64,000 nucleotides of DNA from Echinarachnius parma (Eukaryota; Echinodermata; Echinoidea; Clypeasteroida; Echinarachniidae): assembly GCA_037951105.1 (NCBI GenBank), contig JBAMJV010003236.1, forward strand, positions 1 through 64,000, in the 5' to 3' direction. Under the pieces are notes generated by a model, which saw only the letters and a list, made by a program, of their open reading frames with translations, did not search any database and had not been told where the DNA came from. Positions 1-64,000 of the stretch are shown here, piece after piece. The stretch's first letter is position 1; the number at the start of each line of letters is the position of its first letter. Made by a program: the position numbers and the translations under genes.

Positions 1-2500
1 GTATATAAGAAAGAAGAACGAGACACTCGTTTGCATTCATGCAATTACGTTAATACTGATATTGACTGAAGGCACAATAGAGTCCCGAACGTGTCCTTAT
101 TGTATTCCATCTATGATGCTACCTTGAATGGGAAGTTTGGCATGCAGTAAAGCTTGCCCGCCCTACATTCAGCTTGCCTGACCAAAAAGCAGCTGGCTGT
201 AGCAACATATGTTTGATAAACATTTAACAAAAACATGTATGATTCGCTACTAATGGATAAAATGCCTTGTTTTCAATGCATGATAAAACTTGTTTTTTTT
301 GTTATACTAATAAACGCCCCGCTCACACGCACACTATCAAATCAATACGCTTTCATCACCTACATCGTAATAAAAACGACCCTTGACAAAGTATAATCTA
401 CATGAACTAACCTTGTGCGGAACCGCGTATACGCTATATGCAAAAGAGTATACTAGCGCAGGGTATATATGCCGGCTTGTCGATATGTTTTCAGCCCAGC
501 ACTAACGGCGCGGTCAGGTGCGAACGGGCGGTGAATTAAAGGGTACCACCACCCAAAAATAATATTCTTATTATAGAAAGGTACCATATTTAGTATTCCA
601 TTCCTTCAACAAGTTCACAAAAATATGTTTTCAGAAAGAAACAAATATAATTGGAAAACGCATCACCATTCTCAACCATGCGTTCATGCGGTCTGAATTG
701 CGTAGACTATATGCATGCAGAGCCAGAGCGCACTGTGCAGAGCGAATGAATCATCCGGGAATCTATTGACGTACGCGTGAAAGCATTGACGCACTCGCAA
801 ATGCTCGGCCCGTATGGGACCAGGAAATAGCAGTGGTTCCGTAAGTGGTGGAAATTAATTGCTTTGTTTATGAATTACACAACCCTTTGCAAACTGTTAG
901 GTATCTATTTGTTATCACAAAACGGTAGCAAAACATATAATAATGTGTTGTCCTTTGCCTGGTGGTCCCCTTTAAGATAAATTTTCACGAGCGTGCATTA
1001 GAAAATACTCCAATATTTAACGATACTAAGGTTCGAATTTTGTTTAAATAGCCAAATTAACAGTTAGAGGTTGAAACAGATCGATGGAAATGTCAGGTAT
1101 AGATAAGATGACTGTAGGATGGAACACAATTTATACAGCTGCTCACCCTTTTAACGCCGAGCAAATACTTAGAATCCTTGTATTGGCTTTCAAATACAAT
1201 GTTCCCGTTGTTACGTGTAATTCATGAATGTGTATTTCACACTCATAGTATCTATATGACACCTTTTGACATAGTTTGGATAACACCACAGAAAGAACGT
1301 CCGCGTACTCCTTCACCTCAAGACCTTCACCCGCTCAGAATATTTGAAGGAATGCTAGTTTGATTGTGGACAGCCCAATACGTACCAAGTTCCTAAACAA
1401 GCTGGTATCATCAACATGACATCGTTTGTGCTACTTTATGTGCTTCTAAACAAAGCTGATTACCTAAAATAACTGCCCTGTGCCTTTGTAGTTCAACAAG
1501 AAGAGTCTCGTTGTGTCGACTCTTTTCATTGGATAAGATCATAGGGTAGTTAGCGCCAAAAGGATTGGTGTAATCAACTGTGACTGGGTTGTGAGGGTTG
1601 AAGACAATTCGTGGGAGTCAATATATCTATTTAGTATGAAAATATGATTATGATTAATGCATTTAACACACTTTATGTAGACGCGTCTGGTAAAACTATG
1701 ATGATATAAACATAGTACATTGGGTCAATATTTGGATTGTGTGCAACTTCGATGCAATGTAGACTTGCTTCGATACTATTGTATTCAAATTCATGACTGT
1801 ACATTTCTAGTCTTGAACAAGTGCATTTTAATGGGCATGTAATCATGCTTAGTATGTATTATGTGTATGGGTTTACAAAATCTACAAAGTAATAATTTGT
1901 ATGAGGCGCAATCGCCTCGTGATGAAGGAAGTATGTGCTGTGCAAACACACCTTGCACGCAATCCCACGAACCTGCAACTTACCACCGGACGTCTGAGGC
2001 GTCGATCTCGGTCGGGGGGGGGGGGGGGCGAGCGGGGCAGGGGGCAGGGGGCAGTCAACTAAGTAAAATATTGGGAGCAAACATATCGGTTCCCCCTCCC
2101 CCCCCCCCCCCACGAAAAAAATAAATAAATACAACATTAAAAATGAAACAAATGCAAACATTATTAATGAAATACAATAAAATAAACACAAAATGAATGA
2201 CTTAACGAACACATGAAGAAATGAATACAAACGCGGCCACAGAGGGGAAAATGCAATTATCCAGAATTAACCCTCAAATAATAGCTATTTGTTTGTGTTT
2301 GAAACATAATTCAAATATTGTTTTTGCAGCGCTGTTAGCGCGCATGCAGTTTATTTCTCATTGAATAGCTCGTATTATAATTATTCCCAGTTGCAAGCTT
2401 CATGTTGCGGGAACTCATATTTCCATACGTGCTGTGCACTAAATGCAAACGGAGTTATTAGAACTAGGAAACAGAAAAATAATATATCTTTCAAAAGGCG
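1..2500. repeat. Segmental duplication, copy 1 (5' end cut by window)
   Basis: This block aligns from its first base with 9684-11720, with many substitutions and small indels. Landmarks shared by both copies are GTATATAAGAAAGAAGAA at the start, ACTAAGGTTCG near 1026 and 10301, and the GAGGCG-ATCGCCTC hairpin near 1902 and 11090. The part 1795-2262 recurs a third time at 31735-32178. The copy carries a transposon at 536-975 that copy 2 lacks. Runs of 15 G and 14 C lie at 2014-2028 and 2098-2111. No convincing reading frame was seen, and the short open stretches around 1178 and 1861 are not conserved as protein. Identity of the original unit is unknown. Confidence 0.8.
536..975 (-). mobile_element. 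TTAA-flanked MITE, family 2 (copy a), with empty site at 10261
   Basis: The element is bounded by TTAA at 536-539 and 972-975. Its ends are inverted: TTAAAGGGTACCACC on the left and GGTCCCCTTTAA on the right. The sister duplication reads straight through with a single TTAA at 10261-10264, so this is a clean filled/empty site pair. Further copies are at 25115-25559 (opposite orientation) and 43151-46730 (interrupted). It has no coding capacity. A TTAA target suggests mobilisation by a piggyBac- or Kolobok-type transposase, which is an inference. Confidence 0.85.
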
Positions 2501-2969
2501 TAACACACATGTGTTGTCACTTTTTGTTGCGCGATATTTGCACGGCTGTGACGTCACAATGCTTGTTTACATAGTTCTACGAAGTCAAACTTCCGAAAGT
2601 CATCAAAAATAAAGATGGAAAATGCTTCGTTTTGTAAATGATCTGTTCTGTAGTAAATAAATCTTAGCGGATTCGTAAATTATATGGTACGTGGTTTGAT
2701 ATTGGGAAGTTTTGGAATGGAAATGCATACAATTCTTTGATAATTCTCACTTTTAACGGGAAAATGTTCGGATTTTCGGCGACTGCATTTGATCTGCTGA
2801 ACTGCAGAGTCAAATTCAGCGAAGCGAGTGCACTCTAGTGATGACTAATTTGGTAAATTCCTAACAAATTCACACTCTAGAGAGTAGATAGACTGGGTTA
2901 CTAATTGTGGCGAGTCTGTTTCAATAATCTAGCAAAATAAAACAATCCGTGGTTGAGCCTGTTTTATAA

Positions 2970-3138
2970 AACAAATAATACTACGGTCTTGTTATTGTGC
3001 GTGTCATGTACATGCATCGACTATCGGCTATGTTAGCTGTGCGCATGCGCACTCGGCTTCGCCTCGTGCACAACGTACAGCTAACATAGCCTCGAGTGCA
3101 ATGCATTTACACAACACACTCTAGACCGTGTATTATTT
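2970..3138. repeat. Imperfect palindrome with central GC-rich hairpin
   Basis: GGCTATGTTAGCTGT at about 3027 is mirrored by ACAGCTAACATAGCC ending at about 3091. Outer arms continue with AAATAATAC and ACGGTCT motifs. The centre contains the smaller hairpin GGCTTCGCC. This looks like a small foldback MITE. No target duplication could be defined. The interval 2500-2970 before it shows nothing recognisable. Confidence 0.55.
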
Positions 3139-4182
3139 GTATATCAATGGCTCTATAGTACAGGAGCACCTGGACACATCCCATGCAAGCCCTGCTTGAA
3201 AAAAAAAAGCCAAAAATAGCCAAAAAATAGCCAAAAAATAGTCCTCAAAAATCTATTTTTTTGCTATTTTTATATGAAAAAATAGTATAAAAATAGTTCT
3301 AAAATAGTTTTAAAATAGTACGAAAAAATAGCAAAAAACATAAAAACAATGTATTTTTTTGCTATTTTTCTGAAGAAAATAGGGAAAAAATAAATTTTAT
3401 GGCTATTTTTTCAGACAAATCTTGAAAAACGATTTTTATTGCTATTTTTCTTGAAACTATATTTTGAAATTGTTTTATAAAGTTTATTCAAAGGAACACA
3501 CTAATTACACTTTTCTACGATTGTGTCATGAATTATTTAAGCTATTTGAATGAGGAAAAACATAGATCATGCATGTTTGGATTTTTTATTAAGCTGTTTG
3601 ACTTGAATAACAGTAATCGAAGCCCCAATTATAGCCAACAAATCGTTAAATTGATTTAATCAAACTTTGATGAGTATAATTGTTTTTCTGAATATAGAGC
3701 TATAAGTTTCAACAAATAAGCCAGTGATAATTGGAAAGGAAATCAAAATAATATCCCTTAATCATTAAGTGCACATGCATATAAGTAGAAGAGTGTATTT
3801 TACATCCCATCAAAAATTAAATGAGCACACACAAATTTGAATAGATGGGACTGCATGCCAGCCAGCATGGTTTGATTTCAAAACAGTAGCAACGCTGCTA
3901 ATTTGATAGTTAGTGTTGATTAGGGAAATCAATTTGAGTAAATTAGTAATGAACACTAGTTAGTGATGCATGCATGCAATGAATATTATTAAAAAGCACC
4001 ATTTTCTCTCCCAAAACTGCAAAATTATCACCAAAAATGAGGAGTAACAAGCATGCTGCATGCTTCCCTCAAAACAAAATGGCTGTGAATATTGCATGAT
4101 GGGATATCACATAACAGAAACTAACCAATGAGAGATGGCCATGCTTCTTTTCTTTCTGTATTTCAATTTGTACACATTGAAC

Positions 4183-4338
4183 TACAGTCAAACCTGCCTA
4201 TAGTGGCCAACAAATTAATTCCCTGCCAGCAGAGAGGAAAAAAAAGTGTAGTGGAACCTGTCTATAGAGGTCACCTGTCTACAGTGGTCACTATTTTCTT
4301 GTCTCCCTGGGTGGCCACTATACACAGGTTTGACTGTA
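4183..4338. mobile_element. TA-flanked Tc1/mariner-like MITE (TACAGTCAAACCTG ends)
   Basis: The ends TACAGTCAAACCTG and CAGGTTTGACTGTA are inverted and flanked by TA dinucleotides. The body repeats TATAGTGG-type motifs in both orientations. Short palindromes with this terminus are widespread in animal genomes and are generally taken as mariner-type non-autonomous elements. It is nested in the 3190-5184 insertion. A related partial copy is at about 14559-14640. Confidence 0.75.
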
Positions 4339-4392
4339 TATTGTGATGTACAAATGTTGCAGCTGTCTGTGTGTGCAATGACCGGGTCGTAA

Positions 4393-4780
4393 GTGTGTGT
4401 GCGTGTGTGTGTGTATGCGTGTTTGTGTGTGTGTGTGCGTGTGTATGTGTGTGTGTGTGAGAGAGAGAGCACGCATACTGTGCGTGCACGTTTGTGTATG
4501 TGTGCATGTATGTGTGCTGTGTCTGTACCTGTGTCCGTACGACGTGTACGCAAGTGTGTGTGTTTGTGTCTGTACGTCTGTATATGCATTTGTGCGTGCA
4601 TGTATGTATGTGTGCCTGTGTGTGTGTCTGTGTGCATGTATGTGTGTGCGTACGTTTGTTTGTATGTGTGTGTGTGACTGTGAGTACGTGTGTGTGTTTG
4701 TATGTGTGTATGTGCGTATGTTTGTTTTTTTGTGTGCGTATGTACATGTTTGTTTGTATGTTTGTTTGTGTGTGTGTGTA
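4393..4780. repeat. (TG)n-rich microsatellite
   Basis: An impure run of TG with TATG, TGCG and GTTTG interruptions spans almost 400 bp. It keeps several frames open on both strands (Cys/Val-rich or His/Thr-rich translations). These are composition artefacts, not genes. Confidence 0.95.
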
Positions 4781-5575
4781 CATGTTTTAATGACAACTGG
4801 GAAAATAAGAAATAAATAGTTGATTGTTCTAACAAAGTGCAAAAAATAGCCAAAAAATAGTTGTTTTATTCAGAGTGAAAAAAATAGCCAAAAAATAGTT
4901 GATGTGGAATTCAGAGTGAAAAAAATAGCCAACAAATTGTTGATTTGATTTTAAAGTTTGAAAAATAGTGAAAAAATAGCCTACTTTTTAACTATTTTTT
5001 TTTAAATAGTTAAAAAAAAAGCTATTTTTATACTATTTTTTGAAAAAATAGTCAAAAAATAGGCTATTTTTATACTATTTTTTGAAAAAAAATAAAAAAA
5101 TCATCCATATAGTGGTAAAATACCCCCAAAATAGCCAATAAATAGTGAAAAAATAGGTTTTCAATGGGTTCAAAATGACCAGGGAGGCTCCTCGCTACTG
5201 TATTATCATGAACGATATTATACACACCCATACAATATCCACTATGTTATACCTTTTAATCCCCATATTGAATGTGCTAAATTGCAAACATCGAAAAGCT
5301 CGAGGGGGCTCTGCACCCTGGACCCTGGCAAGAGCAATAAGGGGTCGTAAACGAAGCTTGCATTGATTCAAATTGATATTTAGGACCATTAAACAATTTT
5401 TAGAATCTTTGATTTCATACGTGTTACCGGCAAATGGAAGTATCTAGTTAGTGGGAAACGCCCCCGCACAAAAACAAATAAATAAATTGCGCTCTAATGA
5501 CTAATTATGTGAAATAATATGTTTTTGCTAATACGGGAAGATACAAATTTGGCCTGGAAACCGTCTGCTCATTTA

Positions 5576-5847
5576 CAAGGGCGTCAACAGCTTCCCGAAA
5601 GTGGGGGGCATCGGCGAGGGAGCTTTTGCACTCTTTGGCTTGAAATTGTGCGATTTGGTGCATATCTGAGACAGAAATTTCACATAATGTATGTCAGAGT
5701 GAAATCTATGGATCAAACATACATAATGTATACACTTATGAAAAAAAGTGGGGGGAGGGGGGGGGGGACAATCCCCTCCACTTTCAAAAGGGGGGGGGGT
5801 ATGTCCCCTCCCCCCCCCCCCCCGTCCCCCGCCTGTTGACGCCCATG
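5576..5847. mobile_element. hAT-like MITE, 8-bp target duplication CTCATTTA
   Basis: CTCATTTA is present exactly at 5568-5575 and 5848-5855. The termini CAAGGGCGTCAACAG and CTGTTGACGCCCATG are inverted at 14 of 15 positions. The interior is rich in G and C homopolymers. The related duplication near 14549 has the unoccupied site. A partial copy of the right end lies at about 55773-55832. The 8-bp duplication points to a hAT-type transposase, which is inferred because no coding sequence is present. Confidence 0.85.
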
Positions 5848-6539
5848 CTCATTTATATATTTGGTAAATTATGAAACTCATTTACTGTAAATATTGTTAT
5901 CGCCGACGGTTGTATGTATTATGCAACATCGTGCACTGCGTGCTAATCCTATGGCAAATGCGGCACATAATTTCGCACAAGCGTTTTGCACGAACGAGTG
6001 TAAAGATGTGGCCAGCGTAGACGGGTCAAACTGACGGTGAATTAAGGCTCAATGTCAGCGGCTTTCATTAACGTTTTAACTTATATTTCTGCATTTAACG
6101 ATACTAAGGTTCGGATTTTTCCACAAACGACACTTGTATGCTATTTCAACAATAGTAATCAATGAATTTGGCTAAAAAGCTTATTCTCGATAATCTTCCC
6201 AAAACGAGCATCTGGCTTTAACGTGAACAAGCTTTCAGAACTGTTGACTGTTGTGCCCACTAGGCCACTGTTACAAGAGCCTTTTAAAGCCTATTCTATG
6301 TCAATCTTTCTTCCCTATACCCTTTAAAAATACGGCACGAATAGATTCACGAGTATAGTCGTAGCACATCATAGGAGGTCTACATGCCTGTAATGGAACA
6401 GGCTTCCGGAGGCTCTGCCCCTGGACCCCTATAACGTCCCCCAACAGTGGGTGTACCTTGATTCAAACAATTCAGGGTTTCGAGCTATCAAGATACCTTC
6501 AATAAGCGCAGAATAAAAACTTGTTATGTAACAAGATAT

Positions 6540-8968
6540 ATATACTTTGCATTCGTATATATAAGGGGAGGGCCAACATCGAAAAAGTGGCTTCCTTAAG
6601 GACTTAGGTTGCCAGATCTCCACAACAAGTTTAAACCAATTTTATTTGCAAGTATTTTTAATGAGACAAATTAATTCAGAGGTCTACCTCAACAAATTTG
6701 TTGCGAACACCTCCAAATTCAAGATGGCGTCCAAAGAAGTAGCCGTTTTGACTTGCCATAGATTATTGGCGAGATTTCCCAAACAACACCTGAAATAAGC
6801 ATGATTTTGCAGGCATATTAAAGACAATCAAATTTCTTATAATCTGATACAAAACACAATGGGTTTCAGGATATGTAACACGGTCATTTTTAGCCCCAAA
6901 CTCAAATTTGGGGCATTTTTTCCCAACAATATGAAATTATTGATTTACATAATTTGGCATAATCAATAATTGCATTAGCAGTTGAATTAATACTTTTCAA
7001 AAAACTGTCCAATTATATGAACAATACTCTCTGAAAATGTAAGTGTATACCGTATCTGAACAAAAAGTTATAGTTCTTGGAACTCAGCATTTGATATCAA
7101 CAAATACAGCAAATTTATACGATTTCGAACACTATACAGGGTGCCCCAATATATGTAATTCTTGTTTACGGACTTTATTCCAGAATTTCTCCTAAATAAT
7201 GACATATTGTTTATACCCTTTTTTTAGCAAAACCTTCAGTTTTCTTCTTTTATGTCATGAATATGCCGCCATCGGTTTGAAATAGTACAGGAAAAAAGTG
7301 TATCGGTAATTTTACTGCAATAATAAATCCATCATGCAAAGTGCACTATTTAGTGCAATATTCAAATGGGAGGCACTCGTCATTTACAGTTGGATCGACC
7401 ATATCTGGATAATTATGTTTTTAACATGATTATTATTCAGAACACCACAGTTAGCTAGACTTTTTCAGGGTTCGGAGAACACTTTTAATAGGCTATTACT
7501 TAGGTTTATCGTAGTGTAACTTTTTGTACCACCGTGTACATTTGTAACCATAGTAACAACAACAATATAAATACAATAAATCATGTATCTGGCTACTACA
7601 AGCCGCATTATGCACACTAATTTCCGCGTGAACATGGAGGAAAACCAATCACATGTGAAATAACACCCTTTAGCTGCTATTTTTAAGTTTTTAAAATAAA
7701 TATTTGTTGATTTGGTATATTTTTGTCCATAATCGGCTGTTGTTACCATGGTTACACGAGTACAGTGTAGTGCAACAAAAATAAACATTAGGCCTGCTGA
7801 GGCTTTTCGGTGTTGTGCATAATAGTTTAGCAATTGAGTTTGTTTTGTTTTAATATTGAGTCAGACGAATTGTATATACCTTTATGGTCTCCAGGTACAT
7901 GTAATAAGATATGAAGGGCATGAAGGGTGCGTTCCTTGCGATATAGATGTTGTTCGAATCTAGATACGCTCTGCACATATTAAAGTATGTCCCGAATATT
8001 GTGTACTTCAGTAAGACACTTATTAAAGATAATGAGCATGATCTTGATACTGTTAAAACACATCATGGACACCCAGTATGATTCGAATTCGCAATATGCA
8101 TGACATGCGCGTCAGTATGCAGCTGACTGGAATGCTCCATGTGGAGTCGAATTTAGTTCATTTTTAGCGTTTGGTTTATGATAAATGCAATTAAACAAAT
8201 ACAGGACACACACGACATCTACGCGGACTACATAATGATGGTGGAATATTCATCATATTACAAGAAATGGTGTTTCTTTTTTGTATTTGTTCATAACTGG
8301 AATTGAAGGTGTCCCGAGATTGACGCAATCATTTGGTATACAAATCCTCTAATTAAGATTAGGTACACATTTTTGAGACACCCTCTATAGCATGAGAAAT
8401 CATGCAAAACTACCCGTTTTGTGGATAGCTAATGCTGACTTCCAAGATCTATAACTTTTTGTTCAGATACGGTTTACATTTGAAATTTTCAGAGAGTATT
8501 GTTGATATAATTGGACATCTTTTTGAAAAGTATTAATTCAACTTCTAATACAATTATTGATTTATGCGTAATTATGTAAATCAATAATTTCATATTTTTG
8601 GGGGAAAATGCATACAATTTGAGTTTGGGGCTAATAATTACCGTGTTACATATCCTGAACCTCACAGTGTTTGGTATCAGATTATAGGAAATGTTATTGT
8701 CTTTAATATGATTGCAGAATAATGTTGATATAAGGTGTCGTTTGGGAAATCTCGCCAATTATCTATAGCAATACAAAACGGCTGCCTTTTTGGACGCCAC
8801 CTTGGATTTGGAGGTGTTCGCAACAATTTTGTTGAGGTAGACCTCTGAATTATGTTGTCTCATTAAAAATATTTGCAATTAGAATCGGTTTAAACTTGTT
8901 GTGGAGATCTGGCAACCTAAAGTCACTTTTTTCGACATTGGCCCTCCCCTTAATACTGTATATCTTGA
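6540..8968. mobile_element. Large foldback element, roughly 590-bp arms and 1.2-kb loop
   Basis: 6562-7150 is the diverged reverse complement of about 8370-8952. Anchors include AAGGGGAGGGCC paired with GGCCCTCCCCTT, and AGGTCTACCTCAACAA paired with TTGTTGAGGTAGACCT. Further anchors are GGCGAGATTTCCCAAAC and ATAACTTTTTGTTCAGATA. At the inner edge TACAGGGTGCCCC faces GAGACACCCTCTA, so the loop may itself be a TA-flanked mariner-like element. The loop shows no protein I recognise. Sequence just before (about 5850-6540) includes a diverged piece of the 1-2500 repeat (GGTGAATTAA, ACTAAGGTTCGG). Confidence 0.8.
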
Positions 8969-9683
8969 AAGTTTTAAATGGCTTACATCAAAAAGCTTAT
9001 TTAGGAACCACAACATCGACCCGCAAGTCGGGTGTCATTCAGTCTTCTAATAATTGGCATGCTTTTAGCATGCTTACTGGTAACTCTGGACAATTATCGA
9101 ATTTCGCCCCCCCCCCCCTCCCCCCCCATCTGAAAAAAAAAGGATCAACGCCTCTGGACTATTATATCAAAAGAGGAATCGCTAGTTTACAATAAATGAC
9201 TGAATCAAATTCTTTTACTAGATGTTCGAAGCCGCGTCTATCAACAACGGCTACTTCTAATGGGAACTACACCTTTCTCTCAGTTGGGAAAACAATAATG
9301 TTCCAATCGACGTTTTTATTGGAAGGTATACTTGAGATAAGCTTTCAAATCCAGACTTGATTTGATTGTTGATGAAGAAAATACATATTTGCAAATAAGT
9401 TTTAAAAAAAGGTCAGCAGCTCTGTTACGAAATTAAAGATTTCTCGATTTTTACTATGAAATGAACACTGCAGACAACGTAAAACGTACATGTCCTAATA
9501 GTATAACACCGCATTGTGATCGTAAACATGATGTCTGGGGTGAGTGATTGGGTTTGCTTGTTTAATAGTTTGTGTCAAGGGTAGTATGATTATCATTTAA
9601 TATGTGCGTTGTAATATTCTAATAGCATTTCCCAAGTTCAATATAGGGATAATAATGTTTGAGAAGGCATGCCCTTAGTTCAG
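8969..9683. other. No gene seen
   Basis: Between the foldback and the second duplication copy there is AT-rich DNA with a 12-C run at 9107-9118. No splice-flanked open frame, RNA gene or terminal-repeat pair was found. Confidence 0.5.
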
Positions 9684-11720
9684 GTATATAAGAAAGAAGA
9701 ATGAGACACTCGTGCATGCATTAAATAACTTCAATACTGATATTGACTGAAGACACACTAGAATCCCAAACGTGTCATTATTGTATTCCATCTATGATGA
9801 TACCTTTAATGGAAAGTTTGGCAATCAGTGATGCTTGCCAGCCCTCCATTCAGCTTGCCTGACGAAAAAGCCAAATGTATTTGTTCAGCGATTAACAATG
9901 ATTCGCAACTAATAAATAAAATACACTGTTTTCAATGCATGATGAAACTTGCTATTATTGTTATATTAATAAACGCCCCGCACACACACAATATAAAAGT
10001 AATACGCTTTTATCACCTACCACATAACATATCATAACTTATATGTTAATATCGAGAATTTGAAGAAAAAAAACTTTGAAATTGGGCAATTGAGCATTAG
10101 GTTCCAAAATAAAATGACCGGTGACAAATCCTAACCACGTGCGGAAAAGGCGTATACGCTATGTGCTAAAGAGTATACTTACGCAGGGTATATATGCCGG
10201 CTCGTCGATACATTTTCAGCCCAGCACTAACGGCTCGGTCAGGTGCGAACGGGCGGTGAATTAAAGTAAAGTTTCACTCAAAATTTGCATTATTTTGAGA
10301 TACTAAGGTTCGGATTCTGTTTAAATAGCCAAATTGACAGTGTAGAGGTTAAAACTGAATGATGCAAATGTCAGCAATACCTTCGAGATAAGAGGCAGGA
10401 TAAAACAGAAAAAGTTATAAAGCTGCTCACCTTGTTAACGCCGAGCAAATACTTAGATTCCTTGTCTTGGGTTTAAAAAACAATGTTCCCGTTGTTACGT
10501 GTAATATTCAGTAATGTATAATTCACACTCATACTATTTAATTTAAACATTGCTGGCATGTCTGGATAACACCATAGAAAGAACTGAAATGTCCGCGTAC
10601 AGCTTCACCTTAAGACCGTCACCCGCTCAGAATAGTTGAAGGAATGCTAGTTTGATCGTGGACAGCCCAATAAGTACCAAGTTCCTAAACAAGCTGGTAT
10701 CATCAACATGGCATCGTTTGTGCTACTTTATGTGCTTCTAAACAAGGATAATTACCTAAACTAACTGCCCTGTGCCGTATCATAGCAACCAGGAGAGTCC
10801 CGTTGTATCGACTTATCTGATTGGGTTACAGCCTGGATGCTCACGTGCCCGGAACCAGAATCAGCCAATAAGATCATAGGGTAGATAACGCCAAGATGAC
10901 TGGTGTATATAATCAACTGTGACTGGGTTGTGAGAGTTGAAGACAGTTCGTGGGAGTCAATATTGAATATTTATTTAGTATGAAAATATGATTATGATTA
11001 AATGCATTTAACCAACCTTAAGTAGACGCGTCTGGTAAAACTATTTAATGTTTATGGGTCTACAAAATTTACAAAGCCATAATTTTTATGAGGCGCTATC
11101 GCCTCGTGACGAAGGTAGTCTGTGCTGTGCAAACACACCTTACACGCAATCCCACGAACCTGTAACTTACCACCGGACGTCTGCGTCGATCTCGGTGAGG
11201 GGGGGGGGGGGGGGGGGAGGGGGGGGGGCAGGGGGCATTCTACTCCCCCTAATTCAGTTCTCTCCCCCCCCCCCCCCCCAAAAAAAAACAAAACAAAAAA
11301 AAATTAAAAAAAATAAATGAATAAATAAATAAATACAATATTACAATATTACAAATAAAACAAATACAACAATTTTGAATGAAAGACGATGAAATCAACA
11401 AAAAAAATAATAAATTAATAAACAAATGAATACATAAATGAAAACGCGGCCAAGGAGAGGAAAATGCAATTATCCAGAATTAACCCTCTAATAATACCTG
11501 TTTTTAGTTTTAGTTTGACAAATAATGCAAATCTTGTTTTTGCCGCGCTGTTTGCGCGTGCAGTTTATTTCTTATTCCCAGTTGCAACCTTCATGTTGCG
11601 GGAACTTATACATATGTATTGTGCAATGTAATTGCTCAAACGCACAACATGCACACGGAGTTATAAGAACACCGACACAGAAAATATTATAATCAAAAAT
11701 AATATATATTTCAATTATGC
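9684..11720. repeat. Segmental duplication, copy 2
   Basis: This is the partner of 1-2500 in the same orientation, 9.7 kb away. It lacks the MITE at 536-975 (empty TTAA at 10261). It carries a 19-G run at 11199-11217 and an opposing C run before 11280. Between-copy divergence is high, so the duplication is not recent. No gene was recognised in either copy. Confidence 0.8.
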
Positions 11721-13654
11721 TTATAATTATGGGCCGAACGCAGAGCATATTGGAATATCATAAATAAATCATTTTGAAAAGTCGATAGGTGGAGCTGTTA
11801 ATTTGTAAGCATGTACATCCTGGTAAAGAAAAGCTTTGTCGTTTGTCTCATGAATGTGTCATTTGGTTGAAAACCAACAATAAGACATTGCCAAAATCCT
11901 TAATTCCCGGAGGCTAAATACGCCCCCCTTTACCCTCTAATTGGGTTGGTCTCTGCTCCCCACCCGTTTATATGGTACACCGACTCGCCAAACAGGTAAT
12001 CGCTCGTCTAGAATCTGCACATATTGAAATTATTCAACATTTGCTCTGTTAGGGATACATAGCTTAAAAGGCAATGAAACTATGGCTTTCGGTTATTATT
12101 ATCGTTTAGAGGGTGTGTAAGAGTGGTTTAATTCTCTAAACTCATTAAGTCTATAAGGCCGTTTAGCCACCCAAATAATTACAGGGACACAAGTTATACA
12201 CTTCAAAGTTAACTTTATTGCTTATCTTTCAATTCAGTGGAAAGCTTCCAACAATCAAAGCCAAATGAATACTATAATAGTTGAGTTAATGACCCACACA
12301 AGTGAGTGCCTATATCAGTATCTAAATTGGCTACTCCTGGTAGCTAACATTCAATAAACAAAACCCATGATTAAATTGGCAATAACCAATGAGGAATAGC
12401 AAAGAAGGGTCTTGAATAAAACAACAACAAGAAAGGATTAGTTTGAGTCTTTGTTAAGTGTCCAAAAGACATAAACAGGAAAGGTCACCATACATTACTG
12501 ATGTGAGCGATGACGCTAATTAATGGTGACTCTACTCAATGGTGTCCAACTAGTGGGGTGTTCACAACGCGACACAGGGTGAGACGTGAACTCTTCATTA
12601 CGCGAGCTGTAGCAATCGACGAGTCGGTCCTGATGACCTTGCGTTGACCTTCAGGGCGAACGCGAGACGATCAGAGGACGATGACCCTACACCACGAAGG
12701 GAAGGCGAAGTTCATGACGAGATGACGATGACACTAGTACGAAACTGGAAGATGACCCTAAGGGTAGTCAAAGATGACCCTATACGGAGTCGGGGACGAC
12801 CGCCATCTATAAAGAACAAACAGCCAAAGAATGGATGGCCTACCTATGTCTAAACCATATCCACATACCTACATGAAATATTTCCTTTAAGACACTCACT
12901 TCTAATTCACTTGACAACATCTGGCTTGAATTCACATGCAATTCATTAACCCTAAAATAATCATAGATAATCAAAGCTTCATTCGAGCCCTATCTCAAGT
13001 GTAAACATCAAATTAGGGCTTTACAAAGTCCTATTATTCCCACAAGATTATCAAATAACATGAGGCATTTCTCCAATATATTAACAAGCTACAACAGTTA
13101 GAGCAACATTTTATAATGAACTCACTTCTGTCCAATATTGGGTCATTCCATGTCAAATCACCCAAAACAGTGAAAATTTTCATCGCACCCCTCCGAATTT
13201 GCTAATATTTGGTATGTATGATATTTCAACCTTTAAAAGCTCAAATATTTAATTTTTAGCCCAATCCGCCCAACGGTTTTGGCGCTATGGTCGATTCTTA
13301 TGGGGGAGTTTTGTAAGAAAGGGGCGTTGGCACCATTTTTCAAATGGCAATTGTCCGTTAACCGTTGGGTCAATTTATGTTGTGATGGTGTCATTGGACT
13401 GGGGATGTTATATGCAATCCATTTATGCCATTTGTTTGCATGCATGAGCGAGTTTGGATACGATAACCTTTGACCTTAGTCTTTGACCTTCCGTTTTACC
13501 TCGTGGATCAAATAGTTTTGAGAATTTTGTTGGCTTAAATGTTGTCTTGATATAATTTCTACAACATATGAAAGAATTGGAGATATATTTTTTCTTGTTT
13601 TTACAATGAGACCATTCTGACCATCGGCAATTTACGTGGCATAATGGTCATGCT
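11721..13654. other. No gene seen; one GC-richer patch
   Basis: The interval is mostly AT-rich. 12540-12810 is richer in G and C, with several GATGACCCT-like repeats. It has an open plus-strand frame of about 70 codons that does not resemble a protein. It might be part of an old retroelement long terminal repeat, but no matching target duplication or ends could be placed. At 13141 GGGTCATTCCATGTCAAATC begins a segment that looks like a dispersed animal repeat. Confidence 0.4.
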
Positions 13655-13727
13655 GTGGACTTCAACACTTGGTATCATGGGTTCGAATCCTCTGTTCTTC
13701 TTTTCTTTTGCCATAATACGTGTTGAG
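13655..13727 (+). repeat. tRNA-derived SINE-like segment with RNA polymerase III A and B boxes
   Basis: TGGCATAATGG matches the tRNA A-box consensus and GGTTCGAATCC matches the B box exactly. Spacing is correct for a tRNA gene. A D-stem GCAT/ATGC can form. The anticodon stem and acceptor stem do not pair well, so this is read as a tRNA-derived SINE head or tRNA pseudogene rather than a working tRNA. Confidence 0.5.
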
Positions 13728-14087
13728 TAGCGGTTTATTTAGTAAATGTATCATGCACAGTTTTCACTAAAGTCTGAAAACTGTGGCCAACACCACTGCT
13801 TATGAATAATTCACAAGGATTTGCTTGAACATGTGCGGAAAAAAAATTCTCAGTCCGCACAATTCTAATAATGGCGGCGTCCTGTGTTCACGTGAATATT
13901 GGTATATCCGATAGGGATTTCAAATATTTCTTCCAAAGCAGAAATCTGAGTCGGAGTAATGTTACATATAATAAACAAGCATTATTACGATGTATAAAGT
14001 AGGATAAACTCTATTCTTGAGTTGCATTGCCCTTTAAGAGTTCTAAATTGGTTAAGTAAAAGTTTCATAGGGGCTCAATCCCCTAAA

Positions 14088-14550
14088 GTATATCAATGGC
14101 TCTATAGTACAGGAGCTCCTGGACGCATCCCATGCAAGGCTCCTCGCTACTGCATTATCATTAACGCTACCCATACAATATCCACTATTGTATACCTTTT
14201 AATCCCCATATTGAATGTGCTAAATTGCAGAAATCGAAAAAATCCCGGGGGCTCCGCACCCAGGACCCCGGCAAGAGCAATACGGGGTGTAAGTCTGTAT
14301 CCCGCATCCCAAATCATTGGACAGAGGTCGTAAACGAAGCTTGCATTGATTTAGACTGATATTTGGGACCATCAAACAATTGTAAGATACTTGATTGTTT
14401 ATACGTGTTAAAGGCAAATGCCAGTATCCAGTTAGATGAATACGCCCCCCACACACAAAATAAAAGGTACGCTCTAGTTAATAATTATGTGAAGGAATAT
14501 TTTTTTACTAATACGGGATGATACAAATTTGGCCTGGAAACCGCCTACTC
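14088..14550. repeat. Segmental duplication partner with empty insertion sites
   Basis: This uninterrupted copy of 3139-5567 shows the pre-insertion state CCATGCAAGGCTCC for the 2-kb element and CTCATGTA for the hAT-like MITE. It carries its own 40-bp insertion near 14287 (GTAAGTCTGTATCCC onward). A partial TACAGTCAAAGCTGTC mariner-type MITE follows at about 14559-14640. Confidence 0.8.
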
Positions 14551-14739
14551 ATGTATATACAGTCAAAGCTGTCTATAGCGACCACTCAAGGGACCGGCGA
14601 ATAGTGGTCGCTGTAGACAGGTGGTCGCATTAGACAAGTTGGCGGCCATTTTGAATTTATGGTGGCATACTGTGCCTATATGCACATGTGTAAATAATTG
14701 GCATATGTAAACCCCTCAATAAAAGTTCGGAAACTCAAG

Positions 14740-15370
14740 TTTCATCGATCATATCTCTCGTATTTTTAAATAAGAATACTCGAAATCGGTGTCACAATAA
14801 AGCCTCATTATATACCTTTCAAACGATGCATTATATGTAGTGATTATGCAATCGGGGCGATTGCAGTAGCCCAGAGAATAGGGGGAGGCAGGAAGTGAAA
14901 TCTCGCAAAATGGCCCCAATGCATTCAATTTACGAGTGCAAGACTGTGTTGACCAGTTTTCTAAAGGTTAACATTCTATTGAATGCTGCCACCCTTTCCA
15001 TTCATCAAAATTGTTGAATTTGATACCATTTTAATGGATATTATCTCTTCCTTACGATGGCATATTAATCGTAAGGATTATGCAAATGGGGTGTGTGCAG
15101 CGAACCGGAATATGGAGATGGGTCGAGTGTGAAATCAGGCAAAAAGATATGGAGTTGACAACAAATCAGAGCGTTGCATTTTTTTCGAGCTTTTGGGAGG
15201 ATTTTTTAGCATTTCAAATAAAATATTCATGATTTAAATTGATATCAACGGAAAGCCCAACAACTCTTCTGTATGAAAATGTGACATTTATAATGATTGT
15301 TGTAAAGGGCGGCTGCAGGGAGATGAATGTGGGGGAGCCTCAAAAGTGACCCATTTCAAAACGCTCTGAT
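14740..15370. repeat. Degenerate tandem repeat, period about 240 bp
   Basis: Three successive segments share an ordered set of motifs: a GAT(G)GCAT-like block, ATTATGCAA or ATAATGATT, a GGGG-rich block, GCAG, then GTGAAATC- or GTGACCC-like ends. They start near 14820, 15055 and 15285. The last overlaps the left arm of the palindrome at 15122-15727. Similarity is low, so this was judged by eye only. Confidence 0.35.
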
Positions 15371-15727
15371 TTGGTGTCGGTATCTGTATACCATTGTGTA
15401 GAGGATGTAATGCGACTTGAATGAGTTGGCCATGAATGAGAGGAATTCAATTGAAAACGCATGAATAGTGCCTTGAAATCAGAGCGTTTCAAAATGAGTC
15501 ACTTTTGAGGCTCCCTCCCATTCATCTCCCTGCAGCCGCCCTTTACAAAAATCATTATAAATTTCACATTTTCATACAGAAGAGTTGTTGGGCTTTCCGT
15601 TGATATCATATTTGATCATGAATATTTTATTTGAAATGCTAAAAAATCCTCCCAAAAGCTCGAAAAAAATGCAACGCTCTGATTTTTTGTCAACTCCATA
15701 TCTTTTTGTCTGATTTCACACTCGGGC
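15122..15727. mobile_element. Near-perfect 600-bp palindrome (foldback MITE)
   Basis: Left arm about 15122-15371 is the reverse complement of right arm about 15477-15727 at high identity, around a spacer of about 105 bp. Matching anchors include GAGTGTGAAATCA, AGATATGGAGTTGAC, CGTTGCATTTTTTTCGAG and GGGCGGCTGCAGGGAGATGA. High arm identity suggests recent arrival or gene conversion between arms. No coding potential. Confidence 0.85.
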
Positions 15728-18108
15728 TGACATGCATAAACAAAAGGTCACGTGACTTCGTAACGGTAGGTCCGATTTTCATTGTTTTTATTTTAAAATA
15801 TGCGCAAGACTCCACAGAAAAAAGTCACCAAGCAGCGGCGCGTCATCTTGCTGCGTTTTGGAGCAATACAAAAATCGGCCTTATTAGGGTTAACGTATAA
15901 AAGTATGGGCACTGTTTGATTAGATATTCTATTTATAAATTGTTTGCAACCAAAGAATATAATTATGAACATATATGTTATTTTATATCCTACATGAATG
16001 AAATCCTGTTCAGTGATTGGTCTACATAGCGTCATGTGACCAAACATAGTAATGCCCATGGTGAAAAATGTGCTATGCGTGACGTCATTCATGGTATAGT
16101 AAATGCTATTCCATGAATGACGTCATAGACGCCGGGTGATCATATTGAGCCCATAGAGATGCGTGTTATAAAACTTCCCTGCGAGCAGAGGTCTTGTTTT
16201 AGCTTGCGAAAGATGCTCGACGAGATTTCTCAAAGAGTTAAAAAAAGAAATACAGCATATTTTCACCCGTGAATATCAATAAGTTCCAAAGAATATTCTA
16301 GAGATGCATTTCATTTATAACGTAGCGGTATTCGAATTAAAAAATTACGACAATGGTGCACATTGTGCATCGTTGTCCTTCTGTGGTCGTGACAATAATT
16401 CGTCATTTAACAATCGGCCGCGGTGTGCACTGCACTAGCTGTATGGTAGGTGTATGATGGGGGTATCGAACTTCGCGCAGTTAACTTTTAACACATCATT
16501 TCGACAAGAAATATACTGATTTGTATAATAATTCTAATACCAGTTTATTCAGAATATTCTGTAGTCTAATAAACATGTTTTGATTTTAAGATTACTCAAT
16601 TTAAATTACTTATTTCGGCCTGTTTTTGAAACCCTTCCATTTTTATTGACGAAAAAAAAGGGGATCAAACTTAGTGCAGCAGTTATCCCATTCATTTGTA
16701 CGCGCATTGAAAAGGCCATTGTAGATGTTTTCACTGTCATTTTTTAGGCATTTTCATACACGCACAGAACAAAGAGGGATCAAACATCGCGCATTTGTAT
16801 GCATACGTAATGTGTGGAGCTGTATGCAGCTGGCAAGTTAACTGCGCGAAACTAACTGCGCGAAGTTAGATGCCGCGCGAAGTTAGATGTCGTGACTATA
16901 CTACACATCGGCACTGTTTTTAATATCGGCACACCGCGTAATATTTGTTTTTGCGCGTGTTGTGAAAAATCGCGTATGTGATGATGCGCGCTACCCTTAA
17001 TAACTAAACTGGTCGAAACTTTGAGGAGAAATAATGCGTAGATCGTCCGCTACGAGTAAATTTGTGAAATGATGCCAACAAAATTAACATCGAACAAGAT
17101 ATTTTGAGTTGCGTGCATTGTCAACGAGAGTTCAGGGGGTGCCGGTATTAAAAACACTTCAAACTTGTGAAGCCAAAAAACCACGCGCGCGTTCGAAAGC
17201 GCTATCTCAAAATATAATTAATACATCGCAAATCTGTTTTCTCAATGTGTGAGTACAATTTCAAGAAATGTGTACAATTTTTAAAGTCTGACGGAAATTT
17301 TTAGGGTGCCGATGTGGGGGTCACTCAATCATATGTGTAATGTATTTTCTCCATTACAATTACACGTGTGTAGTATGTAAAGCAGGTTAATTATTCACTT
17401 TGATGCGCGCGTTTTGCATTTGGGTGCGTATTAGTTGTTAAGGCGAGTAACCATGAAGCATAGAAGTATGAATAAACAAACCAACCCGTTTATAAAGGGA
17501 AAGAAAGCGCAATACGCGCTCTGCGCTAGGACTATTGCGCAAATGGGGTTATTGTCACAAACAGAACATAGTCAGTGCAGTGATGGTTCCATGATCAATG
17601 TTAGTTTTTCTTTATATTTGTCTGTAATTGAATTGAAATCATTTGTTTTTGCGATGATTATGATTATGCGAAGGATATAAAACAAATATAGCATGCACTA
17701 TTTCGAGCCACTAGTGAAATTATGTCTACGACCCTCAGAACATAGTGCTTTTCCTGTCACCTCGGAATGCATAATTTCAACTAGAGGCTCTCAGTGCATG
17801 GTACTTGGTACTTGGTACTTGGTAGTTTATTCCTCCAAAACACTCCATAGGAGTTTTAACTGGAGGTGGTATATTTGTTTACTATATTCATGCAAATCTG
17901 GTTTTGTTTATCAAGGTCAATCGGAAAGGATATGACATTTAGGCTATAATATACCCCCCCCCCCCCCTTTCAAATGTGCCAGTGTACCCATGAGGGTAGC
18001 CAGATCCCTTGCCCCTCGTTCGATAATATCTGCAAATGCCGGTTGCGTTAATTTAAAGACTAACGTTTACAATAAACTCTGATTATCAAATATTAATAAT
18101 GATAATAT
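15728..18108. other. No gene seen; contains a CRE-like palindrome
   Basis: The only structured item is 16079-16126, where GTGACGTCATTCATGG is mirrored by CCATGAATGACGTCAT, so two TGACGTCA sites face each other. Several GCGCAGTTAAC / GCGCGAAGTTAGA motifs occur at 16475-16885. A 14-C run lies at 17954-17967. Short open frames at 17435-17935 lack splice or composition support. Confidence 0.45.
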
Positions 18109-18446
18109 CCCAGCTAGCCACCTGACGTTGGGCCGATGTCGGAATTCGGTTGCCGGATGTCGGCATATCGCCGTTGGCTCGAGGTTAAAATGTCCGCCAG
18201 CCCAACATCGTCACGACGTCATTTTTGTGATATATTGGCATAACGTCATTTTCCGACAATGGCCCAACATCATCGAATGACATGATGTTGGGCCATTGTC
18301 GGAAAATGACCTTATGCCAATATATCACAAAAATGACGTCGTGACGATGTTGGGCTGGCGGACATTTTAACCTCGAGCCAACGGCGATATGCCGACATCT
18401 GGCAACCAAATTCCGACATCGGCCCAACGTCAGGTGGCTAGCTGGG
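18109..18446. mobile_element. 338-bp palindromic element, ends CCCAGCTAGC
   Basis: The element starts CCCAGCTAGCCACCTGACG and ends in its reverse complement, flanked by ATAT on both sides (18105-18108 and 18447-18450). The arms are nearly perfect inverted repeats that meet near 18277. They carry GTTGGGC motifs and the GGCGGACATTTTAAC block also found in the tandem array at 49757-50847. It appears to be a compact relative of that array. Confidence 0.85.
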
Positions 18447-18459
18447 ATATAGCCCGGCC

Positions 18460-18830
18460 GTCATCTGGCAAAGAGGCGTATCTCGAAAATAGGCCATTTT
18501 TTTTTTAATTGCCTACTTGGGGTTTTTGAGGTCAAAATTTTCATTGGGCCAAATTTCAGAAGAGCTCGAGTTATAGTTTCTGAGATATCGGGGGCCCTCT
18601 GTACCCGATTGCATAACTATCGTCGTATTCTGTACGGCAAAAGGGCGTATCTATACATACGCCCCTGTCTGTGGAAATCTTGTTGGTTTCTGCTCGGTAT
18701 CCGTCTGTCAAAAGGATGTATGTTGACATACGCCTTTGGCAAACAAAAAACGTCGGAAAATTTGCGATATATTTTAGTTAAAAGGATGTAAGTATAGATA
18801 CGCCCTCGTGTAATTTTCAACGATGGTGCA
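18460..18830. repeat. Dispersed GGCGTATCT palindrome cluster
   Basis: Several copies of an AAGGGCGTATCT / ATACGCC motif occur in both orientations at 18473, 18646, 18657, 18738 and 18797. The same motif family forms a tandem array at 27930-28430. Confidence 0.6.
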
Positions 18831-20480
18831 GGAAATGATACCGCATGGCGGATGATTAAATGCCGGATCGGATCGGATGCATGCGACGCGTACGTCTGAA
18901 AAATCACCGGATCCAACATTACGTTGCATACCTTTGTGCATTTCAACAAACGGCGCACAAAACACCATGACCCTGGACCATGACGCCTCCAAATTACACT
19001 GAAAATCTGGCCAGCTGATCGAACATAAGGTTTGTATAAATACTCTGACTTTTACTTTTATTGTATTTTACGATGGCCAATGTACCGATGTTCTTTTATG
19101 ACAAACTCGTTCTATTCTTCTCTACACATTTCTCATGCACTGCACTGCACGCTACAAGTAGGCGTAGTTGCCAGGGAACTTGGCCGGGCCCGGTCCGGGG
19201 GATAACCCGGCCAGAAAAGGGACAGGCCTAGGGCTGACTTTGAAATTAGATTTGCCGAGAATGAGAATGCACTGAACTAGAGTTAGCACTGAACATGTGA
19301 ATCGAAACTTATAACAAACGATATAGCTGCATTTTGCTCATAAAATATGTGTATCTTGCTGTTGTTTTTTTGTTTTTTTTTCACGATAATTTGACTCAAA
19401 TTTTGAAATTTAAATTTAAATTTTAGAAGACTTGATTCTCGCTTTTGTTATTGTAGATCTATGAATAGTACGACTACGCTCAGCTCAGTAGTTCATTTCG
19501 AAAGACCGATTATTATCGCTCAACACACGGGAATGAGCTGAATTTAGGCCCATTTCTTGTGCGCTGTGTGTAATGAAACGTCCACAGCTTACATAAAACC
19601 ATTTATGCTGTCGTGGTTGGAATATCAAACGGTCCTTTCAGTTTCAATAACAAAAGTCAAAAGTGAATACAAATGGTATAGTTTGATATCTGAAACATTG
19701 CAGTGTTTTTGTTTGTTTGGCGATTCATACTTTGTGCACGCGCGGACAATTTTTAGATCTGTACTTTCCTCCACCAAGCTTGGCAAGGCCCTTGTCTTGA
19801 TCTAGTATACGAGTATGAGCGGCACCACTCGGCCAATAGACTGCATCAAATTCATTTGCATTTTTCTTACTCTGGAATCGTTTAATCATTTTCCTTTGCC
19901 GGTTTTTTCAACTCGGCTAGATCACATTTGAGAAATTTCAACCCCAGGGGCCATGCATCATGCCCATGCGTTTGCTAGATTTTGATCACGAAATCCCTAA
20001 TACTATAGTCTTGCAGTTGCAGCATAATTGCCTAAAAGTTACTCTTGTACTACTACTTTTAGTAGTTAAAAGAGCTCCCGATCCCGAAAATCCGACTTTC
20101 CTTTTGATTTTGTGTTGCCTGACGGTTATGAGGACCTCCTGATTTGCCTCATCAGAAACTAATGCAAATTCAATGAATTTTAGAATGTCATGTGAGTAAT
20201 TGACTATCTGTATCAGTTGAAAATACAGTATTTTAAGTCTTATGTTAAGCTGTAAAAGTTTTAAATTGAACTTGTCATGACAGCAACATTGTATTGTTCA
20301 TCTTTGACATCACGCTTTCTTAATTTCAAGTTTCAACCGCTGAATATACCTGATTTCATATATGTTGGTGCAAATAAATCAAATAAAAGGCAACTGATAA
20401 CAAGCATACATTCATACATTTAATTTGATAACTGAGTGAGAGTTTTAAATTGATGATGAGATTCACACATGTAATGAATT
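18831..20480. other. No gene seen
   Basis: This is unique-looking AT-rich sequence with no paired terminal repeats. The open stretch at 19557-19805 (82 codons) has no flanking splice signals and no recognisable domain. Confidence 0.4.
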
Positions 20481-20905
20481 ACAGTCTCATTTAGTTGAAC
20501 AGAAACATCAGTTTCCATGCCGGTTGCCCGATTTGGTATGATTGGGCAAGCAAACTAGTCCTTTTATGAAAAATTAACTTGCCCTACATCAATGTGTACC
20601 TGCCCCGGGCAAGTGCTACTGTCGAGAGCTGGTTTACCATTTCGTGACCCACTGGCACGGATAGAATTGGTGCACGGATAGAATTGGTGCAAACTGCAAA
20701 TCTTTCTCAACAAAATTTCTGCTGCATTTGTGCTACAGCAGATTGTAAGCCTATCCATGATTTTCTCCGGCTCTCCATTCCACATTGGATGAATGGAAAT
20801 GGGTGTTGGTACTTATACTATAGACCAGCAGCCCAGATCCAGAGGGGTTTGGTACATCAAAAAGCCTACTGATTTCTGGACATGTATGAACATTTAGAGA
20901 GGAAT
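20481..20905. repeat. Local tandem duplication, unit A
   Basis: This unit aligns with 21782-22290, about 1.3 kb downstream in the same orientation. Shared anchors are GGGCAAGCAAACTAGTCC, TTAACTTGCCCTACATC, CGTGACCCACTGGCA, CTATCCATGATTTTC and GGCTCTCCATTCCACAT. Unit A contains the unoccupied target TCGTGACC for the hAT-like MITE found in unit B. Confidence 0.85.
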
Positions 20906-21056
20906 GTCTTACCATGGACGACCGGACCGTATCTGCCAGGGTCTTCCCACCATCCCCGGGGCCAAGGCTCCTTTGCGGCTTGCGCCTCCAAAATATGGCC
21001 CCTGGGAAATACTCCATTGTGCGAATGTACCCTTGTTATCTGCTCACTGCGGGGTC
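20882..21056 (+). other. Exon-like GC-richer segment, unidentified
   Basis: GC content rises sharply against AT-rich flanks and all three plus frames are open. The frame beginning MYEHLERNVLPWTTG ends in phase 1 at a weak donor (GGG/GTCAGG). That phase would join the exon at 21366-21451. The acceptor side is unclear and the product is not recognised. Confidence 0.2.
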
Positions 21057-21365
21057 AGGGAATCGTGAACAAAAGAAAACAAGACTCGTGCATCTTGCGT
21101 TCTTCAGAAAACTTCATTTTGGCTGTTTTGAAGTACAAAATACATGTTTAATGCATTTAAGATACCGTCCCAAACATCTCTTTTAGAAATAGTTTAAATT
21201 CTTTTCTTGACTACGTTTACATTTACTTAAAGGCAAAAATTCAGAGCCCTTAATTATAAAGCTTGCCAGAATGTATCTAATTCTAAATTTGTTGATAACC
21301 AATTTGTATTTTTAAAATGAATTCTTTTTATAATTATATTATTGTTCCCACTTTTATGCATTTAG

Positions 21366-21451
21366 GACTAATTCAAGATCATGGAACTGATGACGGCATG
21401 AGAGCAGTTCTTCACTTTTCCAGTGGAGCAGAAAGGACAATAACAAATAAG
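21366..21451 (+). CDS. Putative 86-bp internal exon of an unidentified gene
   Basis: A pyrimidine-rich tract ending TTTAG precedes the segment and AAG/GTATGT follows it, both canonical splice signals. Only one of its three frames is open (phase 1 in, phase 0 out). It reads GLIQDHGTDDGMRAVLHFSS, followed by eight residues ending TITNK. I do not recognise the family. It lies between the two units of the local duplication and upstream of two further GC-rich exon-like segments on the same strand. Confidence 0.4.
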
Positions 21452-21781
21452 GTATGTCAGAATGTCTATTTATGTGACACATTTGCTCATGCCACATTTT
21501 TCTTGCCCAAAGAAAAAACGTGAATACATGTAAGTACATGTTATGGCAAATGCCAGATGGGCATAAACAGTTATTGAAGTGTCCATTTTTCCATGAACAT
21601 CGTACAGGCATAAAACATGTTCATTCTGTGTAGGATTCCAAACAAGTTGGTTTACCGTCCACCTTTCAAATATTTACAGGAAAAAGTTACAACAAAATAT
21701 AAAAATTGCCCTGTACAATAGGTATGCCACTATTTGCCAGAACGTGATTTGCCATAGTGTTACACTTACAGCAAGCTTGCT

Positions 21782-22290
21782 TACAGTCTTGTTTAGTTGA
21801 AAATAAATATCAGTTGCCCGATGGGCAAGCAAACTAGTCCATAAGTTAACTTGCCCTACATCTATTTGTACATGCCCCATATATCGTGACTCAGTGGCGT
21901 AGCTACGGGGGGGCACGTGCCCCCCCAATAATTTCGAAAAAACAATAGAAAACATAAGGGGCCATTTTTTGAAAAAACAAAGAAATACATAAGGTGTGCC
22001 CCCCCAATAATTTTCGTGCCCCCCCAATCAGTCCGACCACGCTACGCCACTGTCGTGACCCACTGGCAATGCTAGATATTGTGCAAATCTCCCTCAAAAG
22101 TTAAATTTCTGAAAATGTGTTTGTGCTGTCCAGCAGATTGCACACATCTATAGGCCTATCCATGATTTTCCCTGGCTCTCCATTCCACATATGGAAATGG
22201 ATACTGGTGCTTATAGACCGGTAGCGCAGAGGGTTTGGTGCATCGATAAAGCGTACTGGTTTCTGAACAATACATTAGGATGGGAATGTA
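21782..22290. repeat. Local tandem duplication, unit B (with MITE insertion)
   Basis: This is the partner of 20481-20905. It is longer because a 161-bp MITE has inserted at TCGTGACC. Remaining differences are scattered substitutions. Confidence 0.85.
21892..22052 (-). mobile_element. hAT-like MITE (CAGTGGCGTAGC ends), copy 1
   Basis: The termini CAGTGGCGTAGC and GCTACGCCACTG are exact inverted repeats. The flanking 8-mers are TCGTGACT and TCGTGACC. The duplicated unit A has a single TCGTGACC, so the insertion and its target duplication are proven within the window. The interior has blocks of 7 G or C and a CTTATGT core. An inverted second copy is at 26682-26886. The CAG start and 8-bp duplication fit hAT elements. 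Confidence 0.92.
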
Positions 22291-22621
22291 ACAAAACAAA
22301 TAAAAATTTATATATGAGTCTGCCGGGGTCTAGGGTGGATAAAGTTGTCAAATAAGATTTCTAATTTGAGGTACCTCAACGGGATATTAGTGAATTATGC
22401 TCTCAAATTTCACATTAAAAATGTGTATTTACTGGAAATCGTACTACTCGTAGTGCAAACCCTCCCACAGATTTTCATGTCATTGTTCATCCATTCCAAG
22501 TCCGAGATGAAACTTGAAAGCACACATTTGAGTGACAATCTCCTGTTAAAATGTCAGTTTCCTCATGCCAATGGCTCAAATGCAAAATATAAATATGAAA
22601 TTTATTTGTTTTTTATTACAG

Positions 22622-22878
22622 CTGCTCTCCATCCAGCCAGGGCAGAGCTGAATTCGACAGTGGGGCCTGCCGTGGTGCCAGTTTCAACCATTGGACTGGA
22701 TGAGGTGACGAATTCGGCAACCGGAGTCCCCGTCAGGACAACTTTGAGTGTCGAGTCAAACAGTGATTTTGGTCATCGTGACCATCTGGGCAGACGTAGC
22801 ACCCATTTCAGCGACCGTCAGGACAAGAATGGTACCTGGGCCCAGGGGCCCGATTACGGACCAGCGATATTTACCATG
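22622..22878 (+). CDS. Putative 257-bp exon, GC-rich, unidentified
   Basis: TTTTTTATTACAG precedes it and ATG/GTAATT follows, giving plausible acceptor and donor. One frame is open throughout (phase 1 in, phase 0 out). It is rich in Ser/Thr/Val, then Arg/Asp/Gly/His (SDFGHRDHLGRRSTHFSDRQ). Joined directly to 21366-21451, whose exit phase is 0, it would stop after ten codons. So either a linking exon is missing or this is the end of that gene. Function unknown. Confidence 0.3.
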
Positions 22879-23025
22879 GTAATTAGCATCATTGGTTCTA
22901 ACTCATTGATATCAATATGCTAGAATAGTATAAAACTCAAAAGAATGTAGCAGATCACACATATACTTCCCTTACTCATTCAACTGGTTAAGGCTTGCAC
23001 AAGAATATTTAGAGATCAGTGGAAT

Positions 23026-23243
23026 TAGGGCTGGTCCTGGGTCATGATCGTGCTCTCGGCCACAGGTCCGCTCATCAAGTCGGGCGTAACATCGGTTACA
23101 ATCTCTGTGGGGGACGATCTGATGTACGACGCGGATGTGACAATGAGTTCGACCACCGTTATCGTCGTGAAGCGCGCTTCGACCAACCAGGCGGTGGTGA
23201 TGCTGGAATTCTGCATCCTACAATTTATTCCCAAATTCTTTGA
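23026..23243 (+). CDS. Putative exon, GC-rich, unidentified
   Basis: This is a second GC-rich island in AT-rich DNA. After a possible acceptor (AATTAG/GGCTGG) one frame is open in phase 0, matching the exit phase of 22622-22878. Another frame is Arg/Asp/Gly-rich (YNLCGGRSDVRRGCDNEFDH) and resembles in composition an alternative frame of 22622-22878. The two islands may be diverged exon duplicates. No domain was recognised and the 3' boundary is undefined. Confidence 0.25.
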
Positions 23244-23379
23244 AATTTTGTTCAATACTAACTCATAGCCTAGGACACATACAAATGTCAAATTAGCACA
23301 TAACATATTTGACCAGGATTAATATTTTAATGGTACTTTTCACGTTTTAGGGGTTACTGAATTTTGTCCATGTCTTTTT

Positions 23380-23580
23380 TTGGTAACGCGAGTTACCAAA
23401 CAGGATTCTTCTGTAAAGGTTCCTAAATATAGCTCTGTCAGTCTTTTTTGTGTTATCTAGTTAGTGCAAATCTACTTAATCCTTGGTGATAAAATCAGCC
23501 TACAGTTCGATAAAATAATGTGAGTTACTGCACATTGAAGTAGTCAATGTACCATAAAGTGTAACGCGAGTTACCGTGGA
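23380..23580. repeat. Recurrent TAACGCGAGTTACC motif
   Basis: GGTAACGCGAGTTACC near 23384 and GTAACGCGAGTTACC near 23561 are near-palindromic copies about 180 bp apart, with a partial GAGTTACTG between. They could be ends of a short element. The surrounding 23244-25114 shows no gene. Confidence 0.4.
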
Positions 23581-24073
23581 AATGCCCTTATCACCTTGAA
23601 AATTTCAAACTTAGATAAAGGAGGATCTTTTGTTATTATGGAGGAATATGGACACACCATAATACTAGTAGTGTTGATTCAACTGTAGTTTCTGTTATTA
23701 GCTGAAATAAATTTTGGTTAAAAATATGAGATTTAGAATGTTTGTATTTCCTGAATGAAGGTATCTTAATCTACCTTCTATAAAATTTGATCATCAGAAA
23801 TCATGTTTAAGTATGTTTTTTCATCAAATAAAAATTACTCAGATTACAGTGCTTGAATGGGCGGCAATCTTTGAAGTGGCCCGTTTCTCCCTTGTTTTAA
23901 AACTGCTAAAGCCATTTTCCAAATCTCTGTCACTCATTTTCATAGGGTTTGCCTTCGTCTGAATATGACAAATTATGTACAATTTTAAAGGTAATGAATT
24001 TTACTGTGATGGGGGCCATCTAAAAAGTACATATATATATGCATATTTTGGTCCGAAATTTACCATGTGGTCC

Positions 24074-24074
<1 letters not shown>

Positions 24075-24108
<34 letters not shown>

Positions 24109-24117
24109 CAATCTCTT
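24075..24117. repeat. 43-base poly-C tract
   Basis: A run of 43 consecutive C is the longest of more than a dozen G or C homopolymers here. Its true length is uncertain because such tracts are prone to sequencing and assembly slippage. A shorter C run follows near 24285. Confidence 0.95.
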
Positions 24118-25114
24118 GGGATCGCACGTGACTTCACCGCTCGCCGGGTAGTCTCCATCATGTGTTCAGTCGTTCCGGATCCTGCATGCAGTGCACTGCA
24201 GCCATTGCTTGCTTGAGACACGAAGCCTTGCAAACAATGAGACCCCCCTCCCCCTGTATGCATACCATACACATCGGTGCGAACCCCCCCCCCCCCCCTT
24301 TTGTGCGTACATACTTTGTAGATGGCCTATAACCATGTCTAAATTGCCTACGAAGGACCACTTATTGGTCTTATTGTGGTGTAAGGTCACAAATCATCTT
24401 CTAAATTACAGCAAATTTGTATATGAATTATAGTTTTAGCATTTCTGACATGATTTAAACAGAATTATGGTAACGTAACATGCTGTTCAAATTACCTTGA
24501 TTACGAAATTTCTGACAGGACATACATTAAATGATCACGGTGGACGATCGTATCTTCAACTTATGCTGTTAGGTAAAGACAAAATCCTGTCTCGTTCTCG
24601 GATCGGTAGAATTCAAAAGTCATAACAGGATCTCGGATTTATGCATTCAACTATTATTGTACTATTTTTTGTTTAAATGTACACTGATAGCAATTTGTTC
24701 ATTTTAAATTTGAATCTTAGACTTAAATTTTCAATTTATCCGCATAGAGCATACATGTACATAATATAGAATAAAGTAACATTTTCATGAATTGTGCTCT
24801 AATTTATTATTGTACCTTTTTAAAAATTATTTGTTATGTATTATGTTTTTCATTTATTTTTTTCATTGTGACTTTTAGACTTAAATCTTCTAATTGGCAA
24901 TACACTATTATTTTTTTTCACTGTATAAAATCAAATTGGCAACTATGCAAAAAATAGAAGACTAGTTTGGATGAACTTGGAACAATTGAGCTAACATGTA
25001 AAAATGGCAAGTTAAAATAAGATGTTGCCAATTTGGAGTTGCCAATTTGAGTGTTTATGTACTAAAATGTTGTTACTTCTTGATGGGTTAAAATAACAAC
25101 TGTAAATTTTAGTT

Positions 25115-25559
25115 TTAAAGGGGACCACGAGGCAAAGAACAACACATTATTATATGTTTTGGTACCGTTTTGTGAGATCAGATACCCAACATTTTGCAAA
25201 GGGTTGTGTAATTCATAAACAAAGCAATTAATTTCCACTACTTACGGAACCACTGCTATTTCCTGGTTCCATACGGGCCAACCATTTGCGAGTGCGCCAA
25301 TGCTATTCACGCGCACGTTTGTAAACAATAGATTCCCGGGCGATTCGTTCGCTCTGCACACGTTGCAATTCACCGCACACATAGCAGTCTGCGTAATTCA
25401 AACCGCATGAACGCATGCTTTAATAGCATGGTGATGCGTTTCCAATTATTTTTTTTTTTTCTGGAAACATATTTTTGTGAACTTGTTGATGGAATGGAAT
25501 ACTAAAGATGTTACCTTTCTTTAATAAGAATATTATTTTTGGGTGGTGGTACCCTTTAA
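25115..25559 (+). mobile_element. TTAA-flanked MITE, family 2 (copy b)
   Basis: TTAA at 25115-25118 and 25556-25559 bound a 445-bp element with ends TTAAAGGGGACCACGAGG and GGGTGGTGGTACCCTTTAA. It is the intact reference for the interrupted copy at 43151-46730 and the inverted copy at 536-975. Non-coding. Confidence 0.88.
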
Positions 25560-25859
25560 GTTGAGTGAGGTTTAAGTTTAATTTTGTTTGAAGTTTATGT
25601 GTATGTACACTTACATGTATGTAAAGCATTATTATGTGTTATATGCGAAAATGATCACTTCACGGAAATGCACGTTTTTCCAAAATGCTCAACATTTGCA
25701 CTTGTAAAAAAAAGAAGATGTTTTTAGCTAATATGTTGGCCATCATTTGCAACACTGTTCCCATCCTCCCTAATAGGTTATGAAAATCAATTTTGGAAGA
25801 CATATTGACCTTTGGGCCCACTGTCTAAATGGGCATAAAATATGACAGGCAGTAAGACT

Positions 25860-26010
25860 TCTCATTCATCAAGCATTGACTTGGTAAGATTGACAAAAAT
25901 AGGAACCTGACATGGTCTCACTCAAAGCGCCCTAAAACAAAAACTACACGTCCAAAAGTACTTTTCTTGGTATCGTTGTTTATTAGAAAGGACCCTTTAT
26001 CAAATTTTAC
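25860..26010. mobile_element. Relic arm of the 50980-type foldback family
   Basis: CCTGACATGGTCTCACTCA followed by AGCGCCCTAAAACAAAAAC and TTGGTATCGTT matches the inner right arm of the element at 50980-51500 with substitutions. The outer terminus is not recognisable. Confidence 0.55.
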
Positions 26011-26681
26011 AACTATGAGAGCATTTGAAATTGAATGATTCTTATTTCACATATATTATCTTATGAACTTTCAAATGGAATTAAAACCAATGCTGCATGA
26101 GTATAGGTATTTGTCCTGCAACGGCCTGATTGAGAATTACTATGTTCATGTCAATTTTCTTGTTTGAAAAAGATATTTAATATCTGTATACATTTATTTG
26201 CATTCAAATAACCTTTATTTTTTTCATGATAATGGAATGTGGGTTGCGTTCATATTTGTGTTGTTATTCTTTCATGTACATTTCTACATGACTGAATTTT
26301 CATTTTTACAGGGTTTGAAATTCATGCTTCTACGCACGGTGTATCTATGCACTTATTCATCATACAAAATCCTGTACGAATGATGTTGCTACGGTAACAA
26401 GGATGATCTATATAAATAATAAATATATATATTTTTTTTAAATCACGATGTCCAGAGCCTCTTTGTATATGACTTGAAAGTTCTTGGTTGTCTGGGTTGT
26501 GCTCATTGACTGACTTGCATGTAATTGGGTGTGATTTGCATGTGTACAGAGGATAAAACAGAGAAAAAACAAGTATTCATTATCCAATAGTGGTGAAGTG
26601 TGATTTCATCAAAAATCTATTTTTAGAAATTGTCAATTTGAACTTCCTTTTCCTAAAGAGCATGAAGGCATGATATCTATA

Positions 26682-26886
26682 CAGTGGCGTAGCGTGGTCG
26701 GACTGATTGGGGGGGGGGGGGCACGCAACATTATTGGGGGGGGGGGCCCACACCTTATGTATTTCTTTGTTTTTTCCAAAAAATGTCCCCTTATGTTTTC
26801 TATTTTTTTTCTCCAAATTATTGGGGGGGGGGGGGGGGGGAGGGGCACGTTCCCCCCCCCCCCCCCCCCTCGTCGCTACGCCACTG
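26682..26886 (+). mobile_element. hAT-like MITE (CAGTGGCGTAGC ends), copy 2
   Basis: This has the same termini as 21892-22052 but in opposite orientation, with the same order GTGGTCGGACTGATT, CACCTTATGTATTTC, TTATGTTTTCTA. Flanks share ATCTAT at the expected duplication position. G/C runs are longer (18 G at 26823-26840, 18 C at 26852-26869), which accounts for the extra 44 bp. Confidence 0.88.
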
Positions 26887-27031
26887 AATCTATCCCACAT
26901 CTAAATGGTCCACTCAGCCCATACTTGTTTTCATTTGCATCACTTCAAACTGACTAAAATGGTTCGTATAACTCATTGCACTATTTGTTTTTTCCTTGGC
27001 TTGGGTCTGTGGTTATATTTTGGTCTCACTT

Positions 27032-27388
27032 AGCGGTCACTAAAATCGAAGTTAGCAAGACTTCATTAGCTGCAGAGCTCTATGCCCTTAGCTAGGGGTG
27101 ACTTGCGAATGGAGAGAGAATAGTATACCGTACTCCTGCGGTTACATCCGTAGCTCAAACTGATGTGGTGGCTCTAAATATGAAACTGAAAACAACAATC
27201 GTATTGGCCACCCACTTGCTCGATTGATTACGTTTCCAATTTTGAGCCACCATATATCGGACGTAACCAGTACCGATAAGACGAGTCGCAGGAATGCGAT
27301 ATTCTCTTTCCAATCACGTCACAAGTCGCCCCTAGCTAACGGCATAGCTGCTGGTGAAGTCCCGCTAACTTCTTTTTCAGCGACCGTG
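27032..27388. mobile_element. Foldback MITE, about 355 bp
   Basis: GCGGTCACTAAAATCGAAG on the left pairs with the reverse complement of CTTCTTTTTCAGCGACCG on the right. Pairing extends through the GAAGTTAGC and GTTAGCTAGGGG blocks. The open frame at 27224-27577 runs across the arm and is not considered coding. Confidence 0.65.
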
Positions 27389-27929
27389 ATTATTACGTCG
27401 CAGCGACGTAAACATCGATTTAAGTGGTACACAAATTACTTACAGTTTGACAAAATATTACAACAGACCATGAATGATAAGAAAAGAGTGCAACTGCAAG
27501 GAGTTACCAAATACGAACCTTTAGTCAGTTACTTAAGTCTTAGAAGTGATGCAAATGAAAACCGTCAGCGTCATTGACAGACTGACTCAAGACTTGTCAT
27601 GTCATGTCTGCCCCAATTTACTAGTAATGATGGATTTTAAGGACACCTAAGTATTTGCGCGCACGAACCGTATATATAATACTGAAATAAATCCAAGATA
27701 ATTGTCTACTCATGAATTAGACTAACGTACTTGTATTAGTAAGCTGTTAATTCTGACGACGGCGCGACCAATGCATGCATGGCCGGCGTACGTTAATTAC
27801 TATATTTACTGGATCGATCGGATGGTGCCGCGCCGCACCGGATATCCGGATCGAACCGTAGTCAGACACGTCACATCCATCAAGTCAGCTCCCAAAAAAT
27901 ATCATCTCAATGGCATATAAAATTGTACA

Positions 27930-28430
27930 AAAGGAAGGCGTATCTTTAGATAGGCCCTTCTGCCAAACAAATGTGGACTATTTCGTAGTCACATTTGTAA
28001 GGCAGAAGGCGTATCTAAAGATACGCCCTTCTGCCAGACGATAGCATGACGATACCGGGCGATACTTCCACGTATATATAGATACGCCCTTCTGCCTGAC
28101 GATAGCATGACGATACCGGGCGATATTTCCACGTATCTAAAGATACACCCTTCTGCCGTACAAAAGCAACTAGGAATTTGTTCAAATTTGTTTGGCAGAA
28201 AGGCGTATCTTTTTTTAAATGGTCCTAGACAAAGAAATATCAAGTTTAGAATCAATTTTAAAATTTAAAAATAATATTTCATATGTCGGCTTTCAACTAG
28301 AATCAACCCCGCAATAAAAATTCTACGTCCAAAGCTTCAACAGAGGGTTGAATATGTCAAACTTTAAAGGCGTTTTTCTCGGTGTTGAGATCCCGGCGCG
28401 ACACTCGAGATACGCCCTTCTGCCTGACGG
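27930..28430. repeat. Tandem array of GGCGTATCT-AGATACGCC palindromes
   Basis: The motif AGATACGCCCTTCTGCC and its inverse occur about eight times. Two successive units of roughly 60 bp share ACGATAGCATGACGATACC. A last copy is at about 28399-28423. The motif also occurs at 18460-18830. The spacing is too irregular, and the spacers too similar to each other, for a CRISPR array. Confidence 0.75.
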
Positions 28431-29194
28431 CGGCCGAGCCCCTATCGTGCGCCATGAAATTACAGTTGTAAACTACGACCTCAAAGTCATAACACGATGA
28501 CCACACCAAGAAGTGTAACGACATTGTTATAAATGGTATCATTCTCGTGACTGTTTGTATCATTCCATAATAAACAGATACAACATTTCAAGTAAAATAT
28601 ACAAATTGTTGATATTAGTTTAGCCCGAATGAAGATACCGCCCTGCAAATGCCAATTTTAATGTGTTTTCATAAATATCTCCGCGTAGAAGTAATGTCTG
28701 GTAATAAAACACCGCTATATAAACATAAACATGAACATAAACTTTATTCACTGTGTATCCACTTTTACTCAATCTTCACCCCTAACAAACAATCTCAGTA
28801 TTATGATAACGAACACGCTGGCAGCTATTTGTTTGCTAAAACATATTTGGAAGATAATGATTAGATAATATTTCGCGCGAAAGTCGATAAGAGACTTTAG
28901 TATTAAAATTGTAATGACCTCTATACAGCGTTCCGGAGGCCTAATTCATAATCGTGCCTTGTCGAGAATTCGATATGACACAATCGCAATAGCACGAATA
29001 ACTCTGTATAAAGTTGACTAATGTCGTAAATAAACCTTATTGCATCGTTAATATTTGGTTTGCCATTAAATATGTCATATGTCATAACGTGGTTAAGTTT
29101 GCACGTAAGCATATTATACCATCATTTATATTTAACATTTTGAAATGTAAGACGAGCGCCGAATTTCGCCATCTTTGGTGACATTTTGAACATT
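28431..29194. other. No gene seen
   Basis: The interval is AT-rich sequence without terminal repeats. Open frames at 28649-28864 and 28921-29112 have no splice or domain support. Confidence 0.4.
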
Positions 29195-29535
29195 TTGGCC
29201 CGTATTCACAAAGGAGGTTTGTAGGAGGTGTGTACAAACCATGGTTTATCCATGCACGGTTTACATATATGGAGTGCCATTTGTAAACTGATGGGGAAAG
29301 AATGTAAACTCCTTACTTGTTATCAATGTTGATGGTACACATTTACAAAATTCACCAAATAAATGTTTGTCTTCTCACATGGTGAAATTTGCTGGTTAGT
29401 AAGCACTAACAGTCATATAATTATAAATTATAAATTGTTTTACTTGTGTACGAGCAGCACTCCATAGATGTAGACCATGGATAAACCATGGTTTGTACAA
29501 ACCTCCTACAAACCTCCTTTGCGAATACGGGCCAA
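29195..29535. mobile_element. 341-bp MITE with TTGGCCCGTATTC ends
   Basis: TTGGCCCGTATTCACAAAGG on the left is mirrored by CCTTTGCGAATACGGGCCAA on the right. Both arms carry AGGAGGTTTGTAGGAGG and CCATGGTTTATCCATG. No convincing target duplication was found. Non-coding. Confidence 0.75.
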
Positions 29536-30376
29536 TGTTTTCTAAATATTCTGTTTAATTCTTGTGAATGGAAAGTAGGCTAATTATGAGGACTGGTTGT
29601 TGTGGATTTGAGATGTATTCCCCTTTTCAGTTAACCTTGCTTGAATTATGAATTCTTATCACCATCCACCACGAACATTTTGTCATCCATGAAATACTTG
29701 AGTTAAAACATTAGCGGACTCTGTGCTCGCATTCTTAAATTGTATGTCTTTATATACGAGATGTGGTGATATGGCGAATATTCCTTTGTTTTCATTACTT
29801 ACCAAATTTAAATTGAAGTCCATGGCAACGAGTATTTTCATAGATATAGTAAACGAGCGGGATGCAAGACAATTCCGGCGTGGATTTATTAGAGAAAAAT
29901 TAACGTTAATCGCAGTCGATTAGGCGTGGTGTTTTACGACAGATAATAATTACAATGGACGGATAAGTGGGCGCGGCATGCGATGCGGGGCCAGGGCACG
30001 GCGTAGCCGGTATTATGTAATTTCGGCGAGGGGGATAGATGTGATTTGTCAATGTCACTAACCTCCGTTATTAGGATGATGATCATTACATTTACCACTG
30101 TGACAGCTTGGACCAAGTTATTTGGCACAAAAGAATGACTGTCCATATCTGATTTTACACATTCTAATTAGCACAGTTTTTAAGGGACAGGAACAAAACT
30201 CGGATTTTCCATAAGTTATTGTTGGGAAATCTCTTTTTTGTATTTTTATTTATTATTTGTATTGCAGTGTTATTATATTTGTTAATGTGTTTTTTTGTTG
30301 ATAATTTCTATGATACTTGCATAACGGAGTTGCACATTGTTTTAATAAAGTATAATATCCATAATAATCGTTTTCA
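29536..30376. other. No gene seen
   Basis: No terminal repeats, RNA gene or supported open frame are visible. Poly-T-rich stretches occur near 30230-30300. Confidence 0.4.
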
Positions 30377-30662
30377 TTGTTCATGATGATGATGATAATG
30401 ATGATGATCTTAGGTGATGATGATGGTGATGATCAAGATCATCATCATAGTGATGATAACGATACTCATGGTGATGATCATCATATTGATGATGATGACG
30501 TTAATTATGGTGATGGTGACAATAACGATTCCCATGGTGATGATGATGACGATAGTGACGATGATGATGATGATCGTCATCATAGTGATGATGACTAAAC
30601 TAATGGTAATGATGACCACGGTGATGATTACGATGATCATGTGATGATGACGATAATGATGT
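30377..30662. repeat. (GAT)n / (ATG)n microsatellite
   Basis: Imperfect GAT triplets run for almost 290 bp and keep Asp/His-rich, Met/Ile-rich and Ile/Val-rich frames open. These are repeat artefacts. Confidence 0.95.
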
Positions 30663-31734
30663 TGATGGTGAACTATTATGAAACTTTAACAATCATCATT
30701 TATTGCGTGGCGTAAATTTAATTACACTAAAACGGCAAACGAGCTTCAACTTATATATATAGTGGAGAATAAACAATTAACTATATCGATTAGGCGTGCA
30801 GGCCTACAGTGAATACTAATGTACGTAGCGTGGTTGGCGGATTTTAACATCGCTGAGTGACGCCGATTTGCGAATTCAAGTCAAACATTGACCCAATACA
30901 TGTTTTAAATATATTCGAAATTTTCTTAGCGAATATAACATTATATATATTTGTACGTGGTGTTGGTCGGCAGCTCCGCCACACCCTCGCCACCAGACTC
31001 GACATCCGTGTGATCGGGGCCTGACTGTAATAAAGGATATCGTTCGATATCGGATCGCACGAGGGATAAACAGGTGGGTCCTAAACGAGGTCGTGGTCCG
31101 CTGTAGCTTAATAACGGCTGGACGTTGATACCAATTACGAACAGTAAATAACTATAGCAAACATCGTTAAGTTTAAATGGAAATACAAAAAATAATAATA
31201 TCTCTATCTACATATAGATATATATTATCTATATTGATATGATTAACAAAATGAAGTAGTTTAAGGTTATAAATCAGTCAGTTATTCAGATAAAATGTAA
31301 ACGGTTCAAGCGTTGGAGTGGGTGCATATCGTCAAGTTTGCTTGTCGATAAAAGTTCCCATTAAATCTGTATAAGTTAGGTAATGATAATGATAATAATA
31401 GATATTGATATAGCGCAAATTGCAAAATGCCTCTTAGCGCCAAAGAATACATTTACATACAAATCATCAAAACATATAAACATACATGGTGTTAATGGTA
31501 TTGATAATGCTGAAATAAGTACAAAGAACGGAGTGTAAGTTCGAAAAAAAACATTCAGATTTGAAACGAAACACGTTTTGCAAAAGAAATATTTGTAAAA
31601 AGAACAATTATACTAGTATTCCTGAAAATCTTATAAATCCTGGCATCTTTGTTCTGAATCAATGAAGGATGAAAAAGGCAACCATTTTTGACAATAGCTC
31701 CCCCCCCCCCCCCCCAAAAAAAAAAATCATGACT

Positions 31735-32178
31735 GTACAGTTATAGTCTTGAACAGGTGGATTTTAATGACCATATAAATATGCTGAGTATCTTTTATGT
31801 TTATGGGTCTACAAAATCAAACAATTTTATTAGGCACTATCGCATCGTGACAAGGGTAGCCTGTGCTGTGCAAACACACCTTGCACGCAATCCCACGAAC
31901 TTGCACCTTACCACTGAAAGTCTGAGGCGTCGATCCTGGGGGTGGGGTCAGGAGGAAGTCAACTGTCCCTGCCCACCCCCCCCCCCCCCCCCTACACACA
32001 CCTATTAAAAAAAATATTAGCAAGAAACATATCGTTTCTTATCCCCCTCCCCCCGAAGGAAAAAGAAACTAAGTACATCATCATAATTATAGATAAACAA
32101 ATAATGATAATACATTATTTAAACAATTAATAAATCAAAACGCAGCCACAGAGGTGAAAATGCAATTATCCAAAATAT
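31735..32178. repeat. Third, partial copy of the 1-2500 / 9684-11720 repeat
   Basis: It matches 1795-2262: ATGACTGTACA, TTATGGGTCTACAAAATC, GTGCTGTGCAAACACACCTT, CGCAATCCCACGAAC, TCTGAGGCGTCGATC. It is followed by the G/C homopolymer zone and a GCAGCCACAGAGG end. That a sub-block spreads independently suggests it is an interspersed repeat in its own right. C runs lie at 31700-31715 and 31976-31992. Confidence 0.8.
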
Positions 32179-33043
32179 TTCATTACGCGGGAATGATAAC
32201 AAACATACACGGTAGCAGCGAGGAGGGGCCCCTCACACAGATGCCTGTATAGCAACTATGAACCAAGCTACTTCGTGGCATCTCACAAACAGCAGTTGGT
32301 TTGATACTTACTCTCGTCATACCTGTTTTGTGGCAAACCTTTGGAAATTTGAATCATTAATATGGGTCGATGTAAAATAATTGATGTATGTTTGGTAGTT
32401 TCATGATAACTTTATTGACTAATCACAAGTAAGAAACAGATTCAGCAACATATACATTGCATCCACGCCCAACACATGTGTATTCTGTTCACCCATTAAT
32501 GATGAACGTTCTTATTACGATATAATATAACAAAATAAACGAGATGCATTTAACACAAAGAAAATGTCGTAGAAACGTGTTATTTTCTCAATTATAGCTA
32601 ACATTTATAATAAATGGGCAGAGGAATCACTAATGATCGCATTTGTTTACATGTGTTGTATTATGTAATTCGGTTATGACCTGAACAAATATGCTCTATT
32701 CTTTTTTCATCAATTGTGTACATCTCAATTACAAGGGTACAAATTCAAATGCACACATACATACACATCACACCGACACAACGATGCTGTACAATAATTC
32801 AAATCGAACAAAATTTTAAAATATTCTAAAATCTGAAAATAAAAATGCACACCATACCTGCAACATTATGGAGACATGAATATGCACCCCTAGCCCAGAT
32901 AACATATGAAATGATAAATGTATTACTGCCTAAATACCAGAACATACATGGACCAGGAACAACGTGCAGCTGTACCTCTGACTGGGGTATAGGTGTGACT
33001 CGAATCATCGATAAGGGTGGTCGGGGGGGGGGGGGGGGGGTTT
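32179..33043. other. No gene seen
   Basis: The interval is AT-rich with an 18-G run at 33023-33040. No RNA gene, splice-flanked open frame or terminal repeat was found. Confidence 0.4.
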
Positions 33044-33094
33044 CGGAGTAGTGCCTATAATGATTTTATAAAATCAATATAGGCACCACTCCGA
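33044..33094. repeat. Short perfect-stem hairpin
   Basis: CGGAGTAGTGCCTATA is mirrored by TATAGGCACCACTCCG around an AT-rich loop that is itself palindromic (ATTTTATAAAAT). It lies directly after the 18-G run. Confidence 0.6.
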
Positions 33095-33129
33095 CTTTAA
33101 CATAACAACTTCAGGCCACATTAAAGCAA

Positions 33130-35100
33130 ACTAAGTGTTCAAGAACATAAAGAACAACACCACAAGAGGGTGATATACCGATTCCCGAATATTCCACAAA
33201 TGGGGGTAATGAAACCCATACGTAAAAAGGGACAAGTCATTTAGTGACACAAGATGGTACGATTCAGATAAACACATATTCCCCTTTGAGCATGTTGATC
33301 AACTGCATATTGTTCTTTAAACTGCATATTGTTCTTTAAACTGCATATTGTTCTTTAAAAAACAATGAATATGGTTTAAAGGGGTAGTACAGTTTTGGTA
33401 AGGCTGAACTTTAGTAACCAAAATCTGCACAGTAACATTACAAACTAATAGCTTTACCATACTCGAAAGGTATACACAATTACAAACGACTAAGTAAAAA
33501 ACCCTGTTATCATAAAAAAAAAAAGTTATTAAAACACAAGAGGGCGCTCTCTAAAAAGGCATTGGTTTCAACCATTTTTCATACACAATTATGCATGTGA
33601 TGTTTTGTTTAAATAATGATTAAATAGAGAGATCATCAACAACTATTTAACTTTTGACAGTTTTTGAAAAAGTGTAAGCAATTTTTTTTTTATCATCGAA
33701 TGAATTTGGAGCCCAAATCTATTCCGATAGGATATATTTATTGATATTTCAGCCATTTCTGAACCGATTAGACCAAATAAAGTTTATTCTGCAATTGAAA
33801 TTGCATGTTCTTTCAAATTCGATATTCAGTATTTCATTACATCATAACGAAATTGTGCTGTGCAGCGCCCTCTCTACCAAAACTGAACTACCCCTTTAAG
33901 CGAACACGTATCAATTCATGCATGATTGTACACTCCTATCACGTCCCTCTCAACAGAGAACACTCTCGGGCGAAATACTAACAAACTTATTAAATAATAA
34001 TTGTTCAAGAGCGTGATAACCGATAACCGAAGTATTTTGCTAGAAAACTAGCAACAAACCGTTGTAAAATAGTGTATAAGATAGTAACACAATATGGCGC
34101 AGTTCGAAAAACAAATATTCCACTTTGAGCATGTTGATAAGTAAGCTTTTTGTTCTTCCAAACATGAGAGAGAATATTTAAATACAAGGGATATGTTTCA
34201 AGAGAGCACCTATCACTACATGCATGATTGTACATTTATATCACGTCCCTTCCAATTACTAGAGAACATTCTCGGCCGGCATACACACAAACATACTTAA
34301 TAGTAATACGAATAACTCTAGAGCGGCAACAAAAGAGGGTGATACACCAATTACTGAATATTCCACTTATTGGTTTAATGAAACTCGCAAAACCGTTGTC
34401 TCACCTTAACATTGTTAGAAAATGAAGTAGCACAAGATGGCGCGACCCGAAAATCAAATATTCCACTTGTTGAGCATGTTAAAAAGTAAGCTTTTCATTT
34501 TATCAAATATCAGAGGGGATATTTAAATACAATGGACATGGTTTGATACAGCAATTACCAATCAATGCATTAGTTGTACTACTTTCCGGATTGTCCTCAA
34601 TAATTAATTGTGATTTGGGGCAGTATGTTTTGGGGCCAACAATGTGTGGACAGTTGGTTATGTCGTTGATTAATATATCTGTTCAACATGCATTGGATCC
34701 AACCACAGAATGGTTCAAAAATGTATACTCATATCACATCTCTTCCAATTAACCATGTAAACAGAGCACTGTAGGTCTCAGACCGCAACAAAAGATGAAG
34801 TAACATGTTACAAACGGCAGCAACATAACTTGCTATTCTAGTAAACGAATATTGGTAGATGAAATACATGAACTGTTCCTAAATTAATATTATAAACAAA
34901 AATATGAAAAAGGGCGCGACGTGGATGAACAAATCAAAACGATTATTTAACTTCTGGCATGTTAAGAAGAGTATTTTTATTTAACTGCATATAAGATATT
35001 TCAATACAACGCTCATCAATCAATACATTGATTGTATGACTTGTTCGATCATCCTCAGTACTTAAAATGTGGACAAATATGGTTGTTGGCCAAGCTACAC
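33130..35100. repeat. Degenerate tandem repeats, period roughly 300 bp
   Basis: Recurring blocks in the same order are CAACA-AAGAGGGTGATA, GAATATTCCAC, CACAAGATGG-CG, TATTCC-CTT-TGAGCATGTT and ATGATTGTAC-ATATCACGTCCC. They appear near 33163, 33930, 34095, 34325 and 34435, and in weaker form to about 35050. A short perfect tandem (ACTGCATATTGTTCTTTAA, three copies) is at 33302-33358. A family-1 MITE interrupts the array at 33376. Origin unknown. Confidence 0.5.
33376..33899 (+). mobile_element. TTAA-flanked MITE, family 1 (copy a)
   Basis: TTAA at 33376-33379 and 33896-33899 bound a 524-bp element with ends TTAAAGGGGTAGTACAG and CTGAACTACCCCTTTAA. It has internal AGAGGGCGCTC / CAGCGCCCTCT blocks. 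Other copies are at 35936-36456, 42851-47526 (interrupted), 47541-47938 and 63505-64000. No coding capacity. Confidence 0.88.
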
Positions 35101-35935
35101 ATGGTGATTCAGTATGTACATTAACTATGTTACTTTATTGTTTCTTATACATGTATTAAAACCAAGGACGGTTTTAAAACACATACTACTCATTTGGCAT
35201 TAATTGGACAAAAACATAACTTATTATATGTACAAGCTTCATTGAGTATTTTGTATGTTTTCATTATGATATGTTTGATTCAAGTCGAAAAAGAATATTT
35301 ATTTCGCTGACATGATATTACTCTGTTGATTCATGATAAGCATTATGCTTGTTTATGATTCATGCAAGATTATATTCAGTAGTAAGTAATACATGGGCAT
35401 ACTATAAATACAACATATTCCGAACATAAAATCTTAAACTAAGATCATTATTTGTACATTATATACATACTGTATGATGAGTATTTTACATGGAAGACAA
35501 CCAGGGTGATAATTAAATAGAACACGTCATGTAAAATATATATACAAAGGTGCAATCATAACTTATCTCACATGCAAGTAGTAATACACATAAAACAAAT
35601 GCAATAATTTACGTTAAATGTCAGGCAACTTTGTTTACAGTTTGTTGAGTAAATACTACGTTAGGATATTTTAGATACAAATCTTTATATTTGTTAATAC
35701 TTACCGATGTCCTTGCATTGATTATGTGGCAAAAACATTTACAAACATAGCAGCACATGATGTATAGGCACATGGTTTTCATTGAAATATTTACATTTTC
35801 GTATATCAACATATGTTGTAAATTGAAACGACACATGCATGATAACTATACATACACACAGGTGCAATAATAGCTTGTCTTACATACAAGTAGTTATACA
35901 CATACAAAGAATACAATAATTTTCGTTAAAGGGGT

Positions 35936-36456
35936 AGTACAGTTTTTGTAAGGCTAAACTTTAGTAACTAAAACCTGCACAGTAACATTACAAACTAATA
36001 TTTATAACCCCACCATGCTCGAAAGGTATACAACAATATAAACGACTATGTAAAAAGCCTGTTATCATTCAAAAAGCGAAATTAAAACTCAAGAGGGAGA
36101 TCTCAAATAAGGCATTGGTTTCAACCATTTTTCATACAAAATTATGCATGTGATGTCTTGTCAAATAATGATTAAATATATAGATCATCATCAACTATTT
36201 AAAAAACGCTTTTGCAAATTTTAAAAAAAGTGTGAGCATTTTTATATTTTTTTTGAAAAAATCATCTATTATTCGGGCCCCCAAATAATTATAAGATCCG
36301 ATATATTTATAGATATTTTCAGTCGTTTCTGGACCGATTTTGACCAAGTTTATTCTGCCATTTAAATTGCATGTTCTCTCAAATTCGACACTCAGTTTGT
36401 CATTACCTCCTAACAAACTGTAATGTGCAGCACCCTGAACTGAACTTCCCCTTTAA
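35936..36456 (+). mobile_element. TTAA-flanked MITE, family 1 (copy b)
   Basis: It has the same ends and internal order as copy a, with TTAA at 35936-35939 and 36453-36456. The open frame at 36195-36416 lies wholly inside it and is not coding. 35101-35935 before it, and 36457-37014 after it, show no gene. Confidence 0.87.
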
Positions 36457-37017
36457 AATGTCAAATACAACTTTGTTATAGTATGTTGATGTACATACTA
36501 CATTGGGATATTTTAATTATAAATCTTGATATGTGTTTATATTTGTTGCCTTGCCCCTTGCTTTGAATATGTATGTCAAAATGTGACATTAATAGCAGAA
36601 CGTGATGTGTACGCATACATAGTCTTCCTTAAAATATTCACATTTTCGTGCATCAATATTTGCTGCTACTAATCGAAGCTTCATGTATGCATGATAACTA
36701 TCTCTTTATTACTGCTTACTTAAACAGTGCATCAATTTTTTTAAATTTTTTTAAAATTATTGTTCTGTTTAACAGTTTGTACATGTACAAAGTCAGATAG
36801 TTGCACGTGTTTTTATTAAATTTACATTATTTTACCATGCACGCTGTATGGTAAGGAACATTGAATCTATAATGCATACATCCTTTTCTAATCAGTTAAG
36901 ACTATCAATTTGACATATGTAATTACTTATATGTTATCGTACTTTAATGTTACACAACTATAACTATTTAGGTATAAATACAATCAAAATAGCTTGAGGA
37001 AATTCGTATACCTGAAG

Positions 37018-37560
37018 GTTCGTTAATCCTAGAATGAAAAAGGGTTCGTTTATCCGAACATTTGTTGCATTATTCCGAAGGTTCGTTATTCCGAAGGTCC
37101 GTTATTCCGAGGGTTCGTTATTCCGAAGGTTCGCTATTCCTAAAATAAAATCGGGTTCGTTAATCCGAAAATGGATTTGGGTTTGTTATAATGCTATAAT
37201 TTCATATAAAGACATAAAATAAAATTAAATGTTTGATTGGTCTGGCCAAGGGAGAGAAAGGGCGATGGGTTTGCTTATAACGCAGGCTGTAAATTAAATA
37301 AACAAAACACAAATTATGGTATTATAACAAACCCAGGTTAACTCTATTTAATTTTGGACTAATGAACCTTCGGAATAACGAACCTTCGGAATAACGAACC
37401 CGATTTCGTTTTAGGAATAGCGAACCTTCGGAATAACGAACCCTCGGAATAACAAACCTTCGGAATAATGAACCTTCAGAATAACGAACCTTCGGAATAA
37501 CGAACCTTCGGAATAACTGATCCTTCGGAATAACGAACCTTCGGCATAACGGACAGTAAC
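37018..37560. repeat. Palindromic minisatellite, 16-bp unit GGTTCGTTATTCCGAA
   Basis: The left block (37018-37180) repeats GGTTCGTTATTCCGAA. The right block (37365-37556) repeats its reverse complement about ten times. A non-repetitive spacer of about 185 bp lies between. Both blocks share an interruption with a CGAACCCGATTTCGTTTTAG-like segment, so the whole region is one large inverted repeat. Such arrays occur inside non-autonomous rolling-circle elements in marine invertebrates, but no Helitron terminus was identified. Confidence 0.8.
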
Positions 37561-38409
37561 CGTAGGAGACTACCGCAATATATGTTCTGGTCAACACATA
37601 TTCATATTTCACGAAGTGTACATAGCATCTATGATTTGTTGTATTAACGTCAAGGTGATATCATGCAATGAACAATGGAATGTTTTAAAAGCTAGCTTCA
37701 TTTACGAGGATATCACCAGTTCATGAAAAACCCATGACAACAATATACATTTTTTAGCAATACTGATGACATGACATATCAATATAATAATAAATATATC
37801 TGAGTGTCAAATATTCGTACTTCTTTACATGTTGAAAAATCAACTCCATTTGTATCGGTTGCAAAAACATAAACAATACTTTATCTATTAATCATTAACG
37901 AACAGTTTAAGAAATACAGTTTACTTGTACATTAGCGAATTAACATTAACATGGAACAATAACTTATACTAAGTGTATATAATACATTTAACATAAATAA
38001 TGTACACGGTATAAATATACGAAATACACATTATTTGGTTTAAGGCACATGAATTTGAATATTGCACGCAATCATTGTTGACATGAATTGTGCGTAATAA
38101 ATACGTCATCAGCAGTAACTGTTCTTGAAAATAATGTCGACAACAAATCTAACATCAGTTATATGACCGTATCGAGCATGTTTACAATACAAATACATTG
38201 TTAACATCTGTTTTAACAACGAAGTATTTTGTATTCTACACATTTGAACAATGTCATCATAACATTTGTTTAGCATGGTTTAATTGGATAGTGCATTGTC
38301 TCTTTAACAACCAGGCTATTTATGAAGGGATAATAGAAGAGGAGATTTCCAGAAGTTCATTGACCTCTGGGTTGAATGGAGACAAGTCATCATGTCAGTG
38401 CGAGTGCTA

Positions 38410-38697
38410 TCATTGTGTTGCAAGGTTGAAGGGGGGGGGGGGGGGGCTTTCAGTTGAACGTGGGTAAGTGAACATGTTGACTACAGCAATGTCTGGTTGA
38501 CAGTCAGGGGTGACATCAGAGGAGATTTCCTGATGATCATGGACATTTGGGTTGAATGGAGAATGCTTCACGGCACACTCGGATGTGCTCGATATATGGT
38601 CGGGCAGAAGAGTAAAGGATTCTGGTTGATGATTAGGCTGGTTCTTATAGGGGTAGACACTCAGATGTGATCGATATATGGGATTATATTCCACATA
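38410..38697 (-). CDS. Putative distal exon (cytoplasmic-tail-like), uncertain
   Basis: After a TTCTTAG acceptor at 38698 the minus strand is open for 95 codons in phase 0. It begins YVEYNPIYRSHLSVYPYKNQ (an NPxY-like motif) and is rich in Pro, Ser, Asn and His. Its DNA is internally repetitive. A CATATATCG-CACATC-GAGTGT block recurs within it. TCTCCATTCAACCCA occurs here and again downstream near 38373, where the frame is broken. The last codons run through a 16-base G/C homopolymer (38431-38446), so the end is unreliable. It shares strand with the NLR gene 9.4 kb upstream and could be a tail exon or a decayed duplicate. Confidence 0.25.
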   Translation of the reverse strand, partial: YVEYNPIYRSHLSVYPYKNQPNHQPESFTLLPDHISSTSECAVKHSPFNPNVHDHQEISSDVTPDCQPDIAVVNMFTYPRSTESPPPPPFNLATQ

Positions 38698-39119
38698 CTA
38701 AGAATCTTGCACTACGATTGGTCAAAAGTTAATCACGTGATGAAATATAGTTTCGCCCATCGTTGATGAGAGAAGAAAAGTTCGTTACACTGTGTAGATA
38801 TTTTGAGTGAAAGTGCGTTGCACTCACTAGATAGTCGGTAAAAGTGCGTTGCACTGTGTAGATAGTCAATTGTTCGCGCGTAAGTATACGCGTGCGCGCG
38901 TTAGTGCGCATAAAGGTAGCGCGCTGATGCGCAACGTTTGCGCGCGGCGACGCTTAATAGACAATGGTATAAGCGTCTTTGACTTTTAATCATAAATCTT
39001 GTTCATGTGCAGGATTGACGAAATTAAAATAAAAGACTCGATAAATTGCTCAATATTCCAGATTTTGTAGCCCTTTGTGTTAGTAAAAGGTCGTTTGTGG
39101 TCAAAATAATTGATGTGGA

Positions 39120-39285
39120 ATATAAAGCAAATAATCACCTTTTGGTTTCAGGCGATGGCAAACTATCACTTCCTCGGCGATCCAAATGTATACGCTACAT
39201 GTATAGCTACATCCAGATCGCCTCGGAAGTGATAGTTTGTCCCATCACCTTCACCAACGGTAATTATTTGCTTACTAGCATTATG
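39120..39285. mobile_element. Palindromic MITE, about 160 bp
   Basis: ACAAACTATCACTTCCGAGG in the right arm (read on the minus strand) mirrors CAAACTATCACTTCCTCGG in the left. Outer arms AGCAAATAAT / ATTATTTGCT also pair. The plus-strand open frame at 39046-39315 merely crosses it. Confidence 0.7.
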
Positions 39286-39454
39286 GCTTCGCAGGGCAGA
39301 AGTGCGGACTTTTAGATAAACGTTTTTACTTTGTCTGGTTGACAATTAGGATGGTTTTAGAGGGGTAAACATAGCGATACATTGAATATCATGGATATGT
39401 TGGTTGAAATAAGAATCGTATAACATGTATAATGTCACTATAAGTGCGCTCAGC

Positions 39455-39601
39455 CTATACTATGGTGCAAGCCTTCTTGTTTCGATGAACTGCAGGGCGT
39501 GTCGATGAGGTGACAGGTGGTCCGGGTTGCTGATGTCGCAGTGGGTGGAGGCTTCCATATGTACAAGGGACGATAAACGTTTCGTTAAAACACCCATAGC
39601 T
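39455..39601 (-). CDS. Exon-like segment, copy 1 of a tandem pair
   Basis: TGCTTTGTAG precedes a phase-0 frame of 48 codons ending in TAG. It contains FIVPCTYGSLHPLRHQQPGP. A second copy (39704-39880) has an acceptor at the homologous position and reads FTIPCTSGSLHALRHQRPSP in the same phase. Homology extends into the presumed intron (AGCTTGATAT; TTGCAGTA / ATGCAGTA; TTGAC-TTGACAT). A second frame in both copies also conserves a protein-like string (EAST-CDIS-P), so the true frame is not certain. No family recognised. Confidence 0.3.
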   Translation of the reverse strand, partial: SYGCFNETFIVPCTYGSLHPLRHQQPGPPVTSSTRPAVHRNKKACTIV

Positions 39602-39703
39602 CTACAAAGCACGATACAACATATCAAGCTATGAATAATACATTGGTGTCAATCCATGCAGTAAATAATTGACATTGATATGTTTTATTCATTGCTTAAT
39701 ATC

Positions 39704-39880
39704 TTAATTCGCATTGAAGAACGCCATGCGTACTAACCCTAATCCTAACCCTAACCCTAGCCCTACAAATAACCATAACCATAACCTAAACCTTGGTGGT
39801 GAGGGTCGCTGATGTCGCAAGGCGTGGAGGCTTCCAGATGTACAGGGGATAGTGAACCTTTCGTCAATTATTATGGTGGA
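39704..39880 (-). CDS. Exon-like segment, copy 2 of a tandem pair
   Basis: A good acceptor (TTTTGTATTGCAG at 39881) leads into a phase-0 frame. It matches 39455-39601 for about 30 codons and then runs into telomere-like CCCTAA repeats, which garble the 3' half. Same strand as the NLR gene. Possibly an old tail exon whose end was overwritten by the repeat. Confidence 0.25.
   Translation of the reverse strand, partial: STIIIDERFTIPCTSGSLHALRHQRPSPPRFRLWLWLFVGLGLGLGLGLVRMAFFNAN
39733..39765. repeat. Interstitial telomere-like (CCCTAA)n tract
   Basis: CTAACCCTAATCCTAACCCT then AACCCTAGCCCTA gives about five units of the animal telomere hexamer, with substitutions, followed by degenerate ATAACC units. 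It sits inside the second exon-like copy. Confidence 0.85.
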
Positions 39881-39889
39881 CTGCAATAC

Positions 39890-41196
39890 AAAATAACAAT
39901 ATCAAGCTTTAATTAAAAGATTGGTTTATATCATTGCAGTAGTCAATTGACCTTGACATACATAAGATACAAATCGAATACAATAATAGTATACTTAAAT
40001 ACAAACTAGCTTGATGTGTTACTTAGATGTCACTTCTGATCAAAGTTTTCCATAATGATGAGGCTATAATTGCTTCTAATACGGTATTAAATACTGCAAT
40101 ATATTTGGAATATCATCGTTTAGTGTAGAGAGTGCGGAGTGTATTTAATAAATATATTAACTCTATACGTTTTACCTAAAAAGGATATTTCAAATTCCAT
40201 ATGATATATCATCGTAAGATTATTTGTTATGATATATGTTATATACCTCTAAAAGGACAGCCCCTCTTTTGCAAGCCAAATTTCATAAAAACCAAAGTTG
40301 CGAGGTTATTGTCTTATATGAAAGAAAATAACCTTTAATAGCATGCCTGAAAAAAGTAGGGCTTGAAATCTATTTTTCGTGGAGTTATAGACCTAAATCT
40401 AATAAACCATCGTCAAACGGTTAATTGTGCAGTATACGTATATTCACCCGTCGAGAAAGTTCGCTCACGGAGTGCCACAGCGCTATGCGTGACCCCTATC
40501 TGACCCACGCTAGCTACGTGACCCGCACATAAATAACAATGGGTGAGCAGTTACTAAACAAAATAACAAAACCTCGCTTAAACTGACTACATGTTATTAT
40601 ATATTCTTCATTTTTAGATCTTTTTCCGTGACATACCTTTACAAATGTCGGCTTCCCAATACCTTTACAAGAATAAGTACAATAGTGTTGTAATATTATG
40701 CTAAATCAGTTAAACTCCTTTATTGACCGATATATAGTTTGATGGAGGGACGCATTCGTTTTGTATTCGTATAATCCAAATTACAGGGCTGTTCGATCTG
40801 ATTGTTTGTGTGTGTGTTACATTCATCCCCATCCGTCAACTGGAAACTGTCAAGACGTTTCGTAAAAAAAGGACCTGCCCTTTAAATACAAACAAAACAC
40901 AATATTTACTGACTGAACACACGTGAAAATTGAAATAAGATTTTATCCCCGATCGTTCGCGCGAAGAAGTTGCATTTACAGTTTGTATATTACACGATTA
41001 ATGTGCTTTTTAAATTGTGATTACCCTTATATTTAGTGCAATGCATGAGGTGTGATACATGCCACCCCCCCCCCCCCCCCCCCCCCTCCTCCCCAGTTTC
41101 GATGCCACTTCTTTGCGTATTATATGACGCATTAATACATAACACGTCTCTATTATTATGTGACGACTGATAGAGACTTCACATACCTAAGTGCAC
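39890..41196. other. No gene seen
   Basis: The interval is AT-rich with a 22-C run at 41065-41086. No terminal-repeat pair, RNA gene or supported exon was found. Confidence 0.4.
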
Positions 41197-41366
41197 GGTA
41201 ATATACAACTAACGAATGGGCTTCTTGTGATAGTCAAATCTATTACCGAGGTGGGCTCAAAATGATTATTACCCGAAGCGTAGCTGAGGGTAATAGTCAT
41301 TTTGAGCCCACCGAGGTAATAGATTGCCTATCACAATCAAGCACATTCGTTAGTTGTTTTATATCA
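41197..41366. mobile_element. Hairpin MITE, about 170 bp
   Basis: CTATTACCGAGGTGGGCTCA is mirrored by TGAGCCCACCGAGGTAATAG around a GAAGCGTAGCTGAG loop. Outer arms ACAACTAACGAATG / CATTCGTTAGTTGT also pair. 41367-42850 after it shows only AT-rich sequence and GCGC-rich patches near 41540-41640, with no gene. Confidence 0.75.
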
Positions 41367-44300
41367 CTCATCAATATCAGTGATTGTGTTCAGCTTATAG
41401 CAAAATAAGTGAAAATCTCTTGAATATTTCATAAAATCGCTTGTAAATTTTGATATAAAAATCAATCGACATTAATGAAGCCAGATGAGCCTCCAGAACC
41501 TGGGCGCATCTAATACGCTTAAAGTCATTGTTATTTTGCGCATACAATCACAAAGACGCAAAACCGAGTGCGCACCAACGCGCTGGCAGTTGCGCACATA
41601 CGCAATGAATGCGTGCTAACGCTCCCACGGATGTGCTTATTGGCTGTCTTGGCGTTCTTCTTCCCAGGGTGTTAGTTTTTACCAGCAATGGCAATCACGT
41701 GACTAGAACGTGTGCGCCATAGAGCACTGCACAAATTTGATCGCGTGTGCATTTTGCTTAAACACATGATCTATGGGACGAACGCGTAACGAACTTTTAG
41801 TGTTAATTTTTTGCTAACAGCCCGGTCAAGTGATTGCGCGGGGATTGCGCGTGTTGTCCAAAACTATCATTTGTCAAATACAATGGTAAAACGATCTTAT
41901 GAGGGATATAATGGATCTTATCCCATACAAATTTATTCAAATCGGATGGCCATGCATTTTAAAATGTGACAATATATGTTTGATACATTATACATATTTT
42001 GTTTTCTGACACTTATTTCAAATTCCATGCATGTTACAATATGAGCTTTTTACTAGCCCTGTTCAAAACGCAATGCCCTATACCATGCGTAAATAGAAAT
42101 TGAAATCAGTGTAACTACATCTCGTTAAAATGAATCAGTCCTATACTGTGTGAAATGACATCCAAGCACTTACTTTTTGAATGCGCAAATTTAAAGCACC
42201 ACATTGCATTTTACATTCAAGCACTCACCAGTTCAGAAATGCGCAGATGTAAAGCGCCATGTTGCTCATGGATGCTCCTCAGGTATGAGAGCAGTCTGCC
42301 ATCGCGCTGAACGTTACATTGACCGATCCTGTATTAAACATGGAGAGGAATACCGACTGCTTGAGTATCGCGCATCGTGAATATGTTTGTTTGATATGAA
42401 GGGGAACGATTTGTTTTAAAAGAAGAAACAGTTATTGCGTTCACTTACCTGATCGAAGTATTTAATTGCTGTTTGTTTTGTTTGGAAAAGAAAGAGTTAT
42501 TTCTACTATCAATAACACATGTTAACACATGCAAATCCGATGGTGCTATTGTAGAATATATTAAACAAAATAGCAATTCATTATCTCACTCTTACTATCT
42601 CCCTCTGCTATACTCTATACATAATAATTGTGTTTTATAAAACAGCTACGGTAAATTCAGTAACGTGATTGGTTAAAACTTGTCTTAATTTGATGTTGTA
42701 TAGTGCTTTGTTCACATGCGTGAAACATAGATGTTTTTAGTTTTTGAAATGTATAAAACATTATATCTTTAGATTCAAAACAGTGTTGGCGGATTTAAAC
42801 AAATAAATGTTAAAGTTGAAGAAAATGCATGAATCATTACATAAAAGCAATTAGAGAGAAAGTACAGTTTTGGTAAGGCTGAGCTTTAGTAACCAAAACC
42901 TGCACAATAACATTACACTCTAAGAGTTATAACTCCACCATGCTCGAAAGGTATATAAAATTACAAACGACTATTTAAAGCACAAAGCAAGTTATCATTT
43001 AAAGAGAGCCATTAAAACACAAAAGAGCGCTTTTTAACCCGTTCATTTCGAACTCACGCTAGGTTGAATAGAACCGAAAATAATGCCATGGTTAGCCAGA
43101 TATCGATCGGTTCTTTTGTGCGCGCCCAATGTGGTAACTTGACCGGCCCGTTAAAGGGGACCACAAGGCAAAGAACAACACATAACTAAATGTTTTGGTA
43201 CCGTTTTGTGATATCAAATAGATTTTTGCAAACATTTTGCAAAGGGTTGTGTAATTCATAAACAAAGCAATTCATTTCCACCACTTACGGAACCACTACT
43301 ATTTCCTGGTTCCGTACGGGCCAAACATTTTCGAGTGCGCCAATGCTATTCACGCGTACGTTTTGAGACAATAGAATCCCGGGCGATTCGTTCGCTCTGG
43401 ACAAAGTAGTCTTCGTACATGCTTGACCCATGACTGCATGCTTCAGAATGGTGATGCGTTTTCTAATTATATTTATTTTCTTCTGGAAACATATTTTTTG
43501 TGAACTTGTTGATGGAATATTACCTTGTAATACATATAGAAAACTCTTTAAAAGACAAATTAATGACAGCAATGTAAGTAAGTTCCTGGCCAAATTATTA
43601 AATGTTAATTTTTCGTTTATGATTTCAAATAGAACTAATGATCCTAATGAATTGTATGATAATATGAAAGTTATTCTTGAAAATGTATATGACCAATGTT
43701 TTACAGTTAAAAAGGTAAACACTGTTCATAAAACAAATCAATGGTTTAATGTAAACTCAAAACGATTGTATAGAAAGGAAAATAGGTTGTATAAAAAATA
43801 TCTTAGAAAACCCGCTGAGAAAAATACAAGTACATGTATTTATACAACTTTCAAAAATAAGTATGTTAATGATGTTTAAAAAGAAAACAAGATTTATTAT
43901 ACTCAGAAATTTAAAGCAGTTAAAAATAATTTAGGTAAGACTTGGAAAATGATAAATGACCTTTAGGATAATAAAAGAGGAAATCATTTTGATGTTGCTA
44001 ATTTGGAATTTTGTGAGAATGGTAATACAATTATAATTAATGATAAAAATGACATTGTAAATGGATTTAATAAATATGTTATTAATGTAGGACAAACTTT
44101 GATTAAAGTGAATGCACCACATATGGATAATATGTATATGAACTATTATAAAAAAGAACCCCTCCAGTCTACCCTATTTTTAAAACCAGTTACTGAAAGT
44201 GTAATACATGTAATAGAAATTGCATGCTCTTTGAAAAGTGGTAAATCCCCTGGAATTGATTCTATTGATAATTATGTTGTTAAATCAGCTATTAATGTAT

Positions 44301-45274
44301 TTTGTAAACCTCTTTGTTATATCTTTAATTTGTCTTTTCGAAAAGGCATTTTTTCAACTAGTTGTAAAATATCACAAGTTATTCCTGTACATAAAGGCGG
44401 AGCAAAAAATGTGTACTTTAATTATAGACCAATATCACTATTAACATGTTTTTCTAAGATACTAGCAAAGGTATTTCTACTAGATTTATTAATTTCTTTG
44501 ACATGCATCATATTTTGTATAATAAACAATTTGGATTTCGTGAAAAACACTTAACAACGCATGCTTTGATAGATTCTGTGAATAATATAATAAATTATCT
44601 TGATAACAAATGATATAACTATTGGGGTTTTTATTGATTTGAAAGAGGCTTTTGATTGTATAGACCACAATATTCTTGTATATAAATTGTCTTTCTATGG
44701 AATACGGGGAATTTTTGTTTGATTTAATTAAGATACCTATGTAATCGCTAGCAATGTGTAATGTTCAACACAACTCAATCTCAATTTAAAAGTGCATTCT
44801 GTGGCGTTCCCCAAGGATTAATTTTCGGACCTCTGTTATTTCTTATAAATATAAATGACCTCAATTTTGTGGTCCGATTTATTGCAATTTGTCCTTTTTG
44901 CAGATGATACAAATATATTTTGTATTCATAGATATTTAAATTGGTTAAAAACCACAATGAATATCGAATTAACACAGTTAATGAATGTTTTTATATAATA
45001 AGTTAGTGTTAAACATTCAGAAAAAAAAATGTATGGTATTTGGTAAAAAGACTACTGATAAATAATCTGTCCAGATATATATCAATGATGTTGAGTTACG
45101 AGGGTTGAAACTGTTAAGTTTCTTGGAGTTTATATAGATTATAATATGAAATGGAAAAGTCAGTTTAATAAGTTGTGTAATAAGGTTTCAAGAAATATTG
45201 GTGTTATAAATAGATTATCTGAGTTCATACCACAAACTATATTATTAATTTAATATAATACTCTTATATATACA

Positions 45275-45920
45275 GGGTGTCCCAGAAATAATGCAACACC
45301 TACGATCGTTAATTTCATCAACATCATGGACCAAATGTAATTGTTTTTTGTTTGATTGGGTAGAACATTCTTTTTCCAACAAAATGATACCATAAGCATT
45401 GATGTTGGGTAAGGCGTTTGGATCCTAGGGCTATTCTTCAGAGGCAATGTCGTTTCCTAAATTTGCTACTTTTTCGTCTCCAGCGATCCTCGGAACACTG
45501 AGGCATTCTCGCCCCACGGCCTCCCATAGAATTAGCTGTACAGAAGAGCCGTATGACTGCTCTCCCTTTGATAAGGAAGACAATGTGAGACATACAGTAC
45601 GGGGTACTCGATCACGCAACATTGTCTTCTTTATCACAGGGAGAGCAGTCATCGGTTCTTCTGTCTATGGGAGGCCATGTGGCGAGAATGTCTCTATGTT
45701 CAGAGGATCGCTGGAGACGAAAAAGTAGCAAATTTCGGAAACGACATTGCCTCCGAAAAATGGCCCTAGGATCCAAACGCGTTACCCAAAATCAATGCTT
45801 ATGGTATCATTTTGTTGGAAAAAGAATGTTCTACCCAATCAAACAAAAACAATGACATTTGGTCCATGATGTTGATGAAATTAACGATCGTAGGTGTTGC
45901 ATTCTTTCTGGGACACCTTG
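45275..45920. mobile_element. TA-flanked 646-bp foldback element inside the reverse transcriptase
   Basis: It starts CAGGGTGTCCCAGAAA and ends TTTCTGGGACACCTTG, flanked by TA at 45273-45274 and 45921-45922. The arms (about 320 bp each) are almost full-length inverted repeats meeting near 45600. It splits the codons between NTLIY and the following YGISIWGSS-like segment. TA duplication suggests Tc1/mariner mobilisation. No transposase. Confidence 0.88.
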
Positions 45921-46475
45921 TATTGTGACATTTAAATTATGGAATTTCAATTTGGGGATCTTCAAATAATTATTTATTAAATAAAATGTTATTATTACAG
46001 AAACGTTGTGTACGTATAATATCTAAGTCTGGTTTTAGAGCACATACTTCTCCTCTATTTAATAAATTTAGAATGTTGCCTGTACATGCACTGTATAATT
46101 ATAATGTCGGTATATTTATGTATTTATATTTTAATGATTTATTACTTACAAATTTCCATTCATTCTTTAAAATAAATATTGATATCCTTTCTTACAATAC
46201 CAGGGGAAAGTTAAATTATCGTGTTAGTTATGGTCAATCTTCCCGCTCACGTACATTAATATCAGACAATGGTCCACTGCTGTGGGACAGTTTACCTGAA
46301 AATATCAAGAATTCAAAATCGCTGAATATATTTAAATTTAAATTTAAAGAATACATGTTTAATAATCTTTAGCATTTCATGCTTCATTATCATTTCCTAT
46401 CTGTGTGTAATATGTTAATAGTAACGTTATTTTTCTTCCTTATCACTTGACTCTTATTTCAGTTTTGAATATTCA

Positions 46476-46510
46476 GGGGTTATAAGTCATTTGTGACTAT
46501 TATAATCCCC
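46476..46510 (+). other. Retrotransposon 3'-UTR stem-loop
   Basis: GGGGTTATAAGTCA pairs with TGACTATTATAATCCCC around TTTG, 100 bp after the reverse-transcriptase stop. A 3' stem-loop plus short terminal repeats is the usual recognition signal for the reverse transcriptase in CR1/L2-type elements. Confidence 0.6.
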
Positions 46511-47540
46511 ACATTTACATAACGTTAGCTCAATTTTGTGTTTTCTTTGTTTTCTCTTCTGTTGTACTTGTTCTTATGTGTTATGCTATAATTGTTTTAA
46601 TCAACTATGTACATTATGTTCATGTTTTGTATGCAAATGTGGAATAAATTAAATTCAATTCAATGGAATACTAAATATATATTACCTTTCATTTATAAGA
46701 ATATTATGTTTGGGTGGTGGTACCCTTTAACTTATCTCGTATATAGCCATTCAAACATTATATTAAATGGCGAGGTAAACGGGTTAAAAAAGCATTGGTT
46801 TCAACTATTTATGCATGTAATGTTTTGTTGAAATAATGATTAAACAGAGAGTTCATCAACAACTTTTTAAAAACCTCTTTTTAAGATTTTTGAAAAAGTG
46901 TAAGTATTTTATTATTATTTTTCTTTTAAATCATCGAATACATCTTGGGCAAAATTTATTCTGATCGGATATATTTATTGATATTTCAGCCGTTTCTGAA
47001 CCGATTTTGATAAAATAAAGTTTATTCTGCCATTAAAATGATCTAGTAACTTTGTTGACCTGTGCACAAAGCGATGAGTGGTTGATACAATGTATATTGT
47101 TGTTATATGATATGTCCACTGGGTGTTGTGTGAAAAATTCAAGTTAAATGGACTTTATATGGCCGAGTAATGAGCACAGATGCAAAGTGACAATTACTTA
47201 ATAATTGCATTCACTTTGTACACGGTTCTGACGATCCGTTGAATAATTTGAAATCTGAACACTTCAATCGTAAATATTTTTTTAACGAAAGGAAAATTTG
47301 AAAAACCGAAACCTGTCCCATGCTTTTTTTGTTAATAAGAATACAACAAGGTAAGAGGGAACCACTTTAATTTCAATTGGATTTTGAGGATTTGGACAAT
47401 GTTACTAAGTCCCTTAAAAGTTGTATGGAAATTGCTCTTTCAAATTTTACACTCAGTTTTTCATTATCTCACAACAAAATTATGTTGTGCAGCGCCCTCT
47501 ATACCAAAACTTAACTACCCCTTTAAGATATGTGATGAAT

Positions 47541-47938
47541 TTAAAGGGATAGTTTAGTTTTGGTATAGAGGGCGCTGCACAATATTATTTATGTGTGAAT
47601 AAAACAGTATTTTTGTGAGATAATGACATTCTTAGTGTCGAATTTGAAAGAGCATACAATTGTAATGACGGAATAAATTTTTATTTGATCAATAGTTTTG
47701 AACAAGCCGTTGAAAAAAGTCACATGCAACATTTTGTATTAACAATGCTTGAGAGTGCCCTTTTTAACTTTAACGGCACTTTTTGAATGATTACAGGCTT
47801 TTTATTTAGTTGTGTGTTATTTGTAATACCTTTTGAGCATGGTGGAGTTATACATATAAGTTTGTAATGTATTGATGCAGGTTTGGTTACTAAAATTGAC
47901 AAAACTGAACTATAAGTAACACTTAACTATCTCTTTAA
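47541..47938 (-). mobile_element. TTAA-flanked MITE, family 1 (copy d)
   Basis: TTAA at 47541-47544 and 47935-47938 bound a shorter 398-bp copy. It starts TTAAAGGGATAGTTTAG and is inverted relative to its neighbour, which ends only 14 bp upstream. It lies just 160 bp downstream of the last recognised NLR exon, in the presumed following intron. Confidence 0.82.
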
Positions 47939-48097
47939 GCAAAGGATGAACAGTGTACAAATCGTGATGGTTTAACCAAACAGATGAATAGACAAAAGAA
48001 GAATATACAAAAAAATAACACCAACACATTAACACAGTTATTGAAATATTCAGAAAAAAACCTACATCAGATACAAAGTTAGTGTACATCAACTCAC

Positions 48098-48603
48098 TTA
48101 ATGCTCCTCATGGTGTCAAACGTCCTGCAAGATTCAATCAAATGGACAAGATCGTCCTCATCACTCTTCAGATTATACAGAAACATTTCTTGAAGCCTGG
48201 TAGTCCTGCCTCGGATAGCCTCACATAGTCTTGTCATACTAGCTGATGATACCGTGACTTCATCAGAAGCAGAACACATCAGCGTAATGTCTGTCAATGT
48301 CCTTCCTCCACCACGTGTGAGACCGGCCGCTATCTGGCTGATGCCCTGGTCGCCGTTATGGAGGAAGACATCCATTTTAGTCAAACCAGATAACGACTCG
48401 ATCACACCGCTGTAGCTCTCGGCAGTGAGACCCATGGTTTTGAATGTTCGGACGTACGGGAGAGAAGGCGGGTTGTGAGGGAGGAGAAGAGTTGATTCAC
48501 TGACGCAAAGGTTTGTAAGGTTTGGGAAGGACTGAAGACAGGACCACATCCTCAGTGACATTTGTTCGTCTAGCTTGATTGCCATTGTATGAACTGTATA
48601 GAT
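48098..48603 (-). CDS. NLR gene exon 3: leucine-rich-repeat region
   Basis: The exon follows ATGTATTTTAG at 48604. It opens in phase 0, matching the end of the NACHT exon, and closes at AA/GTGAGT (48097) in phase 2. It codes for residues 615-782 of the joined protein. LRR-type strings appear: LQSFPNLTNLCVSES, VIESLSGLTKMDVFL, RTLTDITLMCSASDE, TRLQEMFLYNLKSDEDD. Spacing of about 28 residues is irregular, as in ribonuclease-inhibitor-like NLR repeats. The region would act in ligand sensing and autoinhibition. It must splice on to another exon supplying one base to finish the split codon, and that exon was not found in the window. Confidence 0.78.
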
Positions 48604-49756
48604 CTAAAATACATGGTCGAGAAAACAAGAGGAGATTTAATCATGTTATCTGAGATATAAAATATGTGCTAATCTATGTATTTCTGTATTTTTTTGTTCA
48701 CGATCCTGCTGATAAACAGATAGTAGCTGAAAGCGGGCATGTTATTAACGTATATACCGTGATTACATACAATAAACAAACAAACAAACAAATAAACAGT
48801 ATAAAGTAAATACAAAAACAAATACGACTATACAATGAGACAATATAGTCCACTGTTCTTTTGTACGATTCAAATGTATAATACCTGATACAGGGGGGAA
48901 ATATGCATAACAAATTTATTTAGGACAAGAAAAATGCTGATACGTGTTTATGCATAATTTGATTGGTAACACAAACACTCTCAAAACATAATTCATTCGC
49001 AAAAGTTGTTCTGTATTAAATTCCATGTTATACGAATGCGAAAGGGAGGTAGAAAGAACCAAATTTTAAAAATGGAATTAATGAGTCTGGATTTGTATCC
49101 GTATTATATATCAACAGGGATGTGTATTGTACTTGAATAACTGCATATGTATGATGTGTATTATAATACTACACACGATGCGCCCATAAACTGCTGAAAT
49201 GCTGTCTATGTACCACGAAATGATGTGCATATGTGTAGGTACAGAGTAGAATTTGTACTTTAATTACCTAAAACATTTTATAAAATCATAGAAAGGAGCT
49301 ATGTTTGTAAATGAGGTATCATTTCAAAGAGCACGGCATGTCGTAAATTATGAACTATACGTGACCTGCTATAACACAACCCTGCATGTCAAATTTCAAT
49401 TTTTATAATTATTTATATTTACAAATATCGTTTTCATGTGCTTGTTGCTGTATAGGATATAAGTATATAAGTAACACATGTATAGTGTTATGAATATGAT
49501 TTGAAGGTTGATTATTTCAGAATCAACGCTCTGGAAATACTAACCATTACAAAACATACATGCTAAGAAGAGGTGTATATATGTTATACCGATTGTGATC
49601 TGTGTTCGTAGGACGATAGGGTGATAGGTTTATGGTTAGGATAGGTGTAGGAATAGGATAATTACAAATTTATGAATGTATGTAAGGGTTAAACAAAATG
49701 TATGGATTAAACGTGTAAACCATGCAATTAATCAAATTTCTTTTTTACGTGTTTGA

Positions 49757-50847
49757 TGTTGGTCCTACGGTGGACATTTGACATTGGGCCATTGTCAACA
49801 TTTGATGTTGGGCCAGCATCACAAAATGACGTTGGGTCAATGTTGGGCTGGCGGACATCTTAACTTCGGGCCCACTTCAGAATTTGATGTTGGCCCAACG
49901 TCAGGATTTGATATTTGGCCATTAGCGGAAATTTACATTGGGCCAACATCACAAAATGACGTTGGGCTGGCGGACATTTTAACGTTGGGCCCACGTCAGA
50001 TTTTGATTTTGGCCAAACGTCACGATTTGATGTTGGGCCATTGGCGGAAATTTACATTGGGCCAACATCACGAAATGATGTTGGGCATACGGTGGGCAGG
50101 CGGATATTTTAACGTCGGGCCAACGTCAGGAATCGATGTTGGGCCATTTTCGAAAATTGACATTGGGCTAACATCACACAATGACGTAGCGCCAATCTTT
50201 GGCTGGCGGACGTTAGAATTGGATGTTGGCCCAACGTGAGGATTTGATATTGTGCCATTAGCAAAAATTGACGCTGGGCCAACATCACAAAATGACGTTG
50301 GCCCAATGTTGAGCTGGCGGACATTTTAACGTCAGGCCCACGACAGAATTTGATGTTGGCCCAACGTCAGGATTTTATGTGGGGCCATTGTCGGAAATTG
50401 ACGTTGGGCCATTATTACAAAATCACGCTGGGACAATGTTGGGCTGGCGGACATTTCAACGTCGGGCCAACGTCAGAATTTTATGTTGGCCCACTGTCAG
50501 GTTTTGATGTTGGTCCATTGGCGGAAAGTGGGCCAACATTACAAAATTACGTTGGGCAAATGTTGGGCGGCGGACATTTTAACGTCGGGCCAACGTCAGA
50601 AGTTGATGTTGTCTCAACGTCAGGAATCGATGTTGGGCCTACGTTGAAACTGACATTGGGCTATTGTCAAAAATTGATGTTTAGTCGACATCGCAAAATG
50701 ACGTTGGGCCATCATACAAAAATAACGCTCTGCCAATGTTGGGCTGCGGACATTTTATCGTCGGGCCAACGTCAAATTTGTAATGTTGTCCCAACGTATC
50801 CTGTTACATTGGCCCAACGTTGCCCCAACGTCGTCGTGCTAGCTGGG
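49757..50847. repeat. GTTGGGCCAACGTC minisatellite, 3' end GCTAGCTGGG
   Basis: Short GTTGGGCC/AACGTC-based subunits of about 30 bp are arranged in larger units of roughly 125-130 bp. These are marked by GGCTGGCGGACATTTTAAC-like blocks near 49842, 49970, 50099, 50317, 50447, 50569 and 50749. The right edge GTGCTAGCTGGG matches the terminus of the palindromic element at 18109-18446, so this is an expanded, one-ended relative. Long open frames on both strands (for example 49778-50239 and 50350-50919) reflect the repeat, not a gene. Confidence 0.85.
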
Positions 50848-50909
50848 TTGTTCAATGGAAAAGTCATTAAAACAAGAAATCGGCTGGAAAATTCACATTG
50901 GGAACGCAG

Positions 50910-50969
50910 GCCCTACTAGAAATGTCTCCAGAGTGAAATTCTGCCTATGACCCCATCTGTCAATCACAA
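50910..50969. repeat. Short direct repeat, copy 1 (copy 2 at 51838-51896)
   Basis: AGAAATGTCTCCAGAGT, AATTCTGCCT and GACCCCATCTGTCAATCAC occur in the same order at 50920-50968 and 51841-51895. Only a few bases differ. They flank the foldback element at 50980-51500 asymmetrically. Confidence 0.75.
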
Positions 50970-50979
50970 CTCGGTTATA

Positions 50980-51500
50980 CAGGGTGGCCCCCCAAAAAAC
51001 GGAACGGGGCACTTCCCAAAGTATAGTAACAAATGTGTTATGTTCATCGGATAGAGTGTCTTTTCAAATGAACAACGATACCAAGAACAGTCAATTTGGT
51101 CGTGTAGTTTTTGTTTTAGGGCACTGTGAGTGACACCATGTCATGTTCTCTTCTTTTGTCAATTTGTATTGAGCCAGCGCTTGATGAATCGCACGAACCG
51201 CCGTTCATTGCGTTCGAGAATCGCGCACTATTGTAAGTGTGCACTCAGCCATGTGCCGAGAGAATGGGCATGGTATTACGGGCAAGGAGTGCGGTTAAAC
51301 TGGCATTGACTAGGTCGAAATCGACAAAAATCGGCACCTGACATGGTCTCACTCACAGCGTCCTTAAACAAAAACGACTTGACTAAAATTACTGTTATTG
51401 GTATCGTTTTTCATCGGAAAAGACACCCTATCCGATGAACATAAACATTGTGGTATTATATTTTGGGAAGTGCCCCGTTCCGTTTTTTTGGGCCACCCTG
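50980..51500. mobile_element. TA-flanked 521-bp foldback element (CAGGGTGGCCC ends)
   Basis: CAGGGTGGCCCCCCAAAAAA on the left faces its near-inverse ending GGGCCACCCTG, flanked by TA (50978-50979, 51501-51502). Arms of about 200 bp pair through ACGGAACGGGGCACTTCCC and the TTGGTATCGTT and TGACATGGTCTCACTCAC blocks. Relics of the same family are at 25860-26010 and 53880-53993. Mariner-type by target site. Non-coding. Confidence 0.85.
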
Positions 51501-52401
51501 TATACCTACAAGTCTTTTCTACTCATATTCACATTACCAAAATCAAAATGCTCATAAGTACCTTGTCCTGTATTGAATTACATACATGTATGATGAACAT
51601 TGATTTACAATTTGTATTTAACTGAAATAATGTCAAGTGCTACATTTAATAAAACTTCACATTTTTGCATCTTCTTCCAAGTTGAGAGCCTGCTCATAAT
51701 GATACTTCATGTTTGAATACACTACCAACTAACGCACTTTCAATTTCATTAGCGGTTGCTCTCAGAAAAAACCCAGCCATCATTAGGCCACAAATCCACT
51801 GAAGTTATTATAATATTATATGGAAGCATGGCGGGCGCCATCTAGAAATGTCTCCAGAGTTAAATTCTGCCTGTGACCCCATCTGTCAATCACTACTATT
51901 TGTGTTTTATATGTATGTATTATGATTCGGTTTATTGATATAATAGAAACACATTAGTTGACAAGACAGAGCTGCAGTTAAGTGACTGATATTTGTTTTG
52001 TTTACAAGCAATCTAAACAGTTATATTAAAAACTGAATAACAGGATCAAATAGCTTCAAAAGCATAACGTAAATAATATATATGAAGGAGTGAACTTCAA
52101 TGTTAAATACATTCACGAATGGATGTCAAGATGCAGTGGCAATGCAGAATAAGAGAATGACAAACATAAATAGAGTGAAAGGATAAATATAATTGTATAA
52201 TTAATATAAGAGTGTGAATGAAATCGTTTGGGTTAGGAATGTCCTTTTTGTTAAAAGGGTACTAACGTTTAAAGTGGTCGGATTTTAAATTATCCACTGG
52301 ATAGTCATGACCGTGAACAATTTGAGTGCAATATCACTTTGTATTTTCACTCATTAGTCGGCCCAGCTACATTTAATGCGATTATTTTACACATTTCTAA
52401 T

Positions 52402-55400
52402 GGCTCAGTCACATTTGACATGGCGGCCGTACGGTAAACAAATTATATGGCCAATTACAACAAAAAAGGACCGCCGTATAATTTCTACGGTCACATGCAT
52501 TAGCAGTCACAATTGCCACGGCCGCCGCACGGCGTATCTTTAATTTGTGGAGACAGAAAATCTGCGGCTGCCGTACGGCCTTTAAAGTGATTACGCACGG
52601 TTGCCTTAGGTCGTCCCTGCGGTTGCCGTAGGTTATTTGAACAAATATCAAGGCGCCCGCAAGGCGGCCGCAGGGGGGCTATACGGCAACCGTGCGGCCA
52701 GACTGACGCTACAGCTACACCCCTATAAAGTATAGGAGTGGTAGTCATGGCTACGGCATGTATAATTGCTTCGGCGACCGTAGAAATGAAAAAGAGTTAT
52801 AACTTTTAGTTATAATTCTACGGCGACCCCTACGGCCTGTAAAATATACGGTTACACTGTACGGGGACCCTGCGGCCACCGCAGATTTTCTGCGGCGGCA
52901 TTGCCGCGTAATCGTTGGTATCGGTCTTTCAAATTCCGAATAAGTGCAAACGAATTCATGCATACGCATACGGTTTCGTGAATAGACACAATAGTTCATT
53001 AATGGGCATTCGAATTCGCGAATGTGCAGTAGCGCCAGCGTGAACTTCCTGCCAATTTGAATGACCATTGATGAAAAGGTATGCTCTTTGTGCAAATTCA
53101 CTTGCTCAGACGTGATTTTGAACGACTATTTACGAATTCGAATGCTGCTTTGACACGGCGATCGCAAATCGCGCGGATTCGCTTGCTTTTTATATCAATT
53201 TGATTGTCACAATCGCGAAATTGAGCGGGAAAACCTATATTTTATTAGTTTTGTTTTCGGTTGGATTTTTTTGGTATACATTTCAATACATTTCAATTTT
53301 ATTTCCACTTGTAAAAATTACAAATATACAAACTATTTTGAGCATAAAATGCATGATTGATTACAATTAAATGAATAAACAAAACAAAAGTGGGAGAATC
53401 ATACAAAATGATCCCTTGCATTCATTTTAAAGCATATACTGTAGCATATTGACAAAAAAAAAAACATGAATTGAAGTAAGAGAAACAAAAACAAAGAACA
53501 CAAGACTACAACATATTATACGGTATATATATTCCCCTTGTCTAGTATCTGATCCCCATGGAAGAACAGCAGTAGGTTAAAATGCCCCTCAGCAGAATAT
53601 GCGTTATCCAGTCGTTCTTCTCATCACTTGTATATTGTTTATTTATATGTATGATTTGTACAATTATTTTATTTGTACATATGAATCTTCATGTATTGTT
53701 ATGATGTTGACTCTGTATACGGAAATACAAACAAGCAAACAATTTCTACGTTCGCCGTAGCAATGATACACGCCGTAGCCATGCCGTAGAGCGGTTCCGG
53801 CCACGTCGACCGTATGTCGGGCGTACGGTGGCATTGCGTGCGCCGTAGGCTGCCTTACTCGTTCAAACTCACTGTTTTTGGTATAATTTTTATTTAAAAA
53901 TAACACCATATCAAATGGATATAATCATTTTGTTACTACATTTTGGGAATTGCCGCGTTTCGTTTGTTTGGGGATCACCCTTATGTGCTATTCAGATTAT
54001 CCACGCCACTTCTGGCTAACAGTAGCGGTAGCGTCAGTCTTGCCGCACGGTTGCCGTACGTTCCCCTGTTGTCGCCTTATGGGCGCCTTGCGTCTGCCTT
54101 GGTATTTGTCAAAAACCTACGGCCACCGCAGCGACGCCCCAATAAGGCGACCGCGCGACATCACTTCAAAGGCCGTACTGCCGTCCCAAGGAAAAAGGCA
54201 GTATCTACACGATTCAGCATTTTCTAGAAACTGAGATATTGACCCTTTTGTGTTTTTGCCACAGCCGCTCGGAAATAATAAACTTGTGAAGATAACTTCA
54301 GTGTGTGATTAAAGGCTATTTAGGGGTCTATTTTTCTTCATACATGAACAATTGAATTTTTCGTTTAATTTTGAGATTTTCATGAAAATGTAGATACTTT
54401 GGGAAAATCCCTGGTTCGTAACCGATTTCCCCAAGGAAAAAAGCAGTATCTACATAAAAATTCGGAGGGTGTTGAATTATGCCTTACGTTATGGATAAAC
54501 CAATCGAAAATGTTTCGGCATATATTCTGTATGTACTATTAACATACTTTAAAGGGAAAAAAGTTTGACTAATTAAAAAGCGCCCTCTCTAGGCGAGTCA
54601 CACTTTTCTTAAAAAAGGGACTTATTGGCCCATATTTCCGCAATGAAAGGAAATACGAAGCATGAATTGTATTCATTAACCACGCAAAAATGATTGTTTA
54701 TACATTTGTTATGAAAGTGTATGAGTTAAAGTGAAAACAAAACTTTGTTGATAAAGAGCGCCCTCTCTTATCAAGTCTGAAGTTACTTTAAATATGGAAT
54801 AATGCATGTTACAGTCTGTGCATTGTGTGAATGTGGCAGAGGTACACGCACTTTCATGCATACTTGAATAGCCTTTGTCACAAACTCTGCGCTTTATATA
54901 AGAATGTTGGTCGTATTGCAAAATGCACTTATATGTTAAATTTGCTTCAATGTTTTGTGCTTCACAATTCATATAAGTAATGAAATTTGTTTATACAAGA
55001 TATAACTATTATAAATGCGCATTATTCATATTGTCTGCTTATAAATAATTTGTTTCTCTTGTGGCGAGACTAGCTGTGTAGATACTGCTTTTTTCCTTGG
55101 GGAAAGTGGAGGTTGACTGTAGATACTGCGTTTGAGGGTTGGGAAAAAATGGTGTTCCCAAATTTTTTTCAGAAAACTGAATGTATCACATGAAAGAGCA
55201 TTGTTTATTGAGTATTTTTCTGCAAAAAAGTGAAAATCAACACAAATGTCAGATACTGCGTTTTTCCTTGGGAGGGCAGCGTACGGCAGCCGCAGATATT
55301 CTGTCTCTACAAATTAAACAAAAGTTGTGCAGCGCCCGTGGCAAATGTGACTGCTAAAGTACGTGTCCATAGAAATGCTACGGAGGCCCTATACTTGAAA

Positions 55401-55453
55401 TTCGCCGTAGAAATACAAGACCGTCCGGCCGCCGTGGCAAATGTGACTGAGCC
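52402..55453. mobile_element. 3-kb foldback element, GGCTCAGTCACATTTG ends
   Basis: GGCTCAGTCACATTTGACA at the left is mirrored at the right by TGTGACTGAGCC. Arms of about 180 bp are rich in TACGGC/GCCGTA motifs and pair through TTAGCAGTCACA, AATTTGTGGAGACAGAA and TCTGCGGCTGCCGTACG. Similar GCCGTA-rich blocks also occur internally near 52610-52900, 53740-53860 and 54020-54180. A relic end of the 50980 family (53880-53993) and another palindrome (54185-55272) are nested inside. AAT flanks both ends, possibly a 3-bp duplication. Confidence 0.75.
54185..55272. mobile_element. Nested palindromic element, CCCAAGGAAAAA ends
   Basis: CCCAAGGAAAAAGGCAGTAT starts it and ATACTGCGTTTTTCCTTGGG ends it. 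The same terminus occurs twice more internally, at 54431 (CCCCAAGGAAAAAAGCAGTA) and in reverse near 55083-55106. It therefore looks like one copy nested within another, or a doubled terminus. It splits a GCCGTA-rich arm of the 52402-55453 element. Confidence 0.65.
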
Positions 55454-56310
55454 AATATCGTATAACAACAGCAAACATAGTACCAACCATTCACCACTTG
55501 TTGCACATCCAACCAAGCTACTAGATTATTTATTTGTTTGATTAATTGTTAACCGATATGCAATCCATCACAATGTATTTCTCGTTCAATTTCGTAAGTA
55601 AACCAAACGAATTCATTGTATGTGCATTCAATTTCGCCGATCCTGTCATCGCAGTTGGTTTTAGTGTTAAACTTATTTTTTTAGCATTTTAATTCATAAA
55701 AAAGTCATTCAAAAACATTTAGTTTGAATTTGAATTAAAACGTGTTTCTTTTTCGTAACATTTTCATTTGCAATCCCCTCCACTTTCAAATATGGGGGAC
55801 ATTTTCCCCTGTCCCCAGCCTGTTGACGGTCATGTCCCTTATTTGGTATGCAAGGAGTCTTTTTTGACACATCACCGGATATTTAAAAAGAATGACAACA
55901 TTCATTATAATTATCTCACTTTGTTTCATTGAGATGAGAAACATGTGCATATACCGTGTATACCATAGGTTTGTAATGATAAGCGAATTTTAATGAAAAC
56001 TTTGTTGTTTTGAATGACCCGTTGTGAAATTTAATGATCCGGACGTCCGCTTTTTCTTTGTTGACGAATTTGAATGCAAACTGCGCATTTGTAAGCGGTT
56101 GTTAAATTAAAGGTTACAAGTGCTAAATCCATTTACCAAAGAAACAAATTAAATGAACGAAGTGCCATTTTGAATGACATTTTCAAGCTTACGGCTGTTT
56201 TTTTTTGCGAATTTGAATGACTCTTGAATCAAGACGAATGAAAAGTTTACGAAATTGGCCGAGAAAACGTATATTTATAATGTAATGTAACATATTATTT
56301 ACTGACTGAC

Positions 56311-57851
56311 CTCTCGCTTTGTCTGCATTGGGAGTCTTTCAAGTCCGCGAAGAGTACTGGCATTGTCATTTGTAATGAGAAGCTCATGATATTCACTGAA
56401 GTGTGGATGTAGGATCTTAGCCAGCTCGTCAGGGATGATTACTTTGTCATCTAAGGGTAATTCGGCTAAGAGGTCTAAGAGAATACAGTCTTTAAGTTGA
56501 TCATCATCACTTGAATACATGATCTGCAAAGAGTCTACAGAAGTACCGACAGCAAAGCGCAGTACGTATTCTAGTCTAAGCATCCTGGTCACATTGTCCA
56601 TCGTTCCAAGTACCTCTGTCTGCTGTTCTAGATTCAAACTGCTGAAGTAAACTCCCGCACAGAATTCTTGGGCTAGATTGTGAAAGAATTCTAGTGTGAT
56701 TTTGGTATTGCCAAAATCATCTGTGAATTTATGTTTACCTAAAATCCCCAACCTAACAGCATAGAGCATTTGCTCATGACAGTTCTCAAAGTCGGTTTCC
56801 TTGAAAACTAGCTTCTGCGAATCACTTAACAATGAGCTCAGTGCGATTCGACCTATTGCATTTACTGAATTGTTCATGTTTTCTATCATGCTAGCTGTCG
56901 TTTCTTTTACTTGAGTGGTTTTCGCGGAAACATGGTGAACTAGATAGTTGAACAAACAGTTCATAGTTGCTGTGAGCGTGGTTGCACGTGGAAGAGAGCT
57001 TGTTTGCCACAGTACACAGAGGACCATGCAAAAGAACGGAATATTCACCAGGAAGAAAATGTGGCTTTGCCCTACATGTTTGATAAATGCCTGTCGCTGG
57101 GTTTTGTCTGGAAAAAATCGACAGACATAGGCGTACGCATCTAGATCGGTATACCCCCTGATCTCAAAAACGGCAAAGTTCTCAGAAAGCCTTGTGTCAC
57201 TAAAATCTTCTTTGCGATTAGGGCGACTGGTGACGAGAACTCGAGATTTAGCAAACCGCTCAGCCCGCATCAGTTGAATAAGACTGGAGTCACTGGACTC
57301 ACCGGTCCGAATGCTCCCGCTAAACTCGTCATAGCCATCTAGGATAATGACACACCTGTCTTCATTTTCCGCAATCATTTGTTCGATGTCTTCCGGTTTG
57401 GCATCGGGTAACTTTGCAAGAAGTTGCGATTTGATTGCTTTTCCGAAGGACGTTTTGTTTCCTATATTCCGAAACTTTAGAACGAACAAAAGAGTTACAT
57501 CAAGAAGAGGAGATTCGGAAATCCCCTTAGCCCAATCATGTGCAAGTTTGTCAGATGCCGTTGTTTTCCCCTGACCTGCTCGCCCAACAAGGAGCATACG
57601 AGGCGGACATGCGCCGTTGACCTCTGTTGTGAAAATACCGTTAATCGACTCCTCTACTGGTATCTTCACATCTTTAAGTCCTCTTGATCCTTTGTCTGTT
57701 TTTAGAACAGTTATTCTAGTGTGCAGGTCTGCAAAGTCGGTGCAAGCAGCCTTGTCCCATGGTTTGAGTTGGAGTTTCTTCTTCTTATATTTCTCAATGA
57801 GAATTTCCCGGCAGAGTTCAACGGTGAGCGTCGTTGTTCCATGTGCGCCAT
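56311..57851 (-). CDS. NLR gene exon 2: NACHT ATPase
   Basis: The exon begins after GCATTCCAG in phase 1 and ends in phase 0 at GAG/GTCAGT. It codes for residues 101 (shared) to 614. A short Lys-rich linker precedes the P-loop GRAGQGKTT (residues 190-198). Walker B VIILDGYDEF is at 268-277, with the small-residue-Asp/Glu arrangement typical of NACHT. The sensor-1-like VLVTSRP is at 305-311. Helical and winged-helix regions follow, with the NLR-typical EFFHNLAQEFCAG at 488-500. No key residue is missing. In this family the domain binds ATP/dATP and drives oligomerisation on activation. The rest of the exon to 614 links to the LRRs. It is the strongest coding call in the window, with no stop over 514 codons and even codon use. 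Confidence 0.95.
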
Positions 57852-58590
57852 CTGGAATGCAATGTGCATTGAATAACATGAGTAAAATTAGACACAGCGA
57901 TAATAACAATTTGCTTTAAAAAATGCACTGTTTTACAATTGCAATTAATGCATTTTACCACATGTGCCATAACAAATCAAAATGAATGGAATATCTAACA
58001 TCATTGTTTCATAAACCCTGATCAATGCATTCCGCAACATGTGCTGATTTACAACAATGTACAGGCACGCGCAATACCTTGTGACTTTTGAATTGGGCCA
58101 TTTTGCGTGCTCTTTATTTGTGCTCATTCAGCCATAACGTGATGAATATCTCTGATTTTCACACATATCAAACTTAACAACTGTGCCAATATTGTGATAA
58201 GATGACATCTTGAAACAATTATTGGCTATGAAATTATGGGTAATTGCCTAGGGGGTAAGTTACTTTTTGTGTTCGGTTTACGAATGTTCTTGCGACACTG
58301 CAGGGCAGTTAAAGGAGAAGTTTATACAAGCTTTTAATCAGATTGGGTGTAAAGGAAACAATTTTAGCGACCTAGTAGCGAACATTTGAACAGATTTGGA
58401 TAATTCATTGTCATTGTTTGACATTGCCAGAATTCAGATATGCGTATCATTGTTATAAAGCCTAAATGTAAATGTGGATGTGCATAACTCAGTGGCGGTA
58501 TCGTAGTTCAAACAATAGGACTAGGTTTGAAATATTTCCTTGTGTATTTTCTATGGTCATAATAATACGTTATCAATTACCCCCACATAC

Positions 58591-58919
58591 CTGCCAAGTC
58601 TGTCGAGGATGTCGGTAACCGCGTCTCGGCGATGGTTCCAAGACCGACCTCCACTAGCGCCTCTCTCAGGATCCGGACCTGGTCTTTCTTCGGTGCGTCG
58701 TTCCTCCAGTCGAACAGCATGTTTATCGTTCCATCCGCCGTCACTTTGGCCCCGCCTTTATTTGTCGCTATGTACTGGTCTACTTCAGATTGGCGAAAGC
58801 CAAGCGTCAAACCTAAAGCAAAAACCTTTGGGTCGGTGCCCCCGATGTCAGTTGCTATGTCCAGCAGAGTGATATCAAGAATTTCCGCCATATTTACTGA
58901 GTTATAAAGGTTGGTTGAT
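58591..58919 (-). CDS. NLR gene exon 1 (first coding): DEATH domain
   Basis: CCCTTTTTTAACAG at 58920 is a strong acceptor. The exon therefore starts with 28 bases of 5'-UTR before ATG at 58891 (A at -3, G at +4), and a non-coding exon must lie further upstream. It codes for 100 residues plus one base and ends CAG/GTATGT. Residues 5-90 form a DEATH-fold sequence: LDITLLDIATDIGG, LGLTLGFRQSEVDQYIA, and the conserved Trp in MLFDWRND followed by KKDQVRILREALVEVGL. DEATH domains pair with other DEATH adaptors to pass signals to caspases or NF-kB-type pathways. Joining to exon 2 gives LAD-GAHGTTT without disturbance. Confidence 0.92.
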
Positions 58920-59048
58920 CTGTTAAAAAAGGGACATGGAAAGGGAAAAGAGAAGAAAGAAATACACTTTAATGTAATCACTATGACCACATTCTTGTCA
59001 TAGTGTATATTATTGTTACGGATTTCGGGGACGTTTTACCCTCGCCCT

Positions 59049-61607
59049 CCCAGGTAGCAAGCCAACGTTGGACCAATGTTGGAAACTTGCCAACTCGTTG
59101 GAACTCGTTGGACGTTGGACAGACTCGTTGGACCAACGTTGGATCAACATCGGTAACTCGCAGTGAAATGGACGTTGGACAATCTCGTTGGACCAACGTT
59201 GGATCAACATCGGTAATTCGCAGTCAAATGGACGTTGGATCAACGTCGGTAACTTGCAGTGAAATGGACGTTGGACAATCTCGTTGGACCAACGTTGGAT
59301 CAACATCGGTAACTCGCAGTAAAATGGAAGTTGGACAATCTCGTTGGTCCAACGTTGGATCAACATCGGTAAATCGCAGTAAAATTGACGTTGGACAATC
59401 TCGTTGGACCAACGTTGGATCAACATAGGAAACTCGCAGCTCCAAAGCCGTTGGACAATCTCGTTGGACCAACGTTGGATCAACATCGGTAAATCACAGT
59501 AAAATTGACGTTAGACAGACTTGTTGGACCAACGTTGGATCAACATCGGTAATTCGCAGTAAATTGGACGTTGGACAATCTCGTTGGACCAACGTTGGAT
59601 CAACATTGGTAATTCGCAGTGAAATGGACGTTAGACAATCTCGTTGGACCAACGTTGGATCAACATCGGTAATTCGCAGTAAAATGGACGTTGGAGAATC
59701 TCGTTGGATCAACATTCGATCAACATCGGTAATCGCAGTGAAATGGACGTTGGAGAATCTTGTTGGATCAACGTTGGATCAAAATGGGTAAATCGCAGTA
59801 CAATTGACGTTAGACAGACTTGTTGGACAAACGTTGGATCAACATCGGTAATTCGCAGTGAAAAAAAAAACGGATATGGATGGTGATGGAGTATACCAGT
59901 CCATTTATAGTTTCCTGCAAGTGTCTAGGTAATAATTGCCGGTGGTGTATGCTGTAGTATATTTTGTGTGCTTCCCCGGTATTTGGTGTGTTATGATCAG
60001 CTGAGATTACCACGCCTAGAGTCTGTAGCTGGCGTGCGTGAGCTTGTCGAGTCGCTCGTTGTTGGTAGATTTTTGTGTGCGTGCGGGTGCACTCTATTAT
60101 AGTAATACATACTGCTATCGTCCTTTGACAATTTGCTGTCAATTGAATGACATTAAATTAAATCCCTATTTTTAGTTTGAATTGATACTCATCGAGAAAA
60201 TGATCTAGATTTAAGATATGCATGCATTTGATTAGTGGTAAATGTGTAACACAAAAAACAGTGAATCTATTCTAGCAAAATTGTAATGGGAGTGAAATAT
60301 GCAGAATCACAGTAGGACAAGTATGAAGTAAACACCACATAAGCTACAGCTATAATAGTGCATTGTTTGAATTATGTTGTATACATACTTCATTGATGGA
60401 ATGATGTACTATTCCAATCTTGATCCACTATTAAACACTCATCATTGTAAAGGTATTGGACATTAAGCTTCCATTGATTAACGTTCTATATTATAGCTTA
60501 GGTGAAACGTTAATCCAACGAGAATCCAACATTTCACATCTGTTGTTCACTAGCTTGGATGTTAGAAAAGTCAATTATTTTACTTGTAGCACAGGTGGTT
60601 AAAACCCCCTTGCATAATAAAAGGATTTAAAATTAGCTGCTGGAATCAGGATGTATGCCAACGTTGGATCAACGGTGGTTCAACGTTGGATCAACGTTGG
60701 TTATTATTCATGAATATTCATGATCGGTTATCATTGACTGCAAAAAGCATTAATTATCGTGTTATTTGAATGTTCAGAATTAATCCAATGTTATTATTTA
60801 CTCATTATTTGAAATATATGTAAGTTATTTATCTACAAACACATACTAAAGATTTGTTTCCATGATGTATTAATGTAAATTCTTAAAACTTTATCCAAAC
60901 ATTCAACTTTATCCAAATACCAACCATCAAACAAATATTAACACAGAAGCTAGGTTATATAAAGCTTAGTGGATGAAGATATGTACATGTAGTGAGTGTA
61001 GGAATATGAATAGGACTATATGGATAGGAATAGGAATAGGAATAGGAATAGTCTTTAGGTATAGGTATAGCAATCATAGGATAGGATGCTCTAGATATCA
61101 CCGATAGGCGTGCCATATATGAATATTAATTAATTTTTTTTAGTATGGTGAGACGTTGGTCCAACGTTGGTCCAACGTTGGACCAACGTTGGTCCAACGT
61201 TGGAGAAATGTTAGTGAATTACGCTGGACCAACGTTGGATGCTTGTTGGAGACATGTTAGAGACATGTTGGATGCTTGTTGGAGAAATGTTGGATGCTTG
61301 TTGGAGACATGTTGGATGCTTGATGGAAATATGGTGGATGTTTGTTGGACACATGTTGCTTTGACGTTGGATCAACGTTTGCGTACGCCCAAATGACGCT
61401 GGTCCAACGTTGGCGAAACCAAAATACCAACCTTGGATCAACGTTGGAAAAGCGTTGGTCCAATGTTGACAAATAACAATTTTCCAACGATGGACCAACG
61501 TTGATCCAACGTTGGTATTTTGTTTTCGCCAACGTTGGAGCAGCGTTGTTTGGGCGTACCAAGCAACGTTGGTCCAACGATGGACCAACGTTGGCTTGCT
61601 ACCTGGG
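59049..61607. mobile_element. 2.56-kb element with CCAACGTTGG minisatellite arms (CCCAGGTAGCAAG ends)
   Basis: CCCAGGTAGCAAGCCAACG at 59049 is mirrored by CGTTGGCTTGCTACCTGGG ending at 61607. Next to the left end are about 13 units of a 60-bp repeat (59101-59865), each with CGTTGGACCAACGTTGGATC, one unit partly deleted. Next to the right end are CCAACGTTGGT tandems and a 22-bp ATGCTTGTTGGAGACATGTTGG repeat (61145-61610). The middle (59866-61140) is unique AT-rich sequence with a TAGGAA microsatellite at about 61000-61060. The 60-bp period keeps long frames open on both strands, which are not genes. Termini resemble those of 18109-18446 (CCCAG-TAGC). It lies 130 bp upstream of the first coding exon of the NLR gene, either in the 5'-UTR intron or the promoter region. 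Confidence 0.85.
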
Positions 61608-63504
61608 CTCTTATTCCCTCTTTGATTAAGCATCGCCCACTGTTTGATTTCAAATACTAACTCGTCACATGTGCTTTTCGTCCTCAACAAGGTCACCCCT
61701 TTTTCATGTTTTTGTTGATTCGACCGCTGTGTGTAGTTATCCACTTTAACTACTGGATGCTGTATGAAACCAGTCAAAAGTATCATTACAAAGTGTAAAC
61801 ATCGTCAAGTTTGCATGGCAATAACAGCAGACCCAACAATCTATATTTAGCTTATGGTGTGATATTGGTATTATTATTATGAAGCGTGAACTTGTGTAAG
61901 TTTGGAAATCAACCAACTATTCGCATAACAGTGACAACGCGTGGATTGGGTTGCAAATCCCGACATATTTGAAAACGTTACATTTTCTTTTGAAAGGAAA
62001 ACATACATTTAGGGACAAACAAAAATAGTTTTCTTACACGATTTCGAATAAATCGTATAATTTTTTTTTTATATCACTTTATTGTAAATTCAACAAAGGA
62101 ACAAGGGTAAAAGGGAACAGATTCTTACATAGTCCAGGACATGACGCATAACTGTCAATGCAGGGCTTAAGCATAATACAATATAATAAATTACGTAACA
62201 ATTTACTGAATGAAATGAATTCAATCATCATGTTAAGTATATGTATATCTAATTAAATTAAATAACAAAAGACACATCAGGAATAAAGAAGTCATATCCT
62301 TAGGAAAAACAACAACAATAATTGCTTAATATCAAATACCATTTTTAAACAATTTAAGTATCATACTAATTTAAATTTCAATGTGAACCCTAGTAAAAAT
62401 ACTATAATGAATTATGAATGCATGCCAAATCTTGGGCCATTTATATCCAATACTCCGAATCAGTCTTTCAAAAAATTATTATTCAATTTAATTACAATGT
62501 AAAACTAGCAACTCAATATATTAACATTAAGCGAACAAAATGCAAAAAGTAAACAAACCTACAGCGACTTTACTCAATAAATCAATAAATCAATAAAATC
62601 AATAAGAAACGAATGTTCTGAACATTCACTCCTCTTTCCCGCTATACATCGTCCAAGACGCACACTGAAATCCATGTCATAGCGAAGGGAACATGTCTGC
62701 ATTCGCTTTTTAGTCTAGACGTAAAAAAAAAAGCAGCTCTCGATTTTCATATGATAAACTATATAACTATATCGGAAATAATATCGCTAATAATATTCGC
62801 TTGTCTCGCAATGTAAAACTAGGAATCTAAACGATCACGACGTTTCGTATGCTACTGCAATACTTTGTCAAATGATAATATCGAATGTAGACACTCGGCT
62901 TTTTATGCTCTACCGTGGCTCCAAACATCACAATCTCGCATGAGCGATTGCGTTCCTGATAGGTCAACAACGGAACCCGCTGATTGGCCGGTGCACACGG
63001 GCAAACAACCAATCAACGGAACACTGGATCGGCCCGCCTAACGAAACAGCGTACGATACGTCGCCACGACACTACCCCGAACAACCGGCCCACAACGGTT
63101 GATGCCAAACCCACGGCAGAACCCCCCTAGCCACCTTCTCGCTACAACGCTCATATCTACGTATCAATTTCAGGGCAGGGTGCCCGTATGTTCAATCAAT
63201 AATAGTAAATATATAATCCATTGCGGATATAGTATCGGAAATAATATCGCTAATGATATTCGCTTGTCTCGCAAAATTATAGAACACACACGTGGATACT
63301 CTCTCATTTGAGACTAACAGTTAGCTAATATTTAAGTTAGTTTTCCTAGTATTTTTGTGAAAAATCTAGTCGGGAAGAATACCCCATCCTCCGTCCCCTA
63401 TCTCGGTAATTCCCGCCAGTACATTTTATGAGGAAACAAACTTGCCAAACATTGCATGTAAATGGAACACTTAGTTGAGTGTTGGTATCGGGAGGGGGGA
63501 GGGG
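61608..63504. other. No gene seen; a 43-bp direct repeat pair
   Basis: TATCGGAAATAATATCGCTA followed by AT(A/G)ATATTCGCTTGTCTCGC occurs at 62769-62811 and 63232-63274, nearly identical, 463 bp apart. 62060-62200 resembles the reverse complement of a retroelement 3' end (T-rich start), without proof. No exon was recognised. Confidence 0.5.
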
Positions 63505-64000
63505 GGGCACTTCACAAAATATTTTTTTGTGAGATAATGAAAAGACTGTCAAATTTGAAAGAACATACAATTGTAATGACAGAATAAACTTTATTTGAAC
63601 AAAATCGGTTCAGAAACGGCTGAAATAACCATATCATATTTTTATTAAAAAGTTCTTCACCAGGGGATATTTTGACTTTTTAGAGAAAAAAAATTGAAAT
63701 GCTTGAGACTACTTTGAAAACAAATCTGAATATGTTTTTAAAAAGTTGTTGATGATATCTCTATTGAATCATTATTTTAACAAAACATTAAATGCACAAT
63801 TTTGTATGAAAAATTTCTAAAACCAATTATTTTTTTAGAGAGCGCCCTCTTGATTTGTAACGGTTCTTTTTAATGATAACAGGGGTTTTTACTTAGTCGT
63901 TTTTACTTAGTCGTTTGTAATTGTGTATACTTTTCGAGCATGGTGAAGTTATAACTATTATTTTGTACCGAAATGGTGCAGGTTTTGGTTACTAAAGTTA
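63505..64000 (-). mobile_element. Family-1 MITE (copy e), cut by the window end
   Basis: In reverse orientation it carries the family-1 internal blocks AACATACAATTGTAATGAC, AGAGAGCGCCCTCT and TCGAGCATGGTGAAGTTATA, ending in GTTTTGGTTACTAAAGTT at the window edge. The left terminus is worn or replaced by a G-rich tract near 63490-63506. Confidence 0.75.

Follow-up and report, generated by a model that had tools for sequence, protein, structure and literature searches.

An apparently intact gene for a probable Death-NACHT-LRR receptor in a 64-kb stretch of Echinarachnius parma DNA

Exons and reading frame

The window, i.e. the whole 64-kb stretch of DNA that was analysed, carries on its minus strand a gene interval (48098-58919) in which the following parts were distinguished.

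58591-58919, minus strand: exon 1, a 5' UTR piece (58919-58892) followed by 301 nt of coding sequence (58891-58591), exon of the probable Death domain
58891-58889, minus strand: ATG of exon 1, opening 100 complete codons that end at a phase-1 donor (CAG/GTATGT)
57852-58590, minus strand: intron 1, 739 nt
56311-57851, minus strand: exon 2, 1541 nt with 513 complete codons, NACHT NTPase and the region after NACHT
48604-56310, minus strand: intron 2, 7707 nt, with repeat elements inside
48098-48603, minus strand: exon 3, 506 nt, starting in phase 0, divergent and LRR-like

When joined, the coding parts of the three exons gave 782 codons without a stop. The donors of exons 1, 2 and 3 are CAG/GTATGT, GAG/GTCAGT and TAA/GTGAGT, and the introns end in the acceptors TTCCAG and TTTTAG, confirming the canonical splice sites, the matching phases and the uninterrupted frame of at least 782 residues proposed in the first-pass annotation. 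Exon 2 lies within a frame of 538 codons that is open from stop to stop; when the 64 kb were shuffled 30 times with a Markov-1 model, no open frame exceeded 187 codons. Three-base periodicity was 4.3 in exon 1, 9.1 in exon 2 and 3.0 in exon 3; in 29 windows of intron 2 it averaged 0.8 and did not exceed 2.2. Across the window, periodicity peaks in a LINE remnant near 43.6 kb and a simple repeat near 30 kb, not in the receptor gene.

Directly 5' of coordinate 58919 lies a pyrimidine-rich, acceptor-like TTTTTTAACAG whose last base is 58920. This end suggests that a further 5' untranslated exon may be present upstream.

Domains, 3' end and relatives of the predicted receptor

The central part of the predicted protein, encoded by exon 2, contains the following features.

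57106-57597, minus strand: NACHT domain, Pfam match, residues 186-349 of the joined protein
57559-57585, minus strand: Walker A motif GRAGQGKTT
57322-57351, minus strand: Walker B motif VIILDGYDEF, following Walker A in order
57220-57240, minus strand: motif VLVTSRP within the NACHT region, taken as sensor-1-like

In the joined protein NACHT scored 81.6 bits against a Pfam cut-off of 26.7 (E 7.5e-23), and judged by sequence the identity of this domain is unambiguous. A complete Walker A and B pair, as had been claimed for the gene, is present in the expected order, with VIILDGYDEF as a Walker B motif of the form usual in NACHT, and VLVTSRP is sensor-1-like.

The support for the other two domains was graded. 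Death in exon 1 alone reached 21.8 bits, slightly below the curated cut-off of 22.6 (E 2.1e-4), and in the joined protein E was 0.0041; phmmer gave no support for it, and neither did the structure model of exon 1, whose quality was too low for a fold search. An N-terminal Death domain is probable. No Pfam LRR model reached its cut-off in the joined protein or in the exons, where the sequence match was weak; the predicted structure of exon 3, of low confidence (pLDDT 46), resembles the LRRs of NLRs and of ribonuclease inhibitor, and C-terminal LRRs of the ribonuclease-inhibitor type are probable from these weak sequence and low-confidence fold matches. Among NCBIfam models, exon 2 matched only P-loop families, far under their cut-offs, exon 1 had one match (E 0.099) and exon 3 had none. 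The Death-NACHT-LRR reading in the first-pass annotation is borne out in part, firmly for NACHT, moderately for Death, and for the LRR part through the weak sequence match and the low-confidence fold match.

Taken together, the locus very probably represents an intact invertebrate gene encoding a Death-NACHT-LRR ('NLRD') member of the NOD-like receptors, which are intracellular immune sensors. It is very unlikely to be a still stop-free paralogue that is silent or died recently, given 782 codons without interruption, retained NACHT motifs and clean splice sites, in contrast to the nearby LINE remnant, which is broken across frames.

It is also improbable, though less extremely so, that the Death and NACHT exons are real but do not normally go together with exon 3; the true LRR exons would then be elsewhere, or the product would comprise Death and NACHT alone, with exon 3 left as a relic or serving as an alternative exon. 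Intron 2 spans 7.7 kb with several repeats, the LRR signal is weak by sequence, and the frame of exon 2, if left unspliced, stops three codons beyond its donor. In addition, an excerpt of PMC8699970 mentions a Hydra protein with Death-NACHT and no LRR, and an excerpt of PMC11508797 includes Death-NACHT without LRR among sea urchin and sponge forms. Against this, exon 3 is GC-rich with the periodicity given above, it runs for 169 codons without a stop in the phase required, and its model resembles the LRRs of NLRs.

The frame of exon 3 meets an in-frame TGA at 48094-48096 (minus strand), which is overlapped by GTGAGT, a strong donor-like sequence. Since GTRAGT occurs at only 0.36 per kb on the minus strand, such an overlap is unlikely to have arisen by chance. 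Exon 3 would either be spliced onward at TAA/GTGAGT or be ended by this TGA, and continuation seems somewhat more likely because few LRRs are reached by the end of exon 3, but the scans for a further LRR exon gave none. The AATAAA found 288 nt beyond the TGA cannot discriminate between stop and splice, as this word has a background of about 1 per kb on the minus strand.

Further exons were sought with Pfam in several parts of the window, by scans that a degenerate LRR exon could escape in every case. No family was found up to E 1 in introns 1 and 2 (three minus-strand frames, stops read as X), up to E 5 on the minus strand at 38.2-48.2 kb, or up to E 0.1 on the minus strand at 28.2-38.2 kb and 18.3-28.2 kb. 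Pfam coverage of the minus strand at 1-18.3 kb and of the plus strand outside 42.6-46.6 kb came from the scanned ORFs. An LRR-like regular expression matched 19 minus-strand ORFs (20-48.7 kb) versus 13 plus-strand ORFs, some of them simple-repeat frames; as it missed exon 3 itself, this count carries no weight. Two sub-threshold Pfam matches (E 0.11 and 0.16) on the minus strand of the 5' flank (58.9-64 kb) were read as chance.

The Death-NACHT-LRR architecture is already known and is not new, and it suggests an invertebrate animal source. According to an excerpt of PMC11508797, 'NLRD' is the name for such receptors, which are found in amphioxus; sea urchin and sponge have Death-NACHT or Death-NACHT-LRR forms, and none are reported for vertebrates. 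The gene shares with these NLRDs, at the level of architecture, the predicted domain order Death, NACHT, LRR, in which Death replaces CARD or pyrin; it differs in that its LRR part is short and divergent and its Death match lies slightly under the Pfam cut-off. An excerpt of PMC2575513 likewise describes Death-NACHT in sea urchin and Nematostella, and DD-NACHT proteins of amphioxus, sea urchin and Nematostella in which Death directly precedes NACHT, as predicted for the present gene (again at the level of architecture), and states that this arrangement is unseen in vertebrates. By sequence, NACHT and the following region of human NLRP3 and other NLRPs aligned to residues 85-404 of exon 2 (phmmer against chains of solved structures, E 8e-13); human NLRPs have, as their name says, a pyrin domain, where the present gene has a probable Death domain instead.

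Searches for closer relatives in the available collections gave none. In the viral contigs 22 pattern matches included no relative, in the genome contigs 87 pattern matches included none, and exon 2 had no megablast match to phages; these collections comprise viruses, phages and prokaryotes and have little bearing on an animal gene.

By analogy with the NLR family, the LRR part would hold the receptor closed as an ADP-bound monomer. A microbial or damage cue would then permit nucleotide exchange and oligomerisation through NACHT, and the Death domains brought together in this way would recruit a Death-fold partner (an adaptor, a kinase or a caspase), which would start a defence or cell-death response. 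For the hybrid receptors of amphioxus, an excerpt of PMC2575513 proposes that apoptosis may be triggered directly via caspases with Death, DED or CARD prodomains, and not via an ASC-like hub. The present gene call is sound and is an ordinary addition to a receptor type already described, in that one apparently intact Death-NACHT receptor, exon borders included, is added to a family known from several invertebrates.

Repeats around the exons

Four repeat features were located in intron 2 and directly upstream of exon 1.

49752-50644, no strand assigned: minisatellite in intron 2, periods of 24, 106, 111, 119 and 130 nt, with an ACGTTGG-like core
50976-51504, no strand assigned: inverted-repeat element within intron 2, with 157-nt arms that are 84% complementary and ends TATACAGGGTGGCCC
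52398-55457, no strand assigned: foldback-like element of about 3 kb within intron 2, with ends TGGCTCAGTCACATTTG and arms that measure 63 and 111 nt
59066-59864, no strand assigned: minisatellite directly upstream of exon 1, mainly of 60-nt period, with a ACGTTGGA core

The element at 50976-51504 is probably MITE-like. For the foldback-like element a target-site duplication was looked for and none was clear.

The introns and flanks of the gene had been described as unusually repeat-rich, and this description found no support within the window. In a comparison of the window with itself (E 1e-5), which registers a repeat only if another copy of it lies in the window, self-similar DNA made up 31% of the window overall. 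Its share was 32% in intron 2, 35% in the 5' flank and 0% in intron 1, compared with 34% at positions 1-38097 and 27% at 38098-48097. Tandem arrays were more abundant near the gene, with 11% in intron 2 and 23% in the 5' flank as against 4% at positions 1-48097, yet the tandem content of the gene interval was equalled or exceeded in 33% of sliding 10.8-kb intervals. By this self-comparison, blind to copies outside the window, the surroundings of the gene are the ordinary repeat background of the stretch.

The word ACGTTGG occurs 76 times in the window: 57 times in the 5' flank (59062-61588), 17 times in intron 2 and twice in a palindrome at 18105-18450. Thus 74 of the 76 words lie in 49829-50825 and 59062-61588, flanking exons 1 and 2 on both sides, and 53 begin within arrays called by Tandem Repeats Finder. 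When the arrays of intron 2 were compared with those of the 5' flank, the best match was 27 nt long (E 6e-4), and the two sets therefore share a short core, not a unit.

The suggestion that these repeats promote rearrangement of an immune locus found no evidence and is speculation. In tblastn searches of the window with the three exon proteins, only self matches were obtained at E <0.1 (next best E 0.16), so that no second NLR piece was detected. It is extremely improbable that recombination between the two ACGTTGG-core repeat sets, which bracket the Death and NACHT exons, swaps this two-exon cassette between the LRR exons of related receptor genes. A precedent for repeats as drivers of immune-gene change is described in an excerpt of PMC5103432 for the Sp185/333 (SpTransformer) loci of the purple sea urchin, where, as here, tandem repeats adjoin an immune gene. 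That system concerns another protein family, with GA repeats around all genes of the clusters and repertoires that vary between individuals (same excerpt), whereas the present gene is single and shows no sign of duplication or deletion. The gene would gain wider importance only if receptors of this family were shown to exchange exons by way of its flanking repeats.

Rest of the window

The claim that the receptor is the only firm cellular gene in the 64 kb holds as far as tested: 105 ORFs, from 243 listed ORFs of at least 60 aa, were scanned with Pfam, and none had a match better than E 0.024. Neither Rfam families (gathering threshold) nor tRNA genes (ARAGORN) were found in the window. Two GC-rich blocks were observed on the plus strand (22621-22877 and about 23029-23265; GC up to 0.56 versus 0.37 for the window), the first with exon-like borders and some periodicity (4.3-4.8). 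In the ORF scan with Pfam nothing better than E 0.024 came up for them; they are possibly exons of a second gene.

Of the 'sea of transposons' in the first-pass annotation, the elements observed were the LINE remnant and several inverted-repeat elements. The former is a LINE-like reverse transcriptase remnant (43427-46369, plus strand) that is broken across frames, and a palindromic element interrupts it; its Pfam match at 44420-44710 (24.8 bits, E 2e-5) is below the cut-off of 29.6. Inside this region lies a long near-palindrome (45270-45923, 89% self-complementary) with ends ATACAGGGTGTCCC, which resemble those of a mariner-type MITE. Another long near-palindrome is found at 15124-15724 (85% self-complementary). 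The palindrome at 18105-18450 is near-perfect (97% self-complementary) and is perhaps a young mobile hairpin element; at its ends it carries CCTGACGTTGGGCC, the same core word as in the repeats that flank the receptor exons. Finally, positions 1-2486 and 9684-11691 hold pieces of one stretch duplicated in direct orientation, 9-10 kb apart and with 71-90% identity.
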